Shown here piece by piece: positions 1-64,000 of a stretch of DNA of 64,000 bases. A program made the translations under genes and the position numbers. The notes under the pieces are model-generated. The model was not told the origin of the DNA, ran no database searches, and was given only the letters and a program-made list of their open reading frames with translations. Origin of the DNA: an uncultured Rhodocyclaceae bacterium (lineage in GTDB: Bacteria > Pseudomonadota > Gammaproteobacteria > Burkholderiales > Rhodocyclaceae); assembly GCA_907163075.1 (NCBI GenBank), contig CAJQTY010000001.1, forward strand, positions 1,550,001 to 1,614,000, written 5' to 3'. How positions within the stretch are numbered: position 1 is the first letter of the stretch; every line of letters begins with the position of its first letter.

Positions 1-1
1 C

Positions 2-706
2 AACTTTGGCGTTTGCGACACCTTTGTCGGCCGCCTGCCCTGGAAAACGCTTGACTTACCCGAGTTGCTCGACGGCAACGGCGAACATCTGTGGTATGCG
101 CTGTCCATGGGTTTGAGCGACAACGAGGCGGCGCAGCCGATCAACCCGCAGAAGGCACTTGAACTCAGGCTCGACGGCACGCCGAACATCGCCGCCATCA
201 TCTTCTCGCCCGGCGCCCCGCTGGCGGGCCAGGACGGCAGATCGAGCGACGCCGTGGCCGTGGCCGTGGCCGATTATCTCGACGGCAGCAACAACGACGG
301 CGACACCGCCTTTGTGTCCGGCCCGCAATCCGCGACCTTCAACGACACGCTGCTGGCGATCACCCGCGATGAACTCTTCCGAACGGTCAATCAGCGTGTT
401 CTGGCGGAAATCCGCGGCCCCGACGACAACGCGCCGGGAGCGCCGAACACCGGCTTGCGTCACTACCATGCCGTCGTCGGTACTTTCCCCTGGGCCGACG
501 GCGGCAACGAAGGTATCGCGGAATACGGCACGGTGTCCGGTCGCCTGCCCTATGCCGAAGCGGTTCTTGGCCTGCCAGCCTGGCTGACACCTAACGGCTG
601 GCCGCCGTTGATCGCCTACGAGCGAACCAGCCCGGACGCGGTCCGGATCGTCATTGGCACCAAGCACCTGGATATCGTCCCATGCCCCGCCTCGCCCTGT
701 CCCTGA
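2..706 (+). CDS. Prepilin-like (pseudopilin) protein, C-terminal part, cut by window start
   Basis: The reading frame is open from base 2 and ends at 706, so the N-terminus, including any prepilin signal, lies outside the window. The visible 234 residues contain the segment GRLPW followed by an aspartate- and asparagine-rich region. The next gene has the same GRLPW block, so the two look like tandem paralogues. Its 3' end overlaps the next gene by 25 bases, which indicates translational coupling. The role is probably that of a minor pseudopilin-like secreted or pilus-associated protein; this rests on the neighbour and the shared motif only. Confidence 0.6.
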   Translation, partial: NFGVCDTFVGRLPWKTLDLPELLDGNGEHLWYALSMGLSDNEAAQPINPQKALELRLDGTPNIAAIIFSPGAPLAGQDGRSSDAVAVAVADYLDGSNNDGDTAFVSGPQSATFNDTLLAITRDELFRTVNQRVLAEIRGPDDNAPGAPNTGLRHYHAVVGTFPWADGGNEGIAEYGTVSGRLPYAEAVLGLPAWLTPNGWPPLIAYERTSPDAVRIVIGTKHLDIVPCPASPCP

Positions 707-1425
707 CCCGCGCCGGCGCCGGCGCCGCGCAAAGGCGGCCGGTGTTGCCCGCGTGCGGCTTCACGCTGGTCGAAATAACCGTCGTCCTGGTCATCATCGG
801 ACTGCTCCTCAGCAGTGTGATGGTGCCGCTGACGGCGCAGTTCGATCAAAGGCACTACAGCGAAACGCAGCAGCAGATGAACGAGATACGTGACGCGCTG
901 CTCGGCTATGCCGCCAGCCATTCGGCGGTCAGCGGGAGACCTTTCCTGCCCTGCCCGGACAGCGATAACGACGGCGTCGAGAATAGAACGGGAAACGCCT
1001 GCACGGCAGCGGAAGGCCGTCTGCCTTGGGTCGATCTGGGCGTCGGACGCCAGGATTCGTGGGGCAACAATTTTCGCTATCGCGTCACGGCGGATTTGGC
1101 CAACAATGCCAATGGCTTCGGTCTGGCCGCGCCGGCCGGCACGTTGCGAGTCTGCGAAGACCCCGCCTGCAATGTGGGAGTCGCCAACACGCTACCGGCA
1201 GTCGTCGTCTCGCACGGAAAAAACGGCGCCGGCGCCCTGAACGCGGCGGGAGGGACCAACCCGGCGCCGGCCGGGGCCGACGAGCAAGACAACCAGGATG
1301 GCGACAACACCTTCGTGTTTCACGTGCCGCGCAATGTCGCCGGCAACGAGTTCGACGATCTGGTCACCTGGATCTCGCCCAACATTCTCTATAACCGCAT
1401 GATCTCGGCGGCAAGACTTCCCTGA
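682..1425 (+). CDS. Prepilin-type N-terminal cleavage/methylation domain protein
   Basis: The protein has a type IV prepilin signature: a leader ending in glycine, then FTLVEITVVLVIIGLLL, which is the processing site and hydrophobic assembly helix recognised by the prepilin peptidase PilD. From the first ATG the leader would be 26 residues, which is long. A GTG at 742 or TTG at 745 would give a normal short leader, so the start is uncertain. The C-terminal part is low in cysteine, rich in Asn, Asp and Gly, and contains GRLPW shared with the upstream partial gene. The likely role is a minor pilin or pseudopilin of a type IV pilus or type II secretion-like machine. No assembly ATPase or secretin gene is visible next to it. 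Confidence 0.8.
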   Translation: MPRLALSLTRAGAGAAQRRPVLPACGFTLVEITVVLVIIGLLLSSVMVPLTAQFDQRHYSETQQQMNEIRDALLGYAASHSAVSGRPFLPCPDSDNDGVENRTGNACTAAEGRLPWVDLGVGRQDSWGNNFRYRVTADLANNANGFGLAAPAGTLRVCEDPACNVGVANTLPAVVVSHGKNGAGALNAAGGTNPAPAGADEQDNQDGDNTFVFHVPRNVAGNEFDDLVTWISPNILYNRMISAARLP

Positions 1426-1502
1426 AAAGTAGCGGAGTTGACCGCCTTCCCCGTTTAGAGTCAAATCGGCAAGTCCGAATTCAATGACTGCGCCATCCCC
1501 CC

Positions 1503-2774
1503 ATGAGCAACGCACGCGGCTTTCTCGAAGGCATCCGCAGAGCCGGAATCTCGCCCACCGATTCCGAAGAATTGCGCTTGCAGAAATCCCTGCTGATTTT
1601 TGCCACCGGCCTGATCAGCTTCGCTTCGATGCTCTGGCTGTTCATCTATTGGCAACTGGGGCCGCAGTTCTCGTCGACCATTCCCTTTGCCTTCCAGTTA
1701 CTGCTCGTCGGCAACCTGCTGGTGTACTTGAAGACGCTGGATTTCAACAGTTTTCGCCTGATCCAGATTTCCTTGTTCCTGTTCATGCCCTTTGTCGCCC
1801 AGTGGAGCATGGGCAATTTCATCACGGCCAGCGGCGTCAGCCTGTGGGCCCTGCTGGCGCCCATCGGCGCCGTCCTGTTCATCGGTCCGCGCGAGGCGCA
1901 GGCCTGGTTTTTTGCCTATCTCTTCCTGACGGCACTCTCCGGCAGCTTTGACTACTACCTCGCCGATGCGCTGACCACCGGGCAGGTCAAGGTGCCGACG
2001 CAGACCTCGGTGTTCTTTTTCGCCCTCAACTTCGCCGCCGTTTCAACCATTGTTTTCCTGCTGCTGCGCTATTCGGCCACCGAAAAGCAGAAGGCCCAGG
2101 CGCGTCTTGAGATCGCCCACGAGCAACTCCTGATCGAGCAGGACCGTTCCGAACGGCTGCTGCTCAATATCCTGCCGGGTTCGATCGCCGAGCGGCTGAA
2201 GAACAGCAACCAGACGATCGCCGACGGGTTCGCCGACGTTTCGGTGATGTTCGTCGATATCGTCAATTTCACCCGGATCGCCGAAGGGATGAGCCCGCAG
2301 CAGGTGTTCTCGATGCTCAACCGGATCTTCTCGTCGTTCGACGAACTTGCCGAAAAGTTCGGACTGGAGAAGATCAAGACCATCGGCGACGCCTATATGG
2401 TCGCCGGAGGTTTGAATGACGATCTGAGCGACTACTCGGACGCCCTGGTGGACATGGCGCTCGAAATGCGCGATCTGCTCCAGCGCGACTTCCAGGTCAA
2501 CCAGATGCGGCTCGAAATACGCATCGGCATCGGCACCGGTCCGGTGGTTGCCGGCGTCGTCGGCAAGAAGAAGTTCATCTACGACCTGTGGGGCGACACC
2601 GTGAATATTGCCAGCCGCATCACCAGCGAAGGCGCTCCGGGGATGATTCAGGTCGACGAAGCCACCTACCGGCGGCTCAGAAGCCGCTTTGATTTTCACG
2701 AGCCGCAGACGATTTATCTCAAGGGCAAGGGCAACACGGTCGTCTACCGGGCGATCGGGCGCAAGGCGGCATAA
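1503..2774 (+). CDS. Membrane-bound class III adenylate cyclase
   Basis: This 423-residue protein has about six hydrophobic helices in residues 25-190, a charged coiled-coil-like linker (190-235) and a class III nucleotide cyclase domain (about 240-420). Metal-binding aspartates lie in FVDIVNFT (about residue 247) and KTIGDAYM (about 292). The purine-selecting lysine in EKIKTIGD and aspartate in IYDLWGDTVN are those expected for ATP rather than GTP, so cAMP is the predicted product. The architecture resembles Cya-type six-helix membrane cyclases of Proteobacteria. No good ribosome binding site precedes the ATG. The gene stands alone between the pilin genes and a convergent histidine kinase. 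Confidence 0.88.
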   Translation: MSNARGFLEGIRRAGISPTDSEELRLQKSLLIFATGLISFASMLWLFIYWQLGPQFSSTIPFAFQLLLVGNLLVYLKTLDFNSFRLIQISLFLFMPFVAQWSMGNFITASGVSLWALLAPIGAVLFIGPREAQAWFFAYLFLTALSGSFDYYLADALTTGQVKVPTQTSVFFFALNFAAVSTIVFLLLRYSATEKQKAQARLEIAHEQLLIEQDRSERLLLNILPGSIAERLKNSNQTIADGFADVSVMFVDIVNFTRIAEGMSPQQVFSMLNRIFSSFDELAEKFGLEKIKTIGDAYMVAGGLNDDLSDYSDALVDMALEMRDLLQRDFQVNQMRLEIRIGIGTGPVVAGVVGKKKFIYDLWGDTVNIASRITSEGAPGMIQVDEATYRRLRSRFDFHEPQTIYLKGKGNTVVYRAIGRKAA

Positions 2775-2802
2775 GCGCTGCGCGGCAAGGCGCCGACCGG
2801 TT

Positions 2803-4545
2803 TTATTTCGCCGATTTTGCCGACGCGGCCGGGCCACGCCTCAACTCGAAGCAGACCCGCCCGGCCTCGTTGCTGGCCAGGCGGAACTCGTAGCCGAGGC
2901 CCGCGGCCTGCCGTGCCGAATGGTAAAGCCCGATCCCGAGCCCGTTCTCCGACGGCACCGGCGCCTGCATCAACACCTTGACCAGGTTCTCGGGCACGGC
3001 GCTGCCGGTGTCGCAAACACTCAGCCGGGACGCGTCGGGCGCCAGCGTCACGCTTACCGCCAGGCCGGTTTCGCTCTGCCGTTTGAGCAGCGCGTTTTGC
3101 ACGAGGTTGTCCACAACGCTGTCGTAGAGTGCGGCCGGCAGGCACGCCAACTTTTCGAAAACGACCGGGCCAAAGAAAATGTTGTCATGCATGTAACGTT
3201 GCCGCACCGCGTTCCACCAGGCGTCGGCAAAAACCAGCCCATCCAGGCCATCCACACCGCCCTGCGGCGCCTGCAACTTCGCCAGCGTCTGTTGCAGGCG
3301 CTGCGTGATCTGCGGCAATTGCCGCTGCAACAGCTGCGTCAAGCGCGTCCCGTCCGTGTCATCCGGCGCCTGCGCCATAAAGCAGAGGTTATCCAGCGAC
3401 TGCAGCAGGTTCTTGATATCGTGCGTCAGCCGGGCACCGGTCTCATGCACCGCGCGCAGGTAGCTCATCTGCTGCAACTCGCGGGCGCGTTGCTTGGTGA
3501 CGTAATACTCGTTAGCCAGTTGCGACAGCAAATGGAAATGCCAGATCAGGGAGGGGCTCAGCTTGTGCCGCGTATAGAGCGTCAGGATCAGCGGACGGTT
3601 GGGAAATTCCTGGCGATAGCGCGACTCCTCGCCAAAGCGTCCCGACCCGGCCTGCGAGCCGCTGGCCGGCGACCAGGAACCGCCCGACACCCAGGGCAAC
3701 TCAAGCATTCCCTCGCACGCCGTCAAGATGTACTTGTCCGGATCGCTTTCGCCTTCCGCGCACTCCATCAGCCGTTGCAGCCAGACTTCAAAGGGCAGCC
3801 CGATCGTCAGCAGATAGCGGGACAGGAACACGCCGATGCCGCTGAACCCTGGCCGCGGATTCCACGCCCAGGCGATCAGGAACAGCATCCCGGCGATCCA
3901 CACCAGCGTCTTGAATACCGCTTCGATATACAGGGCCTGGCGCAACAGCATGAACGCCAGACTGCCGAAAACCAGCACTGAAATCAGCAGGAAGATGAAG
4001 AGACTGTAAAAAAAATCGACAATGCCGTCGCCCGACAGGTGCATCTCGCGCGGGCGTGGCATCAGCAGCATGGCCAAGAATATCAGTGGCGCCGCCAAGG
4101 CAAACGGGCCTTCCAGCGACGGGCCGATCAGTTCCTTGTTCGGCACCACCTTCGGCACCAGCCAGACGAGCAGCGCAAAGAGCAGATAGGCAAAGGCCAG
4201 CAGGAAAAAAATGCGCGTCGGCCAATGGCTGTGCAGCAACACGCGTCCGCCCAGCAAGGCCGCCAGAATGGTCACCCAGAGGATGAGCAGCCACCAGCCG
4301 TAGAGCCAGGCGCCGCCGGCAAGCATCAGCACGATGAAGAGCAGGCTGCTGCGATCGAGCTTGCGCTCGGTCTGAATGAACGGCTGCCAGAGAATGAACA
4401 CGCCCACGTCGACCAGCCAGCACATCATGCTGACGGCGATATCCTCACCGGAGATCAGCGTCAGATGCAGAACCACCAGCAAGGCGACCAACACCCAGCG
4501 TTGCCGCTCGCGCAAGAAAGTGCCGATTCGCCAAAGCGGCGTCAT
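2803..4545 (-). CDS. Membrane sensor histidine kinase (orphan)
   Basis: The N-terminal half (about residues 15-270) is a run of hydrophobic helices without a clear periplasmic domain. The C-terminal half has a phosphoacceptor H-box (RLTHDIKNL, His about residue 375), an N-box (DNLVQNALL, about 478) and a G-box like GLGIGLYHSARQAA. It is therefore a HATPase-type two-component sensor. The frame is open upstream, but the ATG at 4545 has a good AGGAG seven to eight bases before it, so I start there (580 residues). No response regulator gene is adjacent. It converges with the adenylate cyclase gene and is divergent from the prepilin gene at 4725. Confidence 0.82.
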   Translation of the reverse strand: MTPLWRIGTFLRERQRWVLVALLVVLHLTLISGEDIAVSMMCWLVDVGVFILWQPFIQTERKLDRSSLLFIVLMLAGGAWLYGWWLLILWVTILAALLGGRVLLHSHWPTRIFFLLAFAYLLFALLVWLVPKVVPNKELIGPSLEGPFALAAPLIFLAMLLMPRPREMHLSGDGIVDFFYSLFIFLLISVLVFGSLAFMLLRQALYIEAVFKTLVWIAGMLFLIAWAWNPRPGFSGIGVFLSRYLLTIGLPFEVWLQRLMECAEGESDPDKYILTACEGMLELPWVSGGSWSPASGSQAGSGRFGEESRYRQEFPNRPLILTLYTRHKLSPSLIWHFHLLSQLANEYYVTKQRARELQQMSYLRAVHETGARLTHDIKNLLQSLDNLCFMAQAPDDTDGTRLTQLLQRQLPQITQRLQQTLAKLQAPQGGVDGLDGLVFADAWWNAVRQRYMHDNIFFGPVVFEKLACLPAALYDSVVDNLVQNALLKRQSETGLAVSVTLAPDASRLSVCDTGSAVPENLVKVLMQAPVPSENGLGIGLYHSARQAAGLGYEFRLASNEAGRVCFELRRGPAASAKSAK

Positions 4546-4724
4546 ACCTGAACTCCTGAAACTGACCAGAGCCCGACAGCAAACCCGAATGTCAGTTGCA
4601 TTCCTGACAAAGGTGTCCGGAATTCGACATATTTTCGTTCGAAACACGCAAAAACCATCGAAATAACATGGCTCGAATATTGCTTTTATTTCGCCATCAC
4701 TTAAGTCACATGACGGAGAGCAGG

Positions 4725-5381
4725 ATGAACAAACAGCAATCGGGTTTCACACTGGTAGAAATTGCCATTGTACTCGTCATCATTGGCCTGCTGCTTGGCG
4801 GCGTACTGAAAGGGCAGGAACTGATCAATAGCGCGAAAGTGAAGAATCTTGCCAGCGACTTCCGGACTATTCCGACCTTTGTCTACGCGTACCAGGACAA
4901 GTATCGCGCCCTTCCTGGCGACGACCGGGCTGCCGACACTCATATAGGTGTGGCAGCCGCGAGTAACGGCGATGGCAATGGCCGCATTGCCGGTAACTGG
5001 AACGATGCTCCAGCCGCCAACACATGCGCCTCGGAGTCATGCTTTTTCTGGCTACACGTTCGCACTGCAAATCTTGCGGCCGGAACGACGGTCATGGGTG
5101 CTGACTACCTGCCACGCAATGCAGAGGGCGGCATCATTGGCATTACCGGCGTATCACCCTTCACCGGCGCAGCTGGCTGGGCTGGCAACTATTTCATCTG
5201 TTCAACAGGGATCCAGGGGCGTTTTGCTCGCCAACTGGACTTGGCGACCGATGATGGCGTAACCGATACGGGCAATATTCGCGTAATCTGCCAGAACACC
5301 TGCGCAAGCACAGCAGCGTTTCCTGCCGCACTGGCACCCGCAGACGATGCAAACTTGTACACAGTTTGCGCGTCATACTGA
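4725..5381 (+). CDS. Type IV prepilin-like protein
   Basis: The product is 218 residues with a textbook short leader, MNKQQSG, followed by FTLVEIAIVLVIIGLLLGG; cleavage is predicted between Gly7 and Phe8. The ATG at 4725 follows GGAGAGCAGG. The mature part has the RALPGDD segment common in small prepilin-like proteins and ends with several cysteines that may form a disulfide loop. The role is probably a pilin or pseudopilin subunit. It is transcribed alone and followed by a strong hairpin terminator at 5458. The gap between gene and terminator shows no other coding sequence. Confidence 0.82.
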   Translation: MNKQQSGFTLVEIAIVLVIIGLLLGGVLKGQELINSAKVKNLASDFRTIPTFVYAYQDKYRALPGDDRAADTHIGVAAASNGDGNGRIAGNWNDAPAANTCASESCFFWLHVRTANLAAGTTVMGADYLPRNAEGGIIGITGVSPFTGAAGWAGNYFICSTGIQGRFARQLDLATDDGVTDTGNIRVICQNTCASTAAFPAALAPADDANLYTVCASY

Positions 5382-5457
5382 GAAACGGACAACAGGCGGC
5401 GACTATCTCTGCTTCAGCTTGCCAGAACGGCTGAACGAACATTCGCCCCCCCATTTG

Positions 5458-5490
5458 AGCCCTGCCTGCGAGAGCAAGCAGGGCTTTTTT
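5458..5490 (+). terminator. Rho-independent terminator after the prepilin gene
   Basis: AGCCCTGC (5458-5465) pairs perfectly with GCAGGGCT (5478-5485), with a 12-base loop, and is followed by a run of T residues. It lies 77 bases after the prepilin stop codon. The rest of the 320-base gap to the LysR gene holds a palindromic repeat and nothing coding. Confidence 0.85.
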
Positions 5491-5512
5491 GCGTCCTGGC
5501 GACATCAGGCCG

Positions 5513-5606
5513 CGTAGGTCGGAAAAGCCGAAGGCGCCTTCCGACATTTGGCGCCGGAGGTCTCTCCAGCGAAGCGTCGGAAGGCGCTGCGCTTTTCCGA
5601 CCTACG
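5513..5606. repeat. REP/BIME-like palindromic repeat, copy 1 (inverted pair)
   Basis: CGTAGGTCGGAAAAGC at the left end is mirrored by GCTTTTCCGACCTACG at the right end, with internal GGCGCCTTCCGAC and GTCGGAAGGCGC arms, forming a long imperfect palindrome. Related copies lie at 18375-18405 (single unit) and 49209-49302 (inverted pair). All three are intergenic, as expected for REP-type elements. Confidence 0.85.
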
Positions 5607-5701
5607 AAACTTGCCCGGAGGAGGGCGGTAACAGGGAAAGAGTTCGGCCGGGTATTGCGTTAAAGTAGGAACACTTGTGATTCGGAGCAGGTCGACTTCC
5701 C

Positions 5702-6679
5702 ATGAACGAAACCGGCGAGTACAAAAACTTTCTCGACGCACGCGACCTGAAGCTGCTCGATACGCTCTACGCCACGCGCAGCGTGACCAAGACGGCGGAG
5801 CGCCTGGGGCAGACGCAGCCGACCATCAGCTCCTTGTTGAAGCGCATCCGCGACCAGGTCAAGGATCCGCTCTTCGTACGCACTTCGGAAGGCATGACGC
5901 CGACGCCGCGCGCCGAGATCGTGGTGAGCAAGGCACGGGAGATTCTCGAGGCGATGCGCCAGATCACCGAAGAACTGCCGCGCTTCGACCCGACGGCGTC
6001 GACCCGCACCTTCCGGATGTGCGTGCCGGACGGCGCGCAAACCACCTTGCTGCCGAACATGCTGCAACACATTCGCCGCTGTGCCCCGGATGTGAAGTTC
6101 GAAGCCCTGCCGCTGGACAAGAACACGCCGGGCCTGCTCGAGAGCGGCGAGGCCGACCTGGCGTTCGGTGGTTTCGTTCCCCACATGGAGGCCGGCTTCT
6201 ACCAGCAAACGCTGTTTGAGCAGAATTACATCTGCCTGATCAGCGCCCGGCACCCGCGCATAACGAACCGGCTGACGCTCGATGACTTCCAGCGCGAGGC
6301 GCACGTCGCCTTCGGCTATGGCAGATCGTTCGCGCTGATCGAAGCCGAGATGAAACACCAGAATATCGACCGGCGCGTCATGGTGTTTCTGCCCGGCGTG
6401 CTCGGCGTCGTAAAAATCATCGCGGCGACCGACATGATCACGACGCTGCCCGCACAAATCGGGACGATGCTGGCGAACAGCGGCAGCGATGCCGTACGCC
6501 TCTTCCCCTGCCCGGTTCCGATGCCCAATGTCGTGGTCAAGCAATTCTGGCACTCGCGCTATCATCGCGACCCCGGAAACCAGTGGCTGCGGGCGATTTG
6601 CGCCGATCAGGCGCGCCTGGGCATGATGCGGATCGCGGACGGGGAAGTACCCGAGCATCAGCCGACTCTTATCGAATGA
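5702..6679 (+). CDS. LysR-family transcriptional regulator
   Basis: The 325-residue product is a typical LysR-type regulator. The N-terminal winged helix-turn-helix (about residues 12-72) includes SVTKTAERLGQTQPTISSLL and FVRTSEGMTPTPRA, followed by a periplasmic-binding-protein-like effector domain (about 95-300). A GGAG lies about 14 bases before the ATG, so spacing is loose. LysR regulators often control a divergent neighbour, but here the upstream neighbour is the terminated prepilin gene and the downstream gene is co-directional. The target and effector cannot be told from sequence. Confidence 0.88.
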   Translation: MNETGEYKNFLDARDLKLLDTLYATRSVTKTAERLGQTQPTISSLLKRIRDQVKDPLFVRTSEGMTPTPRAEIVVSKAREILEAMRQITEELPRFDPTASTRTFRMCVPDGAQTTLLPNMLQHIRRCAPDVKFEALPLDKNTPGLLESGEADLAFGGFVPHMEAGFYQQTLFEQNYICLISARHPRITNRLTLDDFQREAHVAFGYGRSFALIEAEMKHQNIDRRVMVFLPGVLGVVKIIAATDMITTLPAQIGTMLANSGSDAVRLFPCPVPMPNVVVKQFWHSRYHRDPGNQWLRAICADQARLGMMRIADGEVPEHQPTLIE

Positions 6680-6739
6680 AGGGCAAGTGAAAATAGCTGG
6701 AGCACACGCGATGCGGCACACTCATTCCCGGTGCAGCAC

Positions 6740-9154
6740 ATGACTTCGATCCTGGGTGACCAGTCGGCCAGCATATTGGAGCACATGCTCAACGGCGTGG
6801 CCCTTTGCCGGATGCTGTTCGCGGACGGCACGCCTTACGATTTTGTCTATCTCTATACCAACCCGGCCTTCCACTCGCAAACAGGGCTGGGACCCGTCAC
6901 CGGCAAGCGCGTCAGCGAAGTCATCCCCGGCCTCCGTGATTCAAACCCGCAGCTTTTCCAGATTTACGACCGGGTGGCAGCCGGTGGCCCACCGGAACAA
7001 TTCGAAACCTTTATCGAAGCGCTCCAGCGGTGGTTTTCCATACAGGTCTTTTGCCCGAAAGCGGAGCACTTCGTCACCGTTTTTGACGTCGTCACCGAAC
7101 GTAAGGAGATCGAGGATCGGCTGCGGATGCAGACGCTCGTGCTGGATCAGATCCAGGAGCATGTGACCATCACCGATCTTGACGGCGTGGTGACCTACGT
7201 CAACCGAAGCGAAGCACAAGCCCTTGATCGCCCGCGCGAGTCCCTTCTGGGCAGGCATGTTTCGGTCTATGGCGAAGGTGCGCAGGCCGACGCGACGCAG
7301 CAGGAAATCGTTAACGCCACGCTGACGAATGGCGCCTGGAACGGCAAGGTGATCAACTTTCAGGCGAACGGCACTGACCTCGTTCTCGATTTGCGTACCA
7401 CTCTGGTCAAGGATGAAAGCGGCAAACCGGTCGCCATGGTCGGCATCGGGACCGACATCACGCTGCGTCTGCGTGCGGAAGTGGCGCTGCAGGCAAGCGA
7501 GGAACGCTACCGCACGGCATTTCACACCAGCATCGACGCCGTCAATATCAACCGCTTGAACGATGGGATGTTTATCGAGATCAACCCGGCCTTTACCGAC
7601 ATGACCGGCCACGAGCGCGCCGAAGTCATCGGCCGCACGTCGCTGGAACTCAACATATGGGCCGATATTGGCGACCGGCAGCGACTGGTCGAGTTACTGC
7701 AGCGGGATTCAAAATGCGCGAATTTCGAAGCGCGCTTCAGAAAGAAGAATGGTGAGCTGGTGTGGGGCCTGATGTCGGCCACACTGACCTCCTTCGAGGG
7801 CGTTCCCTGCATTCTTTCGGTTACGAGAGACGTCACCGAGCGCAAGAAAACCGAGGAGCGGATCCACTACCTGGCCCATTTCGACACCCTGACCGGGCTG
7901 CCGAACCGCACCCAACTGGATGAGCACGCCCGAGTCGCCATCAGCCGGGCCAAACGCGGGCATGACTCGGTGGCCCTGATGTACCTCGATCTCGACCACT
8001 TCAAGGACATCAACGCCACGCTCGGACACAGTGTCGGCGACGCCTTGCTGGTCGAACTGGCCAGGCGGCTGGGCCTGGCGCTGCGCGAGCAGGATACGGT
8101 AGCGCGTCCGGGCGGCGATGAATTCATCCTCCTGTTTTACGGCGTCGATGCCCATGGGGCCTCTCAGGTGGCGCAAAAACTGCTGGCCGTGATCGCCGAA
8201 CCTTGCCGGATTACACCCTATGACCTGAACGTCACGGCCTCGATCGGCATTGCCCTCTATCCCGGCGACGGCACGGATCTGGAAACCCTGTTCAGACGCG
8301 CCGATACCGCCATGTATCGCGCCAAACAGGAGGGTCGTCACGCCTACCGCTTCTTTACCGCTGAAATGCAGGCGCGATCGGCACGCCATCTGCAACTGGT
8401 CAGCGCACTGCGCCACGCACTGGAACGCCAGCAGTTCGAGGTGCACTACCAGCCGCAGGTGTGCATGCGGCACGGGCGCATCGTCGGCGCCGAGGCCCTG
8501 TTGCGCTGGACGCATCCCGAACTGGGTTCGGTCTCGCCGGCCGAATTCATCCCGGCGGCCGAAGACAGCGGGCTGATCCTGCCGATCGGCGAATGGGTGC
8601 TCAGGCAAGCGGTGCAGCAAGCCAGGCGCTGGCTGCAAAGTGGCCTGGACCCGTTGATCATCGCGGTCAATCTCTCTGCCGTGCAGTTCCGCCAGACCGA
8701 CCTGCCGGCGCTGGTCAGCCGTATCATCGACGAGGAAGGTTTGCCGCCGGAGTATCTGGAACTCGAACTGACCGAGGGTGTCGCCATGCACGATCCGCAG
8801 AGCGCCATCGCCGTTATGAACGATTTGCACGAGCGCGGCGTGCGCATGTCGATCGACGATTTCGGCACCGGCTACTCGTCGCTGAGCCACCTGAAGAAAT
8901 TCAAAATATACAAGCTCAAGATCGACCAGAGCTTCGTGCGTGACATCAGCACCGACCCGGAGGACAAGGCGATCGTCGGCGCCATCATCAACATGGCGAG
9001 GAGCCTCGGTCTGCAGACCATCGCCGAGGGCGTGGAAACGGTGGGGCAACTGTCCTTCCTGCGCGAGCAGGGTTGCGATGAAATGCAGGGGTATTACTTC
9101 AGCAAGCCGTTGCCGGCCGACCGCTTCGAAGCTTTTGCCCGCGCCAGGGCCTGA
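6740..9154 (+). CDS. PAS-PAS-PAS-GGDEF-EAL bifunctional c-di-GMP enzyme
   Basis: This protein of about 804 residues has no membrane segment. It contains three PAS-like sensory segments (about 10-120, 130-250 and 255-375), each of the last two ending in a DITxR or DVTERK type linker. These are followed by a GGDEF domain with intact GGDEF (about residue 457) and an EAL domain with intact EALLRW (about 583), NLSAVQF, ELTEG, DDFGTGYSSL and KIDQSFV motifs. Both diguanylate cyclase and phosphodiesterase sites look catalytically complete. A GTG at 6731 is in frame and could be the start instead of the ATG at 6740; neither has a strong ribosome binding site. The protein follows the LysR gene by 60 bases. 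Confidence 0.9.
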   Translation: MTSILGDQSASILEHMLNGVALCRMLFADGTPYDFVYLYTNPAFHSQTGLGPVTGKRVSEVIPGLRDSNPQLFQIYDRVAAGGPPEQFETFIEALQRWFSIQVFCPKAEHFVTVFDVVTERKEIEDRLRMQTLVLDQIQEHVTITDLDGVVTYVNRSEAQALDRPRESLLGRHVSVYGEGAQADATQQEIVNATLTNGAWNGKVINFQANGTDLVLDLRTTLVKDESGKPVAMVGIGTDITLRLRAEVALQASEERYRTAFHTSIDAVNINRLNDGMFIEINPAFTDMTGHERAEVIGRTSLELNIWADIGDRQRLVELLQRDSKCANFEARFRKKNGELVWGLMSATLTSFEGVPCILSVTRDVTERKKTEERIHYLAHFDTLTGLPNRTQLDEHARVAISRAKRGHDSVALMYLDLDHFKDINATLGHSVGDALLVELARRLGLALREQDTVARPGGDEFILLFYGVDAHGASQVAQKLLAVIAEPCRITPYDLNVTASIGIALYPGDGTDLETLFRRADTAMYRAKQEGRHAYRFFTAEMQARSARHLQLVSALRHALERQQFEVHYQPQVCMRHGRIVGAEALLRWTHPELGSVSPAEFIPAAEDSGLILPIGEWVLRQAVQQARRWLQSGLDPLIIAVNLSAVQFRQTDLPALVSRIIDEEGLPPEYLELELTEGVAMHDPQSAIAVMNDLHERGVRMSIDDFGTGYSSLSHLKKFKIYKLKIDQSFVRDISTDPEDKAIVGAIINMARSLGLQTIAEGVETVGQLSFLREQGCDEMQGYYFSKPLPADRFEAFARARA

Positions 9155-9242
9155 GCACGCGGCGAGCGCTGCCGACGCGCCCCCGCTCGGGCGCATCCGG
9201 GGCTTCTGCTATACTTGCCTGAATCATAAGCGCTGCCAACCC

Positions 9243-10226
9243 ATGAACCCTATCCAGCCCTCCGCCAAGGCACTCGATCTCGCACGACAGGTATTGCGCA
9301 TCGAAGGCGATGCCGTCCTGGCACTGATCGAGCGCATTGATGGCAGTTTCCTGCAGGCGCTGTCGCTGATCCTCAACTGCCATGGCCGCGTCATCGTCAG
9401 TGGCATCGGCAAGTCCGGGCACATCGGGCGCAAGATCGCCTCGACGCTGGCCAGCACGGGAACGCCGGCGTATTTCGTACACCCTGCGGAAGCCAGCCAC
9501 GGCGACCTCGGAATGATCACCTCCGACGATGTCCTGATCGCCCTCTCCAACTCCGGGGAAAGCGCCGAACTGCTGAACATCCTGCCCTCGATCAAACGCC
9601 AGGGCGCCAAGCTGATCGCCATGACCGGCAACGCCGAATCGGCGCTGGCCCGCGATGCCGACGTTCACCTCAATGCCGCGGTGGCGCAGGAAGCCTGCCC
9701 GCTCAACCTGGCGCCGACGGCCAGCACCACCGCCGTGCTGGCCCTCGGCGACGCGCTGGCGGTGGCCCTGCTCGACGCGCGCGGCTTTGGCGCCGAGGAC
9801 TTTGCGCGCTCGCACCCCGGCGGCGCGCTCGGGCGCCAGTTGCTCACGCGTATTCGCGACGTGATGCGTACCGGCGACGCGGTTCCGACCGTTCCGCCGA
9901 CGGCCCGCGTGGCCGAAGCCACGCGCGAAATCTCGCGCGGCGGTATCGGCATGACCGTCGTCATCGGCTACGACCGCCAGATCCTGGGCATCTTCACCGA
10001 CGGCGACCTGCGCCGAGCGATCGTCAACAATCTCGATCTGCAGGCGCTCACGGTGACCGACATCATGACGCGCAAGCCGCGCCTGATCGGCCCGGAGAAA
10101 CTCACCGCCGAGGCCGTCGAAATGATGGACAAGCACCGCATCAACCAGATCCCGGTTGCCGACGAAAACGGCCGGCTGATCGGCGCGCTCAATATGCACG
10201 ACCTCTTTCAGGCCCGGGCCCTCTGA
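9243..10226 (+). CDS. kdsD: Arabinose-5-phosphate isomerase
   Basis: It converts ribulose 5-phosphate to arabinose 5-phosphate, the first committed step to Kdo of lipopolysaccharide. The 327-residue protein has an N-terminal SIS domain (about 35-170) with GIGKSGHIGRKIASTLASTG and HPAEASHGDLG, then two CBS domains (about 205-265 and 275-327). This is the standard KdsD/KpsF layout and length. The start ATG at 9243 is chosen by homology to family N-termini; the open frame extends much further upstream. It is the first gene of a tightly coupled kdsD-kdsC-lptC-lptA operon, and its TGA overlaps the next ATG by one base. Confidence 0.93.
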   Translation: MNPIQPSAKALDLARQVLRIEGDAVLALIERIDGSFLQALSLILNCHGRVIVSGIGKSGHIGRKIASTLASTGTPAYFVHPAEASHGDLGMITSDDVLIALSNSGESAELLNILPSIKRQGAKLIAMTGNAESALARDADVHLNAAVAQEACPLNLAPTASTTAVLALGDALAVALLDARGFGAEDFARSHPGGALGRQLLTRIRDVMRTGDAVPTVPPTARVAEATREISRGGIGMTVVIGYDRQILGIFTDGDLRRAIVNNLDLQALTVTDIMTRKPRLIGPEKLTAEAVEMMDKHRINQIPVADENGRLIGALNMHDLFQARAL

Positions 10227-10771
10227 TGGAAACCCTCGAACAGATCCGGGCGCGCGCGCGGCGCGTCAAACTGATGGCCTTCGACGTCGACGGCGTGCTC
10301 TCCGAAGGCTCGCTTTTCTACACCGACGAAGGCATCGAGATGAAAGCCTTCAACAGCCTCGACGGCCTCGGCATGCACCTGCTGCAACGGGCCGGCATCA
10401 GGGTGGCGATCATCACCGGCCGCAAGGCGCGCTGCGTCGAGTCGCGCATGCGGAATCTGGGCATCGACCTCCTCTACCAGGGCGTCAAGGACAAACAGGC
10501 GACGTTGCTGGAACTGCTCGCCGAGCTGAACATCGGTGCCGATGAAGCGGGCTACATGGGCGATGACATCATCGATCTGAAAGTCATGGACGCCTGCGGC
10601 TTCTCGGCCACCCCGGCCGACAGCCACTATCTGGCCAAACGCTATGCGCGGATGATTTCAAGCCACAACGGCGGGCGTGGCGCCGTGCGTGAAGTTTGCG
10701 AGTTCATCCTGGACGCCCAGGGCAAGCTCGACGCGTTGCTCGCCCCCTACCTGCCGGCGTCCGCAAAATGA
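10226..10771 (+). CDS. kdsC: 3-deoxy-D-manno-octulosonate 8-phosphate phosphatase
   Basis: This HAD-superfamily phosphatase of 181 residues removes phosphate from Kdo 8-phosphate. The nucleophile motif is FDVDGVL (about residues 19-25), motif II TGRK is at about 68-71, and motif IV is MGDDIIDL. The C-terminal SSHNGGRGAVREVCEFIL is characteristic of KdsC and closes the active site of the tetramer. It overlaps kdsD by one base and lptC by four (ATGA). The length is normal. Confidence 0.94.
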   Translation: METLEQIRARARRVKLMAFDVDGVLSEGSLFYTDEGIEMKAFNSLDGLGMHLLQRAGIRVAIITGRKARCVESRMRNLGIDLLYQGVKDKQATLLELLAELNIGADEAGYMGDDIIDLKVMDACGFSATPADSHYLAKRYARMISSHNGGRGAVREVCEFILDAQGKLDALLAPYLPASAK

Positions 10772-11358
10772 AAAACTGGGCCAGCGCGCTCTTCCCGCTG
10801 AGCATTCTCCTGGCGCTGGCCGCCCTGACCTTCTGGCTGCGCTATGCCACCGAGCTGCCGGAAGAACGCAATGACGGCAAGACCCGCCACGATCCGGACT
10901 ACATCATCAGCGACAGCACCCTGCGCAAGATCGATCAGACCGGGCGCCTGGTGTATACGCTCAAGGCAAAAGAGATCCGGCATTATCCGGATGACGACAG
11001 CACCGACATGCTCCAGCCGGACGTCATCTACCTGCACGCCACGAAACCGCCGGTCACCATGACCGCGGAGCGTGGCCACGTCAGCAAGGATGGCGAACGA
11101 GTCGATCTATTCGGCAACGTCCAGATCAAACGCGCCGCGTCCGGGAAGGACGAAGCGATGATCGCCTACGCGCCCGAACTCACCGTCCTGCCGGACGACG
11201 AAAAAGCCTTCACGAAAAGCCCGGTGCTGATCACCCAGGGGAAATCCTGGGTCAAGGGAGTCGGGCTGCAGGTAGACAGCAGGTTACAGACCTACGTCCT
11301 CGAATCTAAAGCCTTTGCCGTCCTGGAAAGCAAACAAGCCAAAAAGCAGAAACCATGA
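10768..11358 (+). CDS. lptC: LPS export ABC transporter periplasmic protein LptC
   Basis: The 196-residue product has one N-terminal membrane anchor (about residues 5-22) followed by a periplasmic beta-jellyroll, as in LptC, which links the LptBFG transporter to LptA. Segments such as DYIISD, LKAKEIRHYPDDDS and the repeated beta-strand pattern fit the family. The ATG at 10768 overlaps the kdsC stop in an ATGA. The frame is open further upstream, but that would read across kdsC. Confidence 0.9.
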   Translation: MKNWASALFPLSILLALAALTFWLRYATELPEERNDGKTRHDPDYIISDSTLRKIDQTGRLVYTLKAKEIRHYPDDDSTDMLQPDVIYLHATKPPVTMTAERGHVSKDGERVDLFGNVQIKRAASGKDEAMIAYAPELTVLPDDEKAFTKSPVLITQGKSWVKGVGLQVDSRLQTYVLESKAFAVLESKQAKKQKP

Positions 11359-11960
11359 TGACCCCATTTCCCTACGCTGCTGCCGCCACCGTGCTGCTCG
11401 CCTTCACTCTGCCCGCCCATGCCGAGAAAGCGGATCGCGAGAAACCGATTAATGTCGAAGCCGACCGGATCAGCATGGACGATATCCAGAAAGTGCAGGT
11501 CTTCGAAGGCAACGTCATCGTCAACCAGGGAACCCTGCAGATCCGCACCAACAAGCTGGTTGTCACGCAGGATGCCGACGGCTTCCAGAAAGGCGTGGCC
11601 ACCGGCGGCGCCAACGGACTGGCGCGCTTCCGGCAGAAACGCGAAGGCCAGGACGACTACATCGAAGGCGAAGGCGAACGCATTGAGCACGATGCTCGCC
11701 AGGAAAAAACCGAGTTCTTTGTCCGCGCCTGGGTCAAGAGCGGGCTCGACGAAGTCAAGGGACACTACGTTTCCTACGACGCGCTGACCGAGAAATACCT
11801 GGTCACCAACGCCGGCGGCGAAAGCAGGAGCGCCACCGGTGCCGCGCAGGCACGCGTGCGCGCCATCATCCAGCCGAAAGGCAAGAGCGCGCCGGCCGCC
11901 GAGGAAAAACCGGCCCCGCCGCTGACGCTCAAGCCAGCCGTGACTGTCAAGCCGCAATAA
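11355..11960 (+). CDS. lptA: LPS transport periplasmic protein LptA
   Basis: The 201-residue product starts with a signal peptide (cleavage after AHA, about residue 23). Next comes an OstA/LptA beta-jellyroll with PINVEADRISMDD and VFEGNVIVNQGTLQIRT, the typical opening of LptA. It bridges the periplasm in LPS transport. The tail is Pro-, Ala- and Lys-rich and probably disordered. It overlaps lptC by four bases. In many betaproteobacteria lptB and rpoN follow; here the operon stops and a phasin gene comes next. Confidence 0.92.
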   Translation: MMTPFPYAAAATVLLAFTLPAHAEKADREKPINVEADRISMDDIQKVQVFEGNVIVNQGTLQIRTNKLVVTQDADGFQKGVATGGANGLARFRQKREGQDDYIEGEGERIEHDARQEKTEFFVRAWVKSGLDEVKGHYVSYDALTEKYLVTNAGGESRSATGAAQARVRAIIQPKGKSAPAAEEKPAPPLTLKPAVTVKPQ

Positions 11961-12032
11961 TTTGCGGCGAGCGCACAATAAATGCTTGCCAGCCCGCTTT
12001 AAACTTCAATTAAATCAAATCAAAAATAAATT

Positions 12033-12047
12033 TGTTGCATTGCAACA
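12033..12047. promoter_or_regulatory. Perfect palindrome upstream of the phasin promoter, possible PhaR operator
   Basis: TGTTGCA-T-TGCAACA is a perfect 7-1-7 inverted repeat ending nine bases before the -35 box of the phasin promoter. A second TGC-rich stretch (GGTGCAGTGCAGCAA, 12093-12107) lies just after the -10. PhaR repressors of PHA granule genes bind TGC/GCA-type inverted sites, so this is a reasonable operator candidate. The assignment is by position and character only. Confidence 0.45.
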
Positions 12048-12055
12048 TAAAAAGC

Positions 12056-12083
12056 TTGACAAGCCAGTTTCGCCCCGTATAAT
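12056..12083 (+). promoter_or_regulatory. Consensus sigma-70 promoter of the phasin gene
   Basis: A full TTGACA (12056-12061) and a full TATAAT (12078-12083) are separated by 16 bases. A perfect match to both hexamers is rare and predicts strong expression, fitting an abundant granule-coat protein. The start codon is 80 bases downstream. Confidence 0.85.
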
Positions 12084-12163
12084 TGAGTCCATGGTGCAGT
12101 GCAGCAAGTTAATTGATTTGTAAAACATTGCACATGCCCTGTCTTTAACCAAGGAGATTGACT

Positions 12164-12709
12164 ATGTTTACGACCCCCGAACAATTCGCCGCCGCCAACA
12201 AGGCTTCCGTTGATGCGCTGCTGTCCCTCGCCAACACCGCGCTGGCCAGCGCCGAGCGTATCGCTGCGCTGAACCTGAACACCGCCCGCTCGATGCTGGA
12301 AGACGGCATGAACAACGCCAAGGCCGTACTCGGCGCCAAGGACCCGCAAGAAGCCGTGACGCTGGCCGTCGCCCAAGCCCAGCCCGCCGTTGAGCAGGTC
12401 GTTGCCTACAACCGCAGCCTGTACGAAATTTCGGCGCAGTCGAAAGAAGAAGTTTCCAAAGTGCTCGAAGGCCAGTTCAGTGAATACCAGAAGAAGGTTG
12501 CCAGTCTCCTTGACCAGGCCACCAAGAACGCACCGGCCGGTTCCGATGTCGCCGTTGCCGCCGTCAAGTCGGCTCTGACCGCCGCCAGTTCCGCCTTTGA
12601 CAACATGAAGAATGTCGTCAAGCAAGCTGCTGAAATCGCTGAAGCCAACATCGCCAGCGCCAGCGAGGCAACGGTCAAGGCCGCCACTGCCGCCACCAAG
12701 AAGAAGTAA
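12164..12709 (+). CDS. phaP: Phasin family protein (PHA granule-associated)
   Basis: The 181-residue, alanine-rich, almost wholly helical protein begins MFTTPEQFAAANKASVDALL, the characteristic opening of betaproteobacterial phasins. These coat polyhydroxyalkanoate granules and set their number and size. It carries a lysine-rich tail ending in KKK. The ATG follows AAGGAG by seven bases. It has its own strong promoter with a palindrome upstream and a double hairpin downstream, so it is a single-gene unit. No phaC or phaA is seen nearby. Confidence 0.92.
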   Translation: MFTTPEQFAAANKASVDALLSLANTALASAERIAALNLNTARSMLEDGMNNAKAVLGAKDPQEAVTLAVAQAQPAVEQVVAYNRSLYEISAQSKEEVSKVLEGQFSEYQKKVASLLDQATKNAPAGSDVAVAAVKSALTAASSAFDNMKNVVKQAAEIAEANIASASEATVKAATAATKKK

Positions 12710-12748
12710 GCAACTGACGCATCGCCCGGCGGCAAGCCGGGCAACAGA

Positions 12749-12781
12749 ACGAAGCCCCTTTATTGGGGTTTCGTCGTTTTT
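12749..12781 (+). terminator. Rho-independent terminator after the phasin gene
   Basis: ACGAAGCCCC (12749-12758) pairs with GGGGTTTCGT (12765-12774) and is followed by CGTTTTT. A second GC-rich hairpin, GCCCGGC/GCCGGGC (12724-12742), lies just upstream without a T-run. Confidence 0.8.
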
Positions 12782-12833
12782 GGGGCCGCCAGGAAAACGC
12801 GGTTCAAGCCGCGTTCAACCCGGTTTTCCAGGT

Positions 12834-13589
12834 TCAGTCGCGCCAGCGCCAGGTAATCCCGCGCTTCTCGACTTCCTGCCGGATTTCTTCCATCACCCGA
12901 TCAACCAAAGCCAATTCACCCTCGACACCGAGTTCGAGGTGCCGCCTTTGCTTGTCTTCGCCGATCGACGGCAGGCTGAACAGGCGCAGTTCGGGATAGT
13001 CGGCAACGATGCGCTCCATCAGGTCGAGCAGCGCACTCTCGTAGGCCGCCGGCCCGGTCAGCAGAAACGCCTTGTCGATCGTCGGCTTGCGATTGAACAG
13101 GTGGGCGTAGAAGGTGTCGAGCGCCCATTCGGCCATCGGGTGCGCCATTTGCGGAAAGCCCGGCAGAAAATAGTGATGGCGCACGCTGAACCCGGCGATG
13201 CGGTTGAACGGGTTGGGCACGATATCGACCCCGCGCGGAAAGGTGCCGAGCAGCAGGCGCACGTCGTTCAGGTCGTCGCCAAAGCGTCCGCGCAACTCGC
13301 GTTCGGCGTCCGCGTGCAGCACCAGATCGACGCCCAGCGCTTCGGCCGCCGCCTGCCGCGTATGGTCGTCGGGCGTATTGCCGATGCCGCCGAAGCTGAA
13401 AACCACGTCGCCGGAAGCCAGCGTGCGCTTCAGTGTCGCCGCGATGCGCGAGCGTTCGTCGCCCAGGTACTCGGCCCACGACAGCCTCAGTCCGCGGGCG
13501 GCGAGCAGACTGACGATCTTCTTGAAATGCTGATCGACGCGTTTGCCCGAAAGTATCTCGTCGCCGATGATGACTGCGCCAAAGTTCAT
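12834..13589 (-). CDS. CinA-like competence/damage-inducible protein, molybdopterin-binding domain
   Basis: This 251-residue protein belongs to the MoCF-biosynth/CinA N-terminal family. The opening MNFGAVIIGDEILSGKRVD and the motif FGGIGNTPDDHTRQA match the nucleotide/pterin-binding fold. The C-terminal nicotinamide-nucleotide amidase domain of full CinA is absent, as in the short YfaY-type relatives. The exact reaction is not established for these short forms. Its ATG overlaps the stop of the upstream membrane gene in an ATGA, so it is translationally coupled in the hrpA-EI24-cinA-like unit. Confidence 0.85.
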   Translation of the reverse strand: MNFGAVIIGDEILSGKRVDQHFKKIVSLLAARGLRLSWAEYLGDERSRIAATLKRTLASGDVVFSFGGIGNTPDDHTRQAAAEALGVDLVLHADAERELRGRFGDDLNDVRLLLGTFPRGVDIVPNPFNRIAGFSVRHHYFLPGFPQMAHPMAEWALDTFYAHLFNRKPTIDKAFLLTGPAAYESALLDLMERIVADYPELRLFSLPSIGEDKQRRHLELGVEGELALVDRVMEEIRQEVEKRGITWRWRD

Positions 13590-14329
13590 GCCGTGCCCTC
13601 CACTCTTTCGATGATCGCTACAACCGCACCCTGGCGCAGGCGGCGCAGCGCTTCCAGGCAATAATGGACATAGCCCAGCGCCGCCAGCGATGGCGCCAGC
13701 AGTCCCGCGAACGGCACATGCGCCAGCAGCGCCATGACGAAACCCAGTGCCAGCAGGGGCATCGCCTGCCGCTGGCGGAGCGCGCGCCACTCGTCGTCTG
13801 TGGCATGCACCGACAGCGCGTCGTAGGCGAAGGTGCGGCGATTGAGCCAGGCCATCCAGAATAAGGGCAACACCAGCCCGACCCCCGGCACCAGCCACAG
13901 CGGCATGGTCAGCAGCCAGCCGACGGCGAACAGCACGGCCGCCCACAGGCTGTTCCAGGCCGCCGCCGCCGTGCTGTCGCTGCCCATGCGCGCGAGTTCG
14001 GGATAATCGGTCGCCGCCAGATGATTGAGCAGCAACGGCATCACGATGATCGCCGTAAGCAGGATGGCGACCAGATAACTGGCGGAAAGGATGATCAGCC
14101 AGCCGCCCAGTGCGGCCAGCAGATGCGCCAGCCAGAAGGCGCCCCAGGCGGTGATCCACGACATCGGCGGCTGCTCGATGAAGGCCGCCGCCATCCGGTC
14201 GAGCAGGAAGGCCGAGAGCCCGACCATGACGATCAGCGCCAGGATCGCCGGGCCGAGCATGTAGAGCCACACGCGGCCGCGCCGGAGCGAGGCGAAACTG
14301 CGCCGCAAGGCGAGAAAGACTTCAGGCAT
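13586..14329 (-). CDS. EI24/CysZ-like integral membrane protein
   Basis: The 247-residue product has about four to six hydrophobic helices, including MLGPAILALIVMVGLSAFLL near the N-terminus and a W-P-rich loop (LTMPLWLVPGVGLVLP) typical of the EI24 domain family that includes the sulfate transporter CysZ. It is not linked here to cysteine genes, so sulfate transport is not implied. The start codon abuts the stop of hrpA directly, and the stop overlaps the CinA-like gene by four bases. Confidence 0.78.
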   Translation of the reverse strand: MPEVFLALRRSFASLRRGRVWLYMLGPAILALIVMVGLSAFLLDRMAAAFIEQPPMSWITAWGAFWLAHLLAALGGWLIILSASYLVAILLTAIIVMPLLLNHLAATDYPELARMGSDSTAAAAWNSLWAAVLFAVGWLLTMPLWLVPGVGLVLPLFWMAWLNRRTFAYDALSVHATDDEWRALRQRQAMPLLALGFVMALLAHVPFAGLLAPSLAALGYVHYCLEALRRLRQGAVVAIIERVEGTA

Positions 14330-17300
14330 TTATATCCCCTCCCACATTTTCTGTAGACGTTTGGTCGAAACCGGCGCCGGCGTGCGCAGCTCCTGGGCAA
14401 AGAGCTGCACGCGCAGTTCTTCGAGCAGCCAGCGGAACTGGTCGACCCGCGCGTCGCCGACGCCTTGCTTGGCGAGCACGATGGCACGCCGCTCGTAGTT
14501 CGTCCACAGCGGCGCGTATTCGGCGAGCAGGCGGGCGTCGCGCGCCGGGTCAGCCTTCAGCTTGTCGAGACGCAGCGAAATCGCCTTGAGATAACGCGGA
14601 AAATGCTGCAGGCGCTCGAACGGCGTATCGGCGACAAAACGCCTGCCGATCAGGCGCTCGAGCTGTTTCTCGACGTCCTGCATGGCCGCGGAATGGCTCC
14701 TGAAGCCCGGCAGCTTCTTTTGCAGCGCTTGCCAGTCGGCAAGAATCTGCCCGACCAGCCGGCAGATTTCCTGCGCCAGCAGGCCGAGGCGCGACTTGGC
14801 TTCGGCGCAGCGCGACTTGAAGCTGGCCGCGTCGGTCGGCCACGGCTCGACCAGGCAGGCGCGCGCAAAGGTGAGGTCGATCAGCTGCCGGCGCAGGTCG
14901 TCAAGCGAACCGAGCGGCATGAAGGCCATGCCCATCTGCGTCAGGCCGGGCAGGTTCTTTTCGAAGTACTTCAGCTGATCGCGAAACTGCAGCATGTACA
15001 GCCGCAGCAGCCCCCTGGCATGCGCCTCCCGGGCTTCTTCCAGCGTATCGAAAACGCATAGCGCAACACTCTCGCCATCGTCGGAGAGGCCAGGATAACC
15101 CACCACCATCTGGCCGCCGCCGACGTCGACCTCCATCAGTTCGGGCAGTTCGCCGAAGCTCCAGTCGGTCATTCCCGAGTACTCGGACGGCGTCTCGTGC
15201 AGTTCCGAAAATTCCTGCTTGGCCTTGCCGCCCCACTCGCCGCGCAGCTCGCTCAGGCTGCGGCTGAGGCCGAGCTGCCGATCATGCTCGTCAACGAGCC
15301 GGAAGTTGAAGCTGAAATGCGCCGGCAGCGCATCCGGTCGAAAGGCGTCGGGAGTGATCTCCCAGCCGCGCGCGTTGAGCCCGCGCGATTGCAGGATGAA
15401 ATGGATCAGCGCCGGAACCAGTGCCTTGTCCGAGGGTTGAACCTGCGCGACAAATTCGGCGGCAAAATCCGGCACCGGCACCAGTTTCGAGCGGATCTTC
15501 TGCGGCAGCGTCTTGATAAGCTGGATCACCTTCTCCTTGAGCAGCCCCGGCACAAGCCACTCGCAGCGCGCCGCAGGAATCTGGTTGAGCTGCGCCAGCG
15601 GCACCGTCAGTGTGACTCCATCGCGAGCACTACCGGGCTCAAAATGGTAAGTGAGCGCAAACTCAACGCCACCCAGCCGGATCTGGTGCGGGAAGGCTTC
15701 GGTGGTTACGCCGGCAGCTTCGTGGCGCATCAGGTCTTCGCGCTCGAGGTAAAGCAGCTTCGCGTTTTTACCCCCATCCTCGCGCTCGGCATCGCGCCGC
15801 CATTTGTCGAACTCGGCGCCGTTGCACAGGCCCTCGGGAATGATCTGGTCGTAAAAGGCGAAAATCAGTTCGTCGTCGACCAGCACGTCCGGACGCCGCG
15901 ACTTGTGTTCGAGCGTTTCGATGTCGAGCATCAACTGCTGGTTGTGCGTGAAGAAGGTCCAGCGTCGGGCGTACTCCTCGCTCACCTCGCCGCCGACCAG
16001 CGCTTGACGGATGAAGATTTCGCGCGCCTCGGCAGGATTCATCGGCCCGTAATTCACCCGCCTGTTCGGATTGACGACGATGCCGTAGAGCGTCGAGCGC
16101 TCGAAGGCGACGACCTGCATCGCCTTCTTCTCCCAGTGCGGATCGAACCAGCTGCGCTTGATCAGGTGCGCGCCGACCTTCTCCAGCCACTCCGGCTCGA
16201 TGCGCGCCACGCAGCGGGCGAAGAGCTTGGTGGTTTCGGTCAGTTCGGCGGCGGCGATCCATTTTCCTGCCTTCTTGTTCAGCGCCGAGCCGGGATGGAT
16301 CAGGAACTTCATGCCGCGCGCGCCGAGGTAATACCCGGAATCCTCGGACTTGCAGCCGATGTTGCCGAGCAGACCGGCAAGCAGCGCGCGGTGGATCGCG
16401 TCGTAGCTGGCCGGGATCTGGTTTTCCTTCCATTCGTGTTCGGCGGCCAGGGTGTGCAACTGGCTGTGGATGTCGCGCCACTCGCGCATGCGCAGCGCCG
16501 ACAGGAAGTTCTCGTGGCACGCCTGCACCAGCTTGCGCTGCGATTTCTTGTGCTCGACTTCGCCCGCGTACCAGTTCCATAGCTTGAGCCAGGAGAGGAA
16601 CTCGGATTTTTCGTCGGCGAACTTGCGGTGCGCGGCGTCAGCCGAACCCTGCCGCTCCTGCGGGCGTTCGCGCGGATCCTGCACGGTCAGCGCGGCGGCG
16701 ATCACCAGCATCTCGCGCAGGCAGCCCTCGTCGCGCGCGGCGACGATCATGCGCGCCACGCGCGGATCGAGCGGCATCTTCGCCAGCTCCTGGCCGATCG
16801 GCGTCAGCGCGTGCTCGTCGGTCACCGCGCCGAGTTCGAGCAGGAGCTGGTAGCCGTCGCTGATCGCCTTCGGCGGCGGCGCTTCGATGAAGGGGAAATT
16901 CTCGACCTCGCCGATGCGCAACGCCTTCATGCGCAGAATCACCCCGGCCAGCGACGAACGCAGGATTTCAGGGTCGGCATACGGCGGCCGCAGGCTGAAC
17001 GCCTGATCGTCGTAAAGGCGGATGCAGACGCCGGCGGCGACCCGCCCGCAACGCCCGGAGCGCTGGTTGGCCGAGGCTTGCGCGATCTTCTCGATCTGCA
17101 ACTGCTCGACCTTGTTGCGGTAGGAATAGCGCTTGACGCGCGCCAGCCCGGAGTCGACGACGTAGCGCACACCGGGCACGGTAAGCGATGTTTCGGCAAC
17201 GTTGGTCGCCAGCACGATGCGCCGCCCGTTATGCGGTCTGAAAATGCGCGACTGCTCCTCGGCCGACAGGCGGGCGAAGAGCGGCAGGATTTCCGGGTGT

Positions 17301-18334
17301 GCGCCGCCGCGGCCGAACGCGTGCTTGCGCAGCGCCTCGGCGGCGTCGCGAATTTCCCGTTCGCCGGGGAGGAACACCAGGATGTCTCCCGGCCCGTCAC
17401 GGCTCAGCTCGTCGCAGGCGTCGACAATGGCGTCGTACAGGTCGCGCTCCTCCTCGCTCTCGGCTTCCTCGACCTGCACCGGACGGTAACGCACCTCGAC
17501 CGGATACAGGCGTCCGGACACTTCGATCACCGGCGCATTGTTGAAGTGCTTCGAGAAGCGTTCGGCATCGATCGTCGCCGAAGTGATGATCAGCTTGAGA
17601 TCGGGGCGCGAAGTTGTGCTCTTCTGGCTCGGCTTGCCGCCCTGCAAAAGCTGCTTGAGGTAGCCGAGCAGGAAGTCGATGTTCAGGCTGCGTTCGTGCG
17701 CCTCATCGAGGATCAGCGTGTCGTACTGGGCGAGCCACGGATCGCCCTGCGTTTCGGCGAGCAGGATGCCGTCGGTCATCAGCTTGATGTAGGACTGCGG
17801 CGAGCTACGGTCACTGAAGCGGATCTTGTAGCCGACGTGGCTGCCGAGCTCGCTGTTCAGTTCCTGCGCGATGCGCGCCGCCGTCGAGCGGGCGGCGATG
17901 CGGCGCGGCTGCGTGTGGCCGATCAGGCCGGTCGTGCCGCGCCCGAGTTCAAGGCAGATCTTGGGAATCTGCGTTGTCTTGCCGGAGCCGGTCTCCCCGC
18001 AGACGATCACCACCTGGTGCTTTTCGATCAGCGCGGCGATCTCGGCGCGCCGCGCATTGACCGGCAGATCGTCGGCAAACTCCGGCCTGGGCAGGCCGGC
18101 GCGCCGCGCGGCAACGGTCGCGCGCGATTTCTCCAGCAGCCGGTCGTGCTCGGCCTGCAGCGCATCGCGGCGGGCGCCGAAGAGGTGGCGCAGATCGCGC
18201 GACATCGACCTCAGACGGCGCTGATCGACGGCGAGGCAGTCCGCGAACTCGGATTTATGCTTCAATGGATTGGACAACGGCCGGGAAGACAAGACAAAGT
18301 CGGTGGCATCTTTTTGCAAGGCGGAAGCCAGCAT
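14330..18334 (-). CDS. hrpA: ATP-dependent RNA helicase HrpA (DEAH box)
   Basis: This very large protein of 1,334 residues has the complete DEAH helicase set: Walker A GETGSGKTTQ, DEAH followed by ERSLN, SATIDAERF, VATNVAETSLTVPG and QRSGRCGR. These are followed by HA2, OB-fold and the long C-terminal DUF3418 region specific to HrpA. Enterobacterial HrpA is about 1,300 residues. It acts on mRNA and on stalled ribosomes. I chose the ATG at 18334; a TTG at 18358 and an ATG at 18205 are alternatives, but homology to the HrpA N-terminus argues against 18205. It heads an operon with the EI24 and CinA-like genes. Confidence 0.93.
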   Translation of the reverse strand: MLASALQKDATDFVLSSRPLSNPLKHKSEFADCLAVDQRRLRSMSRDLRHLFGARRDALQAEHDRLLEKSRATVAARRAGLPRPEFADDLPVNARRAEIAALIEKHQVVIVCGETGSGKTTQIPKICLELGRGTTGLIGHTQPRRIAARSTAARIAQELNSELGSHVGYKIRFSDRSSPQSYIKLMTDGILLAETQGDPWLAQYDTLILDEAHERSLNIDFLLGYLKQLLQGGKPSQKSTTSRPDLKLIITSATIDAERFSKHFNNAPVIEVSGRLYPVEVRYRPVQVEEAESEEERDLYDAIVDACDELSRDGPGDILVFLPGEREIRDAAEALRKHAFGRGGAHPEILPLFARLSAEEQSRIFRPHNGRRIVLATNVAETSLTVPGVRYVVDSGLARVKRYSYRNKVEQLQIEKIAQASANQRSGRCGRVAAGVCIRLYDDQAFSLRPPYADPEILRSSLAGVILRMKALRIGEVENFPFIEAPPPKAISDGYQLLLELGAVTDEHALTPIGQELAKMPLDPRVARMIVAARDEGCLREMLVIAAALTVQDPRERPQERQGSADAAHRKFADEKSEFLSWLKLWNWYAGEVEHKKSQRKLVQACHENFLSALRMREWRDIHSQLHTLAAEHEWKENQIPASYDAIHRALLAGLLGNIGCKSEDSGYYLGARGMKFLIHPGSALNKKAGKWIAAAELTETTKLFARCVARIEPEWLEKVGAHLIKRSWFDPHWEKKAMQVVAFERSTLYGIVVNPNRRVNYGPMNPAEAREIFIRQALVGGEVSEEYARRWTFFTHNQQLMLDIETLEHKSRRPDVLVDDELIFAFYDQIIPEGLCNGAEFDKWRRDAEREDGGKNAKLLYLEREDLMRHEAAGVTTEAFPHQIRLGGVEFALTYHFEPGSARDGVTLTVPLAQLNQIPAARCEWLVPGLLKEKVIQLIKTLPQKIRSKLVPVPDFAAEFVAQVQPSDKALVPALIHFILQSRGLNARGWEITPDAFRPDALPAHFSFNFRLVDEHDRQLGLSRSLSELRGEWGGKAKQEFSELHETPSEYSGMTDWSFGELPELMEVDVGGGQMVVGYPGLSDDGESVALCVFDTLEEAREAHARGLLRLYMLQFRDQLKYFEKNLPGLTQMGMAFMPLGSLDDLRRQLIDLTFARACLVEPWPTDAASFKSRCAEAKSRLGLLAQEICRLVGQILADWQALQKKLPGFRSHSAAMQDVEKQLERLIGRRFVADTPFERLQHFPRYLKAISLRLDKLKADPARDARLLAEYAPLWTNYERRAIVLAKQGVGDARVDQFRWLLEELRVQLFAQELRTPAPVSTKRLQKMWEGI

Positions 18335-18374
18335 TTTAACAGCTTGGCCAAAGCCCAAGGCCGTGGGTCACAGC

Positions 18375-18405
18375 CGTAGGTCGGAAAAGCGAAGCGCCTT
18401 CCGAC
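18375..18405. repeat. REP-like repeat, copy 2 (single unit)
   Basis: CGTAGGTCGGAAAAGCGAAG then CGCCTTCCGAC matches one arm of the repeats at 5513 and 49209. It sits in the short gap between the VWA gene stop and the hrpA start, both on the minus strand. Confidence 0.8.
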
Positions 18406-18408
18406 GTG

Positions 18409-19579
18409 TCACGCGCTAAGCAGCCGCATGCCGCGCGCCAGTCCGTCGAGCGTCAGCGGGAACATGCGGCCGGCCATCAGGTTCTGGATCAGCCCGACCG
18501 TCTGCCGGTACGGCCACGAATGCTCGGACTCGGGGTTGAGCCAGATGGCATGCGGCCAGGTATCGGTAAGACGGCGCAGCCAGGCGGCGCCGGATTCGGC
18601 GTTGCTGTATTCGATGCTGCCACCGGGACGGAGGATTTCGTAGGGACTCATCGTGGCGTCGCCAACGAAGATCAGCTTGTAGTCGGCACCGTACTTGTGC
18701 AGCAGGTCAGGTACGGGTATCCGGTTCTGGTGGCGGCGGGTGCTGTCCTTCCACACGAAGTCGTAGACGCAGTTGTGGAAATAGTAATGCTCAAGATGCT
18801 TGAATTCGCTTCGGCACGCCGAAAACAGCTCTTCGCAGACGCGGATGTGGTCGTCCATCGAACCGCCGATGTCTAGGAAGAGCAATACCTTGACCGCGTT
18901 GTGGCGTTCCGGGCGCATGTGCAGGTCGAGCCAGCCGGCGTTGCGCGCGGTGCCGGCGATGGTGCCGTCCAGATCCAGCTCGTCGGCCGCGCCCTGGCGG
19001 GCAAAATGGCGCAAACGGCGCAGGGCGATCTTGATGTTGCGCGTGCCGAGTTCGACGTTGTCGTCGAGGTTCCGGAATTCGCGTTTTGCCCACACCTTGA
19101 CCGCCGACCGGTGTTCGCTCCGGCCGCCAAAGCGGATGCCTTCCGGGTGCGTTCCGCCGTGACCGAAGGGCGAGGTGCCGCCGGTGCCGATCCACTTGCT
19201 GCCGCCGGCGTGGCGCTCCTTCTGCTCGGCGAGGCGCTGCTTCAGGGTTTCCATCAGCTTGTCCCAGCCGTATTTTTCGAGCTTGGCGCGCTCGGCGTCG
19301 GTGAGGTGTTTTTTTTGCGGCGGCGCGCAGCCAGTCTTCGGGAATCAGCGCGTCCATGCCGGGCAGCGCCTCGACGCCCTTGAAGTACTCGCCGAAGGCG
19401 CGGTCGAACTTGTCGAAGTGCGTTTCGTCCTTGATCAGCGTCGCCCGCGCGAGGACGTAGAAATCATCCAGGCTGTGTTCGACGACGTGCTGACGCAGGG
19501 CGTCGAGCAGGACCAGGAATTCCTTGGTCGACACCGGTAGCTTGCTGGCCTTGAGATGCAGAAAGAAGTCGATGAGCAT
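18409..19579 (-). pseudogene. VWA (CoxE-like) domain protein, interrupted by a one-base frameshift
   Basis: The N-terminal part (from ATG 19579, MLIDFFLHLKASKLPVSTKE) and the C-terminal VWA part are in different frames. The join is a run of eight A on the coding strand (19309-19316). With seven A the frame continues as HLTDAERAKLEKYGWDKL into METLKQRLAEQ, giving one protein of about 390 residues. The C-terminal part has a VWA-like MIDAS region with the first position altered (FLDIGGSMDDH; most VWA domains have DxSGS). Such proteins pair with MoxR ATPases, here just upstream with a 17-base gap, as metal-insertion or complex-assembly chaperones. The shift may be a mutation, a sequencing error, or a site of transcriptional slippage. 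Confidence 0.8.
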
Positions 19580-19596
19580 GGCAGCCGCCGGCGGCG

Positions 19597-20439
19597 CTAG
19601 CGGTTCTGGCGGGCCATGAAAATGAGCCGTTCGAACAGATGGACATCCTGCTCGTTCTTCAGCAGGGCGCCGTGCAGGGGCGGGATGATGGCTTTCTGAT
19701 CCTTGCTGCGCAAGGTTTCGGGTGAAATATCCTCGGCCAGCAGGAGCTTCAGCCAGTCGAGCAGTTCGGAGGTGGAGGGTTTCTTCTTCAGGCCCGGAAT
19801 TTCGCGCAGCTCGAAGAACACCTCGAGCGCCTCGCGCAACAGGTTTTTCTTCAGCCCCGGAAAATGCACGTCGACGATCTTGATCATCGTCTCCTTGTCC
19901 GGGAACTTGATGTAGTGGAAGAAGCAGCGGCGCAAGAAGGCGTCCGGCAGCTCCTTTTCGTTATTCGAGGTGATGAAGAGGAGCGGCCGGTGCCTGGCCT
20001 TGACCAGTTGCCGCGTCTCGTAGACGTAAAACTCCATGCGGTCGAGTTCGCGCAGGAGGTCGTTGGGGAATTCGATGTCGGCCTTGTCGATCTCGTCGAT
20101 CAGCACCACCGAGGGCGTTGCGCAGTTGAAAGCCTCCCACAGCACGCCCTTGACGATGTAATTGGCGATGTCGGCCACCCTGGCCTCGCCGAGCTGCGAG
20201 TCGCGCAGGCGCGAGACGGCGTCGTACTCGTACAAACCCTGCTGCGCCTTGGTCGTCGATTTGACATGCCACTGGAAGAGCGGCAGCCCGAGCGCGGCCG
20301 CCACCTCCTCGGCCAGCATGGTCTTGCCGGTCCCCGGTTCGCCCTTGACCAGCAAGGGGCGCTGCAGGGTGATGGCGGCATTGACGGCAAGCGTAAGGTC
20401 GCGCGTGGCGACGTAATTTTTCGATCCTTCGAAGCGCAT
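19597..20439 (-). CDS. MoxR-family AAA+ ATPase
   Basis: The 280-residue product has Walker A GEPGTGKTMLAEE, Walker B VVLIDEIDKAD, sensor 1 ITSNNEKELPDAFLRRCFFH and the insertions usual in MoxR proteins. The start ATG (MRFEGSKNYVAT) at 20439 has a weak GAGAGA upstream; the frame stays open for 56 more codons without a better start. With the downstream VWA gene it forms a MoxR-VWA chaperone pair that remodels or activates a client complex not encoded nearby. Confidence 0.9.
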   Translation of the reverse strand: MRFEGSKNYVATRDLTLAVNAAITLQRPLLVKGEPGTGKTMLAEEVAAALGLPLFQWHVKSTTKAQQGLYEYDAVSRLRDSQLGEARVADIANYIVKGVLWEAFNCATPSVVLIDEIDKADIEFPNDLLRELDRMEFYVYETRQLVKARHRPLLFITSNNEKELPDAFLRRCFFHYIKFPDKETMIKIVDVHFPGLKKNLLREALEVFFELREIPGLKKKPSTSELLDWLKLLLAEDISPETLRSKDQKAIIPPLHGALLKNEQDVHLFERLIFMARQNR

Positions 20440-20646
20440 GGCGGTCTCTCGTAACGATGGGCGAACAGGGAGACTCAGACAGCGCGCCATGAACCGGCGT
20501 TCAATCGAACCCGTGCGTGCATCGCCGAGATGGCATATTGACGGCATGCATGATCTGCACGCGGATTCATGAAGTCTGCTTACGCGTATCGGTTTCGCCA
20601 CTGCCACCGGTTAAAATACATCCCTTCTGGATTCAAGGACCACGCC

Positions 20647-22457
<1,811 letters not shown>

Positions 22458-22461
<4 letters not shown>

Positions 22462-23270
22462 ACTTCATCGCATCGCTGAACGCCGCCTGGGTCAGGAACA
22501 ACTCGCTGCTCTGCGTCGGGCTTGACCCGGACCCGGCGAAATTTCCCGAGCGGCTGAAGGGTCGGCCGGATGCCATTTTCGAGTTCTGCAAGAACATCGC
22601 CGATGCCACCGCCGACCTCGCCTGCTGCTTCAAGCCGCAGATCGCCTATTTCGCCGCGCAACGCGCGGAAGACCAGCTCGAAGCGCTGATCGCCCACATC
22701 CATGCCACGCATCCCGGCGTCCCGGTCATTCTCGATGCCAAGCGTGGCGACATCGGCAGCACCGCCGAGCAATACGCCAGCGAAATCTTCGAGCGCTACC
22801 AGGCCGACGCGATCACGGTGAACCCCTACATGGGGCGCGACTCGGTCGATCCCTACCTGGCCTACCCGGACAAGGGCGTCATCCTGCTTTGCCGGACCTC
22901 CAACCCCGGCGGCAGCGATCTGCAATTCCTCGACGTCGGCGGCGAGAAGCTTTATGAGCGCGTCGCCCGCCTGGTCGCCAGCGAATGGAACAGCAGCGGC
23001 CAGTGCGCGCTCGTCGTCGGCGCCACCTTCCCGGGCGAGATCGCCCGCGTGCGCGAGATTGTCGGCGAGATGCCGCTGCTCGTTCCCGGCATCGGCGCCC
23101 AGGGCGGCGACGTCGAAGCCACCGTGCATGCCGGCTGCACCGCCGATGGCCGCGGCCTGATGATCAACTCCTCGCGCGCCATCCTCTACGCCGGCAAGGG
23201 CGAGGACTACGCCGCAGCGGCCCGGCGCGTCGCGCTGGAAACCCGGGATACGATCAACCGCTATCGCTGA
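22458..23270 (+). CDS. pyrF: Orotidine-5'-phosphate decarboxylase (type 2)
   Basis: This 270-residue enzyme catalyses the last step of UMP synthesis. The catalytic block [18 protein letters not shown] contains the Lys and Asp of the active site. The opening ([14 protein letters not shown]) and [10 protein letters not shown] phosphate-binding loop identify the type 2 (long) PyrF family, common in betaproteobacteria and actinobacteria. It overlaps glnS by four bases and is presumably co-transcribed with it. It converges with a small lipoprotein-like gene 22 bases on. Confidence 0.94.
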
Positions 23271-23291
23271 CCGGCTCGCTCCGTCCCGGTA

Positions 23292-23498
23292 CTACTCTTT
23301 TTCCGTATTTTCCTTATCGTCCGACGTCCCCGCCACCGCCTTGACGCCCGCCGCCGCAACATCGACGGTCGTCTCCACGATCGTCGCTCCCACCTTGACG
23401 GTTGTTGCAACCACCGTCACCGCCGCGTCGGCCACCGCCACCACGGCACAACCGTTGCAGAGCGTGGAGAGGAAGACGGAGAGAAGGATGACTCGCAT
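23292..23498 (-). CDS. Small exported, possibly lipidated protein
   Basis: The 68-residue product opens with a hydrophobic signal (MRVILLSVFLSTLCNGC). The NGC could be a lipobox, although a Cys at -3 is unusual. The rest is a Val/Ala/Thr-rich stretch with a charged, acidic tail (DDKENTEKE). Short lipoproteins with repeated VVATT/VGATIVETT patterns occur in several betaproteobacteria, but no function is known to me. The ribosome binding site is weak. It converges with pyrF. Confidence 0.5.
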   Translation of the reverse strand: MRVILLSVFLSTLCNGCAVVAVADAAVTVVATTVKVGATIVETTVDVAAAGVKAVAGTSDDKENTEKE

Positions 23499-24374
23499 CG
23501 AAAGCTTTCAGACGGCGTTAGCGACCCAGGCCAGGAATTGCCTGGAAGGTGGAGTGTACGTCGGCACCAGAAAAAACGCTAACCGCAGCGCGACGAGCGC
23601 GGGCGTGGCGAATTGCCAAGGTATCCGCAATTCACCAGTGGCTACAGGCGTGCGCAAATAACCGGCCTGGGGACGCAGTGGCACGCGAACTGTCTGGCGG
23701 CTGCCCCGCTGACCAAGCGCTATCGCGCGCCTGCCAGCGCCGTTGCGCGCAAATCCCCCCAAGCGATGTCGGACTACTCGTCGAAATGGACAAGGCCAAT
23801 GAGGACCTTTGTGGTCGGGCCATGTCCGGAGATCGCCCGTAGCGTTGCGCCAAGCCGCTGACACCGGCCAGACAGGCTCTCCAAATCCGTTCGGCGAAGC
23901 CCCGCAAGGCCATCGCTTCGCTCATCCGCTGACGGAGCGTGCTCATCTCGCTCTCATCTTCCGACCGGGAAACATTCCCAAGGAAAAGGACCGGTGACTG
24001 AGCTCAGGACTTGAACGATCGACAACGAAAAAGCTTCACATCCTCTCGATCGCGGCCGAGTTCGATAAATTATTTAAATTACTGTTGACACATAGCTAGT
24101 AAAGTACAGATAATTTGCTAAATAACGAATTCTGGATTAAATCATTGGAATAGATATATTTACTAATATTTTTCAGGCCTAAACTGCGATAAATAATTTA
24201 CTTTAATAACCATTATAGAGAAGTTTTTTCAGGTTAGAAGAGCGTGTAAGTTCGGTCTTTCGGCAAGGTCTGCAGGCTCAGAAACACGACTCTGGCTATT
24301 TGTTTGGTATCGCGACGATGCTGGCTGACGACGGTATCGCGTTGCTCAATGACGTCAGACTTCGGAGATATGGT
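23499..24374. other. Long intergenic region, no convincing gene; AT-rich from about 24050
   Basis: Bases 23510-24000 have high G+C and overlapping open frames on both strands, but none shows a recognisable domain or a good start; this may be degenerate mobile or coding DNA. From about 24050 to 24250 the sequence turns strongly AT-rich. It carries the promoter/operator at 24077-24114, leaving a leader of about 260 bases before the binding-protein gene. Confidence 0.6.
24077..24114 (+). promoter_or_regulatory. Sigma-70 promoter with an embedded CTTTAC/GTAAAG-type operator (ABC operon 1)
   Basis: AATTAC (24077-24082), two bases, TTGACA (24085-24090), eight bases, GTAAAG (24099-24104), four bases, GATAAT (24109-24114). 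The spacing between all elements is identical to the promoter at 36646-36683, where the left half is CTTTAC. The inverted repeat straddles the -35 box, a classic repressor position. RpiR (39027-39887) is the candidate binder. Confidence 0.6.
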
Positions 24375-25463
24375 ATGCAGATTACAAAATGGACTCATGT
24401 GCGTCGCCATTCACTGGCAATGGCGTTTGCTCTTCTGGGATGCGTGTCGCTAAGCAGTTTTGCGCAAACCCTCAAACCGCTCGACTCAGATCGCGAACCG
24501 GACAGAATCGAATGGTGGCAGGTATCGGAAAAACTTGGCGCGTTACCGAAAGCCAAACCCGGCGTAAAAGTCGGAGCGGTGGCCAAGACACTGACCAATG
24601 AATACTGGCGGCTGTTGGGTGATGGGTACAAGAAGGCCGGTGATAAAGCTGGAGTGACCGTCGACCTTCAGGCGGCGCAAAGTGAAGGTGACCAGCTTGG
24701 ACAGCTAGCCATTGCCGAGAACATGCTCAGCAAGGGCTATTCGGTGCTTCTCGTTTCCCCCCAAAGCGATGCCAATTTGCAACCGGCCGTTGATGCGGCG
24801 GCCAAGGCCAAAGTACCCGTGGTAAACGTTAACGATGCCGTTATTCCGCTGGCCGAACACTATATCGGCAACGTTCAGCGGGACAATGGTGTTCGCGCGG
24901 CACGCTGGTTCGTCCAGAACAAGCCCGCAGGCGGCAAGATTGCAGTGATCGAAGGCATGGCGGGCGTCTATGCCGCCGTGCAGCGCACCGAAGGGTTCAA
25001 GGCCACGCTGGGCAAGGAGTCGACCAAGTTCAAAGTAGTCGCCAGCGTACCGGGTAATTGGGATCGTCAACTGTCCTACGACACGGCGACCAATATCCTC
25101 CAACAAAATCCGGATCTCGTTGGTTTCTACTGCAATAACGACACGATGGCACTCGGTGTTGTCGAAGCCGTCAAGGCCGCAGGTAAGTTGGCGCAAGTGA
25201 CCGTCATTGGTACGGATGGTATCGGTGATGCCTACAAGTCTATCCTGGCGGGCGAACTTACTGGCACGATCGATTCGTTTCCGGTGCTGACAGGTGAAGT
25301 CGCTCTTGATGTGTCCCTGCGTTTGCTGGCCGGACAGAAAGTTCCGCGCGTAGTTGCAACGCCTCAGGCACTGATCACGAAGCAAAACTATTCACGCTAC
25401 AAGGGCGACGAAGCAGCACAACGTAAGGCGCTGATCGAAGACGCAAAATCAGGCGCCAAGTAA
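24375..25463 (+). CDS. Sugar ABC transporter periplasmic binding protein (CUT2 type)
   Basis: The 362-residue product has an N-terminal signal peptide (MQITKWTHVRRHSLAMAFAL, cleavage probably after SSFA). It is followed by a type I periplasmic binding fold of the ribose/xylose class (KTLTNEYWRLLGDGYKKAG, LLVSPQSDANLQPAVDAA, CNNDTMALGVVEA, VIGTDG). The ATG at 24375 has GGAG seven bases before it; an open extension to 24300 lacks one. It is the first gene of binding protein-ATPase-permease-SIS operon 1. The sugar cannot be named. It is distinct from the two Lsr/Rha-like binding proteins elsewhere in the window. Confidence 0.88.
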   Translation: MQITKWTHVRRHSLAMAFALLGCVSLSSFAQTLKPLDSDREPDRIEWWQVSEKLGALPKAKPGVKVGAVAKTLTNEYWRLLGDGYKKAGDKAGVTVDLQAAQSEGDQLGQLAIAENMLSKGYSVLLVSPQSDANLQPAVDAAAKAKVPVVNVNDAVIPLAEHYIGNVQRDNGVRAARWFVQNKPAGGKIAVIEGMAGVYAAVQRTEGFKATLGKESTKFKVVASVPGNWDRQLSYDTATNILQQNPDLVGFYCNNDTMALGVVEAVKAAGKLAQVTVIGTDGIGDAYKSILAGELTGTIDSFPVLTGEVALDVSLRLLAGQKVPRVVATPQALITKQNYSRYKGDEAAQRKALIEDAKSGAK

Positions 25464-25551
25464 GGGCGTTCTCATGTAGCGAATGGCGGGGAGAGCGCTT
25501 GTTCAGCGCCTCCCCGAACGAAAATGCTTCACTGCCTAGAGTGAATATTTG

Positions 25552-27078
25552 ATGCCGAATCCACCTCCTGCCTTGGAGTTGCGAGGTATTAGCAAGCAGT
25601 TCCCAGGCGTAAAAGCTCTGTCGGGCGTGAATCTTCTTGTAAGGCCCGGTGAAATCCACGCCCTTCTTGGTGAGAACGGTGCGGGAAAAAGCACGTTGCT
25701 GAAGATCATCTCCGGCGTACAACAACCGGATGAAGGGGAAATGTTCATCAGCGGCCGCCCCGTGAAACTTGTCGGCACGAAAGCGGCTCGCGCTGCTGGC
25801 ATCGCCATGATTCACCAGGAACTTCAGTTAATCCCTGAACTGAATGCGGCACAAAACATGTTTCTGGGATCGCCTCGCGTGACCTGCGGCGTACTGTTGG
25901 CGCATGACGCAATGCAAAAGCGAGCCAGTGAAGTGCTCCATGATCTGGATCCAGGCATTGACGTACGTACGCCTGTCAAATACCTGAGCGTGGCTCAACG
26001 TCAGATGGTCGAAATAGCACGCGCGCTGCTCACCGATGCGCGTGTGATCGCAATGGACGAGCCCACTTCAAGCCTTACGCCATCAGAGTTCGAGAAACTG
26101 GTGGTATTGATTCGCAAGCTTGCTGAACGTGGCGTGGCAATCATTTACGTTTCCCACAAGCTGGAAGAGGTCTTTGAGCTGTGCGGTCGTGCGACGGTAC
26201 TCAGAGATGGTGTTTGGATCGACGAGTTGCAACTAGCGAATACGACTGAGCCGGAACTGGTGGCAAAAATGGTCGGGCGCGAACTCGTACATAACACTCG
26301 TCATCGTACCGCCGGCGGAGAAATCGTGCTGGAAGCACGGGGACTCCAGTGGAAAAGCCGCGTACGCGGCGTATCGCTGGCCGTTCGTCGTGGAGAGATT
26401 CTTGGCATTGCAGGACTAGTCGGTGCCGGGCGTAGCGAGTTAGTTGGACTGCTTGCCGGGCTGCAACGCCCCGATGCGGGCGAGATATTTGTCCACGGTA
26501 AGGCGCAGCAATTCGCAAACCCTGGGAGTGCAATTCGAGCCGGAATTGCGTTGGTGCCAGAAGAGAGAAAGCGCGAAGGCATCATCCCCTTGATGTCAAT
26601 TCTGTCCAATGTCGGCTTGCCTACACTCAATAAAGCCACGCGGTTTGGATTGATACGCCATGGTGCTCTGAGAGCGCGCGTTCATGCCGACGCCGTGCGT
26701 GTAAACATGCGCCCGTTGGCGTTGTCGCGCCCCATAAGGCTATTTAGCGGTGGTAACCAGCAAAAGGCCATTATCTGCCGTTGGCTAAGTTCTGGGATTG
26801 ACGTTCTGATCTTCGACGAACCGACTCGGGGCATCGATATCGGAGCAAAGGAAGAGATCTACAAGATTATCGAGGAGCTTGCTGCCGAAGGTTGCGCCAT
26901 CATCGTTGTCTCCTCGGAAATGCGGGAAGTGATGTACCTATCAGACCGCCTTTTGGTTATGCAAGGCGGCAAGCTCGCGGGCGAGCTCTCCCATCAACAG
27001 TATTCCGAAGAGGCCATTATGACCCTCGCCATCCCACGTGCCGACATGGCACCCGCTGCATCACAGGAGTTGTCATGA
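25552..27078 (+). CDS. Sugar ABC transporter ATP-binding protein (two ABC domains)
   Basis: The 508-residue product is an RbsA/XylG/MglA-type fused ATPase. Domain 1 has Walker A GENGAGKSTLLK, signature LSVAQRQMVEIARAL and Walker B VIAMDEPTSSL. Domain 2 has a degenerate P-loop (GLVGAGRSELVGLLAG), signature FSGGNQQKAIICRW and Walker B LIFDEPTRGIDIG. The ATG at 25552 lies 88 bases after the binding-protein gene. It powers import with the downstream permease, which its stop overlaps in an ATGA. Confidence 0.92.
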   Translation: MPNPPPALELRGISKQFPGVKALSGVNLLVRPGEIHALLGENGAGKSTLLKIISGVQQPDEGEMFISGRPVKLVGTKAARAAGIAMIHQELQLIPELNAAQNMFLGSPRVTCGVLLAHDAMQKRASEVLHDLDPGIDVRTPVKYLSVAQRQMVEIARALLTDARVIAMDEPTSSLTPSEFEKLVVLIRKLAERGVAIIYVSHKLEEVFELCGRATVLRDGVWIDELQLANTTEPELVAKMVGRELVHNTRHRTAGGEIVLEARGLQWKSRVRGVSLAVRRGEILGIAGLVGAGRSELVGLLAGLQRPDAGEIFVHGKAQQFANPGSAIRAGIALVPEERKREGIIPLMSILSNVGLPTLNKATRFGLIRHGALRARVHADAVRVNMRPLALSRPIRLFSGGNQQKAIICRWLSSGIDVLIFDEPTRGIDIGAKEEIYKIIEELAAEGCAIIVVSSEMREVMYLSDRLLVMQGGKLAGELSHQQYSEEAIMTLAIPRADMAPAASQELS

Positions 27079-28019
27079 CTAACGTTAAGCTTCGTGACCT
27101 GCCGGTTCGCGATATGGGCACCCTTTTTGGCCTCGTGTTGATCTTTGCGACGTTCGCGTTCGTCTCGCCGATATTTATGGAATCCAGAAATCTTGTAAAT
27201 ATCCTGCAGCAAAGCAGCATCAATGCGTGCATCGCCATCGGTATGACATTAATTATCATCTCAGGCGGTATCGATCTTTCGGTTGGACCGGTGGCCGCTT
27301 TGTCAGCCGTTATTTCAGCATCAATGCTTGCAGCAGGAGTACCTCCGTGGATTGGAATGCTAGCAGGCCTGGCTGTCGGCATTTCTTGCGGTGTCGTTAA
27401 TGGTGTATTGATTGCCTACGGCGGCTTGCAACCTTTTATCGTAACCTTAGGAACACTCAGCATCTACAGGGCGCTTGCATTGATTTACACCGGCGGGAAT
27501 CCGGTGCTCAATATTCCTTCGGAATTTCGGTCGTGGTTTGGAAACTCGCTGGCTGGATTGCCAATGCCAGTGATCATCGTTTGCATTGTTAGCGCCCTCG
27601 CATGGGTACTCTTGCGCAAAACACCGATCGGCGAGTACCTTCTTGCTGTTGGCGGAAATGAAGAAGCGGCTCGAATAGCGGGGGTCCCTGTGGCTCTAAC
27701 CAAGGTGACGGCTTACGCCATCAGCGGCGGTCTGGCATCGCTTGCCGCGATGATCGTTGTTGCGCGCCTGGGTGCAGCAGAACCAATTCTCGGCAATCTA
27801 TGGGAATTGGAGGCTATTGCCGCCGCCGCGATTGGAGGAGCATCACTCCTTGGCGGGAAAGGCGGCATCGTAGGTACGCTATTGGGTGCCATCATTCTTG
27901 GCGCAATGCGCAACGGACTGACGCTGCTCAACGTACAGGCTTTCTACCAGCTACTGGCCACCGGGCTCGTCATCTTGTTGGCGATGCTGGTCGATCGATT
28001 GACGCGCGGCCGAGCATGA
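27075..28019 (+). CDS. Sugar ABC transporter permease (CUT2/RbsC type)
   Basis: The 314-residue product has eight to ten hydrophobic helices and the CUT2 landmarks IISGGIDLSVGPVAALSAVI and EAARIAGVPVALTKVTAYAI, which form the cytoplasmic coupling loop. IGGASLLGGKGG follows near the C-terminus. It overlaps the ATPase gene in an ATGA. Only one permease gene is present, so the transporter would be a permease homodimer, as in RbsC. Confidence 0.92.
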   Translation: MTNVKLRDLPVRDMGTLFGLVLIFATFAFVSPIFMESRNLVNILQQSSINACIAIGMTLIIISGGIDLSVGPVAALSAVISASMLAAGVPPWIGMLAGLAVGISCGVVNGVLIAYGGLQPFIVTLGTLSIYRALALIYTGGNPVLNIPSEFRSWFGNSLAGLPMPVIIVCIVSALAWVLLRKTPIGEYLLAVGGNEEAARIAGVPVALTKVTAYAISGGLASLAAMIVVARLGAAEPILGNLWELEAIAAAAIGGASLLGGKGGIVGTLLGAIILGAMRNGLTLLNVQAFYQLLATGLVILLAMLVDRLTRGRA

Positions 28020-28128
28020 GCATCTTTTGGGGTTTTGCACCATCATGCACATGGTCAAACCCCAAGACGGCAAATAGTCGCGGCTCCTGTTAATAAAGCA
28101 AAGCAGCTTGAGGCTGGACAGTGCGACG

Positions 28129-28699
28129 ATGGATTTCAAGCAATTGACTCAAACGGTGATCGCTGAAAATACGGCAATCCTGAACGCGGTGGATCCCCAA
28201 GAGATCGAGGCCCTCATCAATGATGATCTTGCGCGCCAAGACAATTCAGCTTTATGCGATGGGGCGAATGCAACTCTCGGTGCGTGCCTTTGCCATGCGA
28301 TTGAAGCACATGGGCTTTGACGCCTACGTGGTGTATGACACCACGACACCACGTATCGGCCCAGGGGATCTGCTGATCACGCACTGCGCGGTGACGAATG
28401 TTGAACTCAACGTCATCACTCGTGCAAAACAGGCGGGCGCACACATCGCACTGTTGACAGCGCATCCTGAAAATGAGCACGGTCAATTGGCCGATCTTTG
28501 TGTATTGGTGCCAGGCCAACTATTTGGCACCGGCAGAGAGTTACCTTCGGTACAGCCCATGGCCTCTTCGCTGGAGCAATCACTCTTCTTGCTGGTGGAC
28601 GTCGTTGTCATGATGTTGATTGAGCGCAGAGGCGTGTCAATAGCGCAGATGCAGGCGAACCACACCAACTTGGAAGGACTTCCGCAAGGACTTGCATAG
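28129..28699 (+). pseudogene. 6-phospho-3-hexuloisomerase-like SIS protein, frameshifted
   Basis: The N-terminal segment (MDFKQLTQTVIAENTAILNA to ALINDDLA) and the remainder (ILRAKTIQLYAMGRMQLSVR, AFAMRLKHMGFDAYVVYD, TTTPRIGPGDLLI, SVQPMASSLEQSLFLLVDVV) lie in two frames. The change occurs near 28218-28230, and a stop at 28181 in the second frame shows that the two parts are not one open frame. Together they match a full-length (about 190 residues) HxlB/PHI-type SIS isomerase of fructose 6-phosphate and 3-hexulose 6-phosphate. One extra base in GATGATC would explain it. It is last in operon 1. It may be a recent null mutation or a sequencing error; the usual GAGRSG loop is also altered to AMGRMQ. 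Confidence 0.75.
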
Positions 28700-28778
28700 C
28701 CTTATTACCGGATTTTAGCGACTTTGGTTAGCATTGCGCTTTACAGGTGCGGGTTGTTGGCCAACGAATGTATGTCTA

Positions 28779-29822
28779 TCAACTCTTCGAGATCGGTTTG
28801 CTACGGAACATAGCCACGGTTTCCGGTTGCGCAACCTTGCACATGATGGGCGGTAAGCCTTTTGAAATCAGTTCAGCGTCAGCCACCGCTCGCTTCCCAA
28901 TCTGGCTCAATGCATCGCTCATTGCGCCCGCCTGGTGAGGCGATAGCAAAATGCCATCCAGACTACGAGCGCGATGATTCGCAGAAAGTGGTTCCTGCGG
29001 AAACACGTCGGTGGCAACGCGAATATGACCACTCTCGATGGCATCCAGCATGGCATCAAAGTCCACCACGCCAGCCCGACTGACCAGAATCATTGAAGCG
29101 CCGGCAGGCATCGAGGCGAATTCATTGGCACCGAGAAATCCCTGATTCTGCGAGGTCACTCCGGCCACCACGAATACAACACGTGATGTCGCCAGCACCG
29201 TCGCCAGGGTTGCTGGTTCACAACCAAGCGACTGGATGTAAGCTGCCGGAAGCCAGGGATCGTAAGCCGTCACGTGAGCCTTGAACGGTGTTAGCAGGGG
29301 CAGAATCGCCTTGCCAAGATCGCCCATCCCGATGAAACCAATGTGCTGGCGATACAACGAATAGGCGTCGCGGTTGGCTTCAAGACCGTATTTCTCGACA
29401 CCTTGCCGGAAGTGGCGATCCGAGCGAGTGATGCCACGCGCCAGATCCAGCGCCATTCCGAGTGCCACTTCAGCAACCGGTTCAGCAAAAACCGGGCTGA
29501 CATTCAGGACCCGGATACCGCGCCGGAACGCGCATTCATAGTCAATATTCGGCAGAAAATTCCCCTCGACATTGATGATGGCGCGCAGATTCCGCGCCTG
29601 ATCAAGTCTCGATTGCGGCAAATCGATCTGGCCGATAATGATTTCTGCGTCAGCCGCTTTCATTGCGAAGATGGTATCGCTTACCGGGCCGTCCTCATGG
29701 ATAACGAGTTCGCCCAAGGCAGAGAGTCGCGCAAGATCGTCCCGGTCAAAAATCTCGCTGACCCTGCGCGGTGAAGGCGCCAGAAAGATGCGTTTGTTTG
29801 TTTGATTTGTGGAAGCAGTCAT
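28779..29822 (-). CDS. D-isomer-specific 2-hydroxyacid dehydrogenase family protein
   Basis: The 347-residue product has the NAD-binding Rossmann motif GFIGMGDLGKAILPLL (about 165-180). It also has the conserved catalytic triad regions: Arg in LVSRAGVVD, Glu in VFPQEPL and His in LSPHQAGA. It would reduce or oxidise a 2-keto/2-hydroxy acid; the substrate is unknown. The ATG has GGGAGA five bases upstream. It converges with the SIS gene of operon 1 and lies head-to-head with a small membrane ORF. Confidence 0.87.
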   Translation of the reverse strand: MTASTNQTNKRIFLAPSPRRVSEIFDRDDLARLSALGELVIHEDGPVSDTIFAMKAADAEIIIGQIDLPQSRLDQARNLRAIINVEGNFLPNIDYECAFRRGIRVLNVSPVFAEPVAEVALGMALDLARGITRSDRHFRQGVEKYGLEANRDAYSLYRQHIGFIGMGDLGKAILPLLTPFKAHVTAYDPWLPAAYIQSLGCEPATLATVLATSRVVFVVAGVTSQNQGFLGANEFASMPAGASMILVSRAGVVDFDAMLDAIESGHIRVATDVFPQEPLSANHRARSLDGILLSPHQAGAMSDALSQIGKRAVADAELISKGLPPIMCKVAQPETVAMFRSKPISKS

Positions 29823-30175
29823 GAAAGTCTCCCGGTTTGTGAATGTGGCTGTTCACGCTTCACGGCTATTTGTGCCCCTGCAATTTCAACAAATGGCACC
29901 TTGAACGATTCCTTTGCGGACGAATTCGCTCGAACGATTCGTTGCGTTTTACTTCCGGTAACCCTCCCATATTCACGATGCGTTGATTTCCTCCCTTTGG
30001 GCGGCTGCATGCTCTCGAGGGCCCACGCGGGGGTCAGTGGTTTTCATTAAAAGTTCCGCAGCGTTACAGGCTGGCACGCAAGCGAATCAAGGAATCAACA
30101 GACTTCAACGGGGTATCTCAATAGACTGAATTCCGTGAAGTGCAATTGCGCTTCCTATTGTGAAAGGAAATATCA
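29823..30175. other. Intergenic region between the dehydrogenase and a small ORF
   Basis: No gene is seen. GAACGATTC occurs twice in direct orientation (29903-29911 and 29932-29940) around the palindrome CGAATTCG (29921-29928), upstream of the minus-strand dehydrogenase. This may be a regulatory site, but nothing ties it to a specific regulator. Confidence 0.4.
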
Positions 30176-30286
30176 ATGACCGTATCGCAAAGTGCAACAA
30201 TCGTTCTGGTGCTTGCATGTGTGTTGGTACCCTACGCGCTGGAAGCCTTTTTCAATGCCCCCTCTACTGCGGGATCATCGCAATAA
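30176..30286 (+). CDS. Possible 36-residue single-span membrane protein
   Basis: This short frame starts ATG at 30176, with AAGGAAA about six bases upstream, and ends TAA at 30284-30286. The product has one clear hydrophobic span (SATIVLVLACVLVPYALEAF) and a short polar tail. The good ribosome binding site and coherent membrane segment favour a real small protein. It has no partner on its strand and no homologue I recognise. It could also be chance. Confidence 0.4.
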   Translation: MTVSQSATIVLVLACVLVPYALEAFFNAPSTAGSSQ

Positions 30287-30391
30287 TCGGAGGCAAATTG
30301 CAGTTCCACTGACTCAGGCAGGGTCCGAAGACTTGATACCCGTGCACTCATCGCTGTCTATTTACCTTCAGAACGAAACTGCAGCGAAAAG

Positions 30392-30430
30392 AAGCCGTTC
30401 GTTGATTCGGGGGAGACCAACGAACGGCTT
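30392..30430 (-). terminator. Terminator of ABC operon 2
   Basis: AAGCCGTTCGTT (30392-30403) and AACGAACGGCTT (30419-30430) form a perfect 12-bp stem with a 15-base loop. Read on the minus strand it is followed by CTTTTC. It lies about 95 bases beyond the end of the minus-strand permease gene, as expected for the operon end. Confidence 0.7.
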
Positions 30431-30525
30431 AAATCCTCCAAGTGCAGTACATGGAGGAGAGGGTGAATACTCTTTCGCCTATATCAGTTAAAAAATGACC
30501 TCGTGTATTGTCAATTTCTTCCCAT

Positions 30526-31602
30526 TTAGTCCGCGCGAACCTCGAATGGAGCTTTGGCTCTTGGCTTTTTTAACTGTGAAACGTTTCGCGAGGTTCTCAG
30601 GTGTTCGGTGAGCCGTTCCTTCAACACGATTCCTCCCGAGGCAATAATCAGGATCGCGCCCCACATGGCTAGCGTAATGAACTGGCTCAGATCCAGCAGG
30701 ATCGAAGCCGTTGACAATATCTGCAGGATAATCAAGGAGAGGATCACACCACTCACCTTGCCGAATCCGCCCAGCGGATTGACCCCGCCTAGCACCGCCG
30801 CCAGAATCGCAACCAGCAAATAGCTTTCGCCGTAGGCGGCATTGGCCGAGTCGAACCGTGCCATCATGATTACGCCCGCGATGGCTGACAGCAGTGCGGC
30901 AAGCAAATACACCCACATCACGCTACGACGAGTGTCGATCCCGGAATACTGGGTTGCACGTTCGTTTGATCCAATCATGGCAATGGCACTGCCAAGCGGC
31001 GTGTGCTTGATGAATATGCTCAATGGAATCACGACAAGAAAGAATACGATCAACGCAACTGGAACGCCGAAGACGCTTCCATGGCCGATGAACACAACGG
31101 GTTCTGGAAAACCAGAAATGACATCGCCGTGGCTAAAGCCGATCGACAGGCCTTTGACCGCAGTCATCGTGCCAAGGGTAGCGAGCATCGGAGGAACACG
31201 CAGGTAGGCGATCAGGAAGCCGTTAGTCAATCCGACAATTGCTGCCATCAGCAAACCCACCATCAAGGCGCCGACCTGAAACAACCCCCAGGCCACACCG
31301 TGAGTCTCTGGCAGCCAGGACGTAAACATGTACGCCATGATGAGTGCACAGAAGTTCGCCGTGGCGATAATCGACAGATCGATCCCACCGGAAAGCATCG
31401 GGATCATCATCGCCAGTGCCAGAAACCCCAGCTCGGGTAGCTGAAAGGCCATCGACCGCAGTCCCGCAACGCCAAACAACTTATCGCCTTCCATAAAACC
31501 AAGAACGACGATCATCAACCCCAGCATGACAAGAAGACGCAGGTTCGTCGCGCCAATCGCGCTGCGTAGATCAGCCACAAGGCTAGCCCTTGCCTTCTTC
31601 AT
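30526..31602 (-). CDS. Sugar ABC transporter permease 2 (LsrD/RhaQ-like)
   Basis: The 358-residue product has about ten hydrophobic helices. The CUT2 permease landmarks LSGGIDLSIIATANFCALIM and IGSNERATQYSGIDTRR are present, followed by LGGVNPLGGFGKVSG. Its closest relative in this window is the permease at 56294-57376. It is the last gene of operon 2 (binding protein-ATPase-permease-permease), overlaps the previous permease by four bases, and is followed by a terminator. Two different permeases per transporter are typical of Lsr (AI-2) and rhamnose importers. Confidence 0.9.
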   Translation of the reverse strand: MKKARASLVADLRSAIGATNLRLLVMLGLMIVVLGFMEGDKLFGVAGLRSMAFQLPELGFLALAMMIPMLSGGIDLSIIATANFCALIMAYMFTSWLPETHGVAWGLFQVGALMVGLLMAAIVGLTNGFLIAYLRVPPMLATLGTMTAVKGLSIGFSHGDVISGFPEPVVFIGHGSVFGVPVALIVFFLVVIPLSIFIKHTPLGSAIAMIGSNERATQYSGIDTRRSVMWVYLLAALLSAIAGVIMMARFDSANAAYGESYLLVAILAAVLGGVNPLGGFGKVSGVILSLIILQILSTASILLDLSQFITLAMWGAILIIASGGIVLKERLTEHLRTSRNVSQLKKPRAKAPFEVRAD

Positions 31603-32600
31603 GATGTAACTCCTTGTACAACCAACTTGTGGCGCTTCTTGGTTTCCATTGCCATCATGACGACGGCGGCGATAATGACGAGTCCGGTGTTGAAGAGTGA
31701 CCAGTACGAGGAAACGCCGAGCAGAATCAATCCATTTTGAAGGATGGCGATCAGGGCGAGTCCCAGTATCGTTCCCATCACCGTGCCCGACCCGCCATTA
31801 AGACTGGCGCCACCGATCACGACCGCTGCAACCACATCCAGCTCGCGCCCGACGAGTGCTGTTGGTGATACAGACTGTACGAGTTGTGCCTGCACCAGAG
31901 ACGCGACGCCAGCCAATGCGCCCATATAGCCATAGACAAGCAGATTGAGTCTGACCACATTGAAACCCACGCGCTGTGCCGCATCCGGATTGCCGCCAAA
32001 TGCATAAATCTGGCGGCCAATATTGCTGCGGTTGAGCAGCAGCCAGGTCACAAGGAATGCTGCGAACAAGGCGATAATCTGGAAATTGATGGCTAGCGAC
32101 GCGCCCTGTGCGTCGGTATGGAATACCAGTTCAAAGCCGGCGTTGAACCAGTCAGGCAAGGAGAATATGTCCGCACCTCGCGTGACCGTGAGCAATACCC
32201 CGTAGAAGACATTCAGTGTCGCAATCGTGACGATCAGAGCCGAAGTCCTCAGGGTGTTCATCAGCACCCCGTTGATGAGTCCGAGTACGACACCGAGACT
32301 GATTGAGATCGCGAAAATCCCGGTCCAGCCAATGCCAAAATGGTTGGCCACGGTCAACGCGGTGTATTGCGCAATTGAAGCCGTCGCAGCAAACGACAGG
32401 TCAATCCCCCCCGTGATAATGACGACAAGAAGACCTGCGGACATAATCCCGATGAACGCATTGGCACTAAGGACGTCTACCAGGTTTTGCAGGGAAGCAA
32501 ATTCCGGCGTAAAGACGGCCAATAGCCCGGCCATCACGATGATTACCAACAGTAATCGGAATTCATGTGTGCGTGTGAAGCGCTTGATTACCTCATGCAT
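31599..32600 (-). CDS. Sugar ABC transporter permease 1 (LsrC/RhaP-like)
   Basis: The 333-residue product has multiple membrane helices with IITGGIDLSFAATASIAQY, FGGNPDAAQRVGFNVVRLNL and VIGGASLNGGSGTVMG, the CUT2 permease landmarks. It is paralogous to the permease at 55305-56291. It overlaps the ATPase gene by eight bases and the second permease by four, so the three are tightly coupled. The transported sugar is unknown. Confidence 0.91.
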   Translation of the reverse strand: MHEVIKRFTRTHEFRLLLVIIVMAGLLAVFTPEFASLQNLVDVLSANAFIGIMSAGLLVVIITGGIDLSFAATASIAQYTALTVANHFGIGWTGIFAISISLGVVLGLINGVLMNTLRTSALIVTIATLNVFYGVLLTVTRGADIFSLPDWFNAGFELVFHTDAQGASLAINFQIIALFAAFLVTWLLLNRSNIGRQIYAFGGNPDAAQRVGFNVVRLNLLVYGYMGALAGVASLVQAQLVQSVSPTALVGRELDVVAAVVIGGASLNGGSGTVMGTILGLALIAILQNGLILLGVSSYWSLFNTGLVIIAAVVMMAMETKKRHKLVVQGVTS

Positions 32601-34077
32601 TGACGGCCTCTTTCAGTTCGTCTTCCGAGCAACGTCCCGGTACGAATTCACCGGTCAGCCGACCAGAGCGCATCACCAGTACGCGATGGCTGTGGTAGTA
32701 GACTTCGGGGATTTCATCGGAAATCATGATGACCGCAATCCCCCGCGCAGCGAGATTTCTCACGACTTCGTAGATACCGTCCTTGGCGCTGATATCAACA
32801 CCAACGGTTGGGCTGTCGAGAATGAGGAGTTTGGGGTTGATCGCCAACCATTTCGCAAGGACCACCCGCTGTTGATTGCCACCGGATAGGGTCTTTACCT
32901 TGTTTTCGGGGTTCCCCGCCTTGATGGTAAGTTCGTTGATTCCATGGCTGACGGTCGAATCGAACAAATCATTACGTATCAGGCCGGCTTTGTTAACGAG
33001 CTTCTCGATCACTGACATCGTGATGTTCGAGGCAATGGATTGTTCCAGCACGAGTCCAAGTGAAAGCCTGTCTTCGGAAAGGTAGGCAATCCCGAGGTCA
33101 ATGGCATCGCGGTTAGAGCGCATTTTAGCGACCTGCCCGTTCACCCGGATTTCCCCGCGATCCGGGGGAGCCATTCCAAAAAGAGAAAGGGCAAGCTCGG
33201 TTCGTCCCGATCCTAACAGCCCCGTAATGCCAAGAATCTCGCCACGCCGGACGTCGAAGTGAATATCCTCATAGTCACCTTCGCGTGAGAGTCCTCGCAC
33301 ATCAATCACTGTCTCGGTGTCGGGTCGATCCTGTGCTACGCACTCGTAGTTGAATTCCTTGCCGGTCATCAAGGTGGCGAGTTTTCGATCGGACATATCT
33401 TTTGCACTGTAGGTGCCCAACTTCACACCGTCGCGCATGACCGTCACCCGATCGGCGATTTCAAGCACCTCATCAAGGCGATGGCTGACAAACACAATCG
33501 TGATTCCACGCTTCTTCAGTTCAAGCGTGAGTGAAAGAAGGGCATCGACTTCATGCCGGGTCAAGGAGGATGTCGGTTCATCCATAATCACCAGACGCGC
33601 GTCAGCCGCCATTGCCCGACAGATTGCAACGAGTTGGCGTTGGGCAATAGAAATGTCGGCCACCTTGTCATCAGGCCGCAAAGCGACACCGATACGCTTC
33701 ATTGCCTCATCGGCAACGCGTGCGATTTTTCGCCAATCGACCGCCTTGACCCTTCCTGAATGCAAACCGATCGAGATGTTCTCGGCAACGGTCAGATTCG
33801 GAAACAAGGAGAGATCCTGATAAATGACCTGCACCCCGAGGCGAGTGCTCTCGACCGGAGTCAGGTGGGATACGCGGTGACCATCGATTGTTATCTGGCC
33901 GCCCGGTTCCGGTTGGTGCACTCCTGAAATGACCTTGATGAGCGTGGATTTTCCACACCCATTCTGTCCGCAAAGGCAGTGCACCTCACCTTTTTCGAGT
34001 GTTAGGCTAACGTCCGAAAGCGCATGAACGCCGCCAAATACCTTCGATATACCATCAAGTTGTAAAAAGACTGACAC
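32593..34077 (-). CDS. Sugar ABC transporter ATP-binding protein (two ABC domains)
   Basis: The 494-residue product has domain 1 with Walker A GQNGCGKSTLIK, signature ISIAQRQLVAICRAM and Walker B LVIMDEPTSSL. Domain 2 has P-loop GLLGSGRTELALSLFG, signature LSGGNQQRVVLAKWL and Walker B LLILDSPTVGVD. The second Walker B has Ser where a catalytic Glu is usual, so the second site is probably non-hydrolytic. The paralogue at 53789-55312 shares this change, while the ATPase of operon 1 keeps DEPTRGID. It lies in operon 2, 84 bases downstream of the binding protein. Confidence 0.92.
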   Translation of the reverse strand: MSVFLQLDGISKVFGGVHALSDVSLTLEKGEVHCLCGQNGCGKSTLIKVISGVHQPEPGGQITIDGHRVSHLTPVESTRLGVQVIYQDLSLFPNLTVAENISIGLHSGRVKAVDWRKIARVADEAMKRIGVALRPDDKVADISIAQRQLVAICRAMAADARLVIMDEPTSSLTRHEVDALLSLTLELKKRGITIVFVSHRLDEVLEIADRVTVMRDGVKLGTYSAKDMSDRKLATLMTGKEFNYECVAQDRPDTETVIDVRGLSREGDYEDIHFDVRRGEILGITGLLGSGRTELALSLFGMAPPDRGEIRVNGQVAKMRSNRDAIDLGIAYLSEDRLSLGLVLEQSIASNITMSVIEKLVNKAGLIRNDLFDSTVSHGINELTIKAGNPENKVKTLSGGNQQRVVLAKWLAINPKLLILDSPTVGVDISAKDGIYEVVRNLAARGIAVIMISDEIPEVYYHSHRVLVMRSGRLTGEFVPGRCSEDELKEAVNA

Positions 34078-34161
34078 CGCTACACCCCATTCATTTCCGT
34101 ATTGGGCACGGGCGCTTGACTCAGCGGAGCCAAGCCGCCCAAAGACTTAAAGACCCCGGTC

Positions 34162-35172
34162 TTAGAGTCCGAGCTTGATGAGGTCGTCGATGGTCTTTTT
34201 GTTGATCGCAAGGATACGGTCAACCATGACCACATTGTTTACGCTGTCGATGGTCGCCTTGCCCAGGCCGGGAACGTCCATGCCCGACTCGAACTTGGCC
34301 CCGTCCAAAGCCAAACGCGCGACGGATGTCATCGCCAGACCCGCCTCTTTCGGGCTCCAGAGGAAGCCTTCCCGGATCACGCCGGCCATAATGTGAGCCT
34401 TGGCCTGCGACGGGATCGTTGTGCCGACCAGCGCGATTTTGCCTGCAAGATTCCGCTTCTTGAGCACATTGCCGGCGCCGATCGGACCATTGGAACCCAT
34501 TGACATGATTCCGGTGACGTTCGGGTGGGCCTTCAGGATATCCTGCGTGACACGTTCTGATTCGTCAATAAAGTCGGCGCCGGGAAATCGGTCAGCTGCC
34601 ATCTTCATCTTCGGATAATTGGCTTTCTGGTAGGCAATCGCAGCATCCGCCCACTGATTGTGCCCGGTCGTTGTCAGCGTTCCGACGAGAACGACGTAGT
34701 CGCCCTGTTCGCCCATTTCCCGCGCTAGCGCCTTCATTTGGGTTTCACCGTAGGCTTGGGCGCTCATCAATTCCACATCCCAGGTCTTTCCTTCCTGATT
34801 TGGACCTTCTTGCGTGATGACCATGATTCCAGCATCACGGGCGCGCTTGACCACTTGTGCGGTCACTTTGGTATCGAGAGGCACGAGCCCGATCACGTCA
34901 ACCTTCTTGGCAATCAGGTCTTCGATCAGCTTAACCTGCTGCGCCGGATCAGCCTTGGCTGGACCGGTCATGGATGTCTTCAGGTTGAACCTCTTGCCCC
35001 CCTCTTCCAAGCCTTGATTGAGAATGTTAAACCACGGGACACCGGCTTCTTTCACCACGGTGACCATTACCTTGGGCTCCGCCGCAGAGGCAACGGTTGG
35101 GTAGCCAATGCCGACTGCCGAAGAAATCAGAGCCGAGATGCTAAGTAACTTGAGAAGATTGCGACGATTCAT
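34162..35172 (-). CDS. Sugar ABC transporter periplasmic binding protein (LsrB/RhaS-like)
   Basis: The 336-residue product has a signal peptide (MNRRNLLKLLSISALISSAV, cleavage probably after ASA), then a type I binding fold (VTVVKEAGVPWFNILNQG, DVIGLVPLDTKVTAQVV, AIAYQKANYPKMKM, SNGPIGAGNVL, REGFLWSPKEAG). The ATG at 35172 follows AGGGGGTTTCAAA; the long upstream open extension is not protein-like. It is paralogous to the binding protein at 52581, sharing the PWFN, GPIGAG and REGF-W-P blocks. It is the first gene of minus-strand operon 2. Confidence 0.91.
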   Translation of the reverse strand: MNRRNLLKLLSISALISSAVGIGYPTVASAAEPKVMVTVVKEAGVPWFNILNQGLEEGGKRFNLKTSMTGPAKADPAQQVKLIEDLIAKKVDVIGLVPLDTKVTAQVVKRARDAGIMVITQEGPNQEGKTWDVELMSAQAYGETQMKALAREMGEQGDYVVLVGTLTTTGHNQWADAAIAYQKANYPKMKMAADRFPGADFIDESERVTQDILKAHPNVTGIMSMGSNGPIGAGNVLKKRNLAGKIALVGTTIPSQAKAHIMAGVIREGFLWSPKEAGLAMTSVARLALDGAKFESGMDVPGLGKATIDSVNNVVMVDRILAINKKTIDDLIKLGL

Positions 35173-35432
35173 TTTGAAACCCCCTATTTTCCATTGAAAT
35201 ACCGGCGCATCCGATGTTGTTGAGCAAGTTTCACTTCGGCAGGAGGCGTTGGGCACCGGGTAGATAAACCCCCGCCGCCAACCCATGTTATGACCTTGGC
35301 GAAACAACAACAAGACGCAACAATTTACAGCAAAGAATAAATGGGTGAACGAACGTGATTGATCGCTGGTGCAAGATGCAATTTCTCTGCGTCCGAAACA
35401 ACGGGCACTGCACATTCCTGCTGACAAATAAA

Positions 35433-35460
35433 CTTTACCATAAAAAACCATAAAGTAAAG
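35433..35460 (-). promoter_or_regulatory. CTTTAC-N16-GTAAAG inverted repeat upstream of ABC operon 2
   Basis: CTTTAC (35433-35438) and GTAAAG (35455-35460) are perfect inverted half-sites with the same 16-base spacing as the sites at 24077 and 36646. It lies 260 bases upstream of the binding-protein start, similar to the leader length of operon 1. No equally good -35/-10 pair is embedded here. The rest of 35173-35529 holds no gene. Confidence 0.55.
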
Positions 35461-35529
35461 CTCGTTGTTAAAAAAGATGTTGCTTAACTCCGGGCCGACC
35501 CATGGCGAAGTTTTGTGGACACCCCTTAG

Positions 35530-36615
35530 TTATCGCGAACCGCGAATGACAGACTCCTCGGCGGCCGCCGCCACCGCGCTCAGATAGCCGAGTTTGATTT
35601 TGAAACAGGTGCTTTCGCCGCCAGGCAGTGAACGCACGTTCCCCTTGAGTTTTTCTGAAGAGTACCCTTCGACCCCACACGTTGCGGGCATCGCAAAAGC
35701 GCATACTTTCTGTTTGTTATTGGCCAACACCCACCGCACGAGATGCGAAAAGACGGATGGATCATAGGCAACGACGAAAGCGTCGCCGACTGGTCTGCGC
35801 ATCATGACATGCACCAGACCGTCCTCCGCCGTTCGCAGATTCCTCAGATAGAACACCAGCTCAGGATCGAAACCTGTGGCCGAGTCGATAACTTCGGTGC
35901 CTGAAGGGTCGTCCTTCATCCTGGCGAGGTGCTGCAAATAGTCCTCATTGGCCTGGACGATCGCCGGAACCGAAGTCCTGACGACCGTGTCCGCTTTGGT
36001 AAAGCTTGTTGGCTGGACTATTCGCCCACCCTCCACAAACGCAAAGTTGGCGTGGCACATGTACATCAGATCCATCGTATCTACGGCGCAGTTCTTCACC
36101 TCCATGGAAATTTCAAAGGTCGCATCGTCTGGCCGGATCAGCACTCTCGGGCGAGCAATATAGTGATCGCCGAAACCCATCAGGTATTCGCGCTCGCCGA
36201 CAACTGCCATCCACGGTCCGTCGGCGTCCTCGCCAATTTCTATTCCGGCCTGATCCATCGCGGCCAAGGGCATTTCGCCGTGCAGGGCGTGGCTATCGCT
36301 GGCTCCCGGGTTCCCATTGCGCAACAGACCCGAGTGATACATGAAGCAGCCGTAGGTGCCAACAATGTCAGCGGCTGGGCGCGGTGCCTTGAACATGCTG
36401 GACATGGTGAGATCAACCCCATCGAACATCGCTTGCCAAATCATCTGGCCGTAGTAGGGGAGAACCACGAGATGCCCCCGACGGTTCGTCATCCGAATTG
36501 CTTCGATACCGGACTCGTAAACGAACAATTCGGCACTGCATCCGTCAGTCCGTGCGATCTCTAACGGAGCGCTGCCAAAAAACGATTTCTTAAGTTTGAG
36601 TAGCGTGCGATTCAT
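35530..36615 (-). CDS. DUF4432 family protein (galactose mutarotase-like fold)
   Basis: The 361-residue product looks like a DUF4432/aldose 1-epimerase-like beta-sandwich. It has an LVVLPYYGQMIWQAMFDGVD opening strand pattern, GCFMYHSGLLRNGNP, HALHGEMPLA, an ExKN motif (SMEVKNCAVDTMDLMYMCH) and an acidic C-terminal region. Such proteins accompany sugar-uptake operons and may convert sugar anomers; the activity is not proven. The ATG at 36615 follows AGGAAC; the frame is open to 36702 without a better start. It is divergent from the isomerase gene, and the shared region holds the operator at 36646. Confidence 0.75.
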   Translation of the reverse strand: MNRTLLKLKKSFFGSAPLEIARTDGCSAELFVYESGIEAIRMTNRRGHLVVLPYYGQMIWQAMFDGVDLTMSSMFKAPRPAADIVGTYGCFMYHSGLLRNGNPGASDSHALHGEMPLAAMDQAGIEIGEDADGPWMAVVGEREYLMGFGDHYIARPRVLIRPDDATFEISMEVKNCAVDTMDLMYMCHANFAFVEGGRIVQPTSFTKADTVVRTSVPAIVQANEDYLQHLARMKDDPSGTEVIDSATGFDPELVFYLRNLRTAEDGLVHVMMRRPVGDAFVVAYDPSVFSHLVRWVLANNKQKVCAFAMPATCGVEGYSSEKLKGNVRSLPGGESTCFKIKLGYLSAVAAAAEESVIRGSR

Positions 36616-36645
36616 GACTGTTCCTTTCTGGTTGAATATTTCGTA

Positions 36646-36683
36646 CTTTACTCTTGACATTATAAAAGTAAAGCCGTGATAAT
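36646..36683 (+). promoter_or_regulatory. Sigma-70 promoter with embedded CTTTAC/GTAAAG operator (isomerase-kinase-RpiR unit)
   Basis: CTTTAC (36646-36651), two bases, TTGACA (36654-36659), eight bases, GTAAAG (36668-36673), four bases, GATAAT (36678-36683). The half-sites are perfect inverted repeats and flank the -35 box. The same arrangement, base for base in spacing, occurs at 24077-24114. It lies between the divergent DUF4432 and isomerase genes and can control both. Confidence 0.68.
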
Positions 36684-36720
36684 AAGCGCACGTTATGCAC
36701 AACCAAAAAAGGATCTTTCA

Positions 36721-37701
36721 ATGAAATTCGCTACGCGCCTGAACTCCTTTCGCACTCGTCCAGAGCTTTACTGGAAAGACATGTCTGGGAAACCTACGAA
36801 CGCCCAGTTGCTCCAACGTGTAGCCACGGTCAAAGGCCTTACCCACGTTGATCTCAACTATCCTGATCACATGACGCAGGAGTCGCCGCAGGAAATGAAG
36901 AAGCTGCTGGCTGACCTTGGGCTTGAGCTGAACGGGTTCGCCGTGAGGTACTACAGTGATCCGACTTTCCGTCAGGGTTCCTTTACTCACCCCGACGCCG
37001 CCGTTCGTCGCAAGGCCATCGACATTGCAAAAAAGGGGATTGACACGCTGTTGGAGTGCGGCGGCAGCCTGATGACGTTCTGGCCGGGACAGGACGGATT
37101 CGAGTACCCGTTCCAGTCGGATTACCGTCGCCTTTGGGAACTGCAACTCGAAGGCATTCGACAGATGGCTGAATATAACAAGGACGTCACGATATCGATC
37201 GAATACAAGCCCAACGAACCGCGCACCCATGCCGTTCTCGGCAATGCCGGGATGACGATGCTGGCCATTCGCGAACTGGGATTGGCAAATCTTGGGATGA
37301 CCCTGGATTTCTGTCACGTTCTGTATGCCGGAGAACAGCCCGCCAACATTGCAGCGCTGGTCAGCCACCACTCGCGCCTGGTCGGTGTCCACTTGAACGA
37401 TGGCTATGCCCGCTATGACGACGAATTGGTGACGGGCTCCGTTCACTTCATGCAGACGATCGAATTCCTGCTGCAGCTGAGGAGAGACGGTTACGACGGC
37501 GTCTACTACTTCGACACAATGCCGGACACCGTTGATATTGATCCGGTGGGGGAAACCGAACTCAATATTGAGGTCGTGACCAACATGATGCGGATTGTCG
37601 ACAAGCTTATTGCGACGCCCGAACTCGAACGTGCGGCAGCAGCTCAAGACGCGCTGGCGACCCAACGCATTGTTCAAAATGCAATCTTCGGCGGTCTTTA
37701 G
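36721..37701 (+). CDS. Sugar isomerase/epimerase, TIM-barrel (xylose isomerase-like)
   Basis: The 326-residue product belongs to the AP-endonuclease-2/xylose isomerase-like TIM-barrel superfamily. Likely metal ligands lie in ISIEYKPNEPR (Glu), MTLDFCHVLYAG (Asp, His), VGVHLNDGY (His, Asp) and VYYFDTMPD (Asp), as in L-rhamnose isomerase and ketose 3-epimerase relatives. The exact sugar is unknown. The ATG at 36721 follows AAAAAGGATC. The next genes are a PfkB kinase and an RpiR regulator, so a pathway of isomerisation then phosphorylation is likely. A promoter with an operator lies 38 bases upstream. Confidence 0.82.
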   Translation: MKFATRLNSFRTRPELYWKDMSGKPTNAQLLQRVATVKGLTHVDLNYPDHMTQESPQEMKKLLADLGLELNGFAVRYYSDPTFRQGSFTHPDAAVRRKAIDIAKKGIDTLLECGGSLMTFWPGQDGFEYPFQSDYRRLWELQLEGIRQMAEYNKDVTISIEYKPNEPRTHAVLGNAGMTMLAIRELGLANLGMTLDFCHVLYAGEQPANIAALVSHHSRLVGVHLNDGYARYDDELVTGSVHFMQTIEFLLQLRRDGYDGVYYFDTMPDTVDIDPVGETELNIEVVTNMMRIVDKLIATPELERAAAAQDALATQRIVQNAIFGGL

Positions 37702-37830
37702 ATCTCGGCGTTTCCGGGATTGATGGCCAGACGTCATGCAAGCGTCACAATTGGCGGAACGCCTCGGCCTTGACCCTATCCCGCGCCAGTTCGCGGCATG
37801 AATAATTTGACTGAGGAGCTAATCTCCGAA

Positions 37831-38703
37831 ATGAATACTGTGACTGTATTGGGCAGCCTGCATCTCGATATCGTGGTGAAAGCTCCTCGCCAGCCTCTCC
37901 TGGGCGAAACGTTAATGGGTTCGGGCTGGCATCAGGTCGCCGGAGGCAAGGGCTTGAACCAGGCGGTTGCCTGTGCGCGCGCCGGCCTCGCTACGCGCAT
38001 GCTCGGCCTCGTCGGCGACGACGGATTCGCGGATACGATGATTGCGCACCTGCGCAACAACCAGGTCGATACAACAAACATCATTCATTTGGCCAATAGC
38101 GGCTCCGGCATGAGCGTAGCCATCGTTCAATCGGATGGTGACTACGCCGCTGTCGTTGCCTCGGAAGCGAATGGCCTGCTTGACGGTGAGCGGATAACCG
38201 CCTGGAACGACCTGCTGGAAGGCTCGTCAGCCCTGGTTCTACAAAACGAAATTCCTGCCGAGGCCAATCTCGAAGCGGCCCGTATTGTCGCATTGCATGG
38301 CGGAATAGTCGTAGTGAATGCTGCACCGGCCCGACACACGGACCCGTTGTTGTTTAAGCATGTCGATGTACTCATCGTTAATTCCGTCGAGGCCGAGATG
38401 ATGGGATCGGCCCCAGTGCTTGATTTGCCTTCGGCCCGGGTCGCCAGCCTGTATCTGCACGAACAGTTTGGGTCCGACGTGGTGGTCACTGCGGGCAAGC
38501 ACGGGGCGGCGTGGGCAAGCAAAATGCATGGCTCCGGTTTCGTCCAGGCCGTGCCCGTGAAGGTCATTTCGGCGCACGGTGCCGGAGATACCTTTGTCGG
38601 CCATCTGGTGGCCGAGCTGGTCCGCGGCAACGCGCTCGGCGCGGCGGTAAGCGCTGCCAACGCCGAAGCGGCGCGTTACGTATCGACTGTGCATACCGTA
38701 TAG
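37831..38703 (+). CDS. PfkB-family carbohydrate kinase (ribokinase-like)
   Basis: The 290-residue product has N-terminal GSLHLDIVVKAP, the sugar-binding GGKGLNQAVACARAG and the C-terminal ATP site AHGAGDTFVGHL with the catalytic Asp. The length is normal for ribokinases. An ATG at 37798 is in frame, but the GAGGAG lies between the two ATGs, 12 bases before 37831, which favours the latter. The enzyme would phosphorylate the product of the upstream isomerase. Downstream, 38704-39026 (323 bases) holds a short hairpin (GCCAGG/CCTGGC, 38705-38727) and no gene. Confidence 0.87.
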   Translation: MNTVTVLGSLHLDIVVKAPRQPLLGETLMGSGWHQVAGGKGLNQAVACARAGLATRMLGLVGDDGFADTMIAHLRNNQVDTTNIIHLANSGSGMSVAIVQSDGDYAAVVASEANGLLDGERITAWNDLLEGSSALVLQNEIPAEANLEAARIVALHGGIVVVNAAPARHTDPLLFKHVDVLIVNSVEAEMMGSAPVLDLPSARVASLYLHEQFGSDVVVTAGKHGAAWASKMHGSGFVQAVPVKVISAHGAGDTFVGHLVAELVRGNALGAAVSAANAEAARYVSTVHTV

Positions 38704-39026
38704 AGCCAGGCGCACCCACGTCCTGGCGCCCGGCCCATGGGTACATGCAGCATCGGACGCGGATTCCAAAGCCATGCGGGATTGAATGCCTGGCAGGAGA
38801 ATCGGCGTCCACTCCTGTCATTTGCCAGATCTCCGGTCAAGCGGAAAACCACCTCTTCGACCCCATGACGCTGGCGATAAATCCGAGGATCCAGGGGCAT
38901 ATCGCTAAGCCGCCGTCCTGGAAGACGTGCGTTTAGTATCCTCCATGATTTGAGTTAATGGCACAGCTCTTACGAGCATGCTATGTTTATGCATTCTCGA
39001 ATACCCTGGAAGGGATAAGGCGTTTC
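38704..39026. other. Gap between the PfkB kinase and RpiR genes
   Basis: No coding sequence is supported. A six-base-pair hairpin (38705-38727) without a T-run follows the kinase stop. The base composition changes to a more mixed pattern, which might be degenerate sequence. No CTTTAC/GTAAAG site is found here, so RpiR is probably expressed by readthrough or from an unrecognised promoter. Confidence 0.4.
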
Positions 39027-39887
39027 ATGGTCACGACCGTAGATGATGCAAGCTCCATTGGCCCGCGCTTGCGCATGATGGTTTCAGTGCTTACGCCACT
39101 GGAAGCTCGTTTGGTGGGTGCTGTTCTTTCAAACGGTTTCGACGAGCACATCGCGTTGAGGGATGTGGCCACTGCCTGTGAAATGTCCGAAGCCATGGTT
39201 GTAAAGACCGCCAAGAAACTTGGTTTTTCCGGATTTCGCGATCTGCGCCGCCAAGCGGCTGCATACAACCGTCTCCCCATCACGGAGATGCACCAGGAAC
39301 TCTCCCCGAACGACACGCTTCGGGAGATCGTCACCAAAGTCTTCCGCACGTCTGCGCAGGCGCTGGAGGAAACCCTCGGAATTCTCGATATGGTCGCTTT
39401 CGAACGGGCGGCGGAGTTGCTGGCCAAGGCAAAGCAACGTGATTTTTATGGATTTGGTGGATCGGCACAGATTGCTTGTGATGCCGTCCACAAATTTCTC
39501 CGAATCGGCGTACGGGCAACGGCATACAACGATCCTCACATGATGTTGATGTCGGCGGCGCTACTCGGTCCGGAAGACGTCGTTCTCGCGATTTCGCATT
39601 CGGGCCAGACAGCAAACGTGATTGAGGCGGTTAAAGCCGCCCAGGTCAACACTGTGCCTGTGATCGCCATCACCAACTATTCTGAATCGCCGTTGGCAAC
39701 CCTGGCCGATGTCGTTCTGTGTTCGACGGCACGCGGATCGCCGCTAACCGGGGAAAATGCGGCCGCTCGTGTGGCACAACTCAATATTCTGGATGCCTTG
39801 TTCGTGGCCGTTGCGCAGCGCGATTACGCACACGCCGAACTTCAGCTGAATCGTACGATGATGGCGGTCGCGCACAAGCGCAAATGA
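39027..39887 (+). CDS. RpiR-family transcriptional regulator (HTH + SIS)
   Basis: The 286-residue product has an N-terminal RpiR-type helix-turn-helix (about 5-80, with IALRDVATACEMSEAMVVKT and KKLGFSGFRDLRRQAA) and a C-terminal SIS domain (about 105-250, with FYGFGGSAQIACDAVHKFLR and LAISHSGQTANVIEAV) that senses a phosphosugar. The ATG at 39027 follows TAAGGCG; an in-frame upstream ATG at 38958 lacks a good site. It is the likely repressor acting at the CTTTAC-N16-GTAAAG sites found at three promoters of this locus. The ligand is presumably the phosphorylated product of the pathway. Confidence 0.88.
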   Translation: MVTTVDDASSIGPRLRMMVSVLTPLEARLVGAVLSNGFDEHIALRDVATACEMSEAMVVKTAKKLGFSGFRDLRRQAAAYNRLPITEMHQELSPNDTLREIVTKVFRTSAQALEETLGILDMVAFERAAELLAKAKQRDFYGFGGSAQIACDAVHKFLRIGVRATAYNDPHMMLMSAALLGPEDVVLAISHSGQTANVIEAVKAAQVNTVPVIAITNYSESPLATLADVVLCSTARGSPLTGENAAARVAQLNILDALFVAVAQRDYAHAELQLNRTMMAVAHKRK

Positions 39888-40398
39888 TCGGCAAGGCCGC
39901 TGGAGCAAAACCGTTCCTCAGGTGACAGCCAAGCGCGGACCAGAACCTGACCGCTGCTTCAACCGACAAATTGTCGCGCATTCTGCTATGAGCGAGGGGT
40001 TGCGAGGGTTCGCCAGCCTTGGCACTTAGTGAGTGCCGGGATGGTGACGCAACGAGTTCGGACTTACGCATTCGATCAGGAAATTGACGCCACTCGCCTG
40101 TCCTCGTACCGCCATCCCCGTTGGTCATTGCCAGCTACCACGGGGCAACGGAATTTCGAATCAGCTGAGCGGCGAGTGCAACGGACCTGTTTCCTATAGG
40201 GATGAACCTGCACCGCATCGCCAGTAGCACGGATGGTAGTGAAAGCCGCGCGCCGTCCTTGGCAATTGATGGGCGACAAACTAACCTTACGGGTGTATAG
40301 CCAAGGCCTGCACTTACTCTTAGCGCCAACGGTATCGAAAATCAGGCTTTCACAATCGACAGCTGTTGGCACGGACCGCTCACTTACGAGGAATTACC
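39888..40398. other. Intergenic region without a recognisable gene
   Basis: This gap of about 510 bases has several short open frames, none with a convincing start or domain. It marks the end of the lower-G+C sugar block; the sequence from about 40400 onward has the higher G+C of the flanks. Confidence 0.45.
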
Positions 40399-41181
40399 AT
40401 GAATCAGACCAAACCAATCCTGGTGCAAGACAAACCGCTGGGCGGTGGAGTAATGCCGGCCATCATCACGCCGCTGGTTGGAAAAACGCAGGCCGCGATC
40501 CTTGATGAAGTCGCGGCAATCATTCCCAAAAAACCTGACCTGCTTGAGTGGCGAGTTGATTTCTTCGCCGACATCGGCGATGCCCAGGCCGTGGTCGCAA
40601 CCGCGCAGGCCATCCGCCAGGCGGCCGGCGGTGTTCCCGTGCTGCTCACGCGGCGCAACGTGAGCGAAGGCGGCGAAAAAATTTCGATCGCCGAACCGGC
40701 GGTGGTGGCGATGTACGCCGCGGCCTGTCAGGCCCGTTGTGTGGAACTGATCGACTACGAACTCTCCAACGACGCCGACGATTTGCATCGGCTACGCGAA
40801 GTTTCTGCGGCCAACGGCATTTCGATGATCATGTCCTACCACAACTTCCAGATGACGCCGGATGCGGCCACGCTGGACAGCAAGTTTGCCGCCGCCGAGC
40901 GCCTCGGTGCCGATGTCGCCAAGGTGGCGGTAATGCCGCAGAATGCCCAGGACGTGCTGGCGCTGCTCGCGGCGACCGATCGTGCGCGGCAGACGATCGG
41001 ACTGCCGCTGATCAGCATGTCGATGGGCGGTATCGGTTCGCTGTCGCGGATCGTCGGCTGGGTCTACGGCTCGGCCGCCACTTTCGCCGTCGGCAAGAGC
41101 AGTTCCGCGCCAGGGCAGATTGCCATCGAGGAACTGCGCTCGGTTCTCGGGATCATGCGCAAGGCGGTCAACGGAGGCTGA
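40399..41181 (+). CDS. aroD: Type I 3-dehydroquinate dehydratase
   Basis: The 260-residue product is a type I (Schiff-base) dehydroquinase: Glu-Arg in LLEWRVDFF, catalytic His in IMSYHNF, catalytic Lys in ADVAKVAVMPQ and the C-terminal GKSSSAPGQI substrate loop. The ATG at 40399 follows GAGGAA. It acts on 3-dehydroquinate in shikimate synthesis or quinate catabolism. Most betaproteobacteria use the type II enzyme AroQ for biosynthesis, so an isolated type I gene beside sugar-catabolic genes may serve a catabolic route; that is inference. Confidence 0.9.
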   Translation: MNQTKPILVQDKPLGGGVMPAIITPLVGKTQAAILDEVAAIIPKKPDLLEWRVDFFADIGDAQAVVATAQAIRQAAGGVPVLLTRRNVSEGGEKISIAEPAVVAMYAAACQARCVELIDYELSNDADDLHRLREVSAANGISMIMSYHNFQMTPDAATLDSKFAAAERLGADVAKVAVMPQNAQDVLALLAATDRARQTIGLPLISMSMGGIGSLSRIVGWVYGSAATFAVGKSSSAPGQIAIEELRSVLGIMRKAVNGG

Positions 41182-41435
41182 CGCCGGGCCGGAGTTCGAC
41201 GAACAGCCGGGGCGGTGTCGGCGACTACCCGACCGAGCAGTTCGTGCATGTCGATACCGGCCGCATCCGCCGCTGGTAGCCGCCGGACGGGCGGCAAAAC
41301 GATGACTCGTCATCATCGTGTTCCAGAATGACCGCCTGCTGGCTACGCCAAAAATAGTTGCCAGAAAGCCCTGGCGCTCCGGAACAAGTAATCCAATGTT
41401 GAACTCTTATGGCTTTACACCCCGAGGAGAACAAC

Positions 41436-42638
41436 ATGCCATTCAATAGTCCACGTCTTTGCCTCGCCCTTATCGTGACTGGATTGCTGGGTGTCGCATG
41501 CTCCAGCCCCGAGGTCAAAACCACGGTGGCCGCGACGCCAGCGGCTCCCCCGCCGATTGTCGCCGTGCCTTATGACGAGGCAGTGCGCAAGGCGGCCCAG
41601 GATCTCCTTGCCAACGCCAAACTGCCCAGCGACCAGAGGTTCAGCCTGATCATCGATCCGCTGGTCGACGGCAATACCGGCGAACGCACCGTGGCCACGG
41701 CGGCCATGGAAAAATCTGTCGTCGAGATGGTCAAGGCCAATTTCCAGCAACTGGAGGTCCAGCCATTCAGCAATGAGGTGGTTTCGAAGTTGCCATTGAT
41801 CATGGTCGGCACCTTCACGCCGATCAACCTGCAGGGCAAGGCCGACGGCGAGCGCAATGCCTACCGCATCTGCTTTGCGCTGGCCGACCTGAAAACCGGG
41901 AAGATCATCAGCAAGGGCCTGGCCCGCTCGCTGCCAGACGGCTTCGATCCGACGCCGCTACCCTTCTTCCGCGACATGCCGGTGTGGTCGAAAGACTCGG
42001 CCGTCGATGGTTACATCAAGACCTGCCAGGGAACCAAGGCCGGCGATCCGATCAACCCGGCCTACATTGATTCCGTGCTCGCCGCGGCGACCATCAACGA
42101 GGCGATCGCGGCCTACGAGAGCAAGCGCTACAGGGATTCGCTGGCGCTCTACCACGCCGTGCTGAAGAACCCGGCCGGCAACCAGGCGCGGGTTCTGGCC
42201 GGGATCTACATGAACAATTCGAAGCTCGGGCGCAAGCCGGCGGCGATGAAATCCTTCGGGCAACTGGTCGACATGGGCTTGTCCACGGACCGCCTGGCGA
42301 TTCGCTTCAACTTCAAGCCGGGTGCGACGGCCTTCGCCGCGGACCCGCTGCCCTACAACCAGTGGCTGTCGGAGATTGCCCGCCAGACGCAGCGCCAGAC
42401 GACCTGCCTTGAAGTCGCCGGGCACACGCGCAAGAGCAGTTCGGAGCAGCTCGATGAACGGCTCTCGCTGCAGCGCGCCGAATTCGTGCGTCAGAAGCTG
42501 ATCACGGTCAATCCGGCCCTCGCCAAGCGGGCCACGGCGCAAGGCTACGGTTCGCAGCGCGCGCTCGTCGGCACCGGCAAGGGCAACGACTCGGACGCCC
42601 TCGACCAGCGTATCGAATTCAAGAAAACGTCGTGCTGA
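41436..42638 (+). CDS. OmpA-domain lipoprotein with CsgG/LpoB-like N-terminal region
   Basis: The 400-residue product has a signal peptide ending LLGVAC, a probable lipobox with Gly at -3. A domain of about 150 residues resembles CsgG/FlgO-type folds (FSLIIDPLVDGNTGE, KLPLIMVGTFTPINLQG). A TPR-like helical stretch (EAIAAYESKRYRDSLALYHA) comes next, then a C-terminal OmpA-like peptidoglycan-binding region (CLEVAGHTRKSSSEQLDERL, RAEFVRQKL). The ATG follows GAGGAG. It lies 28 bases before the exported WD40-caspase gene and probably forms a cell-envelope unit with it. The function is unknown. Confidence 0.75.
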   Translation: MPFNSPRLCLALIVTGLLGVACSSPEVKTTVAATPAAPPPIVAVPYDEAVRKAAQDLLANAKLPSDQRFSLIIDPLVDGNTGERTVATAAMEKSVVEMVKANFQQLEVQPFSNEVVSKLPLIMVGTFTPINLQGKADGERNAYRICFALADLKTGKIISKGLARSLPDGFDPTPLPFFRDMPVWSKDSAVDGYIKTCQGTKAGDPINPAYIDSVLAAATINEAIAAYESKRYRDSLALYHAVLKNPAGNQARVLAGIYMNNSKLGRKPAAMKSFGQLVDMGLSTDRLAIRFNFKPGATAFAADPLPYNQWLSEIARQTQRQTTCLEVAGHTRKSSSEQLDERLSLQRAEFVRQKLITVNPALAKRATAQGYGSQRALVGTGKGNDSDALDQRIEFKKTSC

Positions 42639-42666
42639 GCACCTCTAGTTCCGACCGACGACGGCC

Positions 42667-45591
42667 ATGAGCCGCTTCTTCGCAGCCCTGTTCGGGCTGC
42701 TACTGGCCGTCGGCGTTCACGCCGCGGAAAAGGAATCGGGGCTGAGCCTGCGCCTGGAAACCGGGACCCATGCCGCGGCCATACGGGCGGCCGGCATCGA
42801 TTCCGGCGGGCGCTTCGTCGTCACCGCCTCCGAGGACAAGACGGCGCGCGTCTGGGATGCGGCGAGCGGGGCCTTGCTCTCGGTATTCCGCCCGCCTTCC
42901 GCACCGGGTAACGCCGGCAAGCTGTTTGCCGTGTCCATGGCTCCTGATGGCTCGACGTATGCCACGGCCGGCTGGTCGGCGGGCAACGACGTCTATCTGG
43001 TAAGCCGCCGCGACGGTCAGATCGTCCACCGCATCTCCGGTCTGCCCAACGTGATCACGCACCTTGCATTTTCTCCCGACGGCAGGACGCTTGCTGTCGG
43101 CCTTTGGGGAAACCATGGCGTTCGCGTCTTTTCCAGCGCCGACGGCTGGCAGAAGGTGAACGAACTGCCCGGCGACGCGAATTACACCGGCGAAGTCAAT
43201 GCCAGCGCCTGGTCGCCCGACGGCAAGCGCCTGATCGTCAGCGCCGCCGATGGTTATCTGCGTGCTTACCAGGCGAACGCCCAGGGCCTCCAGCCGCTCG
43301 CCAGCGCCGTTCCGGCCGGAGCCGGCCGACCGCACGGCCTGGCCTTTTCGCCGGACGGCACTATCCTGGCGGTTGGCGCGTCGGATCAGGCGACTGTTGC
43401 GCTGATCGATCCGGGCACGCTCAAGCTTACGAAAATCCTGACGCCGCCGGGTAGTGGCCCGGTGCGCGGGCTGAACGCCGTGGCCTGGTCGAGCGATGGC
43501 CGGCGGCTCTTTGCCGCCGGCGCCTGGGTCGACGAAAAAGGCCGCTTCGCTGTGTGCGGCTGGCCCGAGGCCGGCGCCGGCAAGCCCGACTGCAACCCGC
43601 TCGCGGGCAACACCGTCACCGCCCTGCAAAGCGCCGCCGACGGCCGGCTGTTGTACGCCACCGCCGACCCGGCCTGGGGCGTGCTGGGTACGCAGGCTCA
43701 GTCGCTGGTCGCAGTCGCCGGATCGGCGCTCGATTTCCGCAACCAGCGCGGCAAGTTTCGCCTGGCCGCCGACGCCAGCGCGCTGAGCTTCCGTGACCTG
43801 CCGCCGGAAACCGTCGACGCCGCGTTCGACACCCGGCAACTGGGCTGGGCGAAAGCCCGGAAGGAGTGGCCGGCGCCGCGCACGATGGCGGCCAGAACCA
43901 GCGTCGACAACTGGTTCGAGCGGCAGCATCCGCAAATCAACGGCAAGCCGGTCACCCTCGACTCCGGCGAATGGTCGCTCTCGGCGGCGGTTTCCGGCAA
44001 CGGCGAACAGGTCGCCATCGCCACCAACAATAACCTGATGCTGCTCGACCGGGCAGCCAGGGTACGCTGGCGGGTCCCCGCCCCGAACACGCCGTGGCAG
44101 GTCAACCTGAGCGACGACGGGCGCTGGGTGGTCACCGCCTTCAGCGACGGAACGCTGCGCTGGTACCGGACGGCGGACGGTAGCGAGCAGCTGGCCTTCT
44201 TCCCGCACCCGGACGGAAAGCGCTGGGTGGCGTGGACGCCGGCCGGCTATTTCGCCGCCAGCCCCGGCGGCGAAGACCTGGTCGGCTGGCAGCTCGATCG
44301 CGGCGAGAAGCAGGCCGCCGATTTCTACCCGGCGTCGCGCTTCCGGGCCGAATATTTCCGCCCCGAGTTGATCTCCGCCGTGGTTGCCACCGGCAGCATG
44401 GAAAGCGCACTCACCGCACTCGCCGGGCTGGTGCGCCCGCCCGAGCGCCAGGAGGCGATTCGCGAACGCCTGCCGCCGACCGTGCGCATCGTCGCCCCCG
44501 ACGACCTGAACAAGGTTTCCGACAAACGCGTCACGCTGCGCCTGGCCATCCGCACGTCCGAGGATGCGCCGGCCACGCGCGTACTGGCGCGGGTCAACGG
44601 CCAGCTCGTCCAGTTGCCGGCGCTTTCTTCCCTCAAGGTTTCGCCGACCGGCCAGCCGGAGGAAAACGTCTACGACCTGCCGCTGGCCATACCGGCCGGC
44701 GAGTCCACGATCCTGGCCTTCGCCGAAAACCGGCACGGGATGTCGGCGGAAGCCAGCCTGCGCGTCAAGGGGCCGCCGCTGGCCGAGAACAAGCCGGCGC
44801 CGGCCGCGCCCGGTGCACCCGCGCCGGGCGAGCCCGATCTGCGCCCCGCCCTCTACGTGATCGCCATCGGCGTCAGCAACTATGGTGATCCGTCGATCCG
44901 CCTGGACTATGCCGCCAAGGATTCGCAGGATCTGAGCAACTTTCTGACAACCCAGGAAGGCGGGCTCTACCGCAAGGTCACCGTGCGCCTGCTGACCGAC
45001 GGCAATGCCAAGCGCGACGATATCCTCGACGGACTGGAGTGGATACGCCGCGAGCTCACCGCGCGCGACGTGGCCATCGTCTTCCTGGCCGGGCACGGCG
45101 TGAACGACGCCGACGGCGTCTATTATTTCCTGCCGCAGGACGTCGATGTGAAACGGCTCAAACGCACCGGCGTGATCTTTACCGAGATTCGCAACACGCT
45201 CGTTTCTTTGCCCGGCAAAGCGCTATTCTTCGTCGACACCTGCCACGCCGGCAATGTGCTCGGCACCGGCTCGCGCTCGCTGCGCTCCGATACCACCGCC
45301 GTGGTCAACGAACTGTCGAGTGCCGACAACGGCGTCATCGTCTTTGCGGCGTCGACCGGCCGACAGTCTTCCCTTGAATCGTCGAAATGGGGCAACGGGG
45401 CGTTCACCAAGGCGATTCTTGAAGGACTGAGCGGGCAGGCGGATTTCAACAAGTCCGGCCGCATCACGCACAAGATGCTCGATCTCTACGTCTCGGAGCG
45501 CGTCAAGCGGCTGACCGATGGCGCGCAGTCGCCGGTCACCATCGTTCCTAACGGCGTCCCCGATTTCCCGCTGGTTCTCGGCACGCGTTAG
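42667..45591 (+). CDS. Exported WD40-repeat and caspase (peptidase C14) domain protein
   Basis: The 974-residue product has a signal peptide (cleavage after VHA, about residue 19). It is followed by a beta-propeller of WD40-like repeats (about 25-510, with AFSPDGRTLAVG, AWSPDGKRLIVSA and AFSPDGTILAVGA), an Ig-like linker (about 590-700) and a caspase/metacaspase domain (about 730-965). The predicted catalytic dyad is intact: His810 in FLAGHGVND and Cys859 in FVDTCHAG. WD40-caspase fusions are known in bacteria, but their substrates are mostly unknown. The signal peptide puts this one in the periplasm, next to two OmpA-domain proteins. Confidence 0.85.
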   Translation: MSRFFAALFGLLLAVGVHAAEKESGLSLRLETGTHAAAIRAAGIDSGGRFVVTASEDKTARVWDAASGALLSVFRPPSAPGNAGKLFAVSMAPDGSTYATAGWSAGNDVYLVSRRDGQIVHRISGLPNVITHLAFSPDGRTLAVGLWGNHGVRVFSSADGWQKVNELPGDANYTGEVNASAWSPDGKRLIVSAADGYLRAYQANAQGLQPLASAVPAGAGRPHGLAFSPDGTILAVGASDQATVALIDPGTLKLTKILTPPGSGPVRGLNAVAWSSDGRRLFAAGAWVDEKGRFAVCGWPEAGAGKPDCNPLAGNTVTALQSAADGRLLYATADPAWGVLGTQAQSLVAVAGSALDFRNQRGKFRLAADASALSFRDLPPETVDAAFDTRQLGWAKARKEWPAPRTMAARTSVDNWFERQHPQINGKPVTLDSGEWSLSAAVSGNGEQVAIATNNNLMLLDRAARVRWRVPAPNTPWQVNLSDDGRWVVTAFSDGTLRWYRTADGSEQLAFFPHPDGKRWVAWTPAGYFAASPGGEDLVGWQLDRGEKQAADFYPASRFRAEYFRPELISAVVATGSMESALTALAGLVRPPERQEAIRERLPPTVRIVAPDDLNKVSDKRVTLRLAIRTSEDAPATRVLARVNGQLVQLPALSSLKVSPTGQPEENVYDLPLAIPAGESTILAFAENRHGMSAEASLRVKGPPLAENKPAPAAPGAPAPGEPDLRPALYVIAIGVSNYGDPSIRLDYAAKDSQDLSNFLTTQEGGLYRKVTVRLLTDGNAKRDDILDGLEWIRRELTARDVAIVFLAGHGVNDADGVYYFLPQDVDVKRLKRTGVIFTEIRNTLVSLPGKALFFVDTCHAGNVLGTGSRSLRSDTTAVVNELSSADNGVIVFAASTGRQSSLESSKWGNGAFTKAILEGLSGQADFNKSGRITHKMLDLYVSERVKRLTDGAQSPVTIVPNGVPDFPLVLGTR

Positions 45592-45648
45592 GGAGGCGCT
45601 GATTTATTCGTCACACCGGCGGAAGCCGGTGTCCAGTTCGTTGATTTT
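45588..45648. repeat. 61-bp repeat with hairpin, copy A
   Basis: It runs from the stop codon of the caspase gene: TTAGGGAGGCGCTGATT, then ACACCGGC-GGAA-GCCGGTGT (an eight-base-pair stem with a GGAA tetraloop), then CCAGTTCGTTGATTT. It matches 48036-48096 with only a few differences. It abuts a response-regulator fragment. Confidence 0.85.
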
Positions 45649-45775
45649 CTTGCTTGTTGAGGACAATCGGATGATCGGCAAAGCAATATCGGTCGCCCTC
45701 GGGGATGCCGCCCATGTGGTGGATTGGGTAAAGGATGGCGCCATCGCGATCCGCTACGGCGAGTTATGCGGTTGA
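45641..45775 (+). pseudogene. Fragment of an OmpR-type response regulator receiver domain
   Basis: Reading in frame from the repeat, the product is LIFLLVEDNRMIGKAISVAL then GDAAHVVDWVKDGAIAIRY, ending TGA at 45775. LLVEDxRMIGxA and VDWVKDG are the start of receiver domains of QseB/PmrA-type regulators. The phosphoacceptor region and the output domain are missing. The repeat at 45588-45648 replaces its first codons. It looks like debris from a deletion or repeat insertion. Confidence 0.6.
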
Positions 45776-45844
45776 ATTACCGGCCAGTCTGACGTAAAGT
45801 GCTCTTTTCCATTCAACTACATAACCGCACAGGGAGAACGTCTG

Positions 45845-46324
45845 ATGGATGACAGGGACGAAAGCACAAAAGTTGCCATGATCCTGGTGAGCCTTATCGT
45901 TTCGGCTGTCGTAGCGTTTGTACTGTTCATTGGTGCAGGTTCGGGCAAGAAATCCGCGCCACGCGCCAGCCAGTCGGCGGCGGCCGTCGGCGAGGCGCCA
46001 GCACCGGTCGGCGAGGCGCTGCTCAAGGCCTATTACGAGATCGGCAAGGCCGAGCTTTCCGCCGACTCGGCCGCGGCGCTCAAGGCTGTCGTCGATGCCG
46101 CCGTCGCCAACCCCACCCGGATCATTCTCATTTCCGGCTTCCACGATGCATCGGGCGACCCGGCCCAGAACGCCGAACTGGCCAGGAATCGGGCGCTTGG
46201 CGCACAGAGCGCGCTGGTTGCCGCAGGGATTCCGGCCGAGCGCATCATGCTGCGCAAGCCGGAAGTGACCGAAGGCAGCGGCGGCGCCAGGGAGGCGCGG
46301 CGCGTGGAGTTTCGCGTTCAGTAG
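45845..46324 (+). CDS. Inner-membrane-anchored OmpA-like domain protein
   Basis: The 159-residue product has one N-terminal membrane helix (VAMILVSLIVSAVVAFVLFI), a low-complexity linker and an OmpA/MotB-type domain (LLKAYYEIGKAELSADSAAA, ILISGFHDASGDPAQN, ELARNRALGAQ, ARRVEFRV). The ATG at 45845 follows AGGGAGAACGTCTG. It may contact peptidoglycan from the inner membrane. Its place after the caspase gene suggests a related envelope role, although the response-regulator debris and repeat separate them. Confidence 0.8.
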   Translation: MDDRDESTKVAMILVSLIVSAVVAFVLFIGAGSGKKSAPRASQSAAAVGEAPAPVGEALLKAYYEIGKAELSADSAAALKAVVDAAVANPTRIILISGFHDASGDPAQNAELARNRALGAQSALVAAGIPAERIMLRKPEVTEGSGGAREARRVEFRVQ

Positions 46325-46356
46325 GCTTTTCCCGCATTTGCCGAGGCTAGCCGCCT

Positions 46357-46391
46357 GTCGGACTTGACCATGTCGGACTTGACCATGTCGG
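46357..46391. repeat. Short tandem repeat (15-base unit, 2.3 copies)
   Basis: GTCGGACTTGACCAT occurs twice in tandem (46357-46386), followed by a partial third GTCGG. It lies in the 328-base gap 46325-46652, which otherwise holds only a terminator and no gene. Confidence 0.75.
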
Positions 46392-46534
46392 CTGCAAAAA
46401 GCGGGAAGACGGCTCATTTTTCCCCGTATTTCGGCGCGAATAGAACAACTATTCGCTTCAAATCCGTGAAAAACTGCGCTCGTCTCCCACTTTTTTCGCT
46501 TCGACCCATCAAGCCCGACAGGCTGCAAGAAAAC

Positions 46535-46560
46535 GCCAGCCTCGACGCTGGCATTTTTTT
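46535..46560 (+). terminator. Rho-independent terminator
   Basis: GCCAGC (46535-46540), a six-base loop and GCTGGC (46547-46552) are followed by A and seven T. It lies about 210 bases after the OmpA-like gene and 93 bases before the esterase gene. Confidence 0.75.
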
Positions 46561-46652
46561 CTGACCCGTCGCAAGGCTTTCGCCGGCGCGGGCGGCGGGT
46601 GCCGCCGTCAACTCTGCCATAATGCCCCGACTGACCCGACCAGGAGCTTCCA

Positions 46653-47345
46653 TTGGACGAATTCTTGCCTGCCATCGAACAGGAAACCGCCGACCACCCG
46701 CAGTTCTCGGTGATCTGGATGCACGGCCTCGGCGCCGACGGCTCCGACTTTGTTCCGATCGTGCCCGAACTTGGCCTCGACGACGATTGCGCCGTCCGTT
46801 TCATATTCCCGCATGCGCCGCTGATCGCGGTGACGTGCAACGGCGGCTACGTGATGCGTGCGTGGTACGACATCATTTCGCTGGATATCGACAGCCGCCA
46901 GATCGACGACGCAGGAATCCTCGAATCGCGGCAGGCGATCCGCCGCCTGATCGAACGTGAAAACCGGCGCGGCATAGCGAGCGAGCGCATTTTCATCGCC
47001 GGTTTTTCGCAGGGTGGCGCCATCGCCTATGCCTGTGCGCTGACGCACCCGGAGAAGCTGGCCGGCGTCATCGCGCTGTCGACCTACATCCCGAATCCTG
47101 CCTGGCTGGCCGCCGAGGCCACTCGCGCCAACGCCGCCACGCCAATTTTCGCCGCCCATGGCACCGCCGACGAGGTGGTTTCCTTTCAGTTGGGCGCGGC
47201 GGCCAGAGATGTGCTGGCTGGGCTCGGCTATACGCTTGAATGGCACCAATACCCGATGCCGCACTCGGTTTGCCTGGAAGAGATTCAAGCCATCGGCGCA
47301 TGGCTGCGCAAGGCCATGGCCCAATGCCGCGGAGAGCGGCCTTGA
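46653..47345 (+). CDS. Carboxylesterase/phospholipase family alpha/beta hydrolase
   Basis: The 230-residue product has the hydrolase layout: oxyanion region WMHGLGADGSDF, nucleophile Ser in GFSQGGAIAYA (about residue 119), Asp in HGTADEVVSF and His in MPHSVCLEEI. This matches the small EstB/YpfH-type carboxylesterases that hydrolyse short-chain esters. The start is TTG at 46653 with AGGAG six bases upstream; there is no ATG nearby. Its stop overlaps the next gene's TTG start by four bases. Confidence 0.9.
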   Translation: MDEFLPAIEQETADHPQFSVIWMHGLGADGSDFVPIVPELGLDDDCAVRFIFPHAPLIAVTCNGGYVMRAWYDIISLDIDSRQIDDAGILESRQAIRRLIERENRRGIASERIFIAGFSQGGAIAYACALTHPEKLAGVIALSTYIPNPAWLAAEATRANAATPIFAAHGTADEVVSFQLGAAARDVLAGLGYTLEWHQYPMPHSVCLEEIQAIGAWLRKAMAQCRGERP

Positions 47346-47953
47346 GCAACGTCGTCCTCAACCGCGCGACGCTGAGCGCGGCTGAACTGCCGGCCTACGC
47401 CGGCATTGCGCTGGCCGATATCACGCTGGTCGATTCGGATACGCTGGCCGACGAAGCCTTCGCCGCGCTGATGGCCACCGAGGTCATCGGCTTCGATACC
47501 GAGTCGAAGCCGACATTCGCCAAGGGTGAAGCGTCTACCGGCCCGCACCTGGTCCAACTGGCGACTGAAACCCGCGCCTACCTGTTCCCTGTTTCGCACG
47601 CGCACAACCGTGACGCCCTGAAAGCCATCCTCGAGTCACCGCGTCTGCTGAAGGTGGGTTTCGGCCTCGGCAATGATCGCAGCGCGCTGAAGTCGCGACT
47701 GGACATCGAACTGAACAATGTCCTCGACCTCGGCGAGGTACTGCGCGGCCGGGACCATCGCGGAACGGTGGGAGCCAAGGTCGCGGTCGCGCATTTCTTC
47801 GGCGAAAGACTGCAGAAATCGAGAAAGATCGGCACCAGCAACTGGGCCTCGCCCCGACTGGCCGAGCGCCAGTTGCTGTACGCCGCCAACGATGCGCAGG
47901 TGGCGCTGCGCGTTTACCGGGCGTGGTCCGCACGACGCCCGGCGGCGCACTGA
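47342..47953 (+). CDS. 3'-5' exonuclease domain protein (RNase D-like)
   Basis: The 203-residue product is a DEDDy exonuclease domain: Exo I in IGFDTESKP, Exo II in FGLGNDRSAL and Exo III in LLYAANDAQVALRVY, with the catalytic acids and Tyr present. It lacks the HRDC domains of full RNase D, as in the short YvcI/Rnd-like stand-alone forms. The start is TTG at 47342, giving a TTGA overlap with the esterase stop. It probably acts on RNA or DNA 3' ends; the substrate is unknown. Confidence 0.85.
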   Translation: MSNVVLNRATLSAAELPAYAGIALADITLVDSDTLADEAFAALMATEVIGFDTESKPTFAKGEASTGPHLVQLATETRAYLFPVSHAHNRDALKAILESPRLLKVGFGLGNDRSALKSRLDIELNNVLDLGEVLRGRDHRGTVGAKVAVAHFFGERLQKSRKIGTSNWASPRLAERQLLYAANDAQVALRVYRAWSARRPAAH

Positions 47954-48035
47954 TCGAGCACCTAGAAAACGCAACTTAGCCGCAGCGAGTACGGCGAGAA
48001 TCCCCGGTTTTGCTTTTTCGCCGTCGCCGCCGTGC

Positions 48036-48096
48036 TTAGGGAGGCGCTGATTGATTCGTCACACGGGCGGAAGCCGGTGTCCAGTTCGTTGATTTA
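48036..48096. repeat. 61-bp repeat with hairpin, copy B
   Basis: It has the same sequence as 45588-45648 apart from a few bases. One change (ACACGGGC against GCCGGTGT) breaks one pair of the stem. It lies between the exonuclease gene and ribokinase. Confidence 0.85.
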
Positions 48097-48125
48097 TCAG
48101 CGTTTCCTTAACTGTCTTCCTGGAA

Positions 48126-49058
48126 TCAACTCTGAATTTCGCGCCGATACGGAATCGACGGCTGCGCGCCGTGCCGTGTCACGCACAGGGCGCTGGCGCT
48201 TTGCCCGAGGGCGGCGGCGGCGTCCACGCTCATCCCTTCGACGAGCCCCGCGGCCAGACCGCCGATGAAGGTGTCGCCGGCTGCCGTGGTATCGACCGCC
48301 TTGACCACTTGCGCCGGAAGATGGCGTTCGCCGGCCGCGTCGATCACGGCGACGCCCTGCGCGCCGAGCGTCACCAGCACGCAGCCGACACCGCGCTGGC
48401 GGAAGATCTGCGCCGCCGCGCCGGCACTGGCCGCGTCGCTGACCGGGATGCCGGCGAGCAGCGCGGCCTCGCTCTCGTTAGGCACCAGAATATCGATCTG
48501 AGGCCAGATCGCCTCGGGCAGCGGCGCTGCCGGGCCTGGATTGAGGAGGACGGCGACGCCCGCCGCGTGGGCGATGGCGATGGCCTGCTGGACGACCGGC
48601 AGCGGCACTTCGAGCTGGACGACGAGCAGCGCCGCGCCTTCGATCACCGACGCCTGCGCGTCGATGTCGGCCGCTGTCAGGGCACCGTTGGCGCCAGCGG
48701 CGAGCACGATGCGGTTCTGGCCGATGTCTTCGACCAGGATCATGGCCACGCCGGTGCCGGCCACCGAGCTAGTCCTGACGCCGCTGACGTCGATGCCGTC
48801 GGCAGCCAGACCATCGCGCAGGGTCTTGCCGAAACCGTCGTCGCCGACCTGGCCGATCATGCGCACCCGGCTGCCCAGGCGGGCGCAGGCGACCGCCTGG
48901 TTAGCGCCCTTGCCGCCGGGCAAGGTGGAAAATTCATGTCCTGTCAGCGTCTCGCCGCCCACTGGCACGCGCGGCGTGCGCATCACCAAGTCCATGTTGA
49001 GACTGCCGACGACGACGATCGGCTTGCCAGTCTTGCCTGTGAAATCGAGCTTGCTCAT
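48126..49058 (-). CDS. rbsK: Ribokinase
   Basis: The 310-residue product has ribokinase landmarks: VVVGSLNMDLVMRTPR, GGKGANQAVACARLG, LNPGPA, LVPNESEAALL and TTAAGDTFIGG with the catalytic Asp. It could phosphorylate ribose or, in this setting, a ketohexose such as fructose. The ATG at 49058 follows CAAGGAAAA. It is the distal minus-strand gene of the allulose-type locus, separated from the epimerase by a REP-like repeat, so it may have a separate promoter. Confidence 0.9.
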   Translation of the reverse strand: MSKLDFTGKTGKPIVVVGSLNMDLVMRTPRVPVGGETLTGHEFSTLPGGKGANQAVACARLGSRVRMIGQVGDDGFGKTLRDGLAADGIDVSGVRTSSVAGTGVAMILVEDIGQNRIVLAAGANGALTAADIDAQASVIEGAALLVVQLEVPLPVVQQAIAIAHAAGVAVLLNPGPAAPLPEAIWPQIDILVPNESEAALLAGIPVSDAASAGAAAQIFRQRGVGCVLVTLGAQGVAVIDAAGERHLPAQVVKAVDTTAAGDTFIGGLAAGLVEGMSVDAAAALGQSASALCVTRHGAQPSIPYRREIQS

Positions 49059-49208
49059 GAGTTTTCCTTGAGGTAGTCAGCGGGGAGGGAATTTCGGCAC
49101 AGCGCCCGAACGCGTCATGATTCTAATTCGAACCGGCCGTCGGGCATACCCCGCGGCAATCACGCCAAACCGGCCAGATTCACCGCTAAGCTGGCGAACG
49201 GCGCGCCA

Positions 49209-49302
49209 CGTAGGTCGGAAAAGCCGAAGGCGCATTCCGACATCCGGCGGTGGAGGCATCTCAAGCGCGGTGTCGGAAGGCGCTGCGCTTTCCCGACCTA
49301 CG
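49209..49302. repeat. REP/BIME-like palindromic repeat, copy 3 (inverted pair)
   Basis: CGTAGGTCGGAAAAGCCGAA at the left and GCTTTCCCGACCTACG at the right form the same long imperfect palindrome as at 5513-5606. It is intergenic between ribokinase and the epimerase gene. Confidence 0.85.
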
Positions 49303-49330
49303 GCGCCGGGCGCGCACTGCCGGGACGCTG

Positions 49331-50197
49331 TCAGCCGAGCATGTAGCGGGAAAAGACCAGTGCGTCCTTGGCGTCCTTGTCCATCGCGGCTTCGTCGGCG
49401 CCCTGGCTGAGGTCGCGCCAGACCTTGATGTCCGACCCGACGGTGCCGCCCATCTTGACGAAGGGCTCCATGACGATGGTCCCGTCGTAGCCGATATCGC
49501 GCAGTGCTTCGCCGATTTCGCGCCATGGAACGCGGCCCTTGCCGGGAACCCGCCGGTTGCATTCGCCGGTATGAAGGTGGCCGAGCAGCGGGCCGGCGGT
49601 CCGTATGGCGCCACCGATGCTGTCTTCCTCGATGTTCATGTGGAAGGTGTCGAGCATGACCTTGACGTTCGGCTTGCCGACGTCCTGCACGAAGGCAACG
49701 CCTTCGGCGGCGGTGTTCAGCACGTGGTTCTCGAAGCGGTTGAGCACCTCAAGGCACAGATTGATACCCAGATCGTTGGCGAAATCGGCAATGCCCGCGA
49801 TTCCTTCGACGCCGCGCGCGCGATCGCCGATCTTGTCGACCGGCCTGGAATAGTCGATCGGCCAGTAGGAATAGAGCGCGCCGCCGATGATATGCACGTC
49901 GAGCTTGGCGATGTTGCTCAGCGTTTCGCGGAAAAATTCGTTCCCGGCCTTGCGCACCGAGGCATCCGGCGAGGCGAGGTTTCTTTCCTTCGTCGGCCCG
50001 ATCCCGGCGGTCAGGATGATCCCGTTGTCCGTGGCGCACTGACGGATTTCGGTCAGCTGGGCAGCGCTGTAGTTGTTGATGTGGTGAGCGGCGATCTCGA
50101 GAACGTCAAACCCGATCGTGGCCGCTTTTTTGATGTAATAGAGAAAATCGGCATTCCATTCGTTTTCCCAGAAGGAATAATAAATTCCGTGCTTCAT
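49331..50197 (-). CDS. D-allulose (psicose)/D-tagatose 3-epimerase
   Basis: The 288-residue TIM-barrel enzyme interconverts D-allulose and D-fructose without phosphorylation. It begins MKHGIYYSFWENEW and matches the Agrobacterium D-psicose 3-epimerase over its length as I recall it. The metal and catalytic residues fall at the same positions: Glu150 (INLCLEVLNR), Asp183 (MLDTFHMN), His209 (GHLHTGE) and Glu244 (IVMEPFVK). The ATG follows AGGAGA by seven bases. Neighbours are ribokinase, a ROK repressor, a P-loop kinase and a CUT2 importer, which fits a ketohexose utilisation locus. Confidence 0.92.
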   Translation of the reverse strand: MKHGIYYSFWENEWNADFLYYIKKAATIGFDVLEIAAHHINNYSAAQLTEIRQCATDNGIILTAGIGPTKERNLASPDASVRKAGNEFFRETLSNIAKLDVHIIGGALYSYWPIDYSRPVDKIGDRARGVEGIAGIADFANDLGINLCLEVLNRFENHVLNTAAEGVAFVQDVGKPNVKVMLDTFHMNIEEDSIGGAIRTAGPLLGHLHTGECNRRVPGKGRVPWREIGEALRDIGYDGTIVMEPFVKMGGTVGSDIKVWRDLSQGADEAAMDKDAKDALVFSRYMLG

Positions 50198-50260
50198 TCA
50201 GAGATCTCCTTTGCTTTACAGTTGACTGCCAGAAAATTGACGCGTTTCCCCCGCCCGGCC

Positions 50261-51463
50261 CTACCTGGACTGCTCGAGAACGGCATCGACCACCGCCGGC
50301 GCATAGATGGCGTCGCTCACCAGTTGCGCCGCGCCCATCAGCCCGGCATCGTGCCCGAGCTTGCTGGTGACGATCTGCAGATTGCGCGTGGCCAAGGGTA
50401 GCGAGCGCCGATAGACCGTCTCGCGCACCGCCGCCAGCACGTAGCTCTGGCACAGGGCCAGTTCGCCGCCGAGAACGACCAGCGAGGGATTGAGCAGGCT
50501 CACGGCGCCGGCCACCGACTCGCCGATCAGGCGGCCGGAGGTTTGCAGCAGTTCCACCGCGTCGCGCACGCCGTGCTGGGCCAGGTCGGCGACATCGCGC
50601 ACGTTCTCGGCGTGGTGCCCCTTGGCCGTCAGATCGCGGCAGATTGCCCAGCCCGAGGCATAGGCTTCGAGACAGCCGGTATTGCCGCAACGGCAGATCT
50701 CCGTATGCTCGGGTTCGATATTGCCGACGAACAAATGCCCGATATCCCCGGCCGCGCCCTGCGCACCGCGTTGCAGGGCGCTGTCCATGATCAGCCCGGC
50801 GCCGATGCCGGTGCTGATCTTGATGAACAGCAGGTGGGTCACGCCGGCCCAGGCGCCCCGGTGTTCGCCCAGGGCCATCAGATTCACATCCTTGTCGACG
50901 ACCACCGGGCACGTGTGATCGGCGGCGAAAAAGTCGGGGACCCGGTAGCCGTCCCAGCCGGTCATGATCGGCGGACGCACGACCTTCCCCGCGGCGAATT
51001 CGACCGGCCCGGGCAGCCCGATCCCGATGCCGCGAACCTGCGCGCGCGCACGACCGGTTTGCGCCAGCAATTCATCGAAATGCGCGGCAACCTTGCCGAG
51101 CACCGCCGCCGGCCCGTCGGCCACGGCCACCTTGTGGCTTTGCCGGGCGAGAATGGTGCGCGCCATGTCGCACACCGCCACCTGCATGGCGCCGGCACCG
51201 ACCGCGGCGAGCAGCATCACCCCGGCATCGCGGTTGATCTGGAAGGCGCCAGGCGGACGTCCGCCCGTCGACGTTTCGGCCGCTGCCGGAGCGATGTAGC
51301 CGCAGGCCATCAGCGCATCCAGGCGCTGCGCAACGGTCGAACGGGACAAGCCGGTCACCTGCATGATGCGCGCGCGCGTCACCGCCTCGCCGGAACGGAT
51401 CAAGGCCAGGATCCCTCCCGGCCCGGCCGCTACCGCCATATTCAGTACAGTCGTATCACCCAT
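50261..51463 (-). CDS. ROK-family transcriptional repressor (XylR/NagC-like)
   Basis: The 400-residue product has an N-terminal winged HTH (ILALIRSGEAVTRARIMQVT, GLSRSTVAQRLDAL) and a ROK domain. The ROK domain contains GIGIGLPGPVEF, DVNLMALGEHRG and a zinc motif CRCGNTGCLEAYASG. It is a DNA-binding repressor that probably senses the locus sugar. The ATG at 51463 follows GGGGA; the frame is open to 51574 with no better start. It is divergent from the FrcK-like kinase and transcribed toward the epimerase, whose ATG lies 63 bases downstream. An inverted repeat in the divergent region is a likely operator. Confidence 0.88.
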   Translation of the reverse strand: MGDTTVLNMAVAAGPGGILALIRSGEAVTRARIMQVTGLSRSTVAQRLDALMACGYIAPAAAETSTGGRPPGAFQINRDAGVMLLAAVGAGAMQVAVCDMARTILARQSHKVAVADGPAAVLGKVAAHFDELLAQTGRARAQVRGIGIGLPGPVEFAAGKVVRPPIMTGWDGYRVPDFFAADHTCPVVVDKDVNLMALGEHRGAWAGVTHLLFIKISTGIGAGLIMDSALQRGAQGAAGDIGHLFVGNIEPEHTEICRCGNTGCLEAYASGWAICRDLTAKGHHAENVRDVADLAQHGVRDAVELLQTSGRLIGESVAGAVSLLNPSLVVLGGELALCQSYVLAAVRETVYRRSLPLATRNLQIVTSKLGHDAGLMGAAQLVSDAIYAPAVVDAVLEQSR

Positions 51464-51587
51464 GCGGTCCCCAAGACGACCTGTAGCCGCGCCGGCTCGC
51501 CTGCGCGCTCCGCCGCCAGCGAATCGGGCCCCCGAATCAGGCCCACACCCCACAGCCATTTTCACAAGCGCCAAAAACTCGAATCAA

Positions 51588-51657
51588 TTGTACAACGCAA
51601 TAGACAACTACTGCGTTTTATTTAGTTGACTTTTGCGTAGTTGTTACACAATATACA
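51588..51657. promoter_or_regulatory. Divergent promoter region with inverted repeats, likely ROK operator
   Basis: ACAACTAC (51604-51611) and GTAGTTGT (51637-51644) are perfect inverted half-sites 25 bases apart. They enclose a TTGACT box (51626-51631), with a weak -10 near 51649. TTGTACAA (51588-51595) is a further palindrome. The region sits between the ROK gene and the kinase gene; apart from these sites, 51464-51791 contains no gene. Confidence 0.5.
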
Positions 51658-51791
51658 CGAATGTAATGCAAACTGCCGTCGCGCACGAAAACCAGCAGCA
51701 ATTCAATTGGGGCTTTGTCCATGAATCCTCCGCGTATTTGCGCGCTGCTGGCCGCAACCGGCGGAAACCGCCACGCAAACTGGAGCCGCAC

Positions 51792-52436
51792 ATGCCTTCT
51801 GCAAACAAGCCAATGATCGCCGAGCCCTACAGGGCCAGGCTCGAAGCCCTGATGGCCGGGGGCGGCCGCAAGATTCTCGGCATTGTCGGGCCACCCGGCT
51901 GCGGCAAGTCGACGCTCGCCGAGGCGCTCCTGGATTTTCTTGGCGAGCGCGCGGTGGCCGTGCCGATGGACGGCTATCACCTGGCCAATGTCGAACTGGC
52001 ACGCCTCGGGCGAGCCTCGCGCAAGGGTGCCGAAGACACTTTCGACAGCGCCGGTTACGTCGCGCTCCTGCGCCGCCTCAAGACGCAGCCGGCCAACGAG
52101 ATCGTCTATGCGCCGGAGTTCCGGCGCGAGATCGAGGAGCCGATCGCCAACGCCATCCCAGTGTTCCCGGAAACGCCTCTGGTCATTACCGAAGGCAACT
52201 ACCTGCTGCTTGATCACGGACATTGGGAGCAAGTCGAAGGGCTGCTCGATGAAATCTGGTACGTCGATGTGGATCATTCGATCCGCCGCGACCGCCTGGT
52301 AAAACGCCACGTGCGTTTCGGCCGTTCGCTGCCGGAGGCGCAAGCCTGGGTGGCGAGCACCGACGAACCGAACGCCGTCCGGATCGAGGCCACCAAGTCA
52401 CGAGCCGACGTCCTGTTCAACTGGGAAGGAGAGTGA
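51792..52436 (+). CDS. P-loop sugar/nucleoside kinase-like protein (FrcK-like)
   Basis: The 214-residue product has Walker A GIVGPPGCGKSTLAEALL, followed by VPMDGYHLAN, KGAEDTFDSAGYVALLRRL and VITEGNYLLL, typical of the uridine kinase/pantothenate kinase-like family. FrcK of the Sinorhizobium fructose operon frcBCAK belongs here. The ATG at 51792 follows GGAG by seven bases; an upstream in-frame extension to 51633 is possible but less protein-like. Its position directly before the importer suggests a role with the imported ketose, but the phosphoacceptor is unproven. Confidence 0.8.
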   Translation: MPSANKPMIAEPYRARLEALMAGGGRKILGIVGPPGCGKSTLAEALLDFLGERAVAVPMDGYHLANVELARLGRASRKGAEDTFDSAGYVALLRRLKTQPANEIVYAPEFRREIEEPIANAIPVFPETPLVITEGNYLLLDHGHWEQVEGLLDEIWYVDVDHSIRRDRLVKRHVRFGRSLPEAQAWVASTDEPNAVRIEATKSRADVLFNWEGE

Positions 52437-52580
52437 GCGACCGCACATACGCCGATACATTTCACGGATTTTGAGCTAAGTCATAACGCAGGGTCGAAGC
52501 CCAGGGTTGGAATCGGGTTGCGAATCATGAAACAAGGCGGCTCGCCAGGAGCCCCGCGCAAATTTTGAGGAGATGCCGTA

Positions 52581-53573
52581 ATGATCAGGATGACTAAACT
52601 TGTTGGTGCAATGCTCGTAGCCGGAATGATGGCCTTTGGCGCATCGTCCGTTCGTGCCGCGGACGATATCGCCGTGGTGGTCAAGATTGGCGGCATCCCG
52701 TGGTTCAATTCAATGGAGCAGGGCATCAAGAAGGCCGGTGGCGAACTCGGCGTCAATGCCTGGATGGTCGGCCCGACAGAAGCAGACGCGGCGCAGCAGG
52801 TGCGTGCGGTGGAAGACCTGATCGCGCGCAAGGTGAAGGTGATCGCTGTCGTACCGAACGACGCCAAGGCGCTGGAACCCGTGTTCAAGCGTGCCCACGA
52901 CGCTGGCATCAAGGTGCTGACGCATGAATCGCCGGAGCAGAAAGGCGCCGACTGGAACATCGAGCTGACCACCGTCTCGGGCTTCGGTGAAACGCACATG
53001 GAAGCGCTGGCCAAGGCCATGGGCGGCAAGGGCAAATATGCGATTTATGTCGGCTCGCTGACGGTACCGCTGCACAACGCCTGGGCCGATGCGGCCATTG
53101 AATACCAGAAGAAGAAATATCCGGAAATGAAGCTCGTTGCCGATCGTTTCGGCGTCGCCGAGAGCCTCGACGAAACCTATCGCACGACGCAGGACCTGAT
53201 GCGCGCCAATCCGGACCTGAAGGGTGTCGTCGCCTTCGGTAGCCAGGGCCCGATCGGCGCCGGCAAGGCCGTGCTCGATGCGCGCAAGGTCGGCAAGGTT
53301 GCCGTCGTCGGCCCGTTCTCGCCTGGACAGGGCGCCAAGCTGATCAAGGACGGAGCGATTCGTGAAGGCTTCATCTGGAATCCGGCACTGGCCGGCGAAG
53401 TCATCGTCCGCGTCGCCAAGCTGGTCGCCGACGGCAAGGAACCAACCAACGGCATGGAAATACCCGGACTGGGCAAGGTCGTGGTGGACACCGCCACGCG
53501 CAACATCCGCGGCCAGAAGCTTGAAGCCATCAACAAGCAGACCATCGACAAGCTGGTCGGCATGGGTCTCTGA
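52581..53573 (+). CDS. Sugar ABC transporter periplasmic binding protein (LsrB/RhaS-like)
   Basis: The 330-residue product has a signal peptide (cleavage after VRA, about residue 26) and a type I binding fold (VVVKIGGIPWFNSMEQGIKK, KVIAVVPNDAKALEPVF, HNAWADAAIEYQKKKYPEMK, SQGPIGAGKAVL, REGFIWNPALAG). The ATG follows GAGGAGATGCCGTA. It is clearly paralogous to the binding protein at 34162-35172. By context the ligand is probably D-allulose or a related ketose; this is inference. It heads the operon with ATPase, two permeases and a mutarotase-like gene. Confidence 0.92.
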   Translation: MIRMTKLVGAMLVAGMMAFGASSVRAADDIAVVVKIGGIPWFNSMEQGIKKAGGELGVNAWMVGPTEADAAQQVRAVEDLIARKVKVIAVVPNDAKALEPVFKRAHDAGIKVLTHESPEQKGADWNIELTTVSGFGETHMEALAKAMGGKGKYAIYVGSLTVPLHNAWADAAIEYQKKKYPEMKLVADRFGVAESLDETYRTTQDLMRANPDLKGVVAFGSQGPIGAGKAVLDARKVGKVAVVGPFSPGQGAKLIKDGAIREGFIWNPALAGEVIVRVAKLVADGKEPTNGMEIPGLGKVVVDTATRNIRGQKLEAINKQTIDKLVGMGL

Positions 53574-53788
53574 TAACGGCCCGAAAGCAGCAACGAGCCC
53601 GGCCCGTAAGCCCTCCCCACGGAGAGGCGGGGCGGGGTTCGCGGCGGAAGTCCGCACGCAGACCGTCAGGGCCTCGCCCCATGCTCAGACGGTCATGGGA
53701 GCTGAGAGTTGAGAGCTGCTCTCCAGCCTCCATCCAGCCAGCAATTACGATCCGCAATAGGCGACAGCCGTATCAAGGAGCACACAGA

Positions 53789-55312
53789 ATGAGCGATCCC
53801 GTCGTTCAAGCCAGCAGGGCACAGCGTCAGCCGTTTGTCCGCATGCGCAATGCCACCATGAAGTTTGCTGGCGTCACGGCACTGCAGGCCCTCGACTGGG
53901 ACATCATTCCCGGTGAAGTACACTGCCTGATCGGTGAAAACGGCTGCGGCAAATCCACCGCGATCAAGATTCTCTCCGGCGTAAACATTCCGGAAGAAGG
54001 GACGGTCATCGAAATCGACGGCACGCCCTATCCGCACCTGACGCCGGCGCAATCCAAGGCGCTCGGGCTGCATGTCATCTACCAGGATCTGTCCCTGTTC
54101 CCGAATCTGAGCGTCGCCGAAAACATCGCCATGGACGATGCGCTGCACAGCCTTGGAAGGCTTGTCAATCGCCGCCAGATGATCGAGCGCGCCAGCGCCG
54201 CGCTCAAGCGCCTCGACGTTCATTTGCCGCTCGACGAAAAGGTCGGCAGCCTGCCCATCGCCTCGCGCCAGCTGGTCGCCATCTGCCGCGGGCTGGCCTC
54301 CGATGCACGTCTGCTGTTCATGGACGAACCGACAGCGTCGCTGACGCGTTCCGAGGTCGACTCCCTGCTCGGCGTCGTGCGCCGCCTCAAACAGGACGGA
54401 ATCGCCATCGTCTTCGTCAGCCACCGCCTCGACGAAGTCGTCGAAATCGCCGAGCGCGTCACCGTCCTGCGCGATGGCCGCAAGCTCGGCACCTACCCGG
54501 CCGGCAGCCTGGACGACAGAAAACTGGGCGAACTGATGACCGGCCTGCAGATCGAGCACAAGGTCCGTGCCCACGATTGCAGTGCCGCGGCGCCGATCCT
54601 TGAGGTCCGGCAGCTCAGCCGGCGCGGCGAGTTCCGCAACGTCAATTTCACCGTGCACAAGGGCGAAGTGGTCGGCATCACCGGCCTGCTCGGCGCCGGC
54701 CGCACCGAACTGGCGCTCAGCATCTTCGGCATGAGTCCACCGGACGGCGGCGAGATTAGGCTGGACGGGCAAGCGATGCAGGCGCGCTCCAACCGGGACG
54801 CGATCGACGCCGGCATTGCCTACGTCTCGGAAGACCGCCTGTCGATTGGCGTCAACATGCGCCAGTCGGTGCAGGACAACATGGTGCTGGCCGTCCTGCA
54901 CCGCCTGGCGTCAGGTATCGGCTGGGTTTCACCGGCAAGCCGGCACGCCACGGCAGCGAAATGGCGCGACAAGCTGCGCATCAAGATCCCGGCGCTGGAG
55001 GCGCCGGTCAGCCAGCTTTCCGGCGGCAATCAGCAACGCGTGGTGCTGGCCAAGTGGCTGGCCACCGATCCCAAGCTGCTGATCCTCGACTCGCCGACGG
55101 TCGGCGTCGATATCGGCAACAAGCAGGGCATCTACGAAATCGTGCATAGCCTGGCCGAGCTGGGCATGAGCGTGCTGATGATTTCCGACGAGGTGCCCGA
55201 GGTCTATTACAACTGCGATCGCGTGCTGCACATGCGCAGCGGCGAAATTGTCGACGAGTTCGTGCCGGGGCGCGACTCGGAAGATCATATCCGGGAGCAC
55301 GTCTATGCATAG
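53789..55312 (+). CDS. Sugar ABC transporter ATP-binding protein (two ABC domains)
   Basis: The 507-residue product has domain 1 Walker A GENGCGKSTAIK and Walker B LLFMDEPTASLT, and domain 2 GLLGAGRTELALSIFG, LSGGNQQRVVLAKWL and LLILDSPTVGVD. The second Walker B Glu is replaced by Ser, as in the paralogue at 32593, pointing to an asymmetric ATPase cycle with one active site. The ATG at 53789 follows CAAGGAG by eight bases. The 215-base gap before it carries no gene. The stop lies inside the start of the next permease (8-base overlap). Confidence 0.93.
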   Translation: MSDPVVQASRAQRQPFVRMRNATMKFAGVTALQALDWDIIPGEVHCLIGENGCGKSTAIKILSGVNIPEEGTVIEIDGTPYPHLTPAQSKALGLHVIYQDLSLFPNLSVAENIAMDDALHSLGRLVNRRQMIERASAALKRLDVHLPLDEKVGSLPIASRQLVAICRGLASDARLLFMDEPTASLTRSEVDSLLGVVRRLKQDGIAIVFVSHRLDEVVEIAERVTVLRDGRKLGTYPAGSLDDRKLGELMTGLQIEHKVRAHDCSAAAPILEVRQLSRRGEFRNVNFTVHKGEVVGITGLLGAGRTELALSIFGMSPPDGGEIRLDGQAMQARSNRDAIDAGIAYVSEDRLSIGVNMRQSVQDNMVLAVLHRLASGIGWVSPASRHATAAKWRDKLRIKIPALEAPVSQLSGGNQQRVVLAKWLATDPKLLILDSPTVGVDIGNKQGIYEIVHSLAELGMSVLMISDEVPEVYYNCDRVLHMRSGEIVDEFVPGRDSEDHIREHVYA

Positions 55313-56291
55313 TCTTCTCACCCGCTTCAAGCGCAGTTCCGAAGCCTACCTGACAGCGGTGATCCTGCTCCTGGTCGTCGTCTTCGGCGTGCTCACGCCC
55401 GATTTCCTGACGCTCGGCAACTGGTTCGACCTGGTCGAGAGCTACTCCGTCACCGCCATCCTGGCCATCGGCCTGTTCGTCGTGCTGGTCACCGGCGGCA
55501 TCGACATTTCCTTCGCCGCCACCGCTTCGGTCGCGCAATACCTCGCCGCCTACGCCGCCATCCGGCTGAACATGCCGGCGCCCGTCGTGCTGCTGATCGG
55601 CGCCGTAACCGGCACGCTGCTCGGCTGCCTGAACGCGGTCCTCATTGATCGCCTGCGCGCCACCGCGATCATCATCACCATCTCGACGATGAGCGTCTAT
55701 TTCGCGCTGCTCATGTATTTCACTAGCGGCAAGTCCATCTACGGCCTGCCCGGATGGTGGAGCGATTCGATGGTCTTGTTCGAAATGACAACCGGGCCGG
55801 ATCAGTCGGTCCGGCTGACGCTGCCCATCGTGGTCATGATCGTGGTTGCCGTCGGCACCGCCTTTATCATGAACCGCACTTCGCTCGGTCGGCAGCTCTA
55901 TGCCATGGGCGGCAATCCGGAAGCGGCGCGCCGGGTCGGCGTCAGCCTTTCGACCATGCAGTGGTTCGCCTATGGCTACCTCGGCCTGCTGGCCGGAATC
56001 GCCGGCCTGCTGCAGGCGCACCGCGTCGGCGAATCGGTGCCCAACGCGATGATCGGCGGCGAGCTGAACGTGGTCGCCGCGGCCGTCCTCGGCGGCGCCA
56101 GCCTGCTCGGCGGCATCGGCTCGGTAAGCGGCGTCGTGCTCGGCATCCTGCTCCTCGCCATCCTGCGCAACGGGCTTAACCTGATGGGCGTGTCGCCCTA
56201 CTTTTTCCAGATCGTCATCGGCACGATCCTTCTCGCATCCACCGGTATCACTGGGCTGAGCCTGCGGCGGCGTCGCGTCGCGGAGGCCTGA
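55305..56291 (+). CDS. Sugar ABC transporter permease 1 (LsrC/RhaP-like)
   Basis: The 328-residue product has CUT2 permease features: LVTGGIDISFAATASVAQYL, MGGNPEAARRVGVSLSTMQW and VLGGASLLGGIGSVSG, with eight to ten hydrophobic helices. The ATG at 55305 follows GGGAG and overlaps the ATPase gene. It is paralogous to the permease at 31599-32600. It pairs with the next permease to form the membrane channel. Confidence 0.92.
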   Translation: MHSLLTRFKRSSEAYLTAVILLLVVVFGVLTPDFLTLGNWFDLVESYSVTAILAIGLFVVLVTGGIDISFAATASVAQYLAAYAAIRLNMPAPVVLLIGAVTGTLLGCLNAVLIDRLRATAIIITISTMSVYFALLMYFTSGKSIYGLPGWWSDSMVLFEMTTGPDQSVRLTLPIVVMIVVAVGTAFIMNRTSLGRQLYAMGGNPEAARRVGVSLSTMQWFAYGYLGLLAGIAGLLQAHRVGESVPNAMIGGELNVVAAAVLGGASLLGGIGSVSGVVLGILLLAILRNGLNLMGVSPYFFQIVIGTILLASTGITGLSLRRRRVAEA

Positions 56292-56293
56292 CG

Positions 56294-57376
56294 ATGAGCC
56301 AAGCCAACGAACCGAAAGCCAGCACGATGATGCCTGCCGAACCACCTGCCGATCGCCTGCGCGAGCTCTTTCACCTGTGCCGCAGCAGCGGCAACACCGG
56401 CTTGCTGGCCCTGCTCGGCGTGCTCTTCCTGACCTTCTCGCTGTATCTGCCGGGACGCTTCGCAACGCATGACACGCTGGTCTCGATGATGTTCCAGCTC
56501 CCCGAACTCGGGTTACTCGCCCTGGCCATGCTGTTCCCGCTACTCAGCGGCGGCTTCAATCTGGCGATCATCGCGACGACGAACATGGGCGCGCTGATCA
56601 TGGCCTGGATCATGACCAGCTACATCGACAGCACCGGCAGCAACGCCGGTTTGATTGTGCTGCTGGCCCTGGTCGCCGGCTTCCTGGCCTGCCTCCTGGT
56701 CGGCGCCATTACCGGCTACCTGGTCGCCACGCTCAATACCCACCCGATCCTGGTCACGCTCGGCACGATGTCGATCATCAACGGAACCTGCGTCTGGCTG
56801 ACGCGCGGCAAGCCGATTGCCGGCTTTCCGGAAGTCTTGCAGTCGGTCGGCAACGCGATCTTCCTCGGCATCCCGCTTCCCTTCTGGCTCTTCGTCGCCG
56901 CCACCGTCGCCGTCGGGCTGCTGCTCTCGCGCACACGCTTCGGCATCAGCGTCTATATGGTCGGCTCCAACCTCGAAGCCACGCGCTACTCCGGGATCAA
57001 CACGCGCAACGTGCTGATCGGCATCTATACTGCGTCGAGCGTGCTGTGCTGGTGCGCCGCCATCCTGATGATGGCGCGCTTCAACTCGGCCAGCGCCGGT
57101 TATGCCGCCTCGTATCTGCTGATCACGGTACTTGCCGCCATCCTCGGCGGCGTCGATCCGAACGGCGGCTTCGGCAAGGTCTCCGGGCTCTTCATCGCGC
57201 TGCTCGTGCTGCAGGTGATTTCGAGCGGGCTCAATCTGCTTGGGGTGAATACGCAACTGACGCAAGCCACATGGGGCGGAACGATGATTGCCGTGATGCT
57301 GGTGCGCTACCTGATCGCCCGCTTCGGCTTGTTCAAACCCCGGCGCGCGGTCGCCAAATCCGCGCCCGGCGCCTGA
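56294..57376 (+). CDS. Sugar ABC transporter permease 2 (LsrD/RhaQ-like)
   Basis: The 360-residue product has LLSGGFNLAIIATTNMGALI, VGSNLEATRYSGINTRN and LGGVDPNGGFGKVSG, the landmarks of the second permease type. In the first motif GGFN replaces the usual GGID. It is paralogous to 30526-31602. It starts two bases after the previous stop and precedes the mutarotase-like gene by four bases, so the whole unit is one operon. Confidence 0.91.
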   Translation: MSQANEPKASTMMPAEPPADRLRELFHLCRSSGNTGLLALLGVLFLTFSLYLPGRFATHDTLVSMMFQLPELGLLALAMLFPLLSGGFNLAIIATTNMGALIMAWIMTSYIDSTGSNAGLIVLLALVAGFLACLLVGAITGYLVATLNTHPILVTLGTMSIINGTCVWLTRGKPIAGFPEVLQSVGNAIFLGIPLPFWLFVAATVAVGLLLSRTRFGISVYMVGSNLEATRYSGINTRNVLIGIYTASSVLCWCAAILMMARFNSASAGYAASYLLITVLAAILGGVDPNGGFGKVSGLFIALLVLQVISSGLNLLGVNTQLTQATWGGTMIAVMLVRYLIARFGLFKPRRAVAKSAPGA

Positions 57377-57380
57377 AGCC

Positions 57381-58385
57381 ATGGCCGGGGCCAGCGAGTT
57401 TTACCGCATCGCCTGGGCGCACGGCGATGCCACGGTACGCGCTGTCGGCGGAATGATTGCGCCGGTTCATTTCGACCTGGGGAACGGACAGGTCATCTCC
57501 CCGCTGCATGTCGCGCCGTGGGCCGATACGCCCGGCGCCGACTGGCCACCGCTGCTCGCCGGACTGCGCGGCGAGTGGCCCTGCCTGCCCTTCGGGCCGG
57601 CGCACGTTCCGGACGAGCTTCCCGCCGGCTGGCATGGGCGCCAGCCTGAGGACCAGTGGGATCACGGCTATTGCGCGAATCATGCCTGGCATCTGGTCGA
57701 AAGCTCCAGTGCGCTGCTCTCGATCGCCATCGACCTTCCGCCCGGCGATCCCGTGGCGCGCCTGGAACGCACTATCCGTCCGCATGCGGATTCGCCGTCC
57801 ATCGAGGTCGAGCTCGTCATCCACCCGCGCCGCGCCGCGCTGATCCCCTTTGCCCTGCACCCGACCTTCGTGATGCCGGCTGATGGCGTCGAAATCGTCG
57901 GCGGCGGCTACGCTTCGGTACACACCTACCCGATGCCGACCGAACCAGGCGTCTCGCGCCTGCGTCCGAACTCGACGGCGGCTTCGCTCAGGGAACTGCC
58001 CTTGAACGGCAGTGAAACTCTCGATGTGACGCGTCTTCCGCTGCCCTTCAAGACCGAAGAACTGCTGCAGATCGCCGGCTGCAAGCCGCCTTTTGTTCTG
58101 CGCTACCCTGGCCAGCAGGCCGAAGTCCTGCTCGACTGGGATGCCGCGCAGTTGCCCGACGCCCTGCTGTGGATCAGCAACGGCGGACGCGGCCACGCCC
58201 CGTGGTCGGGCTCCCACTACGCGCTGGGCATCGAGCCCTGCAATAGCTGCTTCGACCTGAGCCGCGTCGCCCTCCCCGCGGTCGAGCACCCGCTGGCCAA
58301 ACGCGGCGGTTTGCGCCTGCAGGCCGGCGTCGCCATGCGTATCGCCTACCGGCTGTCGGCTCGATTGGTACTGACAAGCGCCTGA
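57381..58385 (+). CDS. Aldose 1-epimerase superfamily protein
   Basis: The 334-residue product looks like a galactose mutarotase-type beta-sandwich (GGMIAPVHFDLGNGQVISPL, PCLPFGP, DHGYCANHAWHLVE, PFALHPTFVMP, SHYALGIEPCNSCFDL). His in FALHPTF and Glu in LGIEPCN are plausible catalytic residues. It would speed anomer exchange of the imported sugar. It is the last gene of the importer operon. No T-rich terminator follows; a nested GC-rich hairpin lies at 58403-58438. Confidence 0.78.
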   Translation: MAGASEFYRIAWAHGDATVRAVGGMIAPVHFDLGNGQVISPLHVAPWADTPGADWPPLLAGLRGEWPCLPFGPAHVPDELPAGWHGRQPEDQWDHGYCANHAWHLVESSSALLSIAIDLPPGDPVARLERTIRPHADSPSIEVELVIHPRRAALIPFALHPTFVMPADGVEIVGGGYASVHTYPMPTEPGVSRLRPNSTAASLRELPLNGSETLDVTRLPLPFKTEELLQIAGCKPPFVLRYPGQQAEVLLDWDAAQLPDALLWISNGGRGHAPWSGSHYALGIEPCNSCFDLSRVALPAVEHPLAKRGGLRLQAGVAMRIAYRLSARLVLTSA

Positions 58386-58475
58386 ATCTGCGTCATTATT
58401 GCCGGGGATCAGCCGGCGTGCGGCCGGCGACGGATCCCGATCGATTCGAGGAGATTTCAAACGGCCTGCCCGACA

Positions 58476-59333
58476 TTGCGCCTGCCCGGCGTTGCGCTCA
58501 TTCGCCGGCTCGCGCCGGTGCTGCTGTTCGCCTTGGCGCCGGCTGCGCAGGCGCAGGACTCTCCGCCAGGCTATATCGAAGCGCCGCGCGTTGTCGCCGC
58601 GCTGGCGCAGGGCTTCGCCGCCGAGCGCGGCATTGGCCTGCGGAAGAACCCCGGCCTGGCCATCGAACTCTATTGCGACGCGGCAACGATGGGCAGCTCG
58701 GAGGGTTTCTTCCGGGTCGGACGCATGCTGCTCAAAGGTCCGCCCGGACTCCGCAATCCCCGGCTGGCGAACGCCTATCTCGCGCTCGCGGCGCGCCTTG
58801 GCCACCGGGAAGCGAGCATGCTCCACAACCCGCTGGTCGAGAATGCGAATATCGATGAGATATGCAGCACGCTATACGGCGAAGCCGGGCAGACGAGGTT
58901 CGATCTCGACGGCTATATCGCCGGGCTGGCGCTGACCAAGCGCAACGTCGCCACGCTGATCCGCAGAACGGCGCCGCACTACGGGGTCGATGCGCGAATG
59001 GCGCTGGGCATTGCCCTCGCCGAATCGAACCTCGATGCCGGCGCCGTTTCGCCGAAAAACGCGCAGGGCGTGATGCAACTCATCCCCGCTACGCAGGAAC
59101 GTTTTGGCGTAAAAAACGCCTTCGATCCGGAACAGAACATCAAGGGCGGGCTGGCCTACCTGAGGTGGCTGCACAACCGATTCCGCGGCAATCCGAAGCT
59201 GGTCGCCGCGGCCTACAATGCCGGCGAGGGAAACGTCGACCGCTACGGTGGGATTCCCCCCTTCCCCGAAACACAGCAGTACGTGCGGCGGGTACTCAAT
59301 TTCTCCGGGATCGCCCAGCGCCCGGCAGACTGA
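58476..59333 (+). CDS. Lytic transglycosylase (SLT domain), exported
   Basis: The 285-residue product has a signal peptide (cleavage after AQA, about residue 26), a Sel1-like helical stretch (about 50-115) and a C-terminal SLT domain. The domain has catalytic Glu in GIALAESNLDAGAVSPKNAQ, then GVMQLIPATQERFGV and LVAAAYNAGEGNVDRYGG. It cleaves peptidoglycan glycan strands. The start is unclear: the TTG at 58476 has no close ribosome binding site, while a perfect GAGGAG (58448-58453) is placed seven bases before an in-frame ACG at 58461. Confidence 0.88.
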   Translation: MRLPGVALIRRLAPVLLFALAPAAQAQDSPPGYIEAPRVVAALAQGFAAERGIGLRKNPGLAIELYCDAATMGSSEGFFRVGRMLLKGPPGLRNPRLANAYLALAARLGHREASMLHNPLVENANIDEICSTLYGEAGQTRFDLDGYIAGLALTKRNVATLIRRTAPHYGVDARMALGIALAESNLDAGAVSPKNAQGVMQLIPATQERFGVKNAFDPEQNIKGGLAYLRWLHNRFRGNPKLVAAAYNAGEGNVDRYGGIPPFPETQQYVRRVLNFSGIAQRPAD

Positions 59334-59434
59334 TTTCGGCCATTTCGGTGAACTGCCGTCAAGGCATGTGCTAGAGTGATTGCAGGAGGCTCGCGAGCCT
59401 CCACGGGATTGGGAGAAAGCGTCAACAAGAAAAT

Positions 59435-60343
59435 ATGAACAGTCTGCCCGCCCTTTTCAGCCTGCTCGCAGCGATGTTCCTGGTGGCTTGCGAGCGGCAG
59501 CCCGTCGAGAAACCGCTGCAGTACAGCAACGCGCCGGTGGGTGACAACACGGTTTCCTATCATCTGGCCGTCCATCCCCTGCACAACCCGGAAAAGCTCA
59601 GCACCGCCTATCAGCCCCTGGTCGATCATCTCAATCGCCAACTGACGGGCGACCGCATCGTGCTCGAAGCCTCGCGCGACTACCAGGCCTTCGAGCAGAA
59701 ATTCCGCGGCCGCGAGCCGGCATTCCTGCTCCCCAACCCCTGGCAGACGCTGCAGGCGATCAAGGTCGGCTATCACGTCATCGCCATCGCCGGCGATGCC
59801 GACGATTTCAGGGGACTGTTCATCATCCGCAAGGATAGCGGGATCAAACAGCCGGCCGACCTCAAGGGCAAGGTGGTGAGCTACCCGTCGCCGACCGCGC
59901 TGGCCGCCGCCATCATGCCCCAGTACTTCCTGCACACCCGGGGTATCGACATCGGGCGCGACATCCAGAATGTCTATGTCGGATCGCAGGAATCGTCGAT
60001 CATGAACGTCTATCTCGGCAAGTCCGCCGCCGGCGCCACCTGGCCGCCGCCGTGGCGCCTGTTTCAGAAGGACTACCCGGCCGAAGCCGCCCAGCTCGAG
60101 GTTGTCTGGCAAACGCCTCCGCTGATCAACAACTCGGTCATGGTGCGCGACGACGTTCCGGAGAATGTGCGCGAACAGGTCAGGCGCACCCTCCTCGAAC
60201 TGGCGCAGACGGCGCAGGGAAGGGCGATCCTCGACGGCATGCAGACCGCCCGCTTTCATGCTGCCGACGACGCCAGCTACGACGTCGTTCGAAAATACAT
60301 CGAGCGCTTCGAAAACGAGGTGCGCCCGGTGGAACGCAACTGA
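59435..60343 (+). CDS. PhnD-like phosphate/phosphonate-type binding lipoprotein
   Basis: The 302-residue product has a lipoprotein signal (LLAAMFLVAC, Cys at about residue 19). It continues as a type II periplasmic binding fold of the PhnD/PtxB family (LAVHPLHNPEKLSTAYQPLV, LNRQLTGDRIVLEASRDYQA, FLLPNPWQTLQAI, GKVVSYPSPTALAAAIMPQY). No ABC permease or ATPase follows. Instead the stop overlaps the start of a membrane GGDEF protein, so it probably presents a ligand to that sensor. Confidence 0.85.
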   Translation: MNSLPALFSLLAAMFLVACERQPVEKPLQYSNAPVGDNTVSYHLAVHPLHNPEKLSTAYQPLVDHLNRQLTGDRIVLEASRDYQAFEQKFRGREPAFLLPNPWQTLQAIKVGYHVIAIAGDADDFRGLFIIRKDSGIKQPADLKGKVVSYPSPTALAAAIMPQYFLHTRGIDIGRDIQNVYVGSQESSIMNVYLGKSAAGATWPPPWRLFQKDYPAEAAQLEVVWQTPPLINNSVMVRDDVPENVREQVRRTLLELAQTAQGRAILDGMQTARFHAADDASYDVVRKYIERFENEVRPVERN

Positions 60344-61998
60344 TGTTCGACCGGCTGCGGCAACTGCTGGCCGGCACGGTGCGCCGGCAACTGATCGTCG
60401 GCATGGTGCTGGTCGTCGCCTCGGCAATGTCGCTGCTGATCTGGGACATGACCCGCCGCCAGCAGAACGCCGTGCTCGAACAGCAGACCGATCACGCGGT
60501 CGCCCTCGCCCGCAGCGTAGCGGCGTCCTCCGCCGTGTGGGTCGCCGCACGCGATTTCAGCGGCTTGCAGGAAATCGTCCGCGGCCTGTCCTCGTATCCC
60601 GACCTGCGCTACGCCATTGTGCTCGACCTCAAGGGGCAGGTGCTGGCGCACAGCGATCCAGCGCGGCGCGGACAGTACCTGACCGAGCTGCCGCAAAAAT
60701 CCGAACTGACGATCATGCAGTGGACGATCGGACTGGCCGATGTGGCCAGTCCGATCGTGCTTGGCGGAAATCCGATTGGCTGGGTATGGATCGGTCTGTC
60801 GCGCGAGTCGGCTGACGCCAGGCTGTCGCAGATAACGCGCAACGGCATCTATTACGCGCTGATGGCAATTGCCCTGAGCGCGTTTTTTGCCGTCCTCGCC
60901 GGCCGCCACATGACACGCCGTCTTTACGTCATCCAGCAGGTAGCCGATGCCGTGCAATCGGGGCAGACCGGCTTGCGCGCGAACCTGAGCGGCGATGACG
61001 AGGCGGCGCAACTGGCCCGTCAATTCAACGGCATGCTGGATATCCTGGTACAGCGCGAAGAAGCCTTGAAGGAAAGCGAGGCGCTCCTGAACACCTCGCA
61101 GCACCTGAGCAAGATTGGCGGCTGGGAATGGGATGTCGACACGCGGACCATGACGTGGACCGATGAAACATATCGCATCCACGATCTGGCCCCGGGCAGC
61201 ATCGTACCGGGATCGGCCGAACATATCATGCAGAGTCTGGCGTATTTCCGTCCGGAAGACCGGGCGTTCATCCGTCAGGCCTTCGAACGGTGCGTCGAGC
61301 AGGGCGAACCCTACGATGTCGAAGTTCGCTTCAGCACTCCCGCGCGCCCCGACCTCTGGGTTCGCGCGACGGCTGCGGCGCTACGCCGCAAGGGCCGGAT
61401 CGTCAAGGTCTTCGGCAACATCATGGACATCACCGAGCGCAAGCAACTGGAAGAGGAGGTTCGACAACTGGCCTTCCACGATCCGCTCACCCAGTTGCCC
61501 AACCGTCGCCTGCTCAATGACCGCCTGCGCCAGGCGATGGCCGCCAGCGCGCGCAGCGGAAGCCATGGCGCACTGATGTTCCTCGACCTGGACAATTTCA
61601 AATCCCTGAACGACACCCACGGCCATGACGTGGGGGATCTGCTGCTGATTGAGGCGGCCGAGCGGCTGCAAGGATGCGTGCGCGAAATGGATACGGTCGC
61701 GCGCTTTGGCGGCGACGAGTTCGTGGTGATGATCAGCGAACTGGACGTCGACAAAGCCAGATCCGTTACCCAGGCCGGCATCATCGCCGAAAAAATCCGC
61801 GTCACCCTGTCCGAGCCTTACCAGCTGATCGTCAGGCGCCAGGGAAAAATGGAAGGCACCGTCGAGCATCACTGCACGGCAAGCATCGGTGTGAGCTTGT
61901 TTTTCGACCACGAAACGAGCCAGGAAGATATCCTCAAACGGGCGGATACGGCGATGTATCACGCCAAGGAGGCAGGACGAAACACCTTCCGCTTCTAA
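60343..61998 (+). CDS. Membrane diguanylate cyclase with HAMP, PAS and GGDEF domains
   Basis: The 551-residue product has a first membrane helix (LIVGMVLVVASAMSLLIWDM), a periplasmic sensor region (about 40-160), a second helix (about 165-190), HAMP (about 190-245), PAS (about 255-370) and GGDEF (about 380-550). The active-site RFGGDEFVVM is intact. REMD five residues upstream is a proper inhibitory I-site, so c-di-GMP feedback is expected. The ATG overlaps the upstream PhnD-like gene (TGATG), supporting a binding-protein-linked c-di-GMP sensor. Confidence 0.92.
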   Translation: MFDRLRQLLAGTVRRQLIVGMVLVVASAMSLLIWDMTRRQQNAVLEQQTDHAVALARSVAASSAVWVAARDFSGLQEIVRGLSSYPDLRYAIVLDLKGQVLAHSDPARRGQYLTELPQKSELTIMQWTIGLADVASPIVLGGNPIGWVWIGLSRESADARLSQITRNGIYYALMAIALSAFFAVLAGRHMTRRLYVIQQVADAVQSGQTGLRANLSGDDEAAQLARQFNGMLDILVQREEALKESEALLNTSQHLSKIGGWEWDVDTRTMTWTDETYRIHDLAPGSIVPGSAEHIMQSLAYFRPEDRAFIRQAFERCVEQGEPYDVEVRFSTPARPDLWVRATAAALRRKGRIVKVFGNIMDITERKQLEEEVRQLAFHDPLTQLPNRRLLNDRLRQAMAASARSGSHGALMFLDLDNFKSLNDTHGHDVGDLLLIEAAERLQGCVREMDTVARFGGDEFVVMISELDVDKARSVTQAGIIAEKIRVTLSEPYQLIVRRQGKMEGTVEHHCTASIGVSLFFDHETSQEDILKRADTAMYHAKEAGRNTFRF

Positions 61999-62373
61999 CG
62001 ACGAAGGGATGCTCAGCGGCGGTCACTGGTCAACAGGCTGTCGATCGCGGTCGCCGCTGAAAGCCGAAAAAGGAAGGGCTGTTATTTGAACTTCATTGGC
62101 ATGTCTCGGTGACAACGCCCGTCGAGTGCGAACGCCCTGGCTTACAACGCCTTTAGGCCACCTGGAGCTTGAGGACGCGATAGGCGAGTGCAATGCAAGT
62201 TGCGCCAACAAGTGCAAGTGCCAGGGCGAGCGCCCAAGCCCCTGCGTGCTGCACAACCAAGGCATGGATGCCCGCCCATCTTGAAGGACCGTGCCCTCAC
62301 CTTTCGAACGACATGGGAGCCTGGCCCCTTCCCTCCTCAAGACACTCCCGGTATCTCAGCGCGCGACGCCCAG
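61999..62373. other. Intergenic region without a supported gene
   Basis: TCAGCGGCG (62013-62021) and CGCCGCTGA (62052-62060) form a long-loop inverted repeat after the GGDEF gene. On the minus strand around 62150-62270 one frame encodes a hydrophobic stretch (AGAWALALALALVGATCIAL) ending YRVLKLQVA, without a clear start. It may be the remnant of a small membrane protein. Confidence 0.4.
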
Positions 62374-62691
62374 TTATGAAGCCACACTAAAAAACATTCT
62401 AAATTTAGCTTTCGTGCCACCCAAGTTTTTAACCTCGTAGTGAATTTCTGTTTCTATGTCTGTATCGCTAAACTGCGAGGTGCTCTTTTCGATGACTTTG
62501 AAAACTCGCCACAGTCTGGTGACTTCAAGCTGCGTATTTTGACTGAAGCCGCTGGTAGTGGATCCTGTGGCGAGTGGAACAGCGTTTGCGGACCAGACCG
62601 CATCTGCAGGGGTTGCATTGTTCCACCACCAGTGGCCAGTTTGACCAGCGTTGAGTTCCAGCGTATTCGTATGAAATACTTTGAGTCCCAT
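62374..62691 (-). CDS. Hypothetical protein of 105 residues
   Basis: The ATG at 62691 has an excellent GGAGG six bases before it, which strongly supports translation. The product has no signal peptide or membrane segment. It is rich in Thr, Asn, Trp and Phe (GHWWWNNATPADAVW, TEIHYEVKNLGG, KAKFRMFFSV) and looks like a beta-sandwich, perhaps a lectin-like or hydration-type fold. I do not recognise the family. It begins 95 bases from an attC-like element in matching orientation, so it might be a cassette gene. Its G+C is lower than that of the flanks. Confidence 0.6.
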   Translation of the reverse strand: MGLKVFHTNTLELNAGQTGHWWWNNATPADAVWSANAVPLATGSTTSGFSQNTQLEVTRLWRVFKVIEKSTSQFSDTDIETEIHYEVKNLGGTKAKFRMFFSVAS

Positions 62692-62785
62692 TGTCACCCT
62701 CCGTAAAAGGTGCAGTTAGTTAAGCAACTATAAGATGGCACCTGGTTTCACCTTATGCTCCATGCCTGCCGTACTTTGTTTTAAG

Positions 62786-62854
62786 GCCCAACGTAAAGCT
62801 CAACCGACGCTTGGAGCGAAGCGGAAAGCGGTCGGTTGGAGCGCAATGTCAGAA
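62786..62854 (-). other. attC-like integron recombination site
   Basis: Read on the minus strand, the element ends in GTTGGGC, a perfect GTTRRRY core (plus-strand GCCCAAC, 62786-62792). The inner arms GCTCAACCGAC-GC and GC-GGTCGGTTGGAGC pair with two unpaired bases, like the extrahelical bases of attC. The far core (plus-strand GTCAGAA, 62848-62854) matches five of seven. The size of 69 bases is normal. No integron integrase is present in the window. Confidence 0.5.
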
Positions 62855-63416
62855 CCCGCCCTCGCGTTCAAGCGAGCTTCCTCAGCCGAACACACCTACC
62901 CGGGCAGGACCTGCTCAGCCCTTCATCGCGTTCAGCATGTGGTCCATAAGCATAAAAGGGGCCGCACTCACATTCCAAAGGACAACCGCTTCTCCGGCGT
63001 AACCGGTTCATCCGCCACCTTTCAGCAGACACCTTGGGTTTTCCACAAACCATGCGCGCCCAATCCCCGAAATCATGGATCACCACCGCAATCCGCCAGG
63101 CGCGGCGCCTGGGTTGTTAGTGACCCACCAACACATCCTGCCAACAGCCGCTAAGTGATTGTTCGGGCGGAACTTGTAACGCACACACCGCCGCTCCGGG
63201 TGGGTCGCTGCAAACCCTCAGCCGTTCATGATATTCGGCCAATCCATTGTTTTTGTTGAAGCGCCCGGTTGGCATGGTTGCTGCGTGCATCGTCCGGGCC
63301 GGCAGGCTTGCGTCCCGCGCACCGTGGCGCTCAGCGTTCGCCGGTGGCGGGCGGCCGTACCGGCGGTTGCTGATTCATCACGGGCCAGCGCCCGAAAACC
63401 AGTGAGGAGAAAAAGT
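62855..63416. other. Accessory region before the sheath gene
   Basis: Short open frames on both strands lack convincing starts or domains; the minus-strand fragments next to the attC-like site could be a decayed cassette. The last 150 bases contain a sigma-54-like promoter (63269-63285) and the ribosome binding site of the sheath gene. Confidence 0.4.
63269..63285 (+). promoter_or_regulatory. Sigma-54-like promoter upstream of the sheath gene
   Basis: TTGGCATGGTTGCTGCG has GG and GC dinucleotides with exactly ten bases between them, and matches TGGCAyG-N-TGC at most conserved positions. It lies 132 bases before the ATG at 63417. The last base of the -24 core and parts of the -12 differ from consensus. 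Confidence 0.4.
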
Positions 63417-64000
63417 ATGCCCAGCTATCTGCACCCAGGCGTCTACGTCGAAGAGATTCCCAGCGGCGCCAAGCCCATCGAAGGCGTCTCCACCTCGGTG
63501 GCCGCGCTGGTCGGCTACACCACTGAAGGCCCCATCGGCGAAGCCACTCTGGTGCATAGCTGGGATGAGTTCAAGGCCCGTTTCGGCGAGATTCATTCGG
63601 CGACCGACCACCTCGGCCTGGCCGCCTTCAACTTCTTCCTGAACGGCGGGCGCGACGCCTACATCGCGCGCCTGGCGCAGAACGCCGCGGCCTCGACCCT
63701 GCCCGCCGCGAGAATGCCCGGCCGCGCCGCCGGCAGCGCCAGCGCGATCAACGTGCTGGCGATCACGGCGAACAGCGCCGGCGCCTGGGGCAACACTCTG
63801 CGCGTACGGGTCACAGCCAACGACGGCTACCGCTTCGCGCTCGAAGTCAGCCAGGCCGAGGGGGCTGATTCGAGCGTCGTCGAGTCGTTCAGCAACCTGT
63901 CGATGGACAGCTCCGACGCCGGCTACGTGCTCACCGTCGTAAACGGCAGCTCGCGCTACATCAAGGCCGATCTTTCCAGCGATCTGAAAGCCACGCCGGC
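63417..64000 (+). CDS. Contractile tail sheath protein, N-terminal part, cut by window end
   Basis: The frame runs to the window end (194 residues visible). The opening MPSYLHPGVYVEEIPSGAKP, then GVSTSVAALVGYTTEGP and FLNGGRDAYIARL, is the hallmark of phage-tail/extracellular contractile injection system sheath proteins. GAGGAGA precedes the ATG. It is probably the first gene of an eCIS or phage-tail-like particle operon continuing beyond the window. The large central insertion domain begins within the visible part. Confidence 0.9.
   Translation, partial: MPSYLHPGVYVEEIPSGAKPIEGVSTSVAALVGYTTEGPIGEATLVHSWDEFKARFGEIHSATDHLGLAAFNFFLNGGRDAYIARLAQNAAASTLPAARMPGRAAGSASAINVLAITANSAGAWGNTLRVRVTANDGYRFALEVSQAEGADSSVVESFSNLSMDSSDAGYVLTVVNGSSRYIKADLSSDLKATP

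What the first reader, a model, noticed from the sequence alone, without database searches (positions are those of the whole stretch)
36646..36683. Two promoters with identical operator-promoter geometry define a candidate RpiR regulon
At 24077-24114 and 36646-36683 the order half-site, 2 bases, TTGACA, 8 bases, GTAAAG, 4 bases, GATAAT is repeated with identical spacing, although the spacer bases differ. The half-sites (CTTTAC or AATTAC, and GTAAAG) are conserved while the sequence between is not, which is what a protein-binding constraint looks like. One promoter drives an ABC importer, the other an isomerase-kinase unit that leads to the RpiR gene. The inference is that RpiR represses both and itself.
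Basis: partly seen in the sequence, partly recalled or inferred. Interest (0 to 1): 0.75.

Follow-up and report, generated by a model that had tools for sequence, protein, structure and literature searches.

The report
Conserved operator of a sugar repressor
Two promoters in this genome carry the same widely spaced two-part DNA sequence; a third copy was missed, and the same sequence stands before the matching sugar-uptake genes of other bacteria, so it is very probably where the neighbouring sugar-sensing regulator binds.

Summary
In relatives the genes form one operon, isomerase-importer-rpiR-kinase; 15 of 18 plasmid operons have the motif before the isomerase with at most 2 mismatches, and 16 is a clear peak among spacings 4-30. 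Gammaproteobacterial operons keep the half-sites but mix spacings 16 and 8; E. coli-type AlsR has 15. Best reading: a 28-bp operator with half-sites two helical turns apart, bound by the RpiR at 39027-39887 and overlapping the promoter. Not supported: the -35 offset of the two reported promoters is not seen in relatives, and the gap before rpiR has no operator, so self-repression could come only by read-through. Binding, sign of control and the sugar are untested. A 28-bp operator is known for RccR of the same family (PMC5489143, passages), so this is a new member of a known kind.

The parts
24077..24104 (+). Operator O1 (AATTAC-N16-GTAAAG) before the D-allose-binding-protein-like importer; -35 TTGACA 24085-24090, -10 GATAAT 24109-24114
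24196..24223 (+). Candidate auxiliary operator (ATTTAC-N16-GAGAAG), 119 bp downstream of O1
   Evidence: third-best full-matrix score in the window; 1 of 2000 shuffles of the region; conservation not shown
24375..25463 (+). Periplasmic sugar-binding protein 1 (D-allose/ribose-binding-protein-like)
   Evidence: Pfam Peripla_BP_4; AlsB model 187 bits, below its 335 cutoff; 68% to an Agrobacterium orthologue
25549..27078 (+). Sugar ABC importer ATPase 1
   Evidence: Pfam ABC_tran; orthologues
26892..28019 (+). Sugar ABC importer permease 1 (ORF limits; true start probably near 27072)
   Evidence: 75% to Sinorhizobium chiapasense orthologue
30526..32600 (-). Two permeases of the second importer
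   Evidence: 73% and 79% to Erwinia persicina
32593..34077 (-). ATPase of the second importer
   Evidence: 79% to Erwinia persicina
34162..35172 (-). Sugar-binding protein of the second importer (RhaS-like; start chosen by eye)
   Evidence: TIGR02637 134.7 bits, below its 342 cutoff; 85% to Erwinia persicina
35323..35350 (-). Weak candidate auxiliary operator (GTTCAC-N16-GTAAAT on the - strand), 110 bp downstream of O2
   Evidence: fourth by full matrix but ninth by half-sites alone
35433..35460 (.).
   Evidence: same place in Erwinia persicina L016 4993 and G546 L084 8035
35530..36615 (-). DUF4432 gene, divergent from the isomerase
   Evidence: PF14486; 70% to Erwinia persicina
36646..36673 (.). 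Operator O3, exact CTTTAC-N16-GTAAAG, in the divergent isomerase/DUF4432 gap; -35 TTGACA 36654-36659, -10 GATAAT 36678-36683
   Evidence: orthologous sites
36721..37701 (+). Xylose-isomerase-like TIM-barrel protein, presumed sugar isomerase
   Evidence: PF01261; nearest solved chain 3ktc
37798..38703 (+). PfkB (ribokinase-like) sugar kinase
   Evidence: PF00294
39027..39887 (+). RpiR-family regulator (HTH_6 plus SIS), proposed to bind O1-O3
   Evidence: PF01418 and PF01380; PRK11337 425 bits, above its 378 cutoff

Best explanation
CTTTAC-N16-GTAAAG (in general ACTTYAC-N16-GTRAAGT) is the operator of the RpiR-family regulator encoded at 39027-39887. Two DNA-binding domains of a dimer or tetramer contact two hexamers 22 bp apart, about two helical turns, on one face of the DNA. 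In two of the three promoters the operator covers the -35 hexamer and ends just before the -10, so bound RpiR would block RNA polymerase. A sugar phosphate made in the pathway, bound by the SIS domain, would change this. Three promoters share the operator: O1 (allose-binding-protein-like importer), O2 (second, RhaS-like importer) and O3 (isomerase-kinase and perhaps the divergent DUF4432 gene). Shown: sequence, rarity, conservation with the operon, spacing preference. Inferred: binding by this RpiR, repression, ligand, oligomer.
For: Two exact sites in 5.2 Mb, both in the cluster. Same motif before the isomerase in 15 of 18 plasmid loci with at most 2 mismatches. Spacing peak: 17 hits at g = 16 in 15 of 20 loci, 0 to 6 hits at every other g from 4 to 30; everted control 1. 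Whole records: 11 of 17 have exact CTTYAC-N16-GTRAAG, 16 places against 3 in the reversed control; 15 of the 16 lie at these operons. A full matrix from 16 non-window sites puts O2, O3, 24196, 35323 and O1 as its five best of the window. Two genomes with an RpiR 84% and 76% identical have the second-importer site in the same place. Recognition-helix motif S[ED]AM[VI]VK in 12 of 12 RpiR proteins aligned, SEAM in 11. AlsR orthologues: best gap N15 in 20 of 21, N16 in 1. Four distant isomerase homologues outside this operon have no such site upstream (best 4.5; training sites 18.2-26.6).
Against: No binding or expression data. O1 has a diverged left half (AATTAC), and no orthologous promoter was seen, since most relatives have one joined operon. 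No operator before rpiR. Mesorhizobium, Methylobacterium, Aureimonas, Pantoea, Vibrio and Duffyella records have no exact CTTYAC-N16-GTRAAG (6 of 17). In the gammaproteobacterial isomerase operons the N16 partner is diverged (GTAAAG in 2 of 12) and an N8 pair scores higher in 8 of 15 loci, N16 in 7 including one tie; so for that branch the 16-base spacing is not exclusive. One of the four negative-control loci (L067) has a SIS-domain protein gene next door, so it is not a clean negative.
Confidence: 0.87

Rival explanations
1. The sites bind RpiR, but RpiR acts as an activator, or its ligand strengthens binding to these 28-bp sites, as reported for RccR with KDPG.
For: RccR binds its 28-bp sites more tightly with KDPG (PMC5489143, passages); pneumococcal NanR is an RpiR-type activator (PMC12713135, passages).
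Against: The operator overlaps the -35 and spacer in O1 and O3, a position usual for repression; E. coli AlsR is annotated as a repressor.
Confidence: 0.2
2. The sites belong to another transcription factor, not the local RpiR.
For: Binding was not tested; LysR, GntR, LacI or TetR genes occur near some orthologous operons.
Against: rpiR is the one regulator gene inside the annotated operons; the half-site follows the RpiR clade as far as E. coli AlsR; four distant isomerase homologues in other contexts lack it.
Confidence: 0.08
3. The two-promoter match is chance agreement of AT-rich promoters with good sigma-70 hexamers.
For: With up to 2 mismatches the motif is no commoner than its reversed control; 24077 is imperfect; promoter-like sites in 35250-40100 are no more than in shuffles (2 against a mean of 2.6).
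Against: Shuffles, spacing profiles and conservation.
Confidence: 0.03

Closest known systems
RccR of Pseudomonas (RpiR family), 28-bp pseudo-palindrome TGTAGT/ACTACA (PMC5489143, passages seen)
   Same: RpiR family; hexamer half-sites in a 28-bp operator, that is N16 by my arithmetic; carbon metabolism
   Different: Other half-site; RccR also uses a 15-bp site with the same arms; targets are central carbon genes; its ligand raises affinity for the 28-bp sites
E. coli AlsR/RpiR of the als operon and rpiB (record; PMC8249747, passages seen)
   Same: 44% identical regulator; same half-site ACTTYAC/GTRAAGT predicted near both ends of the alsR-rpiB gap
   Different: Spacing N15 in nearly all; genes are allose kinase, epimerase and RpiB, not this isomerase and PfkB kinase; window RpiR falls below the AlsR model cutoff
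HexR (RpiR family), TTGT-N7-8-ACAA (as cited in PMC5489143, passages)
   Same: RpiR family repressor of sugar catabolism
   Different: Short compact palindrome
Pneumococcal NanR (RpiR family), 18-bp near-palindrome (PMC12713135, preprint, passages seen)
   Same: RpiR family; dimer-tetramer behaviour; sugar phosphate ligand
   Different: Activator; compact site, with a degenerate extra half-site proposed 23 bp downstream

Membership tests
RpiR/MurR-family regulators | N-terminal HTH_6 domain | tested here: met
   PF01418 45.3 bits, cutoff 28.3
RpiR/MurR-family regulators | C-terminal SIS (sugar isomerase) domain | tested here: met
   PF01380 78.9 bits, cutoff 25
RpiR/MurR-family regulators | Binds an operator at the genes it controls | not testable with these tools
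   Only sequence conservation was shown
AlsR equivalog (NF040776) | Score above the model cutoff | tested here: not met
   311.7 bits against 400
AlsR equivalog (NF040776) | Same operator as AlsR orthologues | tested here: inconclusive
   Same half-site, but best gap N15 in 20 of 21 AlsR loci and N16 here
D-allose utilisation system | D-allose-binding protein above model cutoff | tested here: not met
   NF007254 187 bits against 335; still its best model; best solved matches include allose-binding proteins
D-allose utilisation system | Growth on or induction by D-allose | not testable with these tools
   None
RccR-type 28-bp RpiR operators | Two hexamers with a 16-base linker | tested here: met
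RccR-type 28-bp RpiR operators | Half-site TGTAGT/ACTACA | tested here: not met
   Half-site here is CTTYAC/GTRAAG

The most novel reading that the evidence does not exclude
A widely gapped operator built of ACTTYAC/GTRAAGT half-sites is the ancestral mark of a whole AlsR-like RpiR clade in alpha-, beta- and gammaproteobacteria, with the spacing (16, 15, or 16 with 8) drifting by branch. Because the half-site is shared, one regulator can take over importers of unrelated families: an ugpC-type importer in rhizobia and a RhaS-like importer here and in Erwinia. In this genome a single RpiR runs two sugar modules with different closest relatives, while Erwinia persicina keeps two RpiR paralogues facing similar operators.
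Probability: 0.4. Interest if true: 0.55.

Novelty: new member of a known kind. Interest (0 to 1): 0.42.

Why it matters
It turns a two-promoter resemblance into a predicted regulon whose operator is found before the same genes on more than a dozen alphaproteobacterial plasmids, and gives a directly testable operator for E. coli AlsR, for which my nine literature searches showed no described site. It also offers a case for how operator spacing (16, 15, 8) and a shared half-site let a regulator gain new transporters.

Tried and rejected
Further regulon members in the same genome: nothing convincing. C1:1318337 lies in a nusB-like ORF, C2:365649 in a 663-aa ORF, C1:2149809 in a thioredoxin-like ORF, C1:765915 overlaps the end of a cytochrome-like ORF; gene names by eye. 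Of the 11 places of TTYAC-N16-GTRAA outside the cluster I looked at these last 3; 8 were not looked at.

Identical promoter geometry as a conserved trait was rejected. An operator in the kinase-rpiR gap was sought and not found. N16 in the E. coli alsR-rpiB gap was not found (best 1.5); N15 was (23.3). Duplication of one promoter to make the other was rejected: bases between the hexamers agree at 2 of 14 positions (my count).

One search scored AlsR loci with 6 of 21 in the wrong orientation; those numbers are discarded and one search replaces them. In that set L091 and the Duffyella plasmid L035 are the same sequence. Acidisoma W08:155781 is an exact match inside a 351-aa ORF and is counted as a miss. 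In one search, L037 (no annotation) and L043 (upstream beyond the record's start) were left out; L037 was seen. L040 and L042 have no annotation either; there the start of the protein match was used. L042, L043 and L044 were not searched as whole records. That W13's site is before the isomerase is inferred from its distance to rpiR.

The sugar could not be settled: allose, allulose and ribose-like sugars remain open. Structure prediction was not used.

Full report
WHAT IS THERE. Both reported sites are present as described. The cluster holds a sugar importer (24375-28019), a second importer on the other strand (30526-35172), a DUF4432 gene (35530-36615), a xylose-isomerase-like protein (36721-37701), a PfkB kinase (37798-38703) and an RpiR-family regulator (39027-39887). 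The regulator passes the PRK11337 model (425 bits, cutoff 378) but not the AlsR equivalog (312, cutoff 400).

A THIRD SITE. The exact palindrome CTTTAC-N16-GTAAAG is at two places in the genome: 36646-36673 and 35433-35460. The second was not in the finding. It lies between the end of DUF4432 and the start of the second importer's binding protein. TTAC-N16-GTAAAG has four places, three of them O1, O2 and O3. TTYAC-N16-GTRAA has 14 places against 5 for the reversed control, three of them in the cluster, one being a weaker candidate at 35323. CTTYAC-N16-GTRAAG with up to one mismatch gives 34 against 19; CTTTAC-N16-GTAAAG with up to two gives 74 against 117, so loose matching carries little or no signal.

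IS IT MORE THAN CHANCE. In the window, TTYAC-N(g)-GTRAA for g = 4-39 gives three hits at g = 16, one at g = 8 and none at other spacings. A half-site matrix made from 16 sites of other species was run on 2000 dinucleotide shuffles of each promoter region: 1 reaches O1, 0 O2, 0 O3. A full matrix from the same 16 sites ranks 35433, 36646, 24196, 35323 and 24077 as the five best of the window; with half-sites alone the order is 35433, 36646, 24077, 24196, then 35483, and 35323 is ninth.

THE SAME OPERON ELSEWHERE. The RpiR has relatives in 110 of 72,556 plasmid records at E 1e-40 or better. I fetched 20 loci by RpiR or isomerase matches. In the annotated ones the order is isomerase, binding protein, ATPase, permease, rpiR, kinase, save Mesorhizobium L030 (isomerase, rpiR, kinase, with an importer on the other strand). 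In this window the same genes are split over two promoters. In the 300 bases before the isomerase, 15 of 18 loci have the motif with at most 2 mismatches; L033, L034 and L041 have 3. TTYAC-N16-GTRAA is found 17 times in 15 of the 20 loci; other spacings from 4 to 30 give 0 to 6. Over all gaps from 4 to 30 the best pair is N16 in 16 of 16 alphaproteobacterial loci, which are also the training loci. In 17 whole records exact CTTYAC-N16-GTRAAG is in 11, at 16 places (control 3): 11 before the isomerase (W13 by position only), 1 before the binding-protein gene in Paracoccus, 3 between an RbsD/FucU-like gene and an ugpC-type importer (annotated, by eye), and 1 inside an unrelated ORF.

SECOND-IMPORTER MODULE. 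Erwinia persicina (two strains, L016 and L017) has an RpiR 84% identical and the same second importer; its site ATTTAC-N16-GTAAAG is in the same place, with further sites before DUF4432 and the isomerase. A second genome, G546, with a 76% identical RpiR, has ATTTAC-N16-GTAAAT there. Erwinia also has a second RpiR, 52% identical, in its own isomerase operon. Among ten loci compared, the window's first-module proteins are nearest to rhizobial ones (46-75%), the second-module ones and RpiR to Erwinia (70-85%). A tree puts window, Erwinia and G546 regulators together (100/100) and nearer to most alphaproteobacterial ones than to the other gammaproteobacterial ones, at modest support (84/88) and with a warning about long branches; the window isomerase is not placed with support. 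The isomerase was found in 1 of 399 genomes of the window's order at E 1e-60, the window's own, so the cluster is probably acquired.

GAMMAPROTEOBACTERIA AND ALSR. In 295 genomes of Erwinia's family, 13 have a relative at E 1e-80. Of the 13 first-module regulators I fetched the operon start of 12. All 12 have ACTTYAC-like left half-sites 66-71 bases before the isomerase and an N16 pair with score 16.4 or more, but the N16 partner is GTAAAG in only 2 of 12, usually GGAAAG or GAAAAG, and an N8 pair scores higher in 8 of 15 gammaproteobacterial loci (12 plus L033, L034, L035), N16 in 7, one a tie. The typical sequence is AACTTCAC-N8-GTGAAG-N2-GGAAAG-TACATYAC. So the half-site is kept there, the spacing is mixed. 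L033 and L034 score low (11.3, 12.8). E. coli AlsR is 44% identical. Its alsR-rpiB gap has CATCAC-N15-GTGAAG, reached by 0 of 1000 shuffles over gaps 10-22. In 21 genomes with AlsR (of 295) the best pair has N15 in 20 and N16 in 1; pairs of score 15 or more are found with N15 in 20 loci, N16 in 8, N18 in 1, N23 in 2, and none in the coding control. These genomes are related and not independent.

HOW IT WORKS. Half-sites 22 bp apart lie on about one face of the DNA. In O1 and O3 TTGACA lies inside the operator and GATAAT 4 bases after it, so RpiR there would exclude RNA polymerase. O2 has no TTGACA. The ligand is presumably a sugar phosphate (family knowledge; SIS domain). Autoregulation is built in where rpiR is inside the operon, but here rpiR stands 323 bp beyond the kinase without an operator; the scan of 35250-40100 found no promoter-like or terminator-like site in that gap, though its counts are no higher than in shuffles, so read-through is possible but not shown.

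COMPARISON AND NOVELTY. RccR has a 28-bp pseudo-palindrome besides a 15-bp one (PMC5489143, passages), HexR and NanR compact sites. Wide and double spacing is thus known in the family; the half-site, the regulon and its spread are what I found no description of in nine searches of an open-access library, seen as listings, with passages from four papers. Curated motif databases such as RegPrecise or RhizoBindingSites could not be searched and may hold it.

Noticed in passing
window 28220-28699: 6-phospho-3-hexuloisomerase-like (HxlB) SIS protein right after the first importer, 131.5 bits against a cutoff of 160; not annotated in the operons of the relatives that I fetched.
   Followed up: no
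window 28779-29822 (-): D-2-hydroxyacid dehydrogenase gene between the two importers, on the second importer's strand.
   Followed up: no
window 40366-41181: Type I 3-dehydroquinate dehydratase (aroD) just beyond rpiR.
   Followed up: no
window 42667-45591: By eye from the ORF list: a 974-aa protein with WD40-like repeats and a caspase-like C-terminal part, beside an OmpA-like lipoprotein gene (41409-42638).
   Followed up: no
window 24077/24196 and 35433/35323: Both importer promoters have a main operator and a weaker candidate 119 or 110 bp downstream; could be looping or chance.
   Followed up: partly
L085-L096 upstream of the isomerase: Gammaproteobacterial operons carry an array of about four half-sites (CTTCAC-N8-GTGAAG-N2-GGAAAG-TACATYAC); N8 and N16 pairs compete for best score.
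   Followed up: partly
L016 with L064 (Erwinia persicina): Two RpiR paralogues, 84% and 52% identical to the window's, facing similar operators in one locus: possible cross-talk.
   Followed up: partly
L041 15779-18969: Aureimonas plasmid has a DUF4432 relative (51% identical) and importer permeases next to the first-module operon, another two-module cluster.
   Followed up: no
L043: The operon sits on a Vibrio plasmid near Tn3 and IS26 transposases and a predicted tet(A) gene; described only.
   Followed up: no
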